Positions 1-46,819 of a stretch of 46,819 nucleotides of DNA are shown here, one piece after another (the first letter of the stretch is position 1; each line of letters starts with the position of its first letter). The notes beneath the pieces were generated by a model. That model was not told the DNA's origin. It made no database searches and saw nothing but the letters and a program-made list of their open reading frames with translations. Both the position numbers and the translations under genes were made by a program. This DNA is from Methylothermaceae bacterium (GTDB taxonomy: Bacteria; Pseudomonadota; Gammaproteobacteria; Methylococcales; Methylothermaceae), in NCBI GenBank assembly GCA_026981855.1, contig JALSIB010000044.1, positions 1-46,819 of the forward strand, given 5' to 3'.

Positions 1-400
1 ACTCAATTATTGTTGAATCGCTCAGTCCTTAAACCTTTCCATCCAGCAGATCCTCAACCCGCCAGATGACCTCCTTCCTTTCGGTAACCGCCAGTCTAGG
101 CATCATATATGGGGTTGTCAAGAGGTTGATCTGCGTCAAATTGCCCTACTTTTTCATGCTGCCAATATGCCACAGATATTTGCTTCCGCCCTACAGTTTT
201 TCATGAATTGCGCCGCAAAAAAGGATCGAGAGGAACGCTTGAAAACCGGCAAGCACTCAAACACGGGGAGCACCGAAATACGCGACCAACCAAAGAGAGG
301 CATGATCGGAACGCCTTGATGGCAACTTCGCAATGAAGGGAAATGAAGCAGACGGCCTTAATTTTACTTGATTGACCGTCCAATGCTGTGGATCAACCCC
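1..400. other. Left-edge non-coding stretch
   Basis: No convincing gene is visible in these 400 bases. The longest frame is about 60 codons, Cys/Ser/Arg-rich and unlike a protein. A leftward promoter-like pair lies at 93-121, and a 25-codon leftward frame runs from 106 to 29 without a clear ribosome binding site. The stretch is more AT-rich than the coding DNA beside it. It is probably the gap between the leftward gene group ending at 401 and a further gene outside the window. Confidence 0.5.
93..121 (-). promoter_or_regulatory. Candidate sigma-70 promoter firing leftward out of the window
   Basis: On the minus strand a perfect TTGACA (121-116) is followed after 17 bases by TAGACT (98-93), which matches TATAAT at four of six positions. 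The expected start is near 86. The gene it would serve lies left of the window, so this rests on the motif alone. Confidence 0.35.
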
Positions 401-724
401 TCAATGGGAATTCGAAGAGGGAAATTTACCCAACCCCGCCATTTCAGCGAAAGGAAACGGCATTTGGTCGGTATTGAAAGTAAGGAACAGGAGAACCTGA
501 TAGAGATATACCGATAAAGTCGCTCCCAATTGACGGGCATGGGGGTTGTCCTGGCCAGTAAGAAGCTTGCAGGCGACCTGGAACAAAACCACGGTCCAAA
601 GGATAAACCTCACCACGCTGAGAATGAACGCGAACACCAACATGTAGAAAATGCGCTGCCATGTTCCTTTGGCCTTGAGATGGCGCTGAATTTCCGGATC
701 GAGAGGAGGTGTCTGCATCGTCAT
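401..724 (-). CDS. DUF4389 family membrane protein
   Basis: This 107-residue protein resembles the DUF4389 family of small proteobacterial membrane proteins, whose function is unknown. A charged N-terminus (about residues 1-22) is followed by a hydrophobic segment at about 25-50 (FYMLVFAFILSVVRFILW), a polar stretch with GQDNPHARQLG, and a second hydrophobic segment at about 72-85 (YLYQVLLFLTFNTD). The ATG overlaps the stop of the DUF2333 gene in an ATGA, so the two are translationally coupled. An alternative ATG lies two codons in. It is the last gene of a leftward run and has no clear terminator. Confidence 0.75.
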   Translation of the reverse strand: MTMQTPPLDPEIQRHLKAKGTWQRIFYMLVFAFILSVVRFILWTVVLFQVACKLLTGQDNPHARQLGATLSVYLYQVLLFLTFNTDQMPFPFAEMAGLGKFPSSNSH

Positions 725-1767
725 ATGCTCAACAGGTCGCGCAGATCGATCAACGCCGCGTTGGCATGGGCGATATAGGTCGCCAAGGTCAAAGAGTAAT
801 TGGCGAAGACTCCAAAACCACTGCCATTCAATACCACCGGACTGAGAATGGACGACTGGGTCGCCTCCAGCTCCCGGATGATCTGATGAATCGGCGTCTC
901 CGCCGCCTTCATTTTCAAGATGTCATGAAAATCCTCTTCAATAGCCTTCATGATGTGAAAAAGCGCCCAGCTATAACCCCGGGCTTCGTAAAAGTTGTCG
1001 TCCACCAAAAGCCAGGGTGTTTTTTCCATCGGTTTGAAGGCGGTCGAAGGCTTGCCTCGAATGATCAACTCTTTCTCTTCGTGGACCGCGCTGCTGGCGC
1101 TGAGCCGCTGGGTATAACTCCCCAACCGCTGGGCCAGTATTTCGACATACTTGGTCAGGTTGTCGGCCCGGGGTGAAAATTGGGCTCTGCCTGCTTTCAA
1201 TCTCGCCAGATAGCGGCGGAAAGCGCTGATGCCTTTCTGATACTGACTCTCGGTAGTGGGCAAGATCCAGGAATCGGTTTCGAAGTAATAATATGGTTCG
1301 CCGATACCCAGATCCTTGTCTTCCGGCGACTGGGACTGGGTTCTTGAAAGGTGGTTACGCAGCGCCGTCGCCAGATCCCGGGAGGCGACCACCACTCCGA
1401 ACTCCCAATTGGGCATATTGTCGAGAAGCACGCTCGGCGGCGTGACATCGTTGGTCAGATAACCACCGGGCTTGGTCATCAGGTAGTCCATGTTATGGAT
1501 CAACACCGATGTGGTACGCACTCCCACAGGGATCTTCTTGGGATCGGTCAGCCCGGTTTCCAGCAAGGCCACTTGATCGATGTCATAGGTCGTGGGACTG
1601 TAACACTGTAGCGTCCAATACCACCCCAACGCCGTCATGGCGATCACGACGGCGCCAACGATCCCGAGCAAGGTCATTTTCAATCGGTTCTGGCGCGTTT
1701 CCTCCTCCCGGATTTCCTCCTCTTCCAAGGAAAGCTCAGATTCTGTCGATACATGTGGCGAAACCAT
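721..1767 (-). CDS. DUF2333 family protein
   Basis: This 348-residue protein matches the DUF2333 family of gammaproteobacterial inner-membrane proteins with no known function. It has an acidic cytoplasmic N-terminus (about 1-28, rich in Glu), one membrane anchor at about 31-50 (LLGIVGAVVIAMTALGWYW), and a long, presumably periplasmic domain with conserved-looking stretches such as PGGYLTNDVTPPSVLLDNMP and YYYFETDSWILP. It begins 38 bases after the xerC stop on the same strand, with a GAGAGAGG-like ribosome site. It overlaps the DUF4389 start by 4 bases. The family call is from sequence resemblance; the topology is inferred. Confidence 0.75.
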   Translation of the reverse strand: MVSPHVSTESELSLEEEEIREEETRQNRLKMTLLGIVGAVVIAMTALGWYWTLQCYSPTTYDIDQVALLETGLTDPKKIPVGVRTTSVLIHNMDYLMTKPGGYLTNDVTPPSVLLDNMPNWEFGVVVASRDLATALRNHLSRTQSQSPEDKDLGIGEPYYYFETDSWILPTTESQYQKGISAFRRYLARLKAGRAQFSPRADNLTKYVEILAQRLGSYTQRLSASSAVHEEKELIIRGKPSTAFKPMEKTPWLLVDDNFYEARGYSWALFHIMKAIEEDFHDILKMKAAETPIHQIIRELEATQSSILSPVVLNGSGFGVFANYSLTLATYIAHANAALIDLRDLLSI

Positions 1768-1805
1768 TACGAGAACCTCTCTCTAAATAGATGCATAATA
1801 GATTA

Positions 1806-2726
1806 TCAAATTTCACCATTTCGTTTGTTGCGTTTCGCGCGGGGGTGGGCTTCATCGTAAACCCGGCTCAAGTGCTGGAAGTCCAGATGAGTGTAGATCT
1901 GGGTGGTTGCGATATCCGCATGGCCCAACAACTCCTGCACCGCCCTCAGGTCACCGCTCGCTTCGAGCAAATGGCTGGCAAAGGAATGTCTCAACAAATG
2001 GGGATAGAGCGACTGATCGAACCCCAACCGCTTGCCCCAAGCGCGCAACCTTTGCTGCACCCCCCGGACAGAGAGGCGCTTCCCGAAACGATTGACGAAC
2101 AACGCCGTTTCATCCGAATCCACCATTTCCCGGCGCCGCGAGAGCCACCCCGAAAGCGCGGCGCGGGCATATTTTCCCACCGGGAGGATGCGGCTCTTTC
2201 CACCCTTTCCCGACACCACTTTCACCAACCCTTCCCGCAAGTCCAGATCCTGGAGGTTCAGGTTCACCAGCTCTCCCACCCGCAACCCGGATGAATAGAG
2301 CAACTCCCACATGGCACTGTCGCGCACATCCAGTTCCGACTCTTTCGGCGACTCGACCAAAGCCGTCACCCCCTCTATGGCCAGGACGCCAGGCAGGCTT
2401 TTGGGTGAACGAGGCAACTTGACTCTTCGTGACGGATCGTCCTCGACGATGCCATGCTTGCTCAGATAGCGAAACAGCCCGCGGAGTGACGACAGTTCAC
2501 GCTGCAAGCTACGGGAAGACAACCCCGCCTGCCTTCTTTCACTCATATATTGACGCAGGCTCGTCTCATTCAGTTCCTCCCAATGGCCGATCGAGCGCCT
2601 CTGGCAAAAGCTCAGCAGTTTTTCCAGATCTCTGCGGTAGGCCATGAGGGTATGCGGCGACAGCCGGCGCTCGTTCTCGAGCACGGAAAGATAACCTTGC
2701 ACGTCCACGCTCAGACCGGCCATCAT
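1806..2726 (-). CDS. xerC: Tyrosine recombinase XerC
   Basis: XerC acts with XerD at the chromosomal dif site to resolve chromosome dimers during division. The 306-residue length is close to E. coli XerC. The SAM-like DNA-binding domain spans about 5-90. The catalytic domain follows with the full active set: R149 (GLRVGEL), K174 (SGKGGKSR), H243 and R246 (HLLRHSFASHLL), H269 (LLGHADIATTQ) and nucleophile Y278 (IYTH). I chose the ATG at 2726 (the next ATG is at 2723) because it follows the DUF484 stop by 2 bases; the open frame extends further upstream but is only the shadow of DUF484. The order dapF-DUF484-xerC matches the E. coli locus. No dif site was seen here. Confidence 0.96.
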   Translation of the reverse strand: MMAGLSVDVQGYLSVLENERRLSPHTLMAYRRDLEKLLSFCQRRSIGHWEELNETSLRQYMSERRQAGLSSRSLQRELSSLRGLFRYLSKHGIVEDDPSRRVKLPRSPKSLPGVLAIEGVTALVESPKESELDVRDSAMWELLYSSGLRVGELVNLNLQDLDLREGLVKVVSGKGGKSRILPVGKYARAALSGWLSRRREMVDSDETALFVNRFGKRLSVRGVQQRLRAWGKRLGFDQSLYPHLLRHSFASHLLEASGDLRAVQELLGHADIATTQIYTHLDFQHLSRVYDEAHPRAKRNKRNGEI

Positions 2727-2728
2727 CG

Positions 2729-3424
2729 TTACCCACGCCTGGCAAGCAAAGTCGCCAACTTGGCCTCGATCACCTCCCCCAGCCACGCCAGATAGACCTT
2801 CCCCAACCCAGGCCAAAAACGCTGCCGGTCCCCGCTGCCTATGGCCAACATGCCCCGCACTTCCTGGCGGCGCAACGGCACCAAGGCGCATGAACGGACG
2901 GTCTCGTCGGAGGCGAAAAAGCAATCCAGTTGCGAGGGGGCGGGGGTGCCGACATAAGGTTCCCCGGAATCGAAAACAGTTTGCACCGCAGCCAGGCATG
3001 CGGGAGACAGGTACAGATCCGAACGTATGTTTTCCTTGCCCTCGTGAAACAGCCGCAGAGCAACCCATTCCAGCTGAAACCGCTCGCGAAGACATTCCTC
3101 CACGCCGGTCACCGTTTCCGAGAGATCCCCGGACTGCAACAGAACCAGCGTCAATTCATGCATATTGCGCAACAAGGCGTCATTGGTCCTGGCAATTCGC
3201 ACCAACGTATCGATTTGATCGCAAAGGGTCCGGTTGGTTTGCCTGAGCAGCGAAACCTGATACTCGATCAACGATACCGCCGGCGCACAATCGTGGGGTA
3301 TCTTCAAATCTTCCAGCAACCAGGCATGGCGGACGAAAAAATCCGGCTGCGCCTGCAAATAGGCTGCAACCTGGGAATCGTCGATGGATTCTTCCGACAA
3401 TTTTTCGCAACAATCCCGATTCAT
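2729..3424 (-). CDS. DUF484 family protein (YigA-like)
   Basis: This 231-residue cytoplasmic protein is of the DUF484 family, which sits between dapF and xerC in many gammaproteobacteria. The N-terminus carries the family hallmark VAAYLQAQPDFFVRHAWLLE (about 18-37). A coiled region follows (about 50-85, VSLIEYQVSLLRQTNRTLCD), then a GAF-like domain (about 100-225) ending in LAWLGEVIEAKLA. Its biochemical role is unknown. The start overlaps the dapF stop as ATGA, and its stop is 2 bases before xerC, so it is translated within the lysA-dapF-xerC operon. Confidence 0.88.
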   Translation of the reverse strand: MNRDCCEKLSEESIDDSQVAAYLQAQPDFFVRHAWLLEDLKIPHDCAPAVSLIEYQVSLLRQTNRTLCDQIDTLVRIARTNDALLRNMHELTLVLLQSGDLSETVTGVEECLRERFQLEWVALRLFHEGKENIRSDLYLSPACLAAVQTVFDSGEPYVGTPAPSQLDCFFASDETVRSCALVPLRRQEVRGMLAIGSGDRQRFWPGLGKVYLAWLGEVIEAKLATLLARRG

Positions 3425-4251
3425 AACTCAATCTCCCCCTCGAAAACGAATTCCGCCCTTCCAGTCATGATCACCGGTTCTCCCCTTCCCCCCCATTCGA
3501 TCGTCAGCGCCCCCCCCGGCAACTGCACGACCACAGGCGACCGCAAGCGTCCCCATTCGATCCCGATCACGGCAGCCGCGCACGCCCCGCTGCCACAGGC
3601 GAGAGTCTCCCCCACACCTCGCTCGTACACCCGCAATCTGGCTCTCCGCGGCGATTCGATCTGCAGGAATCCCACGTTGACCTGAGCCGGGAACAAGGGC
3701 AGCGCCTGAAAAGCCTCGCCGATTTCCCCGACCGGTGCCCGCTCCAGGTCCGCCACCTCGATCACCGCATGAGGGTTGCCCATCGATACCGCCCCGAAGG
3801 TCCAACTGCGGCCTGCCAGCGTGGCCTGGTATTCCGGCATCTCCTCGTGAACCGCGAGTGGAATCTCGGCTGGCGCAAAGCGGGGGCGCCCCATGTCGAC
3901 CCGCACCTCCCGTTCCCCGGTAACCTCCAGCAGCATTCTGCCCGCTTTGGTGGCGACCGCGATGACATCTTTGGCGATCAGTCCCTTGGCACGCACGAAC
4001 CTGGCGAAACAACGGGCGCCATTGCCGCACTGAGCCACTTCCGAACCATCGGCGTTGAATATCCGGTAGCTGAAGTCCACCTCATCGTCGGGTGGCGGCT
4101 CAACCAGGAGAACCTGGTCGCAACCGACGCCAAAATGGCGATCGGCCAGATGGCGTATCTGCCGCCGGCTCAGGGATACGGACTCAGAGACGCCATCGAT
4201 GACGACGAAGTCGTTGCCCAGTCCCTGCATTTTGCTGAATTTCAATTTCAC
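3421..4251 (-). CDS. dapF: Diaminopimelate epimerase
   Basis: DapF converts LL-diaminopimelate to the meso form in the cytoplasm, giving the precursor for peptidoglycan and lysine. The two-thiol active site is complete: C75 in CGNGARC and C219 in ACGSGACAAA. The N-terminal signature KMQGLGNDFVVID is intact. I chose the GTG at 4251 (276 residues) over the ATG at 4275: GTG forms a GTGA overlap with the lysA stop and places KLKFSKMQG at the N-terminus as in the family, whereas the ATG would run 28 bases into lysA. The 4-base overlaps on both sides show coupling within the operon. Confidence 0.96.
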   Translation of the reverse strand: MKLKFSKMQGLGNDFVVIDGVSESVSLSRRQIRHLADRHFGVGCDQVLLVEPPPDDEVDFSYRIFNADGSEVAQCGNGARCFARFVRAKGLIAKDVIAVATKAGRMLLEVTGEREVRVDMGRPRFAPAEIPLAVHEEMPEYQATLAGRSWTFGAVSMGNPHAVIEVADLERAPVGEIGEAFQALPLFPAQVNVGFLQIESPRRARLRVYERGVGETLACGSGACAAAVIGIEWGRLRSPVVVQLPGGALTIEWGGRGEPVIMTGRAEFVFEGEIEL

Positions 4252-5504
4252 GGCAGCACGCTCTCCCCCCGCCAAAGATCCTCCAGGCTCTCCCTCGCCC
4301 TGACCAAATACGCTTTATCCCCATCCACCATGATTTCCGGTGGCCGTACTCTCGAATTATAGTTGGAACTCATGGTAAATCCGTAAGCACCCGCCGAGCG
4401 GACGGCCAGAAGATCCCCCGGCTCAAGCGCCAACCGACGCGCCTTTCCGAGGAAATCGCCGGTTTCACAAACCGGACCAACCACGTCATAGATGCCCACG
4501 GGCACATCGGTGCGCGGCCGGACGGGAACGATCTCCTGCCAAGCGCCATAGAGCGCCGGGCGCATCAGATCGTTCATCGCCGCATCGACGATGGCAAAAC
4601 CTTTCTCCGGCGTTCGCTTCAAATATTCCACCCGGGTCAGCAAAATACCGGCGTTGCCCGCGATTGCCCTGCCAGGCTCCAGGAGTATCTCGATACCCTC
4701 CTCCCCCTGACCCGCCAACCGTTCGAGCAGCGCCGCGACATATTCCGACGGTTGTGGCGGAATCTCATCCCGATAACGAATCCCCAATCCCCCGCCGAGA
4801 TCCAGGTGTTGGAACGAAATCCCCTCCCCCCGCAGCGTTGCCATCAGCTCCAAAACCCGATCGAGTGCCGCAAGGAAAGGATCGATCTCCGTCAGCTGGG
4901 AACCGATGTGACAATCCACCCCTACGACCTGGAGATGCGGCAGACCGGCAGCCCGGCGAAACTCATCCAACGCCTGGGACATGTCGATACCGAACTTGTT
5001 CTCTTTCAGGCCGGTCGCGATATAGGGATGCGTTCCGGCATCCACATCAGGATTGACCCGAAGCGAAACCGGCGCGACGACCCCCACTTCACCTGCGAGC
5101 CGGTCAATACGGTCCAGCTCGGCCGGAACCTCCACGTTGAAACAGCGGATTCCCACCTCGAGCGCCCGACGAATTTCATCTTCGCGCTTGCCGACGCCGG
5201 AAAACACCACTTTCGACGGATCGCCCCCCGCCTTCAACACCCGCTCCAACTCCCCGACCGATACGATATCGAAACCGGAACCCAGCCTGACGAGCAGATT
5301 CAAAACCGCCAGATTGGAATTGGCTTTCACCGCATAACAGATAAGATGGGGATAGACGGAAAACGCCCGGTCGAAAGCATTCCAGTGACGCTCTAAAGTG
5401 GCGCGGCTATAAACATACGCGGGCGTTCCGAAACGCCCGGCGATCTCCTCCAGCGGCACCGATTCGGCATGAAGCGCGCCCTCGAGATAATTGAAATGAT
5501 CCAT
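4248..5504 (-). CDS. lysA: Diaminopimelate decarboxylase
   Basis: LysA is a PLP enzyme that decarboxylates meso-diaminopimelate to L-lysine. The 418-residue protein has the fold type III TIM barrel with the PLP lysine K60 in YAVKANSN, the HIGSQ motif at about 199-203, the glycine-rich phosphate loop DLGGGLGIRY at about 235-244, EPGRAIAGNAG at about 276-285, and the active-site Cys C346 in GPVCETGDF. The ATG at 5504 was chosen because it follows the lppL stop by one base. Beginning further upstream would add a poorly conserved extension that is the lppL shadow. It feeds the same pathway as dapF, 4 bases downstream. Confidence 0.97.
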   Translation of the reverse strand: MDHFNYLEGALHAESVPLEEIAGRFGTPAYVYSRATLERHWNAFDRAFSVYPHLICYAVKANSNLAVLNLLVRLGSGFDIVSVGELERVLKAGGDPSKVVFSGVGKREDEIRRALEVGIRCFNVEVPAELDRIDRLAGEVGVVAPVSLRVNPDVDAGTHPYIATGLKENKFGIDMSQALDEFRRAAGLPHLQVVGVDCHIGSQLTEIDPFLAALDRVLELMATLRGEGISFQHLDLGGGLGIRYRDEIPPQPSEYVAALLERLAGQGEEGIEILLEPGRAIAGNAGILLTRVEYLKRTPEKGFAIVDAAMNDLMRPALYGAWQEIVPVRPRTDVPVGIYDVVGPVCETGDFLGKARRLALEPGDLLAVRSAGAYGFTMSSNYNSRVRPPEIMVDGDKAYLVRARESLEDLWRGESVLP

Positions 5505-5505
5505 G

Positions 5506-5625
5506 TCAGTCGCTTCCTTTTTCCTTTTCCTGTTCAGGGGGCGGCAGATAGAGGGGGCCGGACTGACCACAACCTGCCACCCCGGCCCCCAGGGCAACGA
5601 TCGAAAGGAACAGCAGCACTCTCAT
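5506..5625 (-). CDS. lppL: Small lipoprotein LppL/YifL-like
   Basis: A 39-residue frame that is easily missed. It has a short signal peptide (MRVLLFLSIVALGAGVAG), a lipobox ending in Cys19 (VAGC), then CGQSGPLYLPPPEQEKEKG. The mature start CGQ-GPLYLP is the hallmark of the LppL/YifL family of tiny outer-membrane-type lipoproteins, found just upstream of lysA or dapF across gammaproteobacteria. The stop is one base before the lysA ATG and the start is 4 bases after the dctM stop. Function is unknown. Synteny plus the lipobox make it a real gene despite its size. Confidence 0.9.
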   Translation of the reverse strand: MRVLLFLSIVALGAGVAGCGQSGPLYLPPPEQEKEKGSD

Positions 5626-5628
5626 CGC

Positions 5629-7014
5629 TCATTCTCCGTAAATCTGCTGTGGCAACCAAGTGGCGAGCAGGGGCCAAACCGCCAGCAACCCCAGCATCAG
5701 CACCTGGATGAAAATAAAGGGCATCACCCCCAGATATATCTGCCCCGTCCTGACCTGTGGCGGCGCCACACCGCGCAGATAGAAGAGGGCAAAACCGAAA
5801 GGCGGGGTCAGGAAAGAAGTCTGGAGATTGATGGCGATCATGATTCCCAGCCACACCGGATCCAACCCCATGGCCAACAATACCGGACCGACGATGGGAA
5901 CAACAACGAAGGTGATCTCGATGAAATCGAGCACGAACCCCAATGCGAACATCACCCCCATCACCACCACCATGGCCCCGAAAGCGCCGCCAGGCAAATC
6001 CGACAGCCACTCCACCACCATTTCGTCGCCATAGAAACCGCGAAACACCAGGGAAAACAGGGCGGCCCCGATCAGAATCAGAAACACCATACTGCTGACC
6101 CGGGTCGTGCTCCGCATGACCTCCCGCAAGGTTTCCAGATCCAATTGGCGCCTGAGGGCAGCCAGAACCAGCGCCCCCATCGCACCGACGGCCGCCGCCT
6201 CGGTAGGGGTGGCGACCCCCCCCAGAATCGATCCCAGCACCAGTGCGATCAGGATCAAGGGCGGCAACAACCCTCCCGCGACCCGTCCCAGAAGGTGCCC
6301 GGACCTGTTTCCAGCCTGGAATGGCGGCATCCACGAAGGTTTCAACCACGCCACCGAGACGATGAACAACAGATACAAACCCACCAGCAACAGACCGGGC
6401 AGCAAGGCGCCGGCGAAAAGATCCCCCACCGAAACGGTTTTAGGGGCGAACGCCCCCATCTCCAGCTGAGCCTGCTGATAGGCCGCCGATATCACGTCCC
6501 CCAACAGCACCAGAACGATAGAGGGTGGAATGATCTGCCCCAAGGTACCGGAAGCGCAAATGGTTCCGCAGGCCAGTGCAGGCGCGTAACCGCGTTGCAG
6601 CATCGTGGGCAGGGAAAGCAACCCCATGGTCACGACGGTCGCCCCCACGATGCCGGTACTGGCGGCCATCAGCATCCCCACCAGCGTCACCGCCACCCCC
6701 ACCCCTCCCCGCAGGGAACCCAACACTTCCGCCATGGTGTCGAGCAGATCCTCGGCGATCCTGGCACGCTCCAGCACCACCCCCATGAACACGAACAGAG
6801 GCACCGCCATCAGGGTCTCGTTGGTCATGATGCCGTACAGGCGATTGGGAAGCGCCTGTAAAAAGGCGGCATCGAAAAGATCCAGCCGCAGACCGAGGCC
6901 GGCAAAGGCCAGCGCCGTGCCCCCCAAGGCAAAAGCGACCGGATATCCGGTCAACAACACCGTAAACACTGCGGCAAACATCGCCAGGGCCAAATGATAC
7001 TCGCTCAATTCCAT
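5629..7014 (-). CDS. dctM: TRAP transporter large permease (DctM family)
   Basis: DctM is the 12-13-segment membrane subunit of TRAP transporters, which use an ion gradient to import organic acids delivered by a periplasmic binding protein. The 461-residue protein is hydrophobic throughout and shows the family landmarks: the N-terminal LTGYPVAFALGG at about 22-33, MGVVLERARIAEDLLD, GTLGQIIPPSIVLVLLGD, and TPTEAAAVGA at about 284-293. The ATG at 7014 lies one base after the dctQ stop. Its length and the LGDVISAAYQQAQ stretch suggest the branch annotated for mannitol/chloroaromatic or keto-acid compounds; the substrate cannot be read from sequence. No binding-protein gene is nearby. Confidence 0.92.
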   Translation of the reverse strand: MELSEYHLALAMFAAVFTVLLTGYPVAFALGGTALAFAGLGLRLDLFDAAFLQALPNRLYGIMTNETLMAVPLFVFMGVVLERARIAEDLLDTMAEVLGSLRGGVGVAVTLVGMLMAASTGIVGATVVTMGLLSLPTMLQRGYAPALACGTICASGTLGQIIPPSIVLVLLGDVISAAYQQAQLEMGAFAPKTVSVGDLFAGALLPGLLLVGLYLLFIVSVAWLKPSWMPPFQAGNRSGHLLGRVAGGLLPPLILIALVLGSILGGVATPTEAAAVGAMGALVLAALRRQLDLETLREVMRSTTRVSSMVFLILIGAALFSLVFRGFYGDEMVVEWLSDLPGGAFGAMVVVMGVMFALGFVLDFIEITFVVVPIVGPVLLAMGLDPVWLGIMIAINLQTSFLTPPFGFALFYLRGVAPPQVRTGQIYLGVMPFIFIQVLMLGLLAVWPLLATWLPQQIYGE

Positions 7015-7015
7015 T

Positions 7016-7549
7016 TCAGTCTTCCGGCAATGGCCGGCCAGCCAGCAACAACACCGCCCTGCCGCTTTGAGCCAGACCCTGGAGCAACAAAGTGGCGGCA
7101 AAAACCAAAATCACGCTCTTCAACAGGTAAACCGCAGGCAGCCCGCCTGCTTCACGGGAAGACTCACGCACCGCCCAGGATGCGGCGACATAATCCCAGC
7201 CGATCCAGCCGATGAAGACGCCCACCGGAACCAGCAACCCCCAGCACCCCAGCAAATCCACCCAGGCCCGGGCGCGAGGCCCCAAGCGTTGATACACGAT
7301 ATCCACCCGTACATGGCCATCGTGCTTCAGGGTGTATGCCGCACCCAGCATGAAAAGCAAGGCATGCATATAGACCACGCTCTCCTGCAGCCCGATCCAA
7401 CCCAGGTCGAACCCATAGCGCAGCAGCACCACCAACGCAGTCACCACTACCATCCCCAAAGACAGCCAGGATACCGCCCTGCCGAGCCACTCGGTGAAAA
7501 CATCGACGGCCCGAACGAAAGCGGCGATAATGACGAATCCAAGACGCAT
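7016..7549 (-). CDS. dctQ: TRAP transporter small permease (DctQ family)
   Basis: DctQ is the small, four-segment membrane partner of DctM. In this 177-residue protein, hydrophobic segments lie at about 22-44, 58-75, 97-118 and 143-163. The family-typical LQESVVYMHALLFMLGAAYTL follows the first segments, and KHDGHVRVDIVYQRL matches the conserved loop that ends segment 2. It leads the leftward group, so dctQ-dctM and possibly lppL-lysA downstream may share a transcript (gaps of 1, 4 and 1 bases). A perfect TATAAT lies 31 bases upstream of its ATG. Confidence 0.9.
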   Translation of the reverse strand: MRLGFVIIAAFVRAVDVFTEWLGRAVSWLSLGMVVVTALVVLLRYGFDLGWIGLQESVVYMHALLFMLGAAYTLKHDGHVRVDIVYQRLGPRARAWVDLLGCWGLLVPVGVFIGWIGWDYVAASWAVRESSREAGGLPAVYLLKSVILVFAATLLLQGLAQSGRAVLLLAGRPLPED

Positions 7550-7579
7550 TCTGTTCCAGCCCTATAAAAAAGGCGTTCA

Positions 7580-7585
7580 ATTATA
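7580..7585 (-). promoter_or_regulatory. Candidate -10 element for dctQ
   Basis: A perfect TATAAT on the minus strand sits 31 bases upstream of the dctQ ATG, in the 59-bp gap shared with the rightward Lon-like gene. No good -35 is seen at 17 bases; TGGAGC at 18 bases is weak. It is probably a regulated or activator-dependent leftward promoter. Confidence 0.45.
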
Positions 7586-7608
7586 CAGGGAAAAGGAAAT
7601 CCAGCTCC

Positions 7609-10008
7609 ATGACCGTATCCAAGGCCCATCCCGCCCTGCTTTCCAGCGACCTCCGCCCCGAAGGCGAATCCGCCTTGCCCCCGTTCCACACCACCGCCGA
7701 GCTGGAACCCCTGCCGGGCATTCTCGGCCAAAACCGGGCCGCCCAGGCTCTGCGTTTCGCCATGGCCATGCAACGACCCGGCTATCATATCTACGTGATG
7801 GGAGAGGAAGGCTCGGGCCGGCTCACACTGACCAAGACACTGCTTCAGGAAGCCGCTCTCGAACATGAAACGCCCGACGACTGGATCTACCTCAATAATT
7901 TCGAACACCCCAGGGAACCCCTGGCGGTCGCTCTTCCCGCAGGGCAAAGTGAAGCATTCGCCCAAGCGATCGACAATCTCATCTCCAAGTTGCTCGACAC
8001 TTTTCCGGCCGCCTTCGAAAGCCCCTCTTATCAACGGCGCAAACACGCCATCGAACGTGATTTCAATCAACGCTACGAACATGCCCTGAGCCGCGTGGAG
8101 AAAAAAGCCCTGGAAATGAATGTGGCGATGTTTCGCGAAGGCGAGTCGATCACCTTCACCCCGCTCACGGACGGCGCCCCCCTCGACGAGGCCCAATTCG
8201 CGCGGATGACGGAAAAGGAGCGAGAAACCTTCAATCAAGCCGTCTCCCGGCTCGAAGACTATCTTGCCGACCTGCTGGCGGAATTGCCGCAATGGAAGCG
8301 CGAGGCCGCGGAAAAGCAACGCCGCCTCGATCACACCACCGTTCGTCAGGCCATCGATCCCCTGCTCCGTCCACTGGAAGAGCAATACCAAGACAACGCC
8401 GGGCTGACCCGTTTCTTTCGTTCGCTGCGCCAGGATCTGGAACGCACCGCCCAGGAAAAGCTGTGCCAGGAACAAATGAACGAAGCGGAAAAACGCAAAC
8501 TGTTACAGGAAAGCTATGCTCCCAACCTGTTCGTCCATCACGCCCCCGACGATGGCGCACCGGTGATCCATGAACCCCATCCGAACTCCCCCAATCTGTT
8601 CGGTCACATCGAATACACCACCGAACAAGGGGTTCTGGAGACCAATCACCGGATGATCTATCCAGGATCGCTGCATCTGGCCAACGGCGGCTATCTGATC
8701 CTCGAAACCAATAAACTGCTGACAGAGCCGTTGTCCTGGGTGACCCTGAAAAGAACCCTGCAACGGCGGCAACTGGTGATCGAACGCACACTTCAGGAAC
8801 CTGCCACCCTGCTCCCCGCCACCCTGCTTCCCCGACCCATCCCCCTCGATGTCAAGGTCATACTCATCGGCAGCCGGGAACAATATTACCTGCTTCAGGA
8901 AGCCGATCCGGATTTTTGCGAAATCTTCAAGGTTCTGGCCGACTTCGACGATGAATTGCCCCGCACTCCCGACAATCTGGCGGCCTTCGCCCGGGTTCTG
9001 GCCCATCAGACCCGGCAACAAAAAACCGCCCCCCTGACCCGATCCGCAACCCGGAGAATGGCCGACTTCAGTTCCCGCCTGGCGGAATGCCAGCGCAAAC
9101 TTTCCTCCCAGTTCGCCGAAATCGTCGATCTGCTTTGCGAGGCCGACTGGATTCGCGACCAACAGAGGGCGAAAGTGATTGACGAATCCCATGTGATCGC
9201 GGCTTTGCAAGCCAAAGAAGCGCGGGAAGGGCGATTGGCCAAAATAATTTTGCAGGAGATCCTGGACGGCACCATTCTCATCGATACCCAAGGGGCATCT
9301 GTGGGAAAAATCAACGGGCTCACGGTTTTTGAAACCGGCAAATCCTCCTTTGGCACCCCCGCCAGAATCACCGCCACGGTCTATCCCGGGTCGAAGGGCA
9401 TCGTGGACATCGAAAGGGAAGTCAATCTGGGCCAGCCGATCCACTCCAAGGGGGTGATGATTCTGTCGGGTTACCTCGGTTATCGATATGCCCAGAAGTT
9501 CCCCTTCGCCATCTCGGCCCATATCGCCCTGGAACAGTCCTATGGCTACATCGACGGCGACAGTGCCGCCCTGGCGGAAGTCTGCGCCCTGATCTCCGCC
9601 CTGACGCACCTGCCGATCCGCCAGTGTTTTGCGGTCACCGGCTCTCTCAACCAGTATGGCGAGGTCCAGGCAGTCGGGGGAATCAATGAAAAAATCGAAG
9701 GATTTTTCCACCTCTGCCGGGCCAGGGGACTCGATGGCAGCCACGGCGTCATCCTGCCCCGAGCCAATAGCGACGATCTGATCCTGAAGGATGAAGTGAT
9801 CGAGGCCGTGGCCACCTCCCGCTTCAACCTCTATGCCATCGATCACGTCGATCAAGCCCTGGAAATTCTGCTGGGGGCACCTGCCGGCGACCGGGATCAA
9901 GAGGGAAATTACCCGGAAGACAGCATCAACGGCAAAGCCGTCGCCCGGCTGAAGGAGATCGCCGAATTGTATGAACACGAAGAACGGGAGGAAAAAAACG
10001 ATGACTGA
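7609..10008 (+). CDS. Lon-family S16 protease with degenerate AAA domain (YcbZ-like)
   Basis: A 799-residue cytoplasmic protein whose C-terminal Lon proteolytic domain (about 560-760) has the Ser-Lys dyad: S652 in GDSAALAE and K695 in GGINEKIEGFF. Unlike true Lon, it lacks the N-terminal LAN domain. Its N-terminal AAA_32-type module has a Walker A-like loop at 65-72 reading GEEGSGRL, so the usual Lys-Thr/Ser is Arg-Leu. The Walker B region is GGYLILETNKLL, with Glu where Asp is usual. A helical insertion rich in charged residues spans about 140-300. It resembles E. coli YcbZ. The ribosome site AAAGGA is 10-15 bases upstream of the ATG. ATP independence is inferred, not shown. Confidence 0.9.
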   Translation: MTVSKAHPALLSSDLRPEGESALPPFHTTAELEPLPGILGQNRAAQALRFAMAMQRPGYHIYVMGEEGSGRLTLTKTLLQEAALEHETPDDWIYLNNFEHPREPLAVALPAGQSEAFAQAIDNLISKLLDTFPAAFESPSYQRRKHAIERDFNQRYEHALSRVEKKALEMNVAMFREGESITFTPLTDGAPLDEAQFARMTEKERETFNQAVSRLEDYLADLLAELPQWKREAAEKQRRLDHTTVRQAIDPLLRPLEEQYQDNAGLTRFFRSLRQDLERTAQEKLCQEQMNEAEKRKLLQESYAPNLFVHHAPDDGAPVIHEPHPNSPNLFGHIEYTTEQGVLETNHRMIYPGSLHLANGGYLILETNKLLTEPLSWVTLKRTLQRRQLVIERTLQEPATLLPATLLPRPIPLDVKVILIGSREQYYLLQEADPDFCEIFKVLADFDDELPRTPDNLAAFARVLAHQTRQQKTAPLTRSATRRMADFSSRLAECQRKLSSQFAEIVDLLCEADWIRDQQRAKVIDESHVIAALQAKEAREGRLAKIILQEILDGTILIDTQGASVGKINGLTVFETGKSSFGTPARITATVYPGSKGIVDIEREVNLGQPIHSKGVMILSGYLGYRYAQKFPFAISAHIALEQSYGYIDGDSAALAEVCALISALTHLPIRQCFAVTGSLNQYGEVQAVGGINEKIEGFFHLCRARGLDGSHGVILPRANSDDLILKDEVIEAVATSRFNLYAIDHVDQALEILLGAPAGDRDQEGNYPEDSINGKAVARLKEIAELYEHEEREEKNDD

Positions 10009-10037
10009 AATGCCCGTCTCCTCCTCCACAATGGGCA

Positions 10038-10046
10038 TGTTAGAAT
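10038..10046 (+). promoter_or_regulatory. Extended -10 promoter before the LEA14-type gene
   Basis: TGTTAGAAT forms an extended -10 (TGN followed by TAGAAT at 10041-10046), 39 bases before the downstream ATG. No clear -35 is visible, which is usual for extended -10 promoters. It lies in the 77-bp gap after the Lon-like gene. Confidence 0.4.
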
Positions 10047-10085
10047 CCCCGCAACCAAACATCTGAATTCTTCCAATATACGGAT

Positions 10086-10589
10086 ATGCGCTATCTGTTG
10101 TCCTTATTCTTCGTGATACCGGTTCTATGGCTCGCCGGCTGCGCCAATCTTTCCACTTTCGAACAACCCCGGGTGGCGGTCACCGATGTCCAGCTACGCG
10201 GCGGCAAACTGCTCGCCCAGCAGTTTCTGGTCACCCTGAGAGTCGACAACCCCAACGACTACGGCTTCGACCTCAAAGGCGTCGCGGCCGATGTGCTGCT
10301 GAACGGCCACCCCCTGGCACGGGGCCTCAGCAACCGGCACATCCGCGTCCCGGCCTACGGCAGCGCCACCGTTCCCATCGTCGCCAGCGTGCAAACACTC
10401 GATCTGTTGCAACAGGTGATGGAACTTGGCACCCATCAGGCTATCGAATACGAGGTCAAGGGGCATTTGCGGGTTGCCCGGGGCTGGAGCCGGGATCTTC
10501 GCATCCCCTTCAACCAGCGGGGCACCCTGGATTTCTGGCGCTTCATAGGCGACCAGGCCATTCCCCAACCCCTGGACCATGGCTACTGA
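10086..10589 (+). CDS. LEA14-type (WHy domain) lipoprotein
   Basis: A 167-residue exported lipoprotein. The signal peptide MRYLLSLFFVIPVLWLAGC ends in a lipobox with Cys19. The rest is a single water-stress/LEA type 2 domain (about 30-145) with the typical QFLVTLRVDNPNDYGFDLKG pattern near 49-68 and RHIRVPAYGSATVPI near 94-108. LEA14-like proteins are linked to desiccation or hypersensitive response in plants; the bacterial role is unknown. Its end overlaps the following radical SAM gene by 11 bases (ATGGCTACTGA), so the two are translationally coupled. Confidence 0.85.
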   Translation: MRYLLSLFFVIPVLWLAGCANLSTFEQPRVAVTDVQLRGGKLLAQQFLVTLRVDNPNDYGFDLKGVAADVLLNGHPLARGLSNRHIRVPAYGSATVPIVASVQTLDLLQQVMELGTHQAIEYEVKGHLRVARGWSRDLRIPFNQRGTLDFWRFIGDQAIPQPLDHGY

Positions 10590-11445
10590 GACGATACGTT
10601 CGCTTCGGATCTCCAATCACGACCGCGGCAGCGCGGGCCTGACCTATGTTTATCCGGTGGTCTCGCGGCGGGCGGGCGGCATCTCGGTCGGGATCAACTT
10701 CAACCCCAACAATGCCTGCAACTGGCGCTGCCTGTATTGCCAAGTACCGGAGCTGAAACGAGGGCCGGCCCCTGAACTCGACCCGGAAAGGCTCGAGGCG
10801 GAGCTGACGGGCATGCTGAGGCAACTAAGCAGCGGTGAATTCTTTCGCCGGTTCAAGGTTCCCGAAGACCTCCAGACCCTTCAGGATATCGCCGTTTCCG
10901 GTAATGGCGAACCCACCACCTTGAAGGACTTCGACCAAGCCGTTTCCATCATCGCAAACATTCTCGAAGGCTCGGCCATCACCAGCCGGATCGCCAGGGT
11001 CATCATCAGCAACGGCAGCATGCTGCGGCGGGAAAAGGTTCAGGCCGGATTGGCCCTTTGGGGGAAGACAGGAGGGGAATTGTGGTTCAAACTCGATCGC
11101 GCCACCTCCAAGGGGTTACGTCGGATCAACGGATCTTCCATTTCTCCACGTCAGGTCATGGAGAATCTGGAAACGGCCGCCAGATTGTGCCCTGTCCGCA
11201 TTCAGACCAGCCTGTTCACCCTCGACGGCGCCCCCCCCTCCCCGGAAGAGTGCCGGGTCTACCTGGACTTTCTCGCGGAGGCCGGGCAAAAAGGCATCGC
11301 CTTGAAGGAAGTGATGTTATACGGCCTGGCCAGACCTTCCATGCAGCCGGAAGCGAACCGGTTGGGGGCAGTAGCGGATGACTGGATGCGCCATTTCGCG
11401 GAACAAATCCAGTCCCTGGGCCTGGCGGTCAGACTGACCCCATAA
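10579..11445 (+). CDS. Radical SAM protein of unknown substrate
   Basis: A 288-residue protein with the radical SAM cluster motif C47-X3-C51-X2-C54 (ACNWRCLYCQ), which binds a 4Fe-4S cluster and cleaves S-adenosylmethionine. VSGNGEPTT at about 109-117 is the glycine-rich SAM-contacting strand, and VIISNGSML follows at about 139-147. Motifs such as WFKLDRATSKGLRRING also occur in wyosine-like and activating-enzyme-like radical SAM proteins, but I cannot name the reaction. There is no extra Cys-rich domain of the SPASM type. It overlaps the LEA14-type gene by 11 bases. Confidence 0.82.
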   Translation: MATETIRSLRISNHDRGSAGLTYVYPVVSRRAGGISVGINFNPNNACNWRCLYCQVPELKRGPAPELDPERLEAELTGMLRQLSSGEFFRRFKVPEDLQTLQDIAVSGNGEPTTLKDFDQAVSIIANILEGSAITSRIARVIISNGSMLRREKVQAGLALWGKTGGELWFKLDRATSKGLRRINGSSISPRQVMENLETAARLCPVRIQTSLFTLDGAPPSPEECRVYLDFLAEAGQKGIALKEVMLYGLARPSMQPEANRLGAVADDWMRHFAEQIQSLGLAVRLTP

Positions 11446-11461
11446 CCTTATCGATTTTATG

Positions 11462-11478
11462 GTTTAGATTGTCTAAAC
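11462..11478. promoter_or_regulatory. Perfect inverted repeat upstream of the GT8-like gene
   Basis: GTTTAGA-TTG-TCTAAAC is a perfect 7-bp inverted repeat with a 3-base spacer, 41 bases before the next ATG. It has the size and symmetry of a dimeric repressor site. It is too AT-rich and too far from a T-run to be a good terminator for the radical SAM gene ending at 11445. The regulator is unknown. Confidence 0.4.
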
Positions 11479-11518
11479 TGGTCTTTCAACTCACACCGGG
11501 GCTAGAGGTATCCAAGCT

Positions 11519-12463
11519 ATGCAATACCGTGTATTCATTCATACCAACCACAAACAATGGCTGGGGGCCATCGTCGCCGCATACAGCATGAAGCGTAATT
11601 CCCCCCATGCCGACAAGTTCGAAGTGGAAATCCTCGAGCATAAGAACTTTCCATTCATGCAACAAAAGGAAGGCCGGCTTTATCTGCGCGATGGCGTAAA
11701 GCGCACCTGGCTCAATGACGACCTGCAATCATTCACGCCCCTCCGCTTCATGCCCCCCGAGCGGATGAATTATCAAGGCCGTTCCGTCGTGGTCGATCCC
11801 GACGTGTTTGCCGTCGGTGACGTATGGGAACTGCTGTCGCGCGATATGGGAAGCGCCGGAATCATGTGCCGCCCCCGCAGCGGCAGGAAAGGCAAGACCG
11901 GCTGCCTGGCCAGCAGCGTGATGTTGCTCGACAACGCCAAGTTGACCCATTGGAAAGTGGAGGAGACCTTCAACCAGATGTTCGAGTTCAAGGTGGACTA
12001 CATGGACTGGATCTGCCTCAAGCGCGAACCCCGTGAACTCATCGAACTGTTCGAAAACGAATGGAACGATTTCGACAAGCTCACCTCCCAAACCAAAATG
12101 CTGCATACCACCAAACGCCGCACCCAGCCTTGGAAAAGCGGCCTGCCGGTGGACTTCCGCCCACCGGAAACCAATAACTTCTGGGGTCTGATCTCACGTG
12201 CCCGGCGCACCCTGTTCGGGGAATACGCCTTCCTGGGCCACTACAAGCCCCATCCCGATCCCAACATCGAGCGCTATTTCTTCGGTTTGGTCAAAGAGTG
12301 CCTGGAAAACGGACTGGTGACAGAAGACGACGTAAGGCGGGAGATGGCGCAGAACCACGTCCGCCACGACGCTCTCGAGTTGATCGAACGGCTTGAACCG
12401 CTGGCGCCTCCACCGGGCCATCCCCTGGGTTGGGACAACCGGGAAACGAAACAGGCGGCCTGA
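11519..12463 (+). CDS. Putative GT-A (family 8-like) glycosyltransferase
   Basis: A 314-residue soluble protein. The N-terminus YRVFIHTNHKQWLGAIVAAY resembles the first strand and helix of GT-A nucleotide-sugar transferases. FTPLRFMPPERMNYQGRSVV followed by VDPDVFAVGDVWEL (about 72-105) matches the region before and around the metal-binding DxD of family 8, here D93-P-D95. MLLDNAKLTHW at about 140 corresponds to the family 8 segment after the DxD. The acceptor and sugar are unknown. It stands alone, with a palindrome upstream and a GC hairpin downstream. Family placement is by pattern, so moderately sure. Confidence 0.6.
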   Translation: MQYRVFIHTNHKQWLGAIVAAYSMKRNSPHADKFEVEILEHKNFPFMQQKEGRLYLRDGVKRTWLNDDLQSFTPLRFMPPERMNYQGRSVVVDPDVFAVGDVWELLSRDMGSAGIMCRPRSGRKGKTGCLASSVMLLDNAKLTHWKVEETFNQMFEFKVDYMDWICLKREPRELIELFENEWNDFDKLTSQTKMLHTTKRRTQPWKSGLPVDFRPPETNNFWGLISRARRTLFGEYAFLGHYKPHPDPNIERYFFGLVKECLENGLVTEDDVRREMAQNHVRHDALELIERLEPLAPPPGHPLGWDNRETKQAA

Positions 12464-12690
12464 CCTTCCCTCGAGCACCCAGCCCCTCTCCTGGAGAGGG
12501 GCCGGGTTAGCGTGCGATCAGACCCTTGTCACCGACAAACTCCTGCCAATTTTTGGTCTATGCTTGGTAGAACCCGTGGATTTATGTCACGATACTTCCC
12601 TGTATGTCTTAGGAACTCAGGTTGTTGGTAAATCATCCGTTTTCCCTGAACAGGCTCTTTTGCATCTATCGGGGTAGCGTGGAGGTATTT
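12464..12690. other. Intergenic gap with a GC hairpin
   Basis: These 227 bases between the GT8-like gene and the secreted-protein gene hold the hairpin at 12482-12502 and no credible coding frame. The right half is AT-richer and should contain the promoter of the downstream gene, but I could not place one confidently. GGAGG at 12681-12685 is that gene's ribosome binding site. Confidence 0.5.
12482..12502. repeat. GC-rich palindromic hairpin (REP-like or terminator)
   Basis: A perfect palindrome, GCCCCTCTCC-T-GGAGAGGGGC, lies 18 bases after the GT8-like stop. It can fold as an 8-10 bp stem with a small loop. No T-run follows, so it is not a classic intrinsic terminator. Its shape is like the short CCCCTCTCC/GGAGAGGGG elements dispersed between genes in many proteobacteria. 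Confidence 0.45.
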
Positions 12691-14019
12691 ATGAAATTCC
12701 GTAAAGTGTTTTCTTCATTCCCACTTTTCTTAATGCTTGCTTTCTCCTGTTCAGTCATGGGAGAACCAACCATCGCTGTTTTTATCGACAGCCCCATCGT
12801 GAATCCCGGTAGCGGCGAACCACCAAGCATCCATGTATCCGGGCAGGGAAGTGACGAGACAATGATTGTCGATGTCCATGTAGCCCTCCTTTCCCCCGAT
12901 GGCACGATTCACGAATACCCGGACTGGAATACGGACCTGAAACCCTGGCTGCCATCCTTTCGACTGAAATCAGGGGCCAAGGTGAATCCGATACGTCTTA
13001 CCGACCTGAACAACCTGCCTTTTGAATTGACACCTGGTAACTGGCGGTTGGCCGGGGCCATCACCAAACCCGGCACGCTGGAATTCCTGTCCCTGGACAT
13101 TCAGTCCTTCCTGGTGACCGATCAATCCACTAACGCTGAAGGCGGGTTGAGAATTGGCAACCTGACCGTCTCCGAGTTCCGAAGCGCAATTTCGACCCTT
13201 CCCACAAGCACCCCGACGATTTCATCGACCCGAAGTGCAAGCGGCACATTCATACAGATCTGTCCCAACCAGAGCTTTGGCGATACCGGTGATGAACTGA
13301 TGTCCCAGTTTCTGGACAAGCAAACAATCGATCAATGTGAAATGATCACGACCAACGATATTGATCCAGGTGAAGATCCAGGTAAGGATCCAAATACCTG
13401 CGCAGATGCGTTATTCCTCAATGCGGGCGAGAAATTGGAACTCGTTTCGGACCAGGCTGGAAGCATCGACGTGCCATTGAGCCCAAGTTCCGGGCCATCC
13501 ATGGGATTTTTTTACTTCGCCCAATTACCGGAAACGTTCTTTCAAACAGAAGCGAGATATACCTTTTCCGGCAATGGAGGCCCTGACATAGGTCCCTTTT
13601 CCACCTCCGCCACGCTGGCCCCGCTGACGGTCACAGCCCCCGATCTGCTCTCCGGTACCGCAACCCTCAACCCTGGCGCCCCTTTGGATGTGCGCTGGAA
13701 CGGCCAGGGAGGCCAGGGAACGGTCTTCGTGACTCTGACCGCCACCAAGCTGAATTTCGATATGGAATCACCTTCCAATTCGACTACGGATACCAGAACC
13801 ATTCACTGCCGCTTCCAGGATGACGGCAATGGAACAATTCCCGGAGAATTGATCGAAAAGCTGACCGGTGGCCTGGCAAGCTCCCCACCATTTTCCACGC
13901 CGATTGTGATGAGTGTATACAGACACCGCACAACTTTCTTCAATACCAACAACAATGAACTGGATTACGGGATGTATACCCTGATCAGCGGCGAAAGCGG
14001 CAGCTTACAGCTTCCCTGA
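12691..14019 (+). CDS. Secreted protein of unknown function
   Basis: A 442-residue exported protein I do not recognise. The start at 12691 follows GGAGG by 5 bases and opens a signal peptide (MKFRKVFSSFPLFLMLAFSC, cleavage near VMG-EP at about 25). The mature protein is rich in Pro, Ser, Thr and beta-type sequence. An N-terminal part (about 26-140) is followed by a middle region with CPNQSFGDTGDELMSQFLD, a short acidic Asp-Pro-Gly linker (DPGEDPGKDPNTC, about 225-237), and a C-terminal part of likely beta sandwich. The linker is encoded by a small tandem repeat. No membrane anchor follows the signal, and no catalytic motif is visible. It is probably periplasmic or extracellular. Confidence 0.7.
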   Translation: MKFRKVFSSFPLFLMLAFSCSVMGEPTIAVFIDSPIVNPGSGEPPSIHVSGQGSDETMIVDVHVALLSPDGTIHEYPDWNTDLKPWLPSFRLKSGAKVNPIRLTDLNNLPFELTPGNWRLAGAITKPGTLEFLSLDIQSFLVTDQSTNAEGGLRIGNLTVSEFRSAISTLPTSTPTISSTRSASGTFIQICPNQSFGDTGDELMSQFLDKQTIDQCEMITTNDIDPGEDPGKDPNTCADALFLNAGEKLELVSDQAGSIDVPLSPSSGPSMGFFYFAQLPETFFQTEARYTFSGNGGPDIGPFSTSATLAPLTVTAPDLLSGTATLNPGAPLDVRWNGQGGQGTVFVTLTATKLNFDMESPSNSTTDTRTIHCRFQDDGNGTIPGELIEKLTGGLASSPPFSTPIVMSVYRHRTTFFNTNNNELDYGMYTLISGESGSLQLP

Positions 14020-14108
14020 TTGTCAAGACCTCTTCATCGCCGATGCGAAGCTGAACATGAAAACTACAGGATGAGCCAAGCACCAAATGCCTTCGAAAAC
14101 ACTTCCGA

Positions 14109-15527
14109 ATGGTAACTGATTTGAATGCTTCCAAAGCCGGCTTGCGCCTGACTTTCGATCCCTCCCTGATCAAACGTTACGACAAGGCCGGCCCCCGCTA
14201 CACCTCTTACCCCACCGCCGTCCAGTTCACGGAAGCCTTCTCCTGCGAAGATTACCTGCGGGCGGTTGAACGAAGCAACCGGGAAAGCCCCCCAAAACCC
14301 CTGTCCCTGTACTTCCACATTCCCTTCTGCGCCACCCTTTGTTTTTATTGCGCCTGCAACAAGGTCATCACCAAAAGGAAGGAAAAGGCGCTGGAATACC
14401 TCGACCGGCTCTACCGGGAAATCGAAATGCAAGGCGCCCTGTTCGACCGGCAACGGCAAGTGGAGCAACTTCATCTGGGGGGCGGTACGCCCACCTTTCT
14501 CTCACCCCCTCAACTGGAAGCATTGTTGCACCAGGTGAGACGGCACTTCAGCCTGCGTCAGGACGATAGGCGCGACTTCTCCATCGAAGTGGACCCCAGG
14601 ACTGTGGATACAGGCTATTTGCAAGCCTTGTGGGATCTGGGATTCAACCGCATCAGCCTGGGCGTTCAGGACTTCGATCCCCATGTGCAGAAGGCGGTAC
14701 ACCGCATCCAGTCACAACAGGCGACGCTTGGGCTGATCGAGGCGGCACGCCGGATCGGGTTCAGATCCATCAATACCGACCTGATCTACGGATTGCCGCT
14801 GCAGACCCTGCAAAGCTTCTCCATCACGCTCGATACCCTCATCGAGGCGGCTCCCAACCGGATTTCCCTCTTCAACTACGCCCATCTGCCGGACAGATTC
14901 CCGCCCCAGCAACGAATCAAGGCGGAAGAACTGCCTTCACCCGACGAGAAACTGGCCATTCTCCAGCGCTCGGTGGAGAAACTCAACGCCGCAGGTTACG
15001 TCTACATCGGCATGGATCACTTCGCCAGGCCGGAAGACGAACTCAACCGCGCCCGCCAGGAAGGCACCCTGTACCGGAACTTCCAGGGTTACTCGACCCA
15101 CGCCAACTGTGACCTGGTGGGGATGGGCGTGACCGCCATCGGCCAGGTGAGCGACTGCTACGTGCAGAACCACCGCACCCTGGAAAACTATTACGCCGCC
15201 CTCGACGAAGGGAAACCGGCACTGCTCAAGGGATACGCCCTAAGTCTGGACGACAAGATCCGCCGCCGGGTCATCGAGAACATCATGTGTTACGGCAGGA
15301 TCGATTTTCCCGCCATCGAGGCATCGTTCGATATCGACTTTCACGAATACTTCAGCCCCGAAGTCGAACAACTGCGAATCATGGAAGCGGACGGACTGAT
15401 CGAGCTCTCGTCCCGGGCGCTCCAGGTGCGCCCCGCAGGAAGGCTTTTGCTCCGCAACGTTTGCATGGTCTTCGACCGTTATCTCCCCCAGGCGCAGAAA
15501 ACGTCGAGATTCTCCCGCGTCATATGA
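14109..15527 (+). CDS. hemN: Oxygen-independent coproporphyrinogen III oxidase
   Basis: HemN is a radical SAM enzyme that decarboxylates coproporphyrinogen III to protoporphyrinogen IX without oxygen, for heme synthesis. The 472-residue protein has YDKAGPRYTSYPTA (about 24-37), the cluster motif HIPFC-X3-C-X2-C-X-C with C74, C78, C81 and C83, and LHLGGGTPTFL at about 122-132. The C-terminal HemN domain contains IGMDHFARPEDEL and GYSTHANCDLVGMG. These features mark true HemN rather than HemW. The ribosome site is weak. Heme supply fits the cytochrome c maturation genes later in the window, but the two are not adjacent. Confidence 0.95.
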   Translation: MVTDLNASKAGLRLTFDPSLIKRYDKAGPRYTSYPTAVQFTEAFSCEDYLRAVERSNRESPPKPLSLYFHIPFCATLCFYCACNKVITKRKEKALEYLDRLYREIEMQGALFDRQRQVEQLHLGGGTPTFLSPPQLEALLHQVRRHFSLRQDDRRDFSIEVDPRTVDTGYLQALWDLGFNRISLGVQDFDPHVQKAVHRIQSQQATLGLIEAARRIGFRSINTDLIYGLPLQTLQSFSITLDTLIEAAPNRISLFNYAHLPDRFPPQQRIKAEELPSPDEKLAILQRSVEKLNAAGYVYIGMDHFARPEDELNRARQEGTLYRNFQGYSTHANCDLVGMGVTAIGQVSDCYVQNHRTLENYYAALDEGKPALLKGYALSLDDKIRRRVIENIMCYGRIDFPAIEASFDIDFHEYFSPEVEQLRIMEADGLIELSSRALQVRPAGRLLLRNVCMVFDRYLPQAQKTSRFSRVI

Positions 15528-15597
15528 TGCCCGGCATCCTGGAACGGTTGCATCGCCGGGACTTTCTTCAGCCACTCGCCCAAGCAGAAACCGCGCC

Positions 15598-16719
15598 TCA
15601 TGGCCGCCAACCGGCGAACATCCGCCGAACCTTTTCAGCCGCCTCATCCAACTCGCCCGAAACCGGCTGAAACGTCCCGGCCACCCTTTTTTCTCCCAAC
15701 CAGACTGCTCTGCCAGAGTGGATCAGCGCCCGGTGGATTCTGCGGACATCGCGTTTCAAACGGCCTGGGGCCAGGGTCAACGCCAGTGCGCCGCGCAAGG
15801 CGCGAAGCCGTTGCCGGCTCCACAGGCTTCCGCTGACAGGTTGTGGCCTTTCCGGCCGCATCGCGAAACGGCCCCCACCCAAGGGAAAGATGTGGACCGG
15901 CTTGCCGGTGGCGCAGGCTTCCGCCAGCATCGACATACTGTCTCCGGTGACGATGAGCTCTTCCGCCAGGGCCAAAAACGCGAGGTAGGGATTGCGCCCG
16001 CTTCCGGGACGCCAGTGAAACACCCGGGCCGGCACCTCGATCGCCCGTTCCAGGGCCCGGGCGGCAGCCGGCGCGGTTCTGGCGCTGGTGCTGACGAGCA
16101 ACGACGCCCCCTTGTGTTTCGCCAGCCGGCCCGCCTCTGCCGCCAATCTGCGCGCCGCCGCCTCATCGAATGCGTAGGGACCACTGTCCCCCCCCACCAG
16201 CAAGACGACATAGGGCGCCGGAAGCGGAATCCTCGGCCGCCAGGCTGCCGCCTCCCGCTGCAGCACCTGCTCGTCCAGCCGCTGCAGTGGCAAGGTCAGG
16301 GACAAGACGTTGGGCGCATCGGGAAGCTGGTATTGAGGGGTGGTCACGATCAGATCGAAGTGCCGCAGCGGCGCCCAGGGTCTTCCCACATGGACGATTT
16401 TCACCGCCTGTCCGACTTTGGCGGCCTGCTTCCGGATCCATAACGCCACCGGCTCGTTGCGCCGGCCCGCGGTGAGAATCAAATCCGGCCAGGGCGGAGC
16501 CAGATCGTCGCTTCGCCGCCGGTCGATCCCCGCCAAAGTGGCGCCGAACCGCCCTACCAGGAGCTCATGGGGGCGATAGGACATCCGCTTGATTTCATAG
16601 GGCCAGCCCAAGGCCCCGGCGAGGGCCGACAGCTGAGTGTTGTCCCCCGCCTTGTTGCCGCACAGCAGCCAGGTCCGGGGAAATCGCAGATCATGGGAAG
16701 TTTTCCCTGTCATGGTCAT
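15598..16719 (-). CDS. ELM1/GtrOC1-like family protein (DUF1022)
   Basis: A 373-residue protein of the family named after plant ELM1 (mitochondrial fission), present in many proteobacteria with unknown function, possibly a glycosyltransferase-B relative. Hallmarks are TWLLCGNKAGDNTQLSALA near the N-terminus, LILTAGRRNEPVALWI (about 80-95), VVLLVGGDSGPYAF (about 170-183) and TGDSMSMLAEACATGKPVHI in the C-terminal half. The frame opens at a TTG (16731), but I place the start at the ATG of 16719, because the promoter -10 covers the upstream codons; an ATG at 16713 is also possible. It faces the PQQ-ABC operon head to head. Confidence 0.8.
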   Translation of the reverse strand: MTMTGKTSHDLRFPRTWLLCGNKAGDNTQLSALAGALGWPYEIKRMSYRPHELLVGRFGATLAGIDRRRSDDLAPPWPDLILTAGRRNEPVALWIRKQAAKVGQAVKIVHVGRPWAPLRHFDLIVTTPQYQLPDAPNVLSLTLPLQRLDEQVLQREAAAWRPRIPLPAPYVVLLVGGDSGPYAFDEAAARRLAAEAGRLAKHKGASLLVSTSARTAPAAARALERAIEVPARVFHWRPGSGRNPYLAFLALAEELIVTGDSMSMLAEACATGKPVHIFPLGGGRFAMRPERPQPVSGSLWSRQRLRALRGALALTLAPGRLKRDVRRIHRALIHSGRAVWLGEKRVAGTFQPVSGELDEAAEKVRRMFAGWRP

Positions 16720-16730
16720 CTCGAGGATCA

Positions 16731-16759
16731 AGTATAATTTTCCGCCATGAACCTGTCCA
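16731..16759 (-). promoter_or_regulatory. Divergent promoter with overlapping -10 elements
   Basis: On the minus strand TGGACA (16759-16754), a 17-base spacer and TATACT (16736-16731) form a near-consensus promoter for the ELM1-like gene, with a start about 5 bases before its ATG at 16719. On the plus strand a perfect TATAAT (16733-16738) overlaps it and lies 8 bases before the ATG at 16747, predicting a nearly leaderless transcript for the PQQ-ABC operon. No rightward -35 and no ribosome site were found. RNA polymerase could bind in only one direction at a time. Confidence 0.6.
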
Positions 16760-17931
16760 AACTACTTCCATTCCTGTGGATTCCGGTCCTGCTGGCACTT
16801 CCTTTGACAGCGGAAGCGGCCACCGTTCACATCGCCTTTTTGGGAAAACAGCCCGAAGACCTCCGCCCTGCCGCGGCCAATCTCGAACCGGTCCATGCCG
16901 ACATCGGCCTCCGGGGCGCCGAGTTGGGCATCGAGGACGACAACACGACCGGGCGTTTCACCGGCCAGAAATTCAAGCTCCTCGGCGCAACCCTGCATCA
17001 CGGTGAAGATCCCCGACGGGCCTTCTATTTTCTGCTCAAAGAGGGGTATCGTCACATTATCGTCAATCTGCCGGCCAGCGACATTCAGCAGATGGCGGAC
17101 ATGGAAGGCGCCGAGGCGGTGATATTGTACAATGCCGGCGCCTACGACGACCGTTTACGTGGCCGGGACTGCCGGGCCAACGTGCTGCATACCCTCCCCA
17201 GCCATGCCATGCGCGCCGACGCCTTGGGCCAGTATCTGAAGAAAAAACGCTGGGAAGACTGGTTTCTGGTTCCGGGCAAGCGGCGGCAGGATCGGTTGTT
17301 CGCCCGCGCCATCCGCCGGACCGCCAAACGCTTCGGCGTGAAACTGGTCGCGGAAAAACCGTGGACCCATGATTTCGACGCCCGCCGCACCGCCCAGGCG
17401 CTGGTCGCCACCTTCACCCAGGGCGTCGAATACGACATCCTTCTGGTGGCCGACGAGGCGGGGCTTTTCGGCGATTACTTTCCCTACCGCACCTGGCTGC
17501 CGAGACCGGTGGCCGGTTCCCAGGGACTGATCGCCACCGCCTGGCACCCGGCGCACGAACAATGGGGCGCGGTCCAGTTGCAGAACCGCTTCCGCGAGCG
17601 TGCCGGACGCTGGATGAAGCCACGCGACTATGCCGCCTGGCTCGCCGTCCGCGCCATCGGCGAGGCGGCCACCCGCACCCAAAGTGTCGATTTCGCCAAA
17701 ATCCGGGAATTTCTCCTGAGTGATCGCTTGGCCCTGGCGGGGTTCAAGGGCAGACCGCTTTCCTTTCGCCGCTGGAACGGCCAGCTGCGCCAACCGATTC
17801 TGCTCACCGGCCCCCGCGCGGTGGTGGCGGTGGCGCCGCTGGAAGGTTTTCTCCATCCGGTCGATGAACTGGACACCCTGGGCTATGACGAACGCGAATC
17901 CCTTTGCCATCTGACAAGGAAACGACCATGA
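16747..17931 (+). CDS. PQQ-associated ABC transporter, periplasmic binding protein
   Basis: This 394-residue exported protein matches the substrate-binding-like component of the ABC cassette that accompanies PQQ-dependent alcohol dehydrogenases. The signal peptide covers about 1-24 (cleavage near AEA-A). The mature part has the branched-chain-amino-acid-binding (type I periplasmic) fold pattern: VHIAFLGKQPEDLRPAAANL, GAELGIEDDNTTGRFTGQ, then EGYRHIIVNLPASDIQQMAD. Family members are characterised by co-occurrence, so the ligand is unknown. It leads a nine-gene overlapping run, ends in an ATGA overlap with the YVTN gene, and is preceded by a -10 only 8 bases upstream. Confidence 0.85.
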   Translation: MNLSKLLPFLWIPVLLALPLTAEAATVHIAFLGKQPEDLRPAAANLEPVHADIGLRGAELGIEDDNTTGRFTGQKFKLLGATLHHGEDPRRAFYFLLKEGYRHIIVNLPASDIQQMADMEGAEAVILYNAGAYDDRLRGRDCRANVLHTLPSHAMRADALGQYLKKKRWEDWFLVPGKRRQDRLFARAIRRTAKRFGVKLVAEKPWTHDFDARRTAQALVATFTQGVEYDILLVADEAGLFGDYFPYRTWLPRPVAGSQGLIATAWHPAHEQWGAVQLQNRFRERAGRWMKPRDYAAWLAVRAIGEAATRTQSVDFAKIREFLLSDRLALAGFKGRPLSFRRWNGQLRQPILLTGPRAVVAVAPLEGFLHPVDELDTLGYDERESLCHLTRKRP

Positions 17932-18887
17932 AACGATTTTTACTTGCCGCCTGTTTCGCCCTTTTGCCCGCCTTATCCCTGGCGGACACCATCGTCGTCA
18001 CTCTGGAAAAGGACAATGCCTTGGCCATCGTCGATGGCGACACCCTGACCCTGGCGAAAACCGTCAAGATCGGCCGCCGGCCACGGGATATTCACTTCAG
18101 CCCCGACTTCAAACAGATCTACGTCGCCGTCAGCGACGACGACACCATTCAGGTGCTCGATGGCGGAACTTACAAGGTCGTCGGCACGCTGCCCTCCGGT
18201 GAGGATCCGGAAACCTTCGCCATCGACCCCGAGGGCCGGCGGATGTACGTCTCCAACGAAGACGACAACCAGGTCACGGTGATCGACCTGCAGACCGGCA
18301 AGGTGGTGAAAGCCATACCCGTTGGCGTCGAGCCGGAGGGAATCGCCACCAGCCCCGATGGAAAATGGGTGATCAGCACTTCAGAAACCACCAACATGGC
18401 CCACTGGATCGACACCCGCACCCTGGAAATCGCCCACAACACGCTGGTGGATCCGCGCCCCCGGGCCGCTGCCTTCACCCCCGACAGCCAGCAGTTATGG
18501 GTCACTTCGGAAATCGGCAGCACCCTGACGATCATCGACACCGGCAGCAAGGAAATTGTCAAGAAGATCCACTTTCAGATCCCAGGCGTCACCCAGGCGT
18601 TGGTGCAACCGGTGGGGGTGATCATCGACAGCCGGCGCCGCTACGGCTACGTCGCCCTGGGGCCGGCCAACCGGGTGGCGGTAATCGACGCCCAGAAGCT
18701 GGAAGTGGTGGACTACCTGCTCACCGGCAAGCGGGTCTGGCATCTGGCTTTTTCCACCGACGGCAAGCGCCTCTACACCACCAATGGCGCCAGCCACGAT
18801 GTCACCGTGATCGATACCGAAGCCCTCAAGCCCGTCAAGTCCGTTCCGGTCGGCCATTATCCCTGGGGCGTGGCGGTCAGGCCATGA
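17928..18887 (+). CDS. PQQ-associated YVTN beta-propeller protein
   Basis: A 319-residue periplasmic beta-propeller. The signal peptide MKRFLLAACFALLPALSLA is followed by about seven YVTN-type repeats, seen as VDGDTLTLAKTVKIGRRPRD, MYVSNEDDNQVTVIDLQTGK, VVKAIPVGVEPEGIATSPDG and LYTTNGASHDVTVIDTEALK. Proteins of this kind sit in PQQ-dependent alcohol oxidation gene clusters between the binding protein and the ATPase. Their role is unknown and may involve protein or cofactor binding in the periplasm. I chose the ATG at 17928, which overlaps the previous stop as ATGA; upstream codons would spoil the signal peptide. Confidence 0.86.
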   Translation: MKRFLLAACFALLPALSLADTIVVTLEKDNALAIVDGDTLTLAKTVKIGRRPRDIHFSPDFKQIYVAVSDDDTIQVLDGGTYKVVGTLPSGEDPETFAIDPEGRRMYVSNEDDNQVTVIDLQTGKVVKAIPVGVEPEGIATSPDGKWVISTSETTNMAHWIDTRTLEIAHNTLVDPRPRAAAFTPDSQQLWVTSEIGSTLTIIDTGSKEIVKKIHFQIPGVTQALVQPVGVIIDSRRRYGYVALGPANRVAVIDAQKLEVVDYLLTGKRVWHLAFSTDGKRLYTTNGASHDVTVIDTEALKPVKSVPVGHYPWGVAVRP

Positions 18888-19615
18888 ACCCGGCCGCACT
18901 CGAAGTCAGGCACGTCAGCTTCGCCTACGGCCGCAAAAAAGCCCTGGATGATGTCTCGTTCATCGTCCCCCAGGGCTGCTGCGCCATTCTTCTGGGCCCC
19001 AACGGGGCCGGCAAGAGTACCCTTTTCAACCTCATCACCCGCCTGTTCGACAGCCGTAGCGGCCACATCCAGATCGCCGGCTTCGACAACAAAAGTCACT
19101 CGCGGCAGGCCCTGGCTCATATGGGGGTGGTGTTCCAGCAACCGACGCTGGATCTGGATCTGACGGTGGAGCAGAATCTGCGCTACCACGCCTCCCTGCA
19201 CGGCCTCGGCCGCCGCGACGCCACCCGGCGCATCGCCACCGAACTGGAACGGCTGCAAGCCATCCAATATCTGAAGACCAAGGTGCGGGCACTGAGCGGC
19301 GGTTACCGCCGCCGGGTGGAGATCGCCCGGGCGCTGCTCCATCGGCCCGCCCTGCTGCTGCTGGACGAGCCCACCGTAGGTCTCGATATTCCCAGCCGCA
19401 TGGCCCTGGTGAGCCACGTCCATCACCTGGCCGCTGAAGGCATAGGCATTCTCTGGGCCACTCACCTGATAGACGAGGTGGAAGCCTCGGATGAGTTGAT
19501 CGTTCTCCACCGGGGCCGCATCCGCGCCACCGGCATCGTCACCGACGTGATCCATCGCCTCCAGGTGACCGGACTGGGAGAAGCGTTCGAAGCGCTGACC
19601 ACGGAGGCCACCTGA
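18884..19615 (+). CDS. PQQ-associated ABC transporter ATPase
   Basis: The 243-residue nucleotide-binding subunit has Walker A GPNGAGKST (about 39-47), a Q-loop near VVFQQPTLDLD, an ABC signature LSGGYRRRVEIARAL (about 137-151) where Tyr replaces the usual Gln, Walker B LLLLDEPTVGLD (about 157-168) and the switch His in WATHLIDEVEAS. It is of the family found in the PQQ alcohol-degradation cassette and resembles exporter ATPases of the drug/NodI type. It overlaps both the YVTN gene (ATGA) and the permease (TGATG, one base). The transported molecule is not known. Confidence 0.92.
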   Translation: MNPAALEVRHVSFAYGRKKALDDVSFIVPQGCCAILLGPNGAGKSTLFNLITRLFDSRSGHIQIAGFDNKSHSRQALAHMGVVFQQPTLDLDLTVEQNLRYHASLHGLGRRDATRRIATELERLQAIQYLKTKVRALSGGYRRRVEIARALLHRPALLLLDEPTVGLDIPSRMALVSHVHHLAAEGIGILWATHLIDEVEASDELIVLHRGRIRATGIVTDVIHRLQVTGLGEAFEALTTEAT

Positions 19616-20415
19616 TGAACCTGCTGCATTACCTGCGCGCCACCGAGGCCATCATCGGCCGGGAAGTCTTGCGCTTCCTCCATCAGCGCGGCCGCTTCGT
19701 CTCCGCCCTGGTGCGGCCCCTGGTGTGGTTGTTCATTTTCGCCGCCGGATTCCGGGCGACCCTGGGCATCGCCGTCATCCCTCCCTATCAAACCTACATA
19801 TTGTACGAAGAATACATCACTCCGGGGCTGGCGGGCATGATCCTGCTGTTCAACGGCATGCAGAGCTCCCTGTCGATGGTGTACGACCGCGAGATGGGCA
19901 GCATGCGGATCCTGCTGGTTTCCCCCCTGCCCCGCTGGTATCTTCTCTCGAGCAAACTTTTGGCCAGCACCTGTGTCTCCATCCTTCAAGCGTATGTTTT
20001 TCTGGGAATCGCCTGGCTCTATGAAATCCGCCCGCCGGCCACTGGATATATCGAGGTCTTTCCGGCACTGTTGCTGGCAGGGTTGATGCTGGGCGCCCTG
20101 GGTATGTTTCTGTCATCGTTCATCAAACAACTGGAGAATTTCGCCGGGGTAATGAACTTCGTCATCTTTCCCATGTTTTTCCTCTCCACCGCCCTCTATC
20201 CTTTGTGGCGACTCCAGGAATCGAGCCCCCTTCTGGCCACCCTGGCCGAATACAACCCATTCTCCCAGGCGGTGGAACTGATACGCCACGCCCTGTATGG
20301 GCAGTTCAACCCTTACGCCTTTCTCTATACTCTGGGAGCGATGCTATTATTTATGGCTTTGGCCATTTGGGGCTACAATCCATCCAAAGGCATGATGACA
20401 CGGAGGGGCAGATGA
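19615..20415 (+). CDS. PQQ-associated ABC transporter permease (PedC-like)
   Basis: A 266-residue ABC-2 type membrane subunit with about six segments: 31-52, 60-85 region, 108-130, 140-162, 172-192 and 232-252. [23 protein letters not shown] (starting about 177) is the conserved ABC-2 permease motif. Members of this branch are annotated as alcohol ABC transporter permeases after the ped genes for phenylethanol use in Pseudomonas. With the ATPase it forms the exporter core; transport direction is inferred from the ABC-2 type. The stop overlaps the rfbB start as ATGA, tying the cassette to rhamnose synthesis. Confidence 0.9.
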
Positions 20416-21476
20416 CCCGACCCACCTGGCTGGTGACCGGCGGCGCCGGCTTCATCGGCGGCAATTTCGTCCTGCGCCAGATCGCCCGGCGGCAGGCACG
20501 CATTATCAACCTCGACGCTCTGACCTATGCCGGCAATCTCGACACCCTGGCGCCGGTGATGGAAGATGCCGATCACGTCTTCGTCCATGGCTCGATCACC
20601 GACCGCAGGCTGTTGCGCGATCTTCTGGCCACCCACAAGCCCCAGGCCATCATCAACTTCGCCGCCGAAAGCCATGTGGACCGCTCCATCGATTCTCCCG
20701 GCGAGTTCATTCATACCAACGTCACGGGAACCTTCGAACTGCTGGAAGCGGCCCGCCGGTACTGGCGCGAACTTCCGGGAGAGGAGCGCGAGGCTTTCCG
20801 CTTCCTCCACATATCGACCGACGAGGTCTACGGCTCGCTTGGGGAGACAGGAAAATTCACCGAGCAAACCCCTTACCGGCCCAATTCTCCCTACTCCGCT
20901 TCCAAGGCCGGCTCCGATCATCTGGTGCGCGCCTATCATCACACTTATGGCCTGCCCACCCTGACTACCAATTGCTCCAACAACTACGGCCCCTATCAGT
21001 TCCCGGAAAAACTCATCCCCCTGATGGTGCTCAATGCCCTGGAGGGCAGACCCCTGCCCGTCTATGGCCAGGGCCTCAACATCCGCGACTGGCTCTATGT
21101 CGAGGATCACTGCCGCGCCATTGAAAGGGTGCTGGAAGCCGGATGTCCGGGAGAGGTCTACAACGTGGGCGGCAACAATGAAAAAACCAACGTCGAAGTG
21201 GTCAGGACGATCTGCCATATCCTCGACGAATTGCTCCCCGACTCACCCCACCGCCCCCACGAGCGGCTGATCACCTACGTCCAGGACCGTCCCGGTCACG
21301 ATCTGCGCTACGCCATCGACGCCGGCAAGATCCAGCGGGAACTGGGCTGGCGACCGAAGGAAACCTTCGATACCGGCATCGAAAAAACAGTACGCTGGTA
21401 TCTCGACAACCGCGCCTGGTGCCAGCGGGTCACCGATGGCAGCTATCGCCGCGAGCGCTTGGGAGTGGCCGGATGA
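20412..21476 (+). CDS. rfbB: dTDP-glucose 4,6-dehydratase
   Basis: RfbB (RmlB) removes water from dTDP-glucose to give dTDP-4-keto-6-deoxyglucose, step two of dTDP-L-rhamnose synthesis in the cytoplasm. This 354-residue SDR enzyme has the NAD motif [11 protein letters not shown] (about 9-19), [13 protein letters not shown] (about 79-91), [12 protein letters not shown] with the dehydratase-type TDE triad (about 134-145), and catalytic YSASK at about 161-165. [18 protein letters not shown] is the substrate-binding stretch. The ATG at 20412 overlaps the permease stop by 4 bases. It is one of four contiguous rml genes. Confidence 0.97.
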
Positions 21477-22393
21477 CCAAAACGACGCACAACGGCCGGC
21501 CGGAGGCGACCCGGCGCAAGGGCATCATCCTTGCCGGCGGATCGGGCACCCGTCTCCATCCCCTCACCCACGCCGTCAGCAAGCAGCTGCTCCCGGTCTA
21601 CGACAAACCGATGATCTACTACCCCCTGGCCACCCTGATGCTGGCCGGTATCCGGGACATTCTCGTCATCACCACGCCCCATGACGCCCCGCTCTTTCAT
21701 CGCCTGCTGAACGACGGCAGCCAGTGGGGCCTGGATTTGCACTACGCGGTCCAGCCTCATCCGGGCGGACTGGCCCAGGCTTTTTTGATCGGTGAGGATT
21801 TTCTCGGCGGACGACCCAGCTGTCTGGTTCTGGGGGACAACATCTTCTACGGCCACGGTTTGACCGACCTTCTCGTCCATGCCGACCACCGCCGGGAAGG
21901 CGCCACGGTGTTCGGTTACTGGGTCAAGGATCCCGAGCGATACGGCGTGGCCTGCTTCGATCCGGATGGCAAAGTCGTCGGCCTGGAAGAGAAACCCAAG
22001 AACCCCCAATCCCACTGGGCGGTCACCGGCATCTATTTCTACGACGAAACGGTCAGCGAACTGGCCAGATCGCTGACGCCTTCTCCGCGGGGCGAGCTCG
22101 AGATCACTGACCTCAACGCCCTGTATCTGCGGCAGGACAAGCTGCATCTTGAAAGAATGGGCCGAGGCATCGCCTGGCTCGACACCGGTACCCATGAATC
22201 GCTGATGCAGGCTTCCCAGTTCATCCAGACCATCGAGCAGCGTCAGGGCCTCAAGATCTGCTGCCCGGAAGAGGTCGCCTACGCCCGGGGCTGGATCGAT
22301 GCCAGGCAGCTGGCGCGTCTGGCGGACCAATACAAGAACAACGGCTATGGCGCTTATCTCAAACAAGTCTTGGAACAAGGAGCGGTATGGTGA
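21473..22393 (+). CDS. rfbA: Glucose-1-phosphate thymidylyltransferase
   Basis: RfbA (RmlA) joins dTTP and glucose-1-phosphate to form dTDP-glucose, the first step to dTDP-L-rhamnose. The 306-residue protein has the nucleotidyl-binding loop [16 protein letters not shown] (about 16-31), the [12 protein letters not shown] substrate loop, [10 protein letters not shown] (about 122-131) and [19 protein letters not shown]. The N-terminus of about 15 residues ([15 protein letters not shown]) is longer than usual, but the ATG at 21473 overlaps the rfbB stop as ATGA. It overlaps rfbC by 7 bases. Usually feedback-inhibited by dTDP-rhamnose in this family. Confidence 0.96.
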
Positions 22394-22947
22394 AAATCAC
22401 CGAAACCCGGCTGCCGGGCGTCTTGCTCATCGAACCGGACGTCTTCGGCGATCACCGGGGCTACTTCATGGAAAGCTGGAACAGGCGGCGCTACGGGGGA
22501 GCCGGTCTCGACCGGGACTTCGTTCAGGACAACCTTTCCTTGTCACGCCGTGGAATCCTGCGCGGGCTCCACTACCAGTGGCCTCAACCACAGGGGAAAC
22601 TGGTTCAGGTGTTGCAAGGAGCGGTGTTCGACGTCGCGGTCGACATCCGCCGGGGATCTCCCACCTTCGGCCAATGGGTGGGCTACGAGCTGTCCGCCGA
22701 CAACCATCTGCAGCTCTTCGTGCCCGAGGGATTCGCCCACGGTTTCTGCGTCCTCAGCGAGCAAGCGCTGTTCGCTTACAAATGCACCGACTTCTACAAT
22801 CCGGACACCGAGCACAGCCTGCTCTGGAACGATCCGGACATCGGAATCGAATGGCCACTCACCGATCCACTGCTGTCCGACAAGGATGCCGCGGCAGCGA
22901 CCCTGAACGAGACGGGCCGGGCGGACTTGCCCCCTTACGAGGCATGA
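22387..22947 (+). CDS. rfbC: dTDP-4-dehydrorhamnose 3,5-epimerase
   Basis: RfbC (RmlC) epimerises dTDP-4-keto-6-deoxyglucose at C3 and C5. The 186-residue cupin has the family start [20 protein letters not shown] (about 14-33), [12 protein letters not shown] with catalytic His (about 53-64), [20 protein letters not shown] (about 79-98) and [10 protein letters not shown] (about 114-123). These match the complete catalytic core. It overlaps rfbA by 7 bases and rfbD by 4 bases, so all four rml products should be made from one message. Confidence 0.96.
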
Positions 22948-23852
22948 ACCCCATCCTGCTGATCGGCCAGAAGGGCCAGGTCGCCTGGGAGCTGCAACGG
23001 GCGCTGCTGCCCTTTGGCCCGGTCATCACCGTGGGCCGGGAAAGCGAGCCGGCGGTGGATTTGGCCTGCGCGGACACTTTCGTTCCCCTGCTGCGTAAAA
23101 TCCGCCCGCGCCTCATCGTCAACGCCGCGGCCTATACGGCCGTCGACCAGGCGGAAGAAGAACCGGAGCTGGCGGAGAAAATCAACGCCATCGCCCCCGG
23201 CATCCTGGCGGAAGAAGCCAAAAGGCTCGGCGCCGGCCTGATTCACTATTCGACCGACTATGTCTTTTCCGGAGAGGCGGGCAAGCCGTATCGCGAGACC
23301 GATCCGGTCGCGCCCCAGGGTGTCTATGGCCGCACCAAACTGGCGGGGGAACGGGCGATCCAGGCTGCCGGCGCCAGCCACTGGATCTTGAGAACCGCTT
23401 GGGTCTATGGCGCCCGCGGGCGGAACTTCCTCCTGACCATGCTGCGGCTGATGCGGGAACGCGAACGCATCGGGGTGGTCGCGGACCAAACCGGCTCGCC
23501 CACCTGGAGCCGCCTGATCGCCGAGGCGACCGCCCAAATGCTCGCCCGTGACCGGATGACGATAGAGAGTCATTCGGGCATCTATCATCTCACCTGCGCC
23601 GGTCAGACCCACTGGCACGGATTCGCGGCAGCGATCCGCCGCCGGGCCATCGAGCTGGATCTCCTGCCCCAAGAGGCCGCCCGGGTGGATCCCATCGCCA
23701 CCCGCGATTACCCCACAGCGGCCAGACGGCCCGGCTATTCGGTTCTGGACACCCGGCGGCTCACGGACACTTTCGCCATTCACCTCCCTCACTGGGAACG
23801 GGCGCTCGATTTGTGTCTCGAGGATCTGGCAAGCTGCCGCCCATTCCAATGA
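22944..23852 (+). CDS. rfbD: dTDP-4-dehydrorhamnose reductase
   Basis: RfbD (RmlD) uses NAD(P)H to complete dTDP-L-rhamnose, a donor for lipopolysaccharide or other surface glycans. This 302-residue SDR protein carries the dinucleotide loop LLIGQKGQVAWEL (about 5-17), IVNAAAYTAVDQAE (about 58-71), IHYSTDYVFSGEAG (about 99-112) and catalytic YGRTK (about 127-131). The loop is GQKGQV where GxxGQLG is usual, a modest change. The ATG at 22944 gives an ATGA overlap with rfbC; the open frame runs 645 bases further upstream only as an rfbA/rfbC shadow. Gene order rfbBACD differs from the common BDAC. Confidence 0.95.
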   Translation: MNPILLIGQKGQVAWELQRALLPFGPVITVGRESEPAVDLACADTFVPLLRKIRPRLIVNAAAYTAVDQAEEEPELAEKINAIAPGILAEEAKRLGAGLIHYSTDYVFSGEAGKPYRETDPVAPQGVYGRTKLAGERAIQAAGASHWILRTAWVYGARGRNFLLTMLRLMRERERIGVVADQTGSPTWSRLIAEATAQMLARDRMTIESHSGIYHLTCAGQTHWHGFAAAIRRRAIELDLLPQEAARVDPIATRDYPTAARRPGYSVLDTRRLTDTFAIHLPHWERALDLCLEDLASCRPFQ

Positions 23853-24682
23853 AACCGGATACCCCCGCGCCGCAAATGACCGACGCCGGACTGGAGGCCG
23901 CTCTGCCGGTCACCGCTTACGACGAGCATGGCCGTCCCGTCAGCCGCGATATCGCCGCGGAACGTCCGCTGACCCTTTATCTGGATCGCCGGGAAATCGT
24001 CACCCTGATGACCCTGGGAACCCAACCCGAGCTTCTGGTTCTGGGCTATCTGCGCAATCAGGGGCTGGTCAGGCAACTGAGCGACATCGCAGCCGTCCAG
24101 GTGGATTGGGAAGTGGAAGCCGCCGCCGTGACCACCCGAAGCGGCAAGACCGACGCCCTGGACGAGAAACTCCATCATCGTGTCGTCACCACCGGTTGCG
24201 GCCAGGGAACGGTGTTCGGCAGGCTGCAGGAGAATCTGCGGCAGATCCGCCTGACCCCGCCCCCCCTTCGCCAGTCCACCCTGTACGAGCTGCTCGGCAA
24301 CTTGCGGCATCACAACGAGGTGTACAAACAGGCGGGCGCCGTCCACGGCTGCGCATTGTGCCGGGGCAGCGACATTCTGTTCTTCTGCGAGGACGTGGGC
24401 AGGCACAATGCGGTGGATGCGATCGCGGGCTACATGTGGCTTCAGGACATGGAAGGCGGCGACAAGCTTTTCTACACCACCGGCCGCCTGACCTCGGAGA
24501 TGGTGATCAAGGCCGCCCAAATGGGCATACCGGCGCTGCTGTCGCGCTCAGGCGTCACTCAGATGGGATTGGAGATGGCGCGAAGAACCGGCATGATCCT
24601 GATCAGCCGCGCCAAGGGAAAACATTTCCTGGTCTACAACGGCCATGAACGCTTGATCTACGATGCCCGCCCCCGTCATTGA
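23849..24682 (+). CDS. fdhD: Formate dehydrogenase accessory sulfurtransferase FdhD
   Basis: FdhD passes sulfur from IscS to the molybdenum/tungsten cofactor of formate dehydrogenase. This 277-residue protein has the family landmarks RPLTLYLDRREIVTLMTLGT (about 39-58), ELLVLGYLRNQGLV, CEDVGRHNAVDAIAGYM (about 180-196), TGRLTSEMV and LLSRSGVT. The usual CxxC loop appears here as GCGQG (C117 only), while a CxxC, HGCALC (C168, C171), lies later where most members have HAAAL. The variation suggests a subfamily with a moved cysteine pair. The start overlaps the rfbD stop as ATGA; the end overlaps the convergent KamA gene by 7 bases. Confidence 0.9.
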   Translation: MKPDTPAPQMTDAGLEAALPVTAYDEHGRPVSRDIAAERPLTLYLDRREIVTLMTLGTQPELLVLGYLRNQGLVRQLSDIAAVQVDWEVEAAAVTTRSGKTDALDEKLHHRVVTTGCGQGTVFGRLQENLRQIRLTPPPLRQSTLYELLGNLRHHNEVYKQAGAVHGCALCRGSDILFFCEDVGRHNAVDAIAGYMWLQDMEGGDKLFYTTGRLTSEMVIKAAQMGIPALLSRSGVTQMGLEMARRTGMILISRAKGKHFLVYNGHERLIYDARPRH

Positions 24683-26055
24683 TCCGGTTTCCGCATGGCT
24701 TCGAACGCCGCCTCGAAGAAAAACCGGGGCTCCCCGAAAGCAGGCCTGAGCTGATCCAGCCAGGTGGCTTGCGGATCGAAACGGGCGAAGAACGGCCGCT
24801 GCACCCAATCGGGATCACGCCCTTGCAAGAACCGCAGCACGAACACCTTTTCCCCCTGGATCGTGGCGACCCCCTGAACCTCCACTTTTCCCGGCCCGGC
24901 ACTCATACTCGGCCCCCGGGCGGTACGCCCCAGCCCCGATACCCGTTGGACCGCCTGGCGGTAAATCTCCCAGCAACGCGCCAAAGGCACCTCGAAATAC
25001 CGCCGGGCGCCGGTGTCGCGTTCCACGAACATATAATACGGGACGATTCCCAAGGCGACCTGGGTCTGCCACAACCGCGCCCAGACACCGGGGTCGTCGT
25101 TGATATGGGCCAGCAAAGGCCCCTGGGCCCGTATCACCGCGCCCGTGGCCCGGACCCTGGCGATGGCGCGGCGCGCCACTTCCGTTTCCAGCTCGCGCCA
25201 GTGATTGTAATGGGCCATCAGGGCGACATGCTTTCCCCCCGCCACCAGTTTCTCCAGCAGGCGCAACATATCGTCGGCATCCGGATCGGTCAGATAGCGA
25301 TAGGGCCAAAAACTCAACGACTTGGTTCCGATCCGGAGGGTGCGGAGGTGATCGAATTCAGGCGTCAACAAGGGTTCCAGATAATCCGCCAGGTGCCGGG
25401 TTTTCATCACCATGGGATCACCACCGGTGATCAGCAGGTCGGTGACCTCACGATGACGGCGCAGATAGTCATGGAGCGTGCCCGCTTCCCGGGTTGCCAT
25501 CCGCAAGGACTTGTCGCCGATGAACTGAGCCCAGCGGAAACAAAAAGTGCAATAACTGTGGCAGGTCTGGCCCTGGCTGGGAAAAAACAGCACCGTCTCG
25601 CGATATTTGTGCTGCAGGCCGGTGAGGGGCTCACCCTGCTGACCGCGGGGAATATTGAGTTCCAATTGACCTGCCGGATGAGGGTTGAGGGCCAGCCGGA
25701 TCCCCTCCACCCGCCGGCGCAATTCCGCCGGCGGCGCATCGCCGGCCAGCAGATCGGCGACAGCGGCGAAATCACCGGGATCCAACATGCCGGGTTGAGG
25801 AAACACCAGTTGGAAAAGGGGATCGTCCGGCACCTTCTCCCAGTCGATCAACTCCTCCACCACATAGCGGTTGACCCGGAAAGGAAGCACATGGGCCACC
25901 ACGCTCATGGCGTCACGCAAATCTCTCGAAACAGCCGCCAACGGGGCGATTCGTCCCTGCTCCAGATCCCGCAAGGTGTAGATTTCCAGGGCGGGACCTT
26001 GCTGCGATCGGGGGTAGCGCTGCGCCACTGCAGCAGATTCACTTTTGGCGTTCAC
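24676..26055 (-). CDS. KamA-family radical SAM protein (lysine 2,3-aminomutase-like)
   Basis: A 459-residue radical SAM/PLP protein. The cluster motif is C165-X3-C169-X2-C172 (TCHSYCTFCFRW), followed by ITGGDPMVMKT (about 209-219) and the aminomutase-like LRIGTKSLSFWPYRY (about 240-254). A PLP lysine candidate is K390 in AGPGKVEVQG, the site matching the GGGGK of lysine 2,3-aminomutase. It is longer than EpmB (about 340), so a beta-lysine- or other amino-acid-mutase role is likelier than EF-P modification, but the substrate is unknown. The start is a GTG at 26055 with only a weak ribosome site; the next ATG is too far in. Confidence 0.85.
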   Translation of the reverse strand: MNAKSESAAVAQRYPRSQQGPALEIYTLRDLEQGRIAPLAAVSRDLRDAMSVVAHVLPFRVNRYVVEELIDWEKVPDDPLFQLVFPQPGMLDPGDFAAVADLLAGDAPPAELRRRVEGIRLALNPHPAGQLELNIPRGQQGEPLTGLQHKYRETVLFFPSQGQTCHSYCTFCFRWAQFIGDKSLRMATREAGTLHDYLRRHREVTDLLITGGDPMVMKTRHLADYLEPLLTPEFDHLRTLRIGTKSLSFWPYRYLTDPDADDMLRLLEKLVAGGKHVALMAHYNHWRELETEVARRAIARVRATGAVIRAQGPLLAHINDDPGVWARLWQTQVALGIVPYYMFVERDTGARRYFEVPLARCWEIYRQAVQRVSGLGRTARGPSMSAGPGKVEVQGVATIQGEKVFVLRFLQGRDPDWVQRPFFARFDPQATWLDQLRPAFGEPRFFFEAAFEAMRKPDQ

Positions 26056-26082
26056 GCTCGTTCTTAAACCATAAAATACATT

Positions 26083-26091
26083 AGTATATCA
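26083..26091 (-). promoter_or_regulatory. Extended -10 promoter for the KamA-like gene
   Basis: On the minus strand TGATATACT (TG, one base, TATACT) lies about 28 bases before the GTG start at 26055. A typical start site would leave a leader of about 21 bases. No -35 match was found, as is common with extended -10 elements. Confidence 0.45.
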
Positions 26092-26199
26092 TTTTGTCCA
26101 TCGAGGCTTCTTCACCACTGAAACAGCGCCGTGAACCGCCGGCTCAGAGAGAAGCGCCCTTGCGAAGACAATTGCGCTTGCGTTTCATACAACATCCAC

Positions 26200-26228
26200 T
26201 TGCATTGGGTTGATGGTTCCCCTAGAAT
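26200..26228 (+). promoter_or_regulatory. Sigma-70 promoter for rplM-rpsI
   Basis: TTGCAT (26200-26205), a 17-base spacer and TAGAAT (26223-26228) match the consensus at 4 and 5 positions with ideal spacing. The start should be near 26235, giving a leader of about 34 bases to rplM with an AAGGAG ribosome site. Confidence 0.7.
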
Positions 26229-26268
26229 ACCCGGTTTATTCAGCCCCCCATAGATCGTAAGGAGTACA

Positions 26269-26697
26269 ATGAAGACCTTTAGCGCCAAACCACACGAAGT
26301 AAAACGCGACTGGTATCTCATCGACGCCGAAGGAAAGACATTGGGGCGTCTGGCCAGCGAAATCGCCCGGCGCTTGCGGGGCAAGCACAAACCCGAATAC
26401 ACCCCCCACGTGGATACCGGCGATTACATCATCGTGATCAACGCCGAAAAGGTCCGCGTCACGGGACGCAAGGAAGAACAGAAAACCTATTACCGGCACA
26501 GCGGTTATCCAGGCGGCATCAAGTCCATCACCCTTGGAAAACAGCGGGCCAGCCACCCGGAAAGAATCATCGAAAGCGCCGTGCGTGGCATGTTGCCGAA
26601 GAATCCCCTCGGACGCGCCATGTTCCGCAAACTGAAGGTTTACGCCGGCCCCGAACACAACCATCATGCCCAGCAACCCAAAGCATTGGAACTGTAA
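26269..26697 (+). CDS. rplM: 50S ribosomal protein L13
   Basis: L13 is an early-assembling 23S rRNA-binding protein of the large subunit. The 142-residue length is the family norm. Typical stretches are [20 protein letters not shown] at the start, [20 protein letters not shown] (about 24-43), [19 protein letters not shown] and [26 protein letters not shown] stands 7 bases before the ATG. It is followed after 10 bases by rpsI, the near-universal bacterial pair, and a promoter lies upstream. Autoregulation by L13 is known in E. coli, but no leader structure was evaluated here. Confidence 0.98.
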
Positions 26698-26707
26698 ATA
26701 ACAAGTC

Positions 26708-27103
26708 ATGGCACAAACGCAATACAACTATGGTACCGGACGCCGCAAGACTTCCGTCGCGCGTGTCTTCATCAAACCTGGCTCCGGCCAGATCATCGTC
26801 AATCGCAAACCGGTGGACGACTATTTCGGCCGCAAGACCGACTGCATGATCGTTCGCCAGCCGCTCGAATGTGTTGAAATGACCGACAAATTCGATATCA
26901 TGGTCACAGTCAAGGGCGGTGGTCCCACCGGCCAGGCGGGTGCGGTCCGGCATGGCATCACCCGCGCTCTGATCGATTACGATGAGGCCCTTCGTTCCCC
27001 CTTGCGCAAGGCGGGCTACGTGACCCGCGACGCCCGCAAGGTGGAGCGCAAGAAGGTCGGACTCCACAAGGCTCGCAAGCGCCCGCAATACTCCAAGCGC
27101 TGA
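26708..27103 (+). CDS. rpsI: 30S ribosomal protein S9
   Basis: S9 sits in the head of the 30S subunit and its C-terminal tail reaches the P-site tRNA. The 131-residue protein shows [20 protein letters not shown] at the start (about 8-27), [20 protein letters not shown] (about 74-93) and the conserved tail [17 protein letters not shown] ending in the invariant SKR. It is cotranscribed with rplM, and a tRNA-Gln gene begins 8 bases after its stop with no terminator between, so the tRNA is probably processed from the same transcript. Confidence 0.98.
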
Positions 27104-27111
27104 TGTGTTAT

Positions 27112-27185
27112 TGGGGGATCGTCTAGCGGCAGGACTGCGGACTCTGACTCCGCCAACCCAGGTTCGAATCCTGGTCCCCCAGCCA
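27112..27185 (+). tRNA. tRNA-Gln (CUG anticodon)
   Basis: A 74-base cloverleaf. The acceptor TGGGGGA pairs with TCCCCCA; a G discriminator and encoded CCA (27183-27185) follow. The anticodon stem GCGGA/TCCGC holds loop CUCUGAC, with anticodon CUG, which reads CAG (Gln). The T-arm contains GGTTCGAATCC. It lies between rpsI and a terminator, so it is likely released from the ribosomal-protein transcript. Confidence 0.95.
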
Positions 27186-27194
27186 TACGACGAC

Positions 27195-27219
27195 AAGCCA
27201 CCCACCCAGGGTGGCTTTT
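27195..27219 (+). terminator. Rho-independent terminator after tRNA-Gln
   Basis: AAGCCACCC (27195-27203), loop ACCCA and GGGTGGCTT (27209-27217) form a 9-bp stem running into TTTT. It ends the rplM-rpsI-tRNA-Gln transcript 10 bases after the tRNA and separates it from ccmB. Confidence 0.85.
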
Positions 27220-27244
27220 CATTGAGCGTTAAATGCGTTGAGCG

Positions 27245-27925
27245 ATGGCCGTCTCATCCTTAGCCGCCTTTTGGGCAATTCTCCAGCGGGATCTTCGCCT
27301 TGCCTACCGGCACCGTGGAGAATTACTCAACCCTCCCCTTTTTTTCCTCATGGTCGTCTCTCTCTACCCCCTGGGCATCAGCCCCGAACCCGAAATTCTA
27401 CGCACCATCGCACCGGGGGTCGTGTGGATAGCCGCCCTGCTGGCGGCCCTGTTTTCCCTGGAAAACCTGTTCAAGGCCGATTTCCTCGACGGCACGCTGG
27501 AACAACTGGCGTTGAGCCCCCACCCCCTTCCCCTGCTGGCGGCCAGCAAGGTTCTGGCGCATTGGCTGATCAGCGGCTTGCCAATGATCGTGCTGGCCCC
27601 CTTGTTGGCCCTGTTGTTGACGATGTCCCCGGCCGCCACAGCAGCCCTGGTGATGACACTGGCCCTTGGCACCCCCCTCCTCAGCTTGATCGGCGCCGTG
27701 GGAACCGCTCTCACCGTTGGATTGAAACGCGGCGGCGTGCTGTTGACATTGTTGATCCTGCCCCTCTATATTCCAGTGCTAATCTTCGCCACCAACGCGG
27801 TCTCTGCGGCGGCAGCGGGAATGCCCATCAGCGGACAATTGTACTTCCTCGGCTCGCTGTTGGCGCTGGCGATCACCCTGGCCCCCATCGCGATCGCGGC
27901 CGCCATCCGGATCAGCTTGAGCTGA
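27245..27925 (+). CDS. ccmB: Heme exporter protein CcmB
   Basis: CcmB is the membrane subunit of the CcmAB ATPase of System I cytochrome c maturation, which releases holo-CcmE from CcmC/D. The 226-residue protein has a cytoplasmic start with LQRDLRLAYRHRGELLNPPL (about 13-32), and about six hydrophobic segments, at roughly 31-48, 54-72, 101-127, 135-155, 160-183 and 199-222. LEQLALSPHPLPLLAASKVL (about 85-104) is characteristic. There is no strong ribosome site before the ATG at 27245. The ATPase gene ccmA, normally just upstream, is missing: a tRNA and terminator occupy that position. A gap of 173 bases separates it from ccmC. Confidence 0.92.
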   Translation: MAVSSLAAFWAILQRDLRLAYRHRGELLNPPLFFLMVVSLYPLGISPEPEILRTIAPGVVWIAALLAALFSLENLFKADFLDGTLEQLALSPHPLPLLAASKVLAHWLISGLPMIVLAPLLALLLTMSPAATAALVMTLALGTPLLSLIGAVGTALTVGLKRGGVLLTLLILPLYIPVLIFATNAVSAAAAGMPISGQLYFLGSLLALAITLAPIAIAAAIRISLS

Positions 27926-28098
27926 TGTTTAAGCAAAATCTGATATGATGTCTCTTTTCCAACCATCGACGATCGGAAGCGGCCCTCAGGAACGTCACGC
28001 ACCCGCCTCAGCCGGACGCCTTCGGATCGGATCATCGGGCCACTCTCATGAATGCTGGTATCATGCGCTGACAGAACCCATCCAACAAGGGACGAATC
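27926..28098 (+). promoter_or_regulatory. ccmB-ccmC spacer with extended -10 elements and foldable DNA
   Basis: This gap is unusual because ccmB and ccmC are often adjacent. It holds TGATATGAT (27942-27950) and TGGTATCAT (28056-28064), both extended -10 patterns; the second lies about 35 bases before the ccmC ATG. Between them the sequence can pair CGATC-G-GAAG with CTTC-G-GATCG (near 27970 and 28022) across GC-rich DNA. No coding frame is credible. I read it as a promoter region for ccmC-onward genes, perhaps with a structured leader. Confidence 0.4.
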
Positions 28099-28887
28099 AT
28101 GTGGGCATTTTTTCATAAACTCGCCTCACCCAAACATTTCTATCGCATCACCGGTTCCTGGATTCCATGGCTTTGGGCCGTCACCCTGTTGTTCATGATT
28201 CCAGGGCTCTATCTGGGATTATGGGTCGCTCCGCCCGACTATCAACAGGGTGACAGCTTCCGCATCATGTACGTCCATGTACCGGCCGCCTGGATGTCCT
28301 TGTTCATTTACGTCTTCATGGCCGTCACCGGCGGCATCGGATTGATCTGGAACATGAAGATGGCCGACATCATGGCCGCCAGTTCGGCACCCGTCGGCGC
28401 CTCCTTCACTTTCCTCGCCCTGGTGACCGGCGCCATCTGGGGAAAACCCATGTGGGGCACTTGGTGGGTTTGGGACGCCCGCCTGACTTCGGAGCTGATC
28501 CTGCTGTTCCTGTACCTCGGCTACATCGCCCTCCACTCCGCCATCGACGATCCTCGCACCGCCGCCAGGGCAGCGGCGATCCTGGCGATCGTCGGCAGTG
28601 TCAACATCCCCATCATCCACTATTCGGTGGAATGGTGGAACACGCTGCATCAGGGCCCCACCGTCACCCGTCTGGACAAGCCCGCCATCCATCCCTCCAT
28701 GCTGTGGCCCCTGTTATTGATGGCCGGCGCCTTTCAGGTTTATTTCTTCACCGTACTGCTGATGCGCGCCCGCAGCGAGCTGCTGTGGCGGGAACGACGT
28801 GCCCGCTGGGTCAGGGAACTGTTCGGGAACTCGGCGGGCACCACGGTATCGAATACACAGTCCAACTCTGACAAGGCTGTCACATGA
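28099..28887 (+). CDS. ccmC: Heme exporter/handling protein CcmC
   Basis: CcmC presents heme to CcmE in the periplasm. The 262-residue, six-segment membrane protein carries the heme-handling WWD motif GKPMWGTWWVWDARLTSEL (about 115-133) and two conserved His regions, MYVHVPAAWM (about 57-66) and IHYSVEWWNTLHQGPT (about 173-188). The C-terminus has a longer hydrophilic tail of about 30 residues. An ACAAGGGACGAATC ribosome region precedes the ATG. The end overlaps ccmD as ATGA. An extended -10 lies upstream, so ccmC may start the main ccm transcript. Confidence 0.96.
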   Translation: MWAFFHKLASPKHFYRITGSWIPWLWAVTLLFMIPGLYLGLWVAPPDYQQGDSFRIMYVHVPAAWMSLFIYVFMAVTGGIGLIWNMKMADIMAASSAPVGASFTFLALVTGAIWGKPMWGTWWVWDARLTSELILLFLYLGYIALHSAIDDPRTAARAAAILAIVGSVNIPIIHYSVEWWNTLHQGPTVTRLDKPAIHPSMLWPLLLMAGAFQVYFFTVLLMRARSELLWRERRARWVRELFGNSAGTTVSNTQSNSDKAVT

Positions 28888-29054
28888 ACTGGAATCAATG
28901 GTTGAACATGGGCGGCTACGGCGCCTATGTCTGGAGCGCATACGGATTGACCGCGATCGTCCTGGTCTGGAACTGGCTCTCGCCCCTGCTACGGAGGCGG
29001 GAGGTGATGCGAAAACTCAAATCGTGGTATCGACAGGAGGAAAGGTTGCCATGA
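28884..29054 (+). CDS. ccmD: Heme exporter protein CcmD
   Basis: CcmD is a small single-span protein needed to release holo-CcmE from CcmC. This 56-residue frame has the family start WNQWLNMGGYGAYVWSAYGL (residues 3-22), one membrane segment (about 14-33) and a positively charged tail, LRRREVMRKLKSWYRQEE. It overlaps ccmC and ccmE by 4 bases each (ATGA), which fixes both ends. The gene is short but its place and sequence make it certain. Confidence 0.95.
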   Translation: MNWNQWLNMGGYGAYVWSAYGLTAIVLVWNWLSPLLRRREVMRKLKSWYRQEERLP

Positions 29055-29512
29055 CGCCAAGACAGCGCCGCATGGTCTGGGTTTCGTTGATCGTTGTCGG
29101 CGTCAGTATCGCCACTTTTCTCGCCCTGGCCGCATTTCAGAAAAACCTGCTCTATTTCTACACCCCCAGTCAGATCGCCAGTGGCGAGGCGCCGACCGGT
29201 TACGCCTTCCGCGTCGGCGGGCTGGTCGAAAACGGCAGTGTGAAGCGTGATCCAGGCAGCCTCGCGGTGCGCTTCACCCTCACAGACGGCGCCGCTAGGG
29301 TGACGGTCTTCTACGACGACATTCTGCCCGACCTGTTCCGGGAGGGCCAGGGCATCATCGCCATCGGACAACTTCAGCCCGATGGCCTGTTCAAGGCCAG
29401 CCAGGTTCTGGCGAAGCACGACGAAAACTACATGCCGCCGGAGGTTGCCGATGCCTTGAAAAAATCCGGGAAAATGCCACCGGTCGATGAATTCAAGGGA
29501 GAAGCCCGATGA
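29051..29512 (+). CDS. ccmE: Heme chaperone CcmE
   Basis: CcmE carries heme in the periplasm through a covalent bond to a histidine. The 153-residue protein has an N-terminal anchor (about 9-28), an OB-fold domain with FYTPSQIASGEAPTGYAFRV (about 36-55), and the heme-binding motif VLAKHDENYMPPEV, with H123 as the attachment site and Y127 as the likely ligand. The start at 29051 overlaps the ccmD stop; upstream codons of the frame are the ccmC/ccmD shadow. It overlaps ccmF by 4 bases. Confidence 0.97.
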   Translation: MTPRQRRMVWVSLIVVGVSIATFLALAAFQKNLLYFYTPSQIASGEAPTGYAFRVGGLVENGSVKRDPGSLAVRFTLTDGAARVTVFYDDILPDLFREGQGIIAIGQLQPDGLFKASQVLAKHDENYMPPEVADALKKSGKMPPVDEFKGEAR

Positions 29513-31464
29513 TCGCCGAAGCTGGCCATCTGGCGCTGATCTTCGCTTTGTTGATGGCGGCATTGCAGGCGGTTTTCCCTCTGGCGGGGGCGACGCTCGG
29601 AATGCCCGCCTGGGTGGGGGTGGCACGCCCTGCGGCGCGGGCGCAAAGCCTGTTTCTCCTGATCGCCTTCGGCTGTCTGGTCCAGAGCTTCGTCGACAAC
29701 GACTTCTCGGTGCTGTACGTGGCCGAACACAGCAATTCGGCCCTGCCCTTGTTTTACCGCATCGCAGCCACCTGGGGCGCCCACGAAGGCTCGGTGCTCC
29801 TTTGGGCCACCATCCTGGGTCTGTGGGCAGGGGCGGTCAGCCTCTTCAGCCGCGGCCTGTCGGAAGTCTTCGTGGCCCGGGTGCTGGGCGTCCTGGGGCT
29901 CGTCAGCGTCGGTATCCTGTTGTTCATTCTCTTCACCTCGAATCCTTTCGAACGCCTGCTTCCCGCCCCCCTTGACGGCAGGGATCTCAACCCCCTGCTG
30001 CAGGACTTCGGTCTGGCCGTCCACCCCCCCATGCTCTACATGGGATACGTCGGCATGGCGGTTCCCTTCAGCTTCGCCATCGCCGCATTGCTTTCCGGCT
30101 CTCTGGACATCGCTTGGGCACGCTGGTCGAGGCCGTGGACGCTGGTAGCCTGGGCCTTCCTCACCCTGGGAATCACCCTGGGTTCCTGGTGGGCCTACTA
30201 TGAGCTCGGATGGGGCGGTTGGTGGTTCTGGGATCCGGTGGAAAACGCCTCTTTCATGCCATGGTTGATGGCCACCGCCTTGATCCACTCGCTGGCGGTC
30301 ACGGAAAAAAGGGGCGCTTTCAAAGCCTGGACCGTGCTGCTGGCGATCTTCGCCTTTTCCCTGAGTCTGCTCGGCATGTTCCTGGTGCGTTCGGGCATTC
30401 TGGTGTCGGTACACGCTTTTGCCAACGACCCGGAAAGGGGGCTGTTCATTCTGATTTTCCTCGGACTGGTGATTGGCGGTTCCCTGCTCCTTTACGCTCT
30501 GCGGGCCCCCACGGTGAAGGACCATGCCCGCTTTCACTGGTTCTCCCGCGAATCCCTGCTGCTGCTCAACAACGTCTTGCTGGTGATCGCTTGCGCCAGC
30601 GTTCTGCTCGGCACCCTCTACCCTCTGGTGCTCGATGCTCTGGGGCTGGGCAAGATCTCCGTGGGCCCCCCTTATTTCGGCTCCGTCTTCACGCCCTTGA
30701 CGGCCCCCCTCTTTCTGCTTGCGGGAATCGGACCCCTGGTCGCCTGGCGACAAGGGAACCCTTCCAGACTGTGGCGTCAGGTGCGCTGGCTGATCCCCCT
30801 TAGCATCGTGGCTGCGGTGGTCCTGACGGTCTTGTGGTTCGACATCGGCCAGATCGCCACCGTGGCCGGCTTGAGCTGCGCTTTCTGGCTCGCCACGACC
30901 TCCCTCCTGCCTCTCTGGCAACGTTTCCGTCACCGCAAGGGGCTGGGCGGATTGCGCCAACCCCTGGGCTACTACGGCATGACACTGGCCCATTTCGGGC
31001 TGGCGGTCTTTCTGGTGGGGGTGACGGTTTCCAATCATTTCAGCATCGAAAAAACCGTACGTCTGGAAACGGGAGAATCCGCCACCCTGGGTGGCTACAC
31101 CTTCCTGTTCGAGGGGGTCAGGGAAATCGAGGGACCCAACTACACCGCCCGGGAAGGGCTGTTCACGGTCAGTGACGGCGACAGAATCACCGCCCGGCTC
31201 CGGCCGCAGAAGCGTTTTTACCCCGTCCAACGCAACGTCATGACGGAAGCCGCCATCGATCCATCGCTGGCTAGGGATATCTATGTGGCGCTCGGCGAGT
31301 CATTGGAAGGGGACGCCTGGAGCGTGCGCCTCTACGTCAAGCCCGCCATCCGCTGGATCTGGCTCGGTGGTCTGCTGATGATGACCGGCGGCTTCCTGGC
31401 CGCGGCCGACCGCCGCTACCGCCTGACCGTCAAGGACGAAACCATCGTCACCACACCTGCCTGA
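29509..31464 (+). CDS. ccmF: Cytochrome c heme lyase subunit CcmF
   Basis: CcmF, with CcmH and CcmI, attaches heme from CcmE to apocytochrome c. The 651-residue protein has many membrane segments. Its heme-handling WWD motif is WGGWWFWDPVENASFMPWL (about 235-253), with periplasmic His in YVAEHSNSALP (about 69-79), WGAHEGSVLLW (about 89-99) and LAVHPPMLYMGYVGM (about 169-183). The C-terminal periplasmic domain contains YTAREGLFTV and PVQRNVMTEAAID. It begins in an ATGA overlap with ccmE and ends 5 bases before ccmG. Confidence 0.97.
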   Translation: MIAEAGHLALIFALLMAALQAVFPLAGATLGMPAWVGVARPAARAQSLFLLIAFGCLVQSFVDNDFSVLYVAEHSNSALPLFYRIAATWGAHEGSVLLWATILGLWAGAVSLFSRGLSEVFVARVLGVLGLVSVGILLFILFTSNPFERLLPAPLDGRDLNPLLQDFGLAVHPPMLYMGYVGMAVPFSFAIAALLSGSLDIAWARWSRPWTLVAWAFLTLGITLGSWWAYYELGWGGWWFWDPVENASFMPWLMATALIHSLAVTEKRGAFKAWTVLLAIFAFSLSLLGMFLVRSGILVSVHAFANDPERGLFILIFLGLVIGGSLLLYALRAPTVKDHARFHWFSRESLLLLNNVLLVIACASVLLGTLYPLVLDALGLGKISVGPPYFGSVFTPLTAPLFLLAGIGPLVAWRQGNPSRLWRQVRWLIPLSIVAAVVLTVLWFDIGQIATVAGLSCAFWLATTSLLPLWQRFRHRKGLGGLRQPLGYYGMTLAHFGLAVFLVGVTVSNHFSIEKTVRLETGESATLGGYTFLFEGVREIEGPNYTAREGLFTVSDGDRITARLRPQKRFYPVQRNVMTEAAIDPSLARDIYVALGESLEGDAWSVRLYVKPAIRWIWLGGLLMMTGGFLAAADRRYRLTVKDETIVTTPA

Positions 31465-31469
31465 AATCC

Positions 31470-32003
31470 ATGTTCAAACTGAAATTCATCCTCCCGCTGG
31501 CTCTTTTCTTCGCTCTGGTGATTCTCCTTGCGGTCGGTTTGCGCCTGAATCCCCGCGAGGTGCCTTCGCCACTGGTCGGCAGACCGGCCCCGGCCTTCAC
31601 CCTCCCTTCCCTGCTGAAACCGGAACAGTCGATCACGCCCGACATTTTCCAGGGCAGAGTCAGCCTGTTCAATGTCTGGGCGTCGTGGTGCGTCGCCTGC
31701 AGACAGGAACATCCCTACCTGATGCAGCTGGCCCGCGAAGGCGTCACCCTGTACGGTCTCGACTACAAGGACACCCGCGAGGCGGGATTGGGCTGGCTCG
31801 ACAAACTGGGCAACCCTTATCGCCAGGTGCTTTTCGACGAGTCGGGCAAGGCCGGCATCGACTGGGGTGTTTACGGGGTGCCTGAGACCTTTGTCATCGA
31901 CAAACAAGGTATCATCCGCTACAAACACATCGGCCCCATCACCCCGAAGGATTGGGAAGAAAAGATCGGTCCCCTGGTCCGCTACCTGGAGAAACAACCA
32001 TGA
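31470..32003 (+). CDS. ccmG: Thiol:disulfide interchange protein CcmG/DsbE
   Basis: CcmG reduces apocytochrome c thiols for heme attachment. This 177-residue thioredoxin-like protein has an N-terminal anchor (about 5-23), the active site WC74VAC77 in VWASWCVACRQEH, GLDYKDTREAGLGWLD (about 95-110), and the cis-proline GVPETFVID (about 136-144). The active site is the CVAC variant rather than CPTC. It overlaps ccmH by 4 bases. Confidence 0.96.
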   Translation: MFKLKFILPLALFFALVILLAVGLRLNPREVPSPLVGRPAPAFTLPSLLKPEQSITPDIFQGRVSLFNVWASWCVACRQEHPYLMQLAREGVTLYGLDYKDTREAGLGWLDKLGNPYRQVLFDESGKAGIDWGVYGVPETFVIDKQGIIRYKHIGPITPKDWEEKIGPLVRYLEKQP

Positions 32004-32479
32004 AGGGCAGGTACTTCGTCTTGCTCTTGTTCTTCGTTTTATCGGTTCCTTTCGTCCATGCCGGTATCGAGGTCCGGGAATTTCCCGACGCCCGGCTGGA
32101 ACAGCGCTATCACCGGCTGATCGGCGAGTTGCGTTGCCTGGTCTGCCAAAACCAGTCTCTGGCCGATTCCAACGCGGATCTTGCCGAGGACTTGCGGGAC
32201 GAGGTCTATGCCATGCTGATGGCGGGAAAACCGGACCGGGAAATCGTCGCCTTCCTGGTGGCCCGCTACGGGGATTTCGTGCTCTATCGGCCGCCGGTAA
32301 AAAAGACGACGCTGCTGTTGTGGTTGGGCCCTTTCGCTGCCTTGCTCGTGGCCGGATGGGTTCTGTGGCGGATCGGCAAGGCCCGGACACCTGAACCGGC
32401 CGCCCCCCTCAACGAGGAAGAACAGCAAAAAGTGCGAAAATTGTTGCAGCAACAAAACCGGGAGGAACCTGGCTCATGA
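32000..32479 (+). CDS. ccmH: Cytochrome c maturation protein CcmH (CycL type)
   Basis: CcmH takes part in apocytochrome thiol handling. The 159-residue protein has a signal peptide (about 1-21), then the LRCLVCQNQSLADSNADLA stretch (about 44-62) with redox pair C46 and C49, and a membrane anchor near 99-121. It is the short CcmH, with the TPR partner CcmI encoded separately; in E. coli these are fused. The ATG at 32000 overlaps ccmG as ATGA. Confidence 0.96.
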   Translation: MKGRYFVLLLFFVLSVPFVHAGIEVREFPDARLEQRYHRLIGELRCLVCQNQSLADSNADLAEDLRDEVYAMLMAGKPDREIVAFLVARYGDFVLYRPPVKKTTLLLWLGPFAALLVAGWVLWRIGKARTPEPAAPLNEEEQQKVRKLLQQQNREEPGS

Positions 32480-33708
32480 CCGCTTTCTGGCTCCTCGCCG
32501 CGGCTTTGATCGCCTGTGTCTACGCACTCTTTTGGTGGTCCTTGCGCCATCTCGCGGCAGAAACCGGCTCTGCCGGCGACCTCTCCGCCGTATTGGATGC
32601 CCACCGGCAACGGCGACGTGAACTGGAGCAGGAACTGGCCGAAGGCGGCATCGACAATGAGCAGTTCGATCAACTCGTGGCCGAACTGGACCGGGAACTG
32701 CTCGAACTGAACACCTCCCCCGGCGACAGCAAGCCCGCCCAGCCCATGAAGGGTATGCTGGCCGTCTTTGCCACCCTGGCGGTCCTGCCACTGGTCGCGC
32801 TGTCACTCTACTTTGCCCTGGGCCGTCCAGACCTCATCGGACAAGCCACCGCCCCGCCCTCCCAGGCCACATCCACCCCGAACCGGAGCAGCAACCCCGC
32901 CCCTTCCCTGGAAGCGGCCATCGAGCGTCTCAAGGCTCGCCTGCAGGCCAATCCCGACGTCATCGAAGACTGGGTGTTGCTGGCCCGGGCCTATCAGGCC
33001 ACAGGCAAGCCGCAACGGGCGATCGACACCTACCGCCGGGCACTCGAGCTGGCACCGGACAACCCCGACCTCCAGCTGTTCTACGCCGAAGCGCTGTCCC
33101 AAACAGAGGACAACGGCGGCGAACCCGAGCGCCTGCTTCAGGCGGTGCTGAAACGAATTCCGCAACACCCCCGGGCGCTGTGGCTGGCGGGACTGATCGC
33201 TTTGCAAAAAAACGACCCTGCCAGGGCCGAGCGGTACTGGCAACGTCTGCTGGAACAAATGCCACCAGGCAGCGAGGCCCGGCAGCAACTGGCAAAGGTG
33301 ATGCGAAAATCCGGGATGAAGCCGGCGGAAGCCACCGCCAGCGGCAACGCCGCCGACGCCACCGCGCACATTCAGGTAACGGTCAGTCTTTCCCCCGAGT
33401 TGGCGTCCCAGGCCAAACCCGACCAAGTGGTCTATATATTCGCCCGGGCTGCGGAAGGGCCTCCGATGCCCCTCGCCATCGTCAAAAAACGGGTCATGAA
33501 TCTGCCGGTCACGGTGACTCTGGATGACTCCATGGCCATGATGCCACAGATGAAGCTGTCCAACTTTCCCCGCATCATCGTCGGCGCGCGCATCGCCAAA
33601 TCGGGCAACGCCCAGGGGGCCCGTGGCGATCTGGAAGGTTGGAGCCAGCCGCTCAACATCGAACGGAACCATACCGTCACCCTCATCATTGATCAGGTAC
33701 GCTCATGA
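32476..33708 (+). CDS. ccmI: Cytochrome c maturation TPR protein CcmI
   Basis: CcmI binds apocytochrome c and delivers it to CcmF/CcmH. The 410-residue protein has a first membrane segment (about 3-22), a helical loop (LDAHRQRRRELEQELAEGGI), a second segment at about 96-115, then a periplasmic TPR region at about 140-265 (LEAAIERLKARLQANPDVIE, VLLARAYQATGKPQRAIDTY). A C-terminal beta-rich domain with QVTVSLSPELASQ at about 296-308 resembles the domain seen in longer CcmI/CcmH proteins. It overlaps ccmH and pncA by 4 bases. Confidence 0.93.
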   Translation: MTAFWLLAAALIACVYALFWWSLRHLAAETGSAGDLSAVLDAHRQRRRELEQELAEGGIDNEQFDQLVAELDRELLELNTSPGDSKPAQPMKGMLAVFATLAVLPLVALSLYFALGRPDLIGQATAPPSQATSTPNRSSNPAPSLEAAIERLKARLQANPDVIEDWVLLARAYQATGKPQRAIDTYRRALELAPDNPDLQLFYAEALSQTEDNGGEPERLLQAVLKRIPQHPRALWLAGLIALQKNDPARAERYWQRLLEQMPPGSEARQQLAKVMRKSGMKPAEATASGNAADATAHIQVTVSLSPELASQAKPDQVVYIFARAAEGPPMPLAIVKKRVMNLPVTVTLDDSMAMMPQMKLSNFPRIIVGARIAKSGNAQGARGDLEGWSQPLNIERNHTVTLIIDQVRS

Positions 33709-34316
33709 CCGAACCCCGCGATGGCGATGCATTGATCATCGTCGATGTGCAGAAGGATTTCCTTCCGGGAGGCGCTCTGGCAGTGAAAGAGGGAGACCGG
33801 ATCGTGCCGCTGTTGAACCGCTACATCGAGAAATTTCAACGCCTGGGGCTTCCGATCGTCGCCACCCGGGACTGGCATCCCCCCGACCATTGCTCCTTCA
33901 AATCCCGGGGAGGCCCCTGGCCGGCCCACTGTATCGCCGGCACCTCGGGTGCGGAGTTCGCCGAAGGGTTGCGGCTGCCGCCGAATACCCTCATCGTCTC
34001 CAAGGCGACCCGAGCCGATCAAGAAGCCTATTCAGGATTCGAGCGAACGGGGCTGGCGGAAAAACTGAAGCGCCTGGGTGTCACCCGCCTTTTCATCGGT
34101 GGTCTGGCAACCGAATACTGTGTCCTCAACACCGTCAGGGATGCCATCGAAAAGGGCTTCCGGGTCGTCGTCCTGAGCGATGCCATGCGGGCCGTGAACG
34201 CCAACCCCGGAGACGAAGCGAAAGCCCTGGAGCAAATGCGTCAGTGGGGGGCCGAATTCGTCCGCTTACAGTCGGCATCCCGCGAAACGTCTCTTCCTGA
34301 TTCAGGTCAACCATGA
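33705..34316 (+). CDS. pncA: Nicotinamidase
   Basis: PncA deamidates nicotinamide to nicotinate in the NAD salvage pathway. The 203-residue cysteine hydrolase has the triad D14 (DVQKDF), K100 (VSKATRADQEAYSGF) and C139 (GLATEYCVLNTVRDA). The metal-binding D56 and H58 lie in TRDWHPPDHCSF, with the GGPWPAHC loop after. The ATG at 33705 overlaps ccmI, and the stop overlaps pncB, both as ATGA. Its product is the substrate of PncB downstream, so the pair forms a complete two-step path. Why it follows the ccm genes is unclear. Confidence 0.95.
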   Translation: MTEPRDGDALIIVDVQKDFLPGGALAVKEGDRIVPLLNRYIEKFQRLGLPIVATRDWHPPDHCSFKSRGGPWPAHCIAGTSGAEFAEGLRLPPNTLIVSKATRADQEAYSGFERTGLAEKLKRLGVTRLFIGGLATEYCVLNTVRDAIEKGFRVVVLSDAMRAVNANPGDEAKALEQMRQWGAEFVRLQSASRETSLPDSGQP

Positions 34317-35647
34317 CTTCAGCGCTCCTGACCGATCTCTATCAGCTCACCATGCTGCAGGGATATTGGCATGAAGGGATGGAAGAGACGGCGGTGTTCG
34401 AACTGTTCGTGCGGAAATTCCCTCCGCGGCGTAATTTTCTGCTGGCCGCCGGCCTGGAACAGGCCATCGAATATCTGGAAAATCTCGCCTTCGAGCAGCA
34501 GGAAATCGCTTATCTCCGGCAGACCGGCCTCTTCGACGACCGGTTTCTGGATCGATTGGCCGGCCTCACCTTCAGCGGTGACGTGGATGCCATGCCGGAA
34601 GGAACGGTATTTTTTCCCAACGAACCGATCCTGAGGGTCGTCGCCCCCCTGCCCCAGGCGCAATTGGTCGAAACCCGGCTGATCAACCTGCTTCAGTTTC
34701 AAACCCTTATCGCCTCCAAGGCGGCCCGCTGCGTTCTGGCCGCTCCCGGAAAGAACCTGGTGGATTTCGGCCTGCGGCGCGCTCACGGCAGTGAAGCGGG
34801 AATCCTGGCGGCCCGTGCGGCTTACCTTGCCGGTTTCGGCGGAAGCTCCAACGTGGCGGCGGGCATGAAATTTTCCATTCCCGTCTTCGGCACCATGGCC
34901 CATTCCTACATCATGGCCCATGACGACGAACTGGCCGCCTTCCGTGGCTTCGCGCTTTCCCAGCCACAGAATGTGGTACTGTTGATAGATACCTATGACA
35001 CCCTGGCGGCGGTGGACAAAGTCATCGCCCTGGCCGGGGAACTGGCGCAGCGCAACATTCCCGTCAAGGCGGTACGGATAGACAGCGGTGATCTGGCGAC
35101 CCTCGCCAAGGAAGTCAGAAAAAAACTGGATGCTGCGGGCCTCCGGCAGACTGGAATCTTCGCCAGTGGCGATCTGGATGAATACACGCTGCAGCGCTTC
35201 AATGCGCAGAACGCGCCCATAGACGGCTTCGGTGTCGGCACCAGGCTCACCACCTCCAGCGACGCCCCCTACCTGAATTGTGCCTACAAATTGCAGGAAT
35301 ACGCGGGAATTCCCCGGCGCAAGGTCTCCAGCGGCAAACAGACCTGGCCGGGACGCAAGCAGATCTATCGAAGATATGACGAAAAAGGCGTTTTGGCAGG
35401 GGACATTCTCACCACAGCGGACGATGCCCAGGAGGGGGAACCCCTGCTGCGACCTGTCATGCGCAAGGGAAAAAGACTCCACCCGCCCGAATCGCTCGAA
35501 ACCATCAGAAGACGAACCGCCATGGAACTGGAATGCCTGCCGGCCGATCTCAAGGAACTGGAACGGGAATCCACCCTGACGGTGGAGATCTCCACCGCGC
35601 TGCGTGAACTGACCAGGCAGACCGATCTGAGACTGGGGCTGATTTGA
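34313..35647 (+). CDS. pncB: Nicotinate phosphoribosyltransferase
   Basis: PncB joins nicotinate and PRPP to give nicotinate mononucleotide for NAD salvage. The 444-residue protein has the N-terminal LLTDLYQLTMLQGYW (about 5-19), the FPPRRNFLLAAGLEQAIEYL stretch, DFGLRRAHGSEAGILAARA (about 151-169) with the catalytic-type His, VFGTMAHSYIMAH (about 190-202) and the PRPP-binding IDSGDLATLAKEV (about 256-268). GVGTRLTTSSDAP is also conserved. It resembles the Gram-positive/YueK-type form more than E. coli PncB. Overlaps with pncA and yigZ are 4 bases each. Confidence 0.94.
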   Translation: MTSALLTDLYQLTMLQGYWHEGMEETAVFELFVRKFPPRRNFLLAAGLEQAIEYLENLAFEQQEIAYLRQTGLFDDRFLDRLAGLTFSGDVDAMPEGTVFFPNEPILRVVAPLPQAQLVETRLINLLQFQTLIASKAARCVLAAPGKNLVDFGLRRAHGSEAGILAARAAYLAGFGGSSNVAAGMKFSIPVFGTMAHSYIMAHDDELAAFRGFALSQPQNVVLLIDTYDTLAAVDKVIALAGELAQRNIPVKAVRIDSGDLATLAKEVRKKLDAAGLRQTGIFASGDLDEYTLQRFNAQNAPIDGFGVGTRLTTSSDAPYLNCAYKLQEYAGIPRRKVSSGKQTWPGRKQIYRRYDEKGVLAGDILTTADDAQEGEPLLRPVMRKGKRLHPPESLETIRRRTAMELECLPADLKELERESTLTVEISTALRELTRQTDLRLGLI

Positions 35648-36216
35648 GCGACTTCACCGTCACCCGCCCATACCAGAGCGAATACGAGATCAAGCGCTCA
35701 CGCTTCGTCGCCGTCCTGGGACCGGTGGCGGACGGCCAGACGTTGGAAACCTTCCTTGGCGCACTGGCGAAACGCCACCCCCAGGCCCATCACCTCACCT
35801 ACGCCTGGCGCATCCAAACCCCGCAAGGGCTGCGCGAACGCTGCTTCGATGCCGGTGAACCCTCGGGCACCGCGGGAAGACCCATTCTCGCCCATCTCCA
35901 GGGCAAGCGGCTGATCAACGTGTGCCTCGCCGTCATCCGCTATTTTGGTGGGATCAAGCTGGGGGCGGGCGGACTCGCACGCGCCTATGGTCAGGCGGCG
36001 CGGCAAGTGCTTGAAATCGCCGACATCCAGCCCCATATAGCATTCAAACGCCTGGAAGCCCGGATCGGCTACAGCCAATTCCAGGATCTGGCCAGGCACC
36101 TTTCCCCTTTTGGCGCCACGATCGAAAAGGCCACTTATGGCGCCGAGGTCACAGTGACGATCCAGGTACCCGAGGATCAATACCAAGAGGTAAAACGACT
36201 TCTGGAAACACCCTGA
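35644..36216 (+). CDS. yigZ: YigZ/IMPACT family protein
   Basis: YigZ proteins contain an Impact domain and are of uncertain role, perhaps in translation or RNA binding. The 190-residue protein has RSRFVAVLGPVADGQTLETF (about 19-38), AHHLTYAWRI (about 48-57), FDAGEPSGTAGRPIL (about 67-81) and VIRYFGGIKLGAGGLARAYG (about 97-116), all family hallmarks. The start is a TTG that makes a TTGA overlap with the pncB stop, and no ATG fits the conserved N-terminus. Confidence 0.9.
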   Translation: MSDFTVTRPYQSEYEIKRSRFVAVLGPVADGQTLETFLGALAKRHPQAHHLTYAWRIQTPQGLRERCFDAGEPSGTAGRPILAHLQGKRLINVCLAVIRYFGGIKLGAGGLARAYGQAARQVLEIADIQPHIAFKRLEARIGYSQFQDLARHLSPFGATIEKATYGAEVTVTIQVPEDQYQEVKRLLETP

Positions 36217-36220
36217 CACC

Positions 36221-36466
36221 ATGCCTGGTCTGCTTTGGCTGCTGCTCCTTCTCTCCGGATGCGCCTCGTTGCCCGACGAGCCTGTTCAATGGACCGGCGC
36301 CCGACTCGAAAATACAGCTTATATCACCAGCGACGGCCACCGTCTTCCCCTGCATCGATGGCGACCGGACACGGAGCCACGGCCCGTAATCGTGGCTTTA
36401 CATGGTTTCAACGACTATGGCCGCTTCATCGGTTCAACCCGATTCAACCACAAGTATCTCAGATAA
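36221..36466 (+). pseudogene. Truncated alpha/beta-hydrolase lipoprotein remnant
   Basis: An 81-residue frame with a lipoprotein signal (MPGLLWLLLLLSGC, Cys14 in LSGC), a beta-rich stretch (YITSDGHRLPLHRWRPD, about 34-50) and the first hydrolase motif VIVALHGFNDYGRF (about 56-69), typical of serine alpha/beta hydrolases around the oxyanion HG. It then ends in STRFNHKYLR and a stop. The nucleophile elbow GxSxG, the catalytic acid and the catalytic His are all missing, so about 200 residues are gone. hsp20 begins 11 bases after the stop. An internal deletion is the likely cause; a functional short lipoprotein cannot be excluded. Confidence 0.65.
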
Positions 36467-36477
36467 GAGGGAGCGCA

Positions 36478-36882
36478 ATGCAACGAGACGATCCACTCCA
36501 ATGGATGTGGCTGCAAGCCATAGAAATGCTGGAAAAAACCGAGCGGCTGAGCCGCCTGCGGTTCTTCGTCCGCCATTCGCGGCCACAGCTTCCCACCTGG
36601 GAGCCTCCCGTGGACATTGTGGAGACCTGTCAAACTCTGCAGATCACCGTGGTGCTGCCCGGCGTCCCGCTGGACCGTGTGGAAATCCACCTGGAGGCGG
36701 GGATGCTCAGAATCGCCGGGGATCGGCCACCCCCCATCGAACGCGCCACGACCCGGATTCACCGGCTGGAAATTCCCTATGGGCGTTTCGAGCGCCGGAT
36801 TCACCTTCCGCCCGGCCGTTATGAACTACTCGAATCCAGCCACCAGCATGGCTGCCTGGCATTGACATTCCGCAAACGCTAA
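36478..36882 (+). CDS. Hsp20/alpha-crystallin family small heat shock protein
   Basis: A 134-residue chaperone-like protein. After a helical N-terminus (QWMWLQAIEMLEKTERLSRLRF) comes an alpha-crystallin domain (about 47-130) with VDIVETCQTLQITVVLPGVP, VEIHLEAGMLRIAGDRPP and IHRLEIPYGRFERRIHLPPG. The C-terminus ends LTFRKR and shows no IxI/V oligomer motif, so oligomerisation may be limited. The ATG at 36478 has a GAGGGAG ribosome site. It lies 18 bases before lon, so client holding and degradation may be made together. Confidence 0.85.
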   Translation: MQRDDPLQWMWLQAIEMLEKTERLSRLRFFVRHSRPQLPTWEPPVDIVETCQTLQITVVLPGVPLDRVEIHLEAGMLRIAGDRPPPIERATTRIHRLEIPYGRFERRIHLPPGRYELLESSHQHGCLALTFRKR

Positions 36883-36900
36883 GGAACAAGGGACCTGACC

Positions 36901-39270
<2,370 letters not shown>

Positions 39271-39296
39271 TTTTCGAAAATAAAAGAGGAAGCAGT

Positions 39297-39722
39297 ATGA
39301 ATCGCAGAAACTTCGTTGGCTGGTTGAGCGCCGGCACTGCCGCTGCCGTCATCGCACCCAAAATCGCCACGGCCGCCGGCGATTGTCGGGCGATGGCGGG
39401 GGGCGTTTTCCATACCAAAGAGAACCCAGGACGCTGGGCCAAAAAAATCGGTGGGCACCTGCCGCAACTGGAAATCGCAAGGCACGCGGGCGGCGTCCGG
39501 CTGAAAGTTTTGACCGCTCACGAAATGCGCGGCTTCGAACACTATATCGTCAAGCATGTCGTGCTGAACCGGGATTACCGATTCCTCGCGGAAAAGATGT
39601 TCCAGCCGCAAAAGGACGAAGTGCCGCTATCGGAATTCGAGCTGGGAAACTATCAGGGACGGGTTCACGTGCTCAGCGTGTGCAACAAGCACGATACCTG
39701 GCTCAATCAGATCGACATCTGA
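39297..39722 (+). CDS. Tat-exported superoxide reductase-like protein
   Basis: A 141-residue protein with a twin-arginine signal (MNRRNFVGWLSAGTAAAVIA) and a class II-type superoxide reductase domain. All five iron ligands of the 4His-1Cys centre are present: H54 (GHLPQLE), H75 (TAHEMRGF), H82 (EHYIVKH), C129 and H132 (SVCNKHDTW). The catalytic Glu-Lys pair that usually precedes the first His (EKHVP) is Gly-Gly here. There is no N-terminal desulforedoxin Cys domain. An AGAGGA site precedes the ATG. It follows lon by 26 bases and may be cotranscribed. Confidence 0.8.
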   Translation: MNRRNFVGWLSAGTAAAVIAPKIATAAGDCRAMAGGVFHTKENPGRWAKKIGGHLPQLEIARHAGGVRLKVLTAHEMRGFEHYIVKHVVLNRDYRFLAEKMFQPQKDEVPLSEFELGNYQGRVHVLSVCNKHDTWLNQIDI

Positions 39723-39731
39723 GCCAAAGGA

Positions 39732-40649
39732 TCACGGCAAGGGCAACTCGGGTCGCCGGGTTGCCTGATTGGCCTCCCGTAACAGGTAACCGCGCAGAAT
39801 CCCGAGTTTGTGCTTGATGATGGTGGCGTTGACAGGCCCCATACGCAGTAATTGCTTTTGCGCCGCGCTGAGGGACTCCAGTTTGGGATCGGCAAATTTG
39901 TACATGACCGATGGCTTGACCAGGACAATCTCACCTCTCGGCTGAGGCGCTTCGAGAAGATGCTCGGCCGCCGCCAGCAGTGCTTGGTCGAACTGCTTTC
40001 CACTGGGCGCAATTTCCGCGAAAGCTTCCCGGGCAAGTGGCCTTGCCAGTTGGTACAGGCGCCACGCCAGCTCCATGTCAATGGCATCCACCACTTCGGC
40101 CAGAAGGTCGTAACGGTGATAACTTTGGGGATCGATGACCAGTTTTCCCTCCGCCTCCTTGACCTTGAAGGGTTCCTTGGGTGCCCAAAAGGAAAACACC
40201 TTGCGCGGCAACTTGCCTTTCGATACCTGATCGGCCAGCAACACGAATTGACGCATCAAATCGGAAGTCTGTTCCAGCCAGTGCTTGAATTGGGGATGGG
40301 GGTCGACCAGGGGCAGCTGCTGCCGTAACCATGGATCACTGGCATTGAGATCGGCAGGGGGGCGGGTGAAGCTCACCGTGTGCTCCACCCGGGCGACGAA
40401 TTCGTTATCGGCGGCCCCGGTTGTCTCTTCCTCTTGCGTCGGTGTCACACCTTCCGCTGCGCTGTCCTTACCTTCTCTGACCGGGGGGGCGGTCTTCAGG
40501 TCTTCCCCGGTGAGGATGGACGACTGCTTGAGTTGATAGGCCCGCCATAACATGACACCGGATCCAACGATGATCGCCACCATGAGAATTGCCCAAATGG
40601 CAGTACGCAAGCGCGAGGGTTTGAGATGGCTCTCGATGTCATCGTGCAT
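39732..40649 (-). CDS. DUF3014 family membrane-anchored protein
   Basis: A 305-residue protein of the DUF3014 family, function unknown. A short cytoplasmic N-terminus (MHDDIESHLKPSRLRTA) precedes one membrane anchor at about 18-36 (IWAILMVAIIVGSGVMLW), a charged Glu/Thr-rich linker (about 50-85), and a periplasmic domain with DPWLRQQLPLVDPHPQFKHW and RMGPVNATIIKHKLGILRGY. I start it at the ATG of 40649: the longer frame from 40760 would run back through the tRNA-Val gene. It ends 9 bases from the convergent SOR-like gene with no clear terminator between. Confidence 0.8.
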   Translation of the reverse strand: MHDDIESHLKPSRLRTAIWAILMVAIIVGSGVMLWRAYQLKQSSILTGEDLKTAPPVREGKDSAAEGVTPTQEEETTGAADNEFVARVEHTVSFTRPPADLNASDPWLRQQLPLVDPHPQFKHWLEQTSDLMRQFVLLADQVSKGKLPRKVFSFWAPKEPFKVKEAEGKLVIDPQSYHRYDLLAEVVDAIDMELAWRLYQLARPLAREAFAEIAPSGKQFDQALLAAAEHLLEAPQPRGEIVLVKPSVMYKFADPKLESLSAAQKQLLRMGPVNATIIKHKLGILRGYLLREANQATRRPELPLP

Positions 40650-40699
40650 AGGGAAAATGCTCTCTATTGGAAATAAGAACCGGGAAAGACGGGGAGAAA

Positions 40700-40774
40700 T
40701 GGTAGGCGCGGGCAGGATTGAACTGCCGACCCCTGCCGTGTGAAGGCAGTGCTCTCCCACTGAGCTACGCGCCT
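40700..40774 (-). tRNA. tRNA-Val (CAC anticodon)
   Basis: A 75-base tRNA on the minus strand. The acceptor AGGCGCG pairs with CGCGCCU; discriminator A and encoded CCA (40702-40700) follow. The anticodon stem CUGCC/GGCAG holds loop UUCACAC, with anticodon CAC, which reads GUG (Val). The D-arm has AGCUCAGUGGGAGAGC, and the T-arm has GUUCAAUCC. It is 50 bases upstream of DUF3014 on the same strand and may share its transcript. Confidence 0.95.
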
Positions 40775-40786
40775 GGAATGGGGGTT

Positions 40787-40814
40787 ATTCTATGTAATCC
40801 GGCGCAATTTTCAA
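40787..40814 (-). promoter_or_regulatory. Promoter for tRNA-Val
   Basis: On the minus strand TTGAAA (40814-40809), a 16-base spacer and TAGAAT (40792-40787) form a good sigma-70 promoter, with a start near 40780, only about 6 bases before the mature tRNA. Confidence 0.65.
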
Positions 40815-40846
40815 GTTTTATTTACTTCGAGATCGCCGCGAAGGAA

Positions 40847-40866
40847 GACGCCGCCGCAGCGGCGTC
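40847..40866 (-). terminator. Hairpin after the DUF2892 gene
   Basis: GACGCCGC (40847-40854), loop CGCA and GCGGCGTC (40859-40866) make a perfect 8-bp GC stem just after the DUF2892 stop on the leftward strand. The U-run expected for intrinsic termination is weak (CTTCCTTC), so it is a probable, not certain, terminator. Confidence 0.5.
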
Positions 40867-40879
40867 AAGCTTTACCCGG

Positions 40880-41104
40880 TCACTGGCCTGAAGCCGGAGG
40901 AGTTTGTTTCTCTTCCTCTTCGCGAGTATCCATCTTCAGTGGCACATAGGCAGGGCACCAGCGCAGGATGGCAGTGGCGATCAGCACCAGGCCGATCAGA
41001 CCCAGCCAGCTTTTGAATTTGAGCCCCAAGCCGACGACCACCACGCCAGCAATGATACGGATCAAACGGTCCTTTTTGCCAATGTTGGGTTCCAATTTCA
41101 GCAT
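40880..41104 (-). CDS. DUF2892 family small membrane protein
   Basis: A 74-residue protein of the DUF2892 (YgaP-like) family. The start MLKLEPNIGKKDRLIRIIAG is the family signature, followed by hydrophobic segments at about 17-32 and 33-47 (WLGLIGLVLIATAILRWCPAY) and an acidic tail. I chose the ATG at 41104 rather than the GTG at 41113: AGGAGG (41118-41113) is 8 bases before that ATG but overlaps the GTG. Such domains often follow rhodanese domains; here it is alone. Function unknown. Confidence 0.85.
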   Translation of the reverse strand: MLKLEPNIGKKDRLIRIIAGVVVVGLGLKFKSWLGLIGLVLIATAILRWCPAYVPLKMDTREEEEKQTPPASGQ

Positions 41105-41192
41105 ATCGGTCACCTCCTCGTTTCGTTCTTGGTTGTTATCGAAAGGGCCGGTCTTCTCCGACCCCCAATCTTGCCCGCCTCCAGAATGATGG

Positions 41193-43097
41193 CTACGAAG
41201 ACTCCCTGGAAGAGGCAGGCAACGCCTCCTGCAACAAAGCGTTCAAACGGCGGACGAACCCCGCCGGATCTCCCAGCTGCCCTCCTTCGGCCAACACTGC
41301 CTGATCGAACAGCAGTTTGCCCAGATCTTCGAAGCGCCCGGCATCGCTTTCATCCCGCAAACGCTCCACCAAGCCGTGTTTTGGGTTAAGCTCGAGAATG
41401 GGTTTGGAGCCGAAAGCCATAGGCTGGCCACTGGATTTCAGAATACTTTCCATCCGCCGGCTCAGCCCGAAGTTGTCGAGCACCAGACAGGCAGCCGAAT
41501 CGGTCAGGCGCTGGCTGAGCCTGACCTCGCTCACCTTGTCTCCCAGCAATTTCTTGAGCTTCTCCAGGGTATCACCAAAGGTTTGGGCAACCAGTTCCCT
41601 GGCCTTTTCCTCCCCCTCATCCTTGAGCCCCCCCAGATCCAGATCCCCTTTGGCCACCGATTGCAAGGGCTTGCCCTCGAATTCGGTCAAGTGGGCCACC
41701 AGCCATTCATCCACCGGCTCCCACAAGAGCAGCACTTCGATATCCTTGTCTCGCAAGACTTCCAAATGCGGGCTGGCCTTCGCCGCCTGATAATTCTCCG
41801 CCACCAGATAATAGATTTGGTCCTGCCCCTCTTTCATCCGCCCGATATAATCAGTCAGGGACACATTCTGAGATTCGTCCTCGTCCCGGGTGGAGGCGAA
41901 ACGCAACAATCCGGCGATGCGGTCGCGGTTCTTGGAATCCTCGATGATTCCCTCCTTGAGTACGCTGCCGAAGGATTTCCAGAAAATACGGTACTGCTCT
42001 GGCCGATTTTTGGCCAGATCTTCCAAAAGCCCCAGGATCTTCTTCACCGCACCGGCACGGATCCTCTCCAACGCCCGGTTTTCCTGGAGAATCTCGCGCG
42101 AGACGTTGAGGGGAAGGCTGTCGGAGTCGATCACACCGCGCACAAATCGCAGATAGCGGGGCATCAGTTTCGGATCTTCCATGATGAAGACCCGTTGTAC
42201 ATACAATTTCACCCCGTGGGTGGACTCCCGATCCCACAGATCGAAGGGGGGATTTTTTGGGATATACAGCAGCAGGGTGTATTCGTTGGTCCCCTCGACC
42301 CGGCTGTGGAGACGGGCCAGAGGGCCTTCGAAGTCGTGGGCGACATGCTTGTAGAATTCCTCGTAGTCCTTTTCCTCGATCTCTTCCTTGGAGCGTATCC
42401 ACAGGGCAGAGGCGCTGTTGACCACTTCCTCCCCCTCACCCTTGTCCTGCTTCATCACGATGGGAATGGGAATGTGATCGGAGAATTTCCGCACGATGGC
42501 GCGAAGACGGGCGCCATCGAGAAATTCATCCATATCCTCGCGCAGATGCAAGGTGACGGTGGTCCCCCGGGCAGGCCGATTCACCGCCTCCAGAGTATAC
42601 TCCCCTTCCCCGGTAGACTCCCAACGGACGCCCTGATCGGCTGGCAGCCCCGCCTTTCGGGTTTCCAGAGCGACTCGATCGGCAACGATGAAGGAAGAAT
42701 AGAAACCGACCCCGAACTGGCCGATGAGCCGGCTGTCAGCCGCTTCGTCTCCGCTGAGCGACTCGAGGAACCGGCGGGTTCCCGAACTGGCGATGGTGCC
42801 GATATTGTCGATGACTTCCTGGCGCTCCATGCCGATACCATTGTCCCGTACCGTGATCGTCCTGGCATCCTTGTCATAGTCAATCCAGATCTTGAGTTCG
42901 CTGTCACCCTCGTACAGGGACTCGTCCGCCAAGGCCTGGAAACGCAATTTCTCCGCCGCATCGGCGGCATTAGAGATCAATTCGCGAAGGAAGATCTCCC
43001 GGTTGCTGTACAGCGAGTGAATCATCAACTGCAGCAACTGCCTGACTTCCGCCTGGAATCCAATGGTCTGTTTGTTCTGTGTCGTCTCGCTCATCAT
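41193..43097 (-). CDS. htpG: Chaperone protein HtpG (Hsp90)
   Basis: HtpG is the bacterial Hsp90, an ATP-driven dimeric chaperone. The 634-residue protein has the N-terminal GHKL ATPase motifs: [15 protein letters not shown] (about 39-53), [19 protein letters not shown] (about 86-104), SGTRRFLE and [11 protein letters not shown] (about 127-137). The middle domain contains [11 protein letters not shown] (about 293-303) and [16 protein letters not shown] (about 328-343). The C-terminal dimerisation domain ends near 625. The first or second ATG (43097, 43094) could be used. A sigma-32-type promoter lies about 98 bases upstream. Confidence 0.97.
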
Positions 43098-43194
43098 TTC
43101 CAGAAATTGTTCATCTCATTGCGTGGGATAAGAAAAATTTTGCCGCCGTATGGCCGGGGCGGTGGCCCACCATTCGCCGGCAAACGGAATTTTC

Positions 43195-43221
43195 ATGGGG
43201 GCAGGCGACCGGAATTTCAAG
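43195..43221 (-). promoter_or_regulatory. Sigma-32 heat-shock promoter of htpG
   Basis: On the minus strand a perfect CTTGAAA (43221-43215) is followed after 14 bases by CCCCATGA (43200-43193), which matches the sigma-32 -10 CCCCAT at all six core positions. The predicted start is near 43187, giving a leader of about 90 bases to htpG. The -35 contains the TGA stop codon of the small membrane gene upstream, so the two genes share DNA. Confidence 0.75.
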
Positions 43222-43432
43222 CCACGAAACGGTCCTTGCCCTTGCCCAGCAGCTTTTCCTTGTGGCGCTCGCGGGCCAGGTATTTTTGCCGTCCCGCATA
43301 CATTTCATAAAGGATCAACCCCATCATGCCGAGGAACATCCACCAGCTGATCCACATGAGCAGTTGCAGCAGTTTGAGCGCGTCGGGATGGCCCAGGACA
43401 TATTCGTTCAAAGCCTGGAATATTTCCTGCAT
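43217..43432 (-). CDS. Small single-span membrane protein, function unknown
   Basis: A 71-residue protein: a polar N-terminus (MQEIFQALNEYVLGHPDALK), one membrane segment at about 23-42 (LLMWISWWMFLGMMGLILYE), and a basic tail (GRQKYLARERHKEKLLGKGK) that should be cytoplasmic. I recognise no family. I chose the ATG at 43432; TTG and GTG codons 3-4 codons upstream are alternatives. A consensus promoter 35 bases upstream supports it as a gene. It lies upstream of htpG on the same strand, and its stop codon is part of the htpG heat-shock promoter. Confidence 0.6.
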   Translation of the reverse strand: MQEIFQALNEYVLGHPDALKLLQLLMWISWWMFLGMMGLILYEMYAGRQKYLARERHKEKLLGKGKDRFVA

Positions 43433-43466
43433 GAGATTCACCAATTGGTTTCGGGTCTGAATTTCG

Positions 43467-43495
43467 ACTCTACGCCTGCCTGTTTTTCAAGTCAA
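43467..43495 (-). promoter_or_regulatory. Sigma-70 promoter for the small membrane gene
   Basis: On the minus strand TTGACT (43495-43490), a 17-base spacer and TAGAGT (43472-43467) sit upstream of the ATG at 43432. The start should be near 43460, a leader of about 28 bases. The same divergent gap also carries a weaker rightward pair, TTGATC (43500-43505) and TAAAGT (43524-43529) with an 18-base spacer, for the symporter. Confidence 0.6.
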
Positions 43496-43561
43496 CCGCT
43501 TGATCGACCTTGTGCTTTTCCCGTAAAGTGCAGCGGGATGCCACGCATGGGGGAAAACGAT

Positions 43562-45064
43562 ATGGCGCGCGAACAGTGGAAGAGTGAAATGGGGTTTCTG
43601 CTCGCTGCGGTGGGCTCGGCCATCGGCCTGGGCAACATCTGGCGTTTCAGCTACATGGCCTATGAGCATGGCGGCGGCGCTTTCCTCATTCCCTATCTGA
43701 CCGCCTTGCTCACCGCAGGCGTTCCGCTGCTGATCCTGGAATACGCCATCGGCCACGAACGCATCGGTTCCGCTCCCTTGGCCTACGCCAAGATCAGTCG
43801 CCGTTGGGAGTGGCTGGGTTGGTGGCCGGTATGCTTCGTGATGTTCGGCATCATCTTGTACTACAGTGTGGTGATCGCTTGGTGCCTCGATTATTTCTTC
43901 TACTCGTTTTCCCTGGCCTGGGGCGCCGACCCCAATGACTTCTTCTTCAACCGGTTCCTCAGGATTTCGAAGTCGCCCGCCGACTTAGGTGAGATCCGCA
44001 CCCCCATCCTCTTCGCTCTGATCTTCGTCTGGTTCATCACCTGGTGGGTGGTATACCGGGGTGTGCAGCACGGTATCGAGTTGGCCAACAAGATCTTGAT
44101 GCCGACCCTGCTCTTGCTGACCACCATTCTGGTATGCTGGTCCCTGACCCTCGATGGCGCCTGGACAGGAATAAAAGCCTATGTCAGCCCCGATTTTTCC
44201 AAACTGTCCGATCCCAAGGTCTGGATCGATGCCTACAGCCAGATCTTCTTCACCCTCAGCCTCGCCTTCGGAATCATGATCGCCTACGCCAGTTATCTGC
44301 CCGACCGGACCAACATCACCCGCAATGCCTTGCTGACCGCCTTCATCAACTGCGGTTATTCACTGTTCGCCGGCGTTGGCGTGTTCGCTGTCCTCGGCTT
44401 CATGGCCACCGCCGAGGGCAAGCCCCTGGCGGAAGTGGTCAGCAAAAGCATCGGGCTGGCCTTCGTGGCCTACCCCAAGGCATTGTCGTTGATGCCCGGC
44501 GGCAACCTGTTCGGAGCGGTCTTCTTTTTGTGTCTGGTGGTGGCCGGCCTGTCGTCGGCGGTTTCCATCGTGGAGGCTTTCGTCTCCGCCGTGGTGGACA
44601 AATTCGGAACATCCAGGAAGCCTTTGGTATCCCTGGTCAGTGTACTGGGGTTTCTTGGCTCGGTGATCTTCGCTTCACGGGCCGGTTTACTGTGGCTGGA
44701 CATCGTCGATCACTTCCTGACCCATTACGGCCTTGTGATCGTGGGAATCATCGAGTGCGTGGTGATCGGCTGGATGTTCGACCTGCCGATGCTACGGAGG
44801 CACATCAACCGCATCTCTTCCATTCGCCTGGGGAAATATTGGGACTATCTGATCAAGGGCTTCGTCCCACTGGCACTGATGATCATCATTCTGGGGGATC
44901 TGTACCAGGACTTTAGCCAACCCTATGGTGGCTATTCCTGGACCGCCCTGATTCTCATCGGCCGTGACTGGTTGCTGCTGAATCTGGCATTGGCAGTATT
45001 TCTGGCCAGTCGCCCCTGGAAGACCGAAAATCATCGCCAGCCGGGAAGAGGATTCACGCCATGA
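43562..45064 (+). CDS. Neurotransmitter:sodium symporter (NSS/SNF family)
   Basis: A 500-residue sodium-coupled transporter of the LeuT-like family, importing amino acids or related amines. The N-terminal WKSEMGFLLAAVGSAIGLGNIWRF stretch (starting about 5) is the sodium- and substrate-binding first segment, followed by GGGAFLIPYLTALLTAGVPL. Further hydrophobic segments bring the total to about 11-12. SLAFGIMIAYASYLPD (about 237-252) is segment 6/7. The start at 43562 follows GGGGGA by 7 bases; upstream ATGs at 43547 and 43538 have poorer spacing. The stop overlaps the aminotransferase start as ATGA. The substrate is not readable. Confidence 0.9.
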   Translation: MAREQWKSEMGFLLAAVGSAIGLGNIWRFSYMAYEHGGGAFLIPYLTALLTAGVPLLILEYAIGHERIGSAPLAYAKISRRWEWLGWWPVCFVMFGIILYYSVVIAWCLDYFFYSFSLAWGADPNDFFFNRFLRISKSPADLGEIRTPILFALIFVWFITWWVVYRGVQHGIELANKILMPTLLLLTTILVCWSLTLDGAWTGIKAYVSPDFSKLSDPKVWIDAYSQIFFTLSLAFGIMIAYASYLPDRTNITRNALLTAFINCGYSLFAGVGVFAVLGFMATAEGKPLAEVVSKSIGLAFVAYPKALSLMPGGNLFGAVFFLCLVVAGLSSAVSIVEAFVSAVVDKFGTSRKPLVSLVSVLGFLGSVIFASRAGLLWLDIVDHFLTHYGLVIVGIIECVVIGWMFDLPMLRRHINRISSIRLGKYWDYLIKGFVPLALMIIILGDLYQDFSQPYGGYSWTALILIGRDWLLLNLALAVFLASRPWKTENHRQPGRGFTP

Positions 45065-46191
45065 TTCATTCTGAATTCGAGCTGGAACCGGATCTGATCT
45101 ACCTCAATCATGCCGGCGTGGCCCCCTGGCCCCGACGTACCCGAGAAGCTGTAGCCTGCTTCGCTGAGGAAAACAGCCGCCGTGGCGCCACCGACTATCC
45201 TCGCTGGATGGAAGTGGAAAAAAGGCTGCGAAACCATCTCAGGCACCTCTTGAACGCACCTTCCACAGATGACATCGCCCTGGTCAAGAACACTTCCGAA
45301 GCCCTGTCCATGGTGGCTTACGGACTCGACTGGAAGGCTGGCGACAATATCGTCACCAGCGACGAGGAATTCCCTTCCAACCGGATTCCCTGGGAATCCC
45401 TTCGCAACAAGGGCGTGGAATTGCGCCAGGCAGATCTTACCAGCACCCCTTTGGCGGAAGAGGCGCTGTTCGAACTGGTGGACCGACATACCCGGCTGAT
45501 CACCATCAGCTCGGTTCAATATGCCAGCGGCAGACGCATGAATTTGCAACGAATCGGGGAATTCTGCCACAAGCGGGGCATTCTGTTCTGTGTCGACGCG
45601 ATCCAGAGCGTCGGTGCTATGAAGGCCGACGTTCAGGCGTGGCAGGCCGACTACGTCATGGCGGACGGCCACAAATGGCTGCTGGGACCGGAAGGACTGG
45701 GTTTTTTCTACACCACTCCACGCTCACGGGATCTGCTCCAACTGAGACAATATGGCTGGCACATGGTGGAACACGCCGGCGACTACGATCGCACCGAGTG
45801 GCAGATTGCCCCCACTGCCCGACGCTTCGAGTGCGGCAGCCCCAACATGGTGGGAATATTCGGCCTCGAAGCCAGTACCTCCCTGTTGCTCGACATCGGC
45901 ATGGACGCGGTGGAACGGCAGGTTTTGGCCAACGCTTCCCTTTTAATCGAAAAAATCCTGGCAGACCCCGATCTTGAACTGCTCTCACCCGCCAAAGCGC
46001 ACGCCGGAATCGTCACTTTCCGCCCTGTGAGCGGCAAGCCCAGTCGGTTGTTCGACTACCTTCGAGATCACAACGTGATCTGCGCCCAGCGCGGCGGGGG
46101 TATTCGTTTCTCACCACATTTCCACAACAGGGAACCACAGCTGGTAGCAGCCGTGGATCTGGTCAAAACGTGGGTTTCAATAGCCCGATAA
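45061..46191 (+). CDS. Class V aminotransferase (cysteine desulfurase-like fold)
   Basis: A 376-residue PLP enzyme of fold type I. DLIYLNHAGVAPWPRRTREA opens it; KNTSEALSMVAYGL (about 76-89) holds the phosphate, VDAIQSVGAMKAD has PLP-contacting D179, and the PLP lysine is K205 in ADGHKWLLGPEGL. CAQRGGGIRFSPHFHN near the C-terminus keeps the carboxylate Arg region. It lacks the usual RSGHHC-type cysteine loop of NifS/SufS, so it is more likely of the isopenicillin-N-epimerase-like or selenocysteine-lyase-like branch than a true desulfurase. It is translationally coupled to the symporter and may act on the imported amino acid. Confidence 0.85.
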   Translation: MIHSEFELEPDLIYLNHAGVAPWPRRTREAVACFAEENSRRGATDYPRWMEVEKRLRNHLRHLLNAPSTDDIALVKNTSEALSMVAYGLDWKAGDNIVTSDEEFPSNRIPWESLRNKGVELRQADLTSTPLAEEALFELVDRHTRLITISSVQYASGRRMNLQRIGEFCHKRGILFCVDAIQSVGAMKADVQAWQADYVMADGHKWLLGPEGLGFFYTTPRSRDLLQLRQYGWHMVEHAGDYDRTEWQIAPTARRFECGSPNMVGIFGLEASTSLLLDIGMDAVERQVLANASLLIEKILADPDLELLSPAKAHAGIVTFRPVSGKPSRLFDYLRDHNVICAQRGGGIRFSPHFHNREPQLVAAVDLVKTWVSIAR

Positions 46192-46386
46192 TTTCCATAA
46201 ATGTAAGCAAAATTTCATAGAGTCCCCGCTCTCATTTCGCCTCCCTGTTTTAACCCTGGTTCACTTGGGGCACTCTTCCTCCAACAGACACTCCTCGACG
46301 ACTTTGCGGAAATCAGAACTCGGTCACAACTGCCCTACCCGAGATGTATTAAATTGCATAGGGAACTTATTTAGAAGGAGGTTCTT

Positions 46387-46653
46387 ATGCAAAAAACGAT
46401 ACTCAAATTCGCCATGGGATTGATGCTTATGGTCGGCAGCCAGCTGTCATGGGCACTGGTCAACATCAATCAAGACGATGAAAAAGTAATCGCCAAGGAA
46501 CTCAATGGCGTGGGCAAGGCAAAAGCCAAAGCAATCGTGATGGAAAGAAAAAGAAATGGTCCTTTCAAAAATTTGGACGATCTACAAAAAAGGGTCAAAG
46601 GCATAGGAAAGAAGATCGTCTTGAAAAACAAAGACGTGATTCGATTCAAATAA
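46387..46653 (+). CDS. ComEA-like secreted helix-hairpin-helix protein
   Basis: An 88-residue exported protein: a signal peptide (about 1-23, ending near SWA), then VNINQDDEKVIAKELNGVGK and KRVKGIGKKIVLKNKDVIRF, the two halves of the ComEA DNA-binding helix-hairpin-helix. ComEA proteins bind incoming DNA during natural transformation. AAGGAGG lies 7 bases before the ATG. Codons are AT-richer than those of most neighbours. With the window ending nearby, no other competence gene can be checked. Short forms like this are common in gammaproteobacteria, and not all act in uptake. Confidence 0.85.
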   Translation: MQKTILKFAMGLMLMVGSQLSWALVNINQDDEKVIAKELNGVGKAKAKAIVMERKRNGPFKNLDDLQKRVKGIGKKIVLKNKDVIRFK

Positions 46654-46671
46654 AGGTAGGTCATAAAATCG

Positions 46672-46706
46672 AAATCCCCCTTAGGATTGTGGCCTGAGGG
46701 GGATTT
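46672..46706. terminator. Bidirectional intrinsic terminator between comEA-like gene and 5S rRNA
   Basis: AAATCCCCCTTAGG (46672-46685), loop ATTGTGG and CCTGAGGGGGATTT (46693-46706) form a 14-bp stem with one G-T pair. A-rich DNA on the left and T's on the right suit termination in both directions: the rightward comEA-like gene and the leftward rRNA operon. Confidence 0.8.
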
Positions 46707-46717
46707 GAGTAGATGGG

Positions 46718-46819
46718 AGCCTGGCGGTGCCCTACTTTCGCGGAGGTTGCCCTCCACTATCATCGGCGAAACACTGTTTCACTGCCGAGTTCGGGATGGG
46801 ATCGGGTGGTTCCAGTGCT
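46718..46819 (-). rRNA. rrf: 5S ribosomal RNA, 3' part (cut by window edge)
   Basis: On the minus strand the sequence matches bacterial 5S rRNA: the 3' end CACCGCCAGGC, the CCGAACTCGGCAGTGAAAC stretch (46789-46771), and the GCGAAAGTAGGGC segment near the 3' end. About 102 bases are present; the 5' end lies beyond the window. The rest of a leftward rRNA operon (16S, 23S) should lie to the right. Confidence 0.93.

What the first reader, a model, noticed from the sequence alone, without database searches (positions are those of the whole stretch)
16747..24682. Nine-gene overlapping operon joins PQQ-alcohol ABC cassette, dTDP-rhamnose synthesis and FdhD
All nine genes overlap the next by 1-7 bases, so they are very likely made from one transcript with coupled translation. 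The combination is unusual: a periplasmic alcohol-oxidation-associated exporter, a complete surface-sugar pathway, and a formate dehydrogenase maturation factor. Alcohol and formate oxidation are linked steps of C1 metabolism. The rhamnose genes may supply a sugar for an exported molecule handled by the ABC exporter. This link is inference.
Basis: partly seen in the sequence, partly recalled or inferred. Interest (0 to 1): 0.6.

Follow-up and report, generated by a model that had tools for sequence, protein, structure and literature searches.

The report
Lanthanide-transport operon carrying rhamnose genes
In a methane-oxidising bacterium, genes of the kind that bring rare-earth metals into the cell are locked into one operon with the genes that make the sugar rhamnose, an old pairing shared by several related families, while the ninth gene (fdhD) was joined on more recently by a rearrangement.

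Summary
In detail: nine same-strand genes at 16747-24682, each overlapping the next by 1-7 bases. Three corrections. (1) The 'PQQ-alcohol ABC exporter' belongs to the family of PedA1A2BC and LutABEF, which experiments elsewhere treat as lanthanide importers (PMC6839425, PMC7391723, passages seen). Its binding protein is in 198 of 201 sampled genomes of the order, own included. (2) The cassette-rmlBACD join is not chance: it recurs, often with 4-base overlaps, in the genus and two other families, and a TATAAT precedes the first gene in 8 of 8 genus relatives examined. The full set is missing from all 14 f3 and 5 f4 loci fetched, so it is an old linkage, not a requirement. (3) fdhD is a late arrival. 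Six genus relatives carry mobA-fdhD beside kamA, this genome's mobA lies on another contig in that old neighbourhood without fdhD, and one other genome shares rmlD-fdhD. The methanol-formate rationale for fdhD is not supported. Whether rhamnose and lanthanide transport are functionally linked is open but testable: a published Methylococcus CRISPRi screen lists an ABC binding protein, MCA1278, that I infer is this cassette's first gene.

The parts
16733..16738 (+). TATAAT box before the operon; in relatives it follows a G-rich GGAT.GG-type stretch
   Evidence: present upstream of the first gene in the window and 8 of 8 genus relatives examined; only TATAAT on + strand in 16700-24690
16747..17931 (+). 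periplasmic substrate-binding protein (LutA/PedA1-like, TIGR03863)
   Evidence: 496.4 bits vs cut-off 413.6
17928..18887 (+). YVTN beta-propeller protein (PedA2-like, TIGR03866; LutB by inference)
   Evidence: 460.8 bits vs 287.3; 4-base overlap
18884..19615 (+). ABC ATP-binding subunit (LutE/PedB-like, TIGR03864)
   Evidence: 343.4 bits vs 302.25; 4-base overlap
19615..20415 (+). ABC-2 type permease (LutF/PedC-like, TIGR03861 'phenyl_ABC_PedC')
   Evidence: 407.6 bits vs 241.35; 1-base overlap
20412..21476 (+). rmlB, dTDP-glucose 4,6-dehydratase
   Evidence: TIGR01181 500.9 bits; 4-base overlap
21473..22393 (+). rmlA, glucose-1-phosphate thymidylyltransferase
   Evidence: TIGR01207 491.6 bits; 4-base overlap
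22387..22947 (+). rmlC, dTDP-4-dehydrorhamnose 3,5-epimerase; the only rmlC match in the genome at E <= 1e-30
   Evidence: 7-base overlap (4 if GTG start)
22944..23852 (+). rmlD, dTDP-4-dehydrorhamnose reductase
   Evidence: TIGR01214 330.4 bits; 4-base overlap
23849..24682 (+). fdhD, formate dehydrogenase accessory protein with a single Cys (GCGQG) in place of CXXC; recent addition to the operon; only fdhD match in the genome
   Evidence: start Met-Lys-Pro shared with G407
15598..16731 (-). divergent ELM1-like gene (PF06258), neighbour of the operon in 8 of 8 genus loci that cover the place
24676..26055 (-). KamA-family radical SAM protein, convergent with fdhD; marks the ancestral fdhD neighbourhood

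Best explanation
This is the lanthanide-transport (Lut/Ped-type) operon of a methanotroph. In this lineage and in several related families it is fused head-to-tail with the whole dTDP-L-rhamnose pathway, and in the window's lineage fdhD was later attached by a chromosomal rearrangement. Proposed working: one promoter before the binding-protein gene drives one transcript, with translation coupled through ATGA overlaps (inferred). The binding protein, propeller, ATPase and ABC-2 permease move Ln3+ (free or chelated) from periplasm to cytoplasm to supply and signal for XoxF (by family, inferred). RmlBACD, the genome's only rmlC-containing set found, make dTDP-L-rhamnose for envelope glycans, so envelope sugar and lanthanide transport are co-expressed (co-expression inferred; a shared function is not shown). 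FdhD loads and sulfurates the bis-MGD cofactor of the cytoplasmic FDH encoded beside xoxF on another contig (by family, inferred). Its place in the operon is a by-product of the rearrangement.
For: Four-for-four family and gene-set match to pedA1-A2-B-C (set described in PMC6839425, passages seen). Binding protein in 198 of 201 order genomes (own included) and 20 of 369 genomes of a class-wide draw (own and 3 others of the order included). Own genome has a XoxF-type MDH (WDFDG; 742 bits) and an MxaF-type MDH (WDYAG; 685 bits), cut-off 480 (the reading of the motif is recalled). Lut-rml linkage in the genus: 5 full + 1 cut by the contig end, of 7 assessable relatives; family f2: 6 full + 1 cut, of 10 loci fetched before rml positions were known; f186 1 of 1. 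Permease and rmlB trees give broadly the same groups. Conserved TATAAT. Rearrangement: left block collinear with L083/L085 up to rmlD, right block collinear with L157/L158 from fdhD, own mobA block on contig C60 collinear with L157/L158 minus fdhD.
Against: No transcript data. No lanthanide-binding test of these proteins, and no solved relative of the binding protein or permease by sequence. The permease belongs to the ABC-2 family, whose other named members (DrrB, NodJ, KpsM) are exporters, so direction in this lineage is assumed from the literature. In f4 the cassette is followed instead by miaB and other housekeeping-type genes and in f3 by unknown genes, so the partner is changeable. No rml gene follows the cassette in 45 of the 56 assessable named loci. 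In 3 of 10 f2 loci and both f185 loci the permease is not even next to the binding protein.
Confidence: 0.8

Rival explanations
1. The cassette in these methanotrophs exports or flips a rhamnose-containing molecule (envelope glycolipid or a rhamnosylated lanthanide chelator), and RmlBACD supply its sugar; lanthanide uptake is an indirect consequence.
For: Permease is ABC-2 type with DrrB, NodJ and KpsM among the next named families; conserved lut-rml linkage with 4-base overlaps across families; MCA1278, an ABC binding protein of Methylococcus capsulatus, is depleted in a CRISPRi screen on methane in a medium for which I found no lanthanide mentioned in the main text and in which guides to the Ca-MDH gene MCA0779 were also depleted (PMC13108547).
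Against: No glycosyltransferase in the operon; no full rml set behind the cassette in 14 of 14 f3 and 5 of 5 f4 loci fetched; a binding protein argues for import (argument of PMC6839425); lut mutants show La deposits in the periplasm (PMC7391723). The MCA1278 effect could be polar repression of rml, MCA1279-1282 do not occur in that paper's main text, and MCA1278 was not matched by sequence here.
Confidence: 0.12
2. Neutral fossil (compatible with the best explanation, but denying any shared function): lut and rml became adjacent in an ancestor, overlapped, and have been inherited together without a common role.
For: Other families carry quite different genes at the same place, and partial remnants exist (rmlB only in G249 and G374 and in L211; rmlD only in G373); toxin-antitoxin-like and nuclease-like genes sit inside the operon of some relatives.
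Against: The permease-rmlB join with a 4-base overlap is kept in 5 of 5 measured genus relatives and 5 of 9 measured f2 genomes, which is long for a neutral arrangement; but overlapping operons resist break-up for mechanical reasons, so this is weak.
Confidence: 0.4
3. fdhD was recruited to the operon because formate and methanol oxidation need co-regulation.
For: FDH alpha and a NuoE/F-like subunit lie directly upstream of xoxF in this genome; in M. capsulatus cerium lowers FDH transcripts (PMC10728633, passage seen); G407 keeps rmlD-fdhD with a 31-base gap.
Against: Only 2 of 10 sampled genus genomes have it; 6 keep mobA-fdhD; 1 has only another fdhD type; 1 not examined. FdhD is a maturation factor needed whenever FDH is made (established knowledge).
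Confidence: 0.1
4. The rmlD-fdhD join is an assembly error.
For: The genome is in 60 contigs.
Against: G407, whose FdhD is 82% identical and so very likely a different species, has rmlC-rmlD-fdhD-kamA-rplM in one contig.
Confidence: 0.03

Closest known systems
PedA1A2BC of Pseudomonas putida KT2440 (PMC6839425, passages seen)
   Same: Same four protein types (binding protein, YVTN propeller, ATPase, permease); TIGR03861 is named for PedC
   Different: No rml or fdhD mentioned in the passages seen; host is not a methanotroph; not compared residue by residue here
Lut system of Methylorubrum extorquens AM1 (PMC7391723, passages seen)
   Same: Binding protein LutA, exported protein LutB, ATPase LutE and membrane subunit LutF; required for or aiding La-dependent growth
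   Different: The lut genes there also include lutG and a TonB receptor lutH; neither is in the window operon, and 'rhamnose' has 0 hits in the main text
rmlBACD dTDP-L-rhamnose operons
   Same: Complete four-enzyme pathway, all over curated cut-offs
   Different: No rhamnosyltransferase or other glycan gene among the nine; coupled to a metal-transporter cassette instead
FdhD proteins without CXXC (PMC6239281; PDB 2pw9)
   Same: GCGQG with one cysteine; best solved relative 2pw9 (E 1.9e-29) is aligned there with GCG and no second Cys, and scores better than E. coli FdhD 4pde (E 3.9e-13)
   Different: Lack of a conserved CXXC in the family is already published (abstract and passages); here found in a lut-rml operon

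Membership tests
Lut/Ped lanthanide transporter | binding protein, propeller, ATPase and permease of TIGR03863/3866/3864/3861 in one operon | tested here: met
Lut/Ped lanthanide transporter | co-occurrence with a Ln-dependent PQQ alcohol dehydrogenase | tested here: met
   XoxF-like WDFDG protein over the TIGR03075 cut-off; meaning of the motif recalled
Lut/Ped lanthanide transporter | residue-level similarity to LutABEF or PedA1A2BC themselves | not tested
   those sequences were not fetched; assignment rests on family models and gene set
Lut/Ped lanthanide transporter | needed for Ln uptake and Ln-dependent growth | not testable with these tools
   shown for other species only (PMC7391723, PMC6839425)
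dTDP-L-rhamnose pathway | RmlA, B, C and D all present over curated cut-offs | tested here: met
ABC-dependent O-antigen/polysaccharide export locus | export permease/ATPase with sugar genes and glycosyltransferases in one locus | tested here: not met
   sugar genes present, but no glycosyltransferase among the nine genes, and permease and ATPase score best in the PQQ/Ped families
FdhD | PF02634 over gathering score | tested here: met
FdhD, NCBIfam equivalog TIGR00129 | over curated cut-off | tested here: not met
   134.5 vs 140.9 bits
FdhD, canonical | CXXC motif | tested here: not met
   CGQG; PMC6239281 states CXXC is not conserved in the family, so family membership stands
FdhD | a metal FDH client in the genome | tested here: met
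   TIGR01591 773.8 bits vs 666.25 on contig C38

The most novel reading that the evidence does not exclude
In Methylococcales the Lut-type ABC-2 cassette has a role tied to the cell envelope or to a rhamnosylated lanthanide ligand: it handles a rhamnose-containing molecule made with the co-transcribed RmlBACD. This would explain an ABC-2 (exporter-type) permease with a binding protein, the old lut-rml linkage, and why repressing the probable first gene (MCA1278) hurts growth on methane while the calcium methanol dehydrogenase is in use.
Probability: 0.1. Interest if true: 0.75.

Novelty: new variant of a known kind. Interest (0 to 1): 0.42.

Why it matters
How lanthanides cross the inner membrane, and how an ABC-2-type permease with a binding protein would import, is to my reading unsettled. 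A conserved, overlapping partner pathway gives a concrete lead: test whether envelope rhamnose or a rhamnosylated ligand takes part. I found no paper linking rml or dTDP-rhamnose with lanthanides in the searched open library. Searches: lanthanide/methanotroph/rhamnose/TonB, at least 3 terms: 47 papers, 20 listed; rhamnose occurs in 2 of the 20: PMC6839425, where it is an inducible vector, and PMC8706344, not opened; rmlB/lanthanide/methanol dehydrogenase/Methylococc, at least 2 terms: 436 papers, 15 listed, rmlB count 0 in all 15; dTDP-rhamnose + lanthanide: 0 papers. Most subscription papers are not covered. The fdhD part matters less: it shows a curious operon member arising by rearrangement.

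Tried and rejected
Chance juxtaposition of lut and rml: rejected by recurrence across families. FdhD as a functional operon member: rejected as the default reading by the breakpoint comparison. Assembly chimera at rmlD-fdhD: made unlikely by G407. FdhD CXXC loss as novel: already published (PMC6239281, abstract and passages). RNA element in 15500-26300: no Rfam match at gathering scores. Sigma-70 and terminator consensus scan: 2 promoter-like sites vs 1.9 in shuffles, 11 terminator-like vs 8.5. Solved structures for the binding-protein profile and the permease: none. The published lanthanome survey of methanotrophs (PMC12482762) gave 0 hits for lutA, lutF, YVTN and operon in a term search (not read in full). 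Capsule or rhamnose literature for Methylococcus: nothing useful in the listing or passages. Structure prediction was not used: it would not decide import versus export.

Slips of mine: the entry for the second methanol dehydrogenase (L009) was read on the wrong strand and matched nothing; its identity rests (684.6 bits) and the motif. In one search only 7 of 29 FdhD loci gave a hit at E <= 1e-20; the motif statement rests on those 7 plus the window. My simple ORF caller sometimes picked the wrong strand in GC-rich genes; neighbour calls rest on tblastn with the window's proteins, not on that caller.
Full report
What is there. The window is one whole contig (C44, 46,819 bases) of a 2.75 Mb genome in 60 contigs, 99% complete. 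Nine + strand genes run from 16747 to 24682 with overlaps of 4, 4, 1, 4, 4, 7, 4 and 4 bases. NCBIfam and Pfam name them as binding protein (TIGR03863), YVTN propeller (TIGR03866), ABC ATPase (TIGR03864), ABC-2 permease (TIGR03861, 'phenyl_ABC_PedC'), RmlB, RmlA, RmlC, RmlD and FdhD. All pass curated cut-offs except that FdhD is just under the NCBIfam one (134.5 vs 140.9) while far over Pfam's. A divergent ELM1-like gene precedes and a convergent KamA-like gene follows.

What the cassette is. The four-gene set is the family of PedA1A2BC (P. putida) and, by the similarity reported in PMC6839425, of the Lut ABC genes of M. extorquens. In the papers (PMC7391723, PMC6839425, PMC12997753; passages seen) loss of these genes blocks or slows lanthanide-dependent growth, raises the La needed about 100-fold, or leaves La deposits in the periplasm, and the authors conclude uptake into the cytoplasm. 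I did not align residues with those proteins; the assignment rests on the family models and the gene set. The binding protein is found in 198 of 201 sampled genomes of the window's order, own included, and in 20 of 369 of a draw from the class, own and three others of the order included. Named records from a GTDB scan point to the Methylothermaceae: three contigs labelled Methylothermaceae bacterium match at 72-86% identity, and their lengths equal those of contigs of genus genomes G395, G399 and G403. The same genome has two methanol dehydrogenases over the TIGR03075 cut-off: one with the XoxF-like WDFDG (contig C38, directly behind an FDH alpha and a NuoE/F-like subunit) and one with the MxaF-like WDYAG (contig C26) (the motif rule is recalled). 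So lanthanide transport makes sense here; 'exporter' does not follow.

Is lut-rml real and old? Loci were compared by tblastn with the window's proteins. Genus (9 sampled relatives): full lut-rmlBACD in G372, G377, G383, G387 and G395; rmlB begun at the contig end in G403; not linked in G391, where rmlBAC lie on another contig; not assessable in G399 and G407. Family f2: of 10 loci fetched before I knew rml positions, 6 full (G136, G382, G437, G428, G390, G410), 1 cut after rmlB (G467), 3 without (G376, G422, G394; in these the permease is not beside the binding protein either). Nine further f2 loci are all full, but 8 of them were fetched because rmlC lay near. f186: 1 of 1. f3: 0 of 14 full, with rmlB alone in G249. 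f4: 0 of 5, with miaB-phoH-ybeY-corC-lnt-like genes instead (miaB checked, the others named by eye). f184: rmlB (51% identical) in G374, 1 fetched. f185: 0 of 2. f187: rmlD in G373, followed by the miaB set; G379 ends before the permease. Class genomes outside the order: 0 of 12 fetched, some cut by contig ends. Among 80 named loci (partly the same genomes): 7 full, 3 rmlB only (one cut by its contig end), 1 rmlD only, 45 none, 2 with rmlB begun at a contig end, 6 contig ends, 16 without a permease in reach. Overlaps at homologous junctions recur: permease-rmlB is -4 in all 5 measured genus relatives and in 5 of 9 measured f2 genomes; in G371 (f186) it is a 50-base gap (start choice leans towards overlaps). 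FastTree trees of permease and rmlB show the same main groups: the genus, G249 with L211, G371 with G374. The f184 rmlB sits on a long branch, and f2 is not one clade in either tree, with low supports. An old, vertically kept linkage with several losses or partial decays is the simplest reading; repeated capture is not excluded.

Promoter. A TATAAT at 16733-16738 is the only one on the + strand in 16700-24690, and a TATAAT in similar G-rich context lies upstream of the binding-protein gene in 8 of 8 genus relatives examined (G407 has no binding-protein hit and was not included). Against it: the consensus scan found none on this strand, no good -35 goes with it, and it lies so near the ATG that the transcript would be leaderless or the true start codon lies further down.

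Where fdhD came from. In G372, G383, G377, G391, G395 and G399 fdhD follows a mobA-like gene and faces kamA; in four of these rplM-rpsI-ccmB come next. In the window's genome mobA lies on contig C60 in a block collinear with G372 and G383 but without fdhD, while C44 is collinear with the lut block up to rmlD and with the fdhD-kamA-rplM-rpsI-ccmB block after it. Window genes at 12622-14019 and 14109-15527 have no counterpart in the fetched genus loci. G407 has rmlC-rmlD-(31 bases)-fdhD-kamA-rplM, with FdhD 82% identical, so the join probably predates the split of these two and the 4-base overlap is not shared. G387 has only another FdhD type (29% identical, CXXC-containing) and G403 was not examined. 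FdhD here reads GCGQG where E. coli-type proteins have CXXC. That is a published variation (PMC6239281, abstract and passages), and the best solved relative, 2pw9, also lacks the second Cys in the alignment shown.

A possible functional handle. A CRISPRi screen in Methylococcus capsulatus Bath (PMC13108547; section 8 read in full, the rest by term search) lists 'ABC transporter substrate-binding protein MCA1278' at -2.15, 30th of the 33 depleted genes in its Table 1, and also reports negative scores for guides to the calcium MDH gene MCA0779. MCA1279-1282 do not occur in the main text. In the main text 'lanthan' occurs only in two reference titles, and cerium and xoxF not at all; the medium's full recipe was not seen. 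The 2004 genome paper (PMC517821, passages) names MCA1278 and MCA1279 as conserved genes shared with M. extorquens in methanotrophy gene islands. I infer, without sequence proof, that MCA1278 is this binding protein. If so, either the repression is polar onto rml, or the cassette matters without added lanthanide. CRISPRi does not tell them apart, and the supplementary tables were not open to me. In the same species cerium lowers an FDH and an adjacent ABC transporter, MCA2576-2580 (PMC10728633, passage); by number this is a different locus.

Verdict. Real operon, correctly read in outline. A known transporter family in a conserved fusion with dTDP-rhamnose synthesis that I did not find described; fdhD is a late, probably incidental passenger.

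Noticed in passing
L084 9045-9660 and 10660-11454; L090 7343-8622; L171 6932-8683 (minus strand); L170 9069-10065: In relatives, toxin-antitoxin-like or nuclease-like genes sit between the lut genes: NTP_transf_2 + HepT-like pairs (G377, G403), RHH + PIN (G403), NERD protein (G377), AAA_15/AAA_21 ATPase (G451), two unknown ORFs in G457, one tested without a Pfam match.
   Followed up: partly
L032 5014-11455 (G000 C38): NAD-type FDH (NuoE/F-like subunit 561 aa plus FDH alpha 925 aa) lies directly upstream of the XoxF-type methanol dehydrogenase gene.
   Followed up: partly
f4 loci L070, L096, L098, L099, L102 and f187 locus L093: In other families the same cassette is followed by miaB-phoH-ybeY-corC-lnt-like housekeeping genes (miaB checked in one locus, others by eye), so the cassette can head unrelated operons.
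   Followed up: partly
f3 loci such as L116 5804-7381 (minus strand): A 520-530 aa protein family (one member tested, no Pfam match) lies downstream of the permease in 8 fetched f3 loci, in 7 of them with a 160-200 aa second gene family.
   Followed up: no
window 11519-12463: A 314 aa protein with no Pfam or NCBIfam match, conserved at 76-84% in the 7 genus loci that cover it, lies on the far side of the ELM1-like gene.
   Followed up: no
L184: A contig labelled Methyloversatilis universalis carries the f2-type lut-rml operon, so the record is probably mislabelled or misbinned.
   Followed up: no
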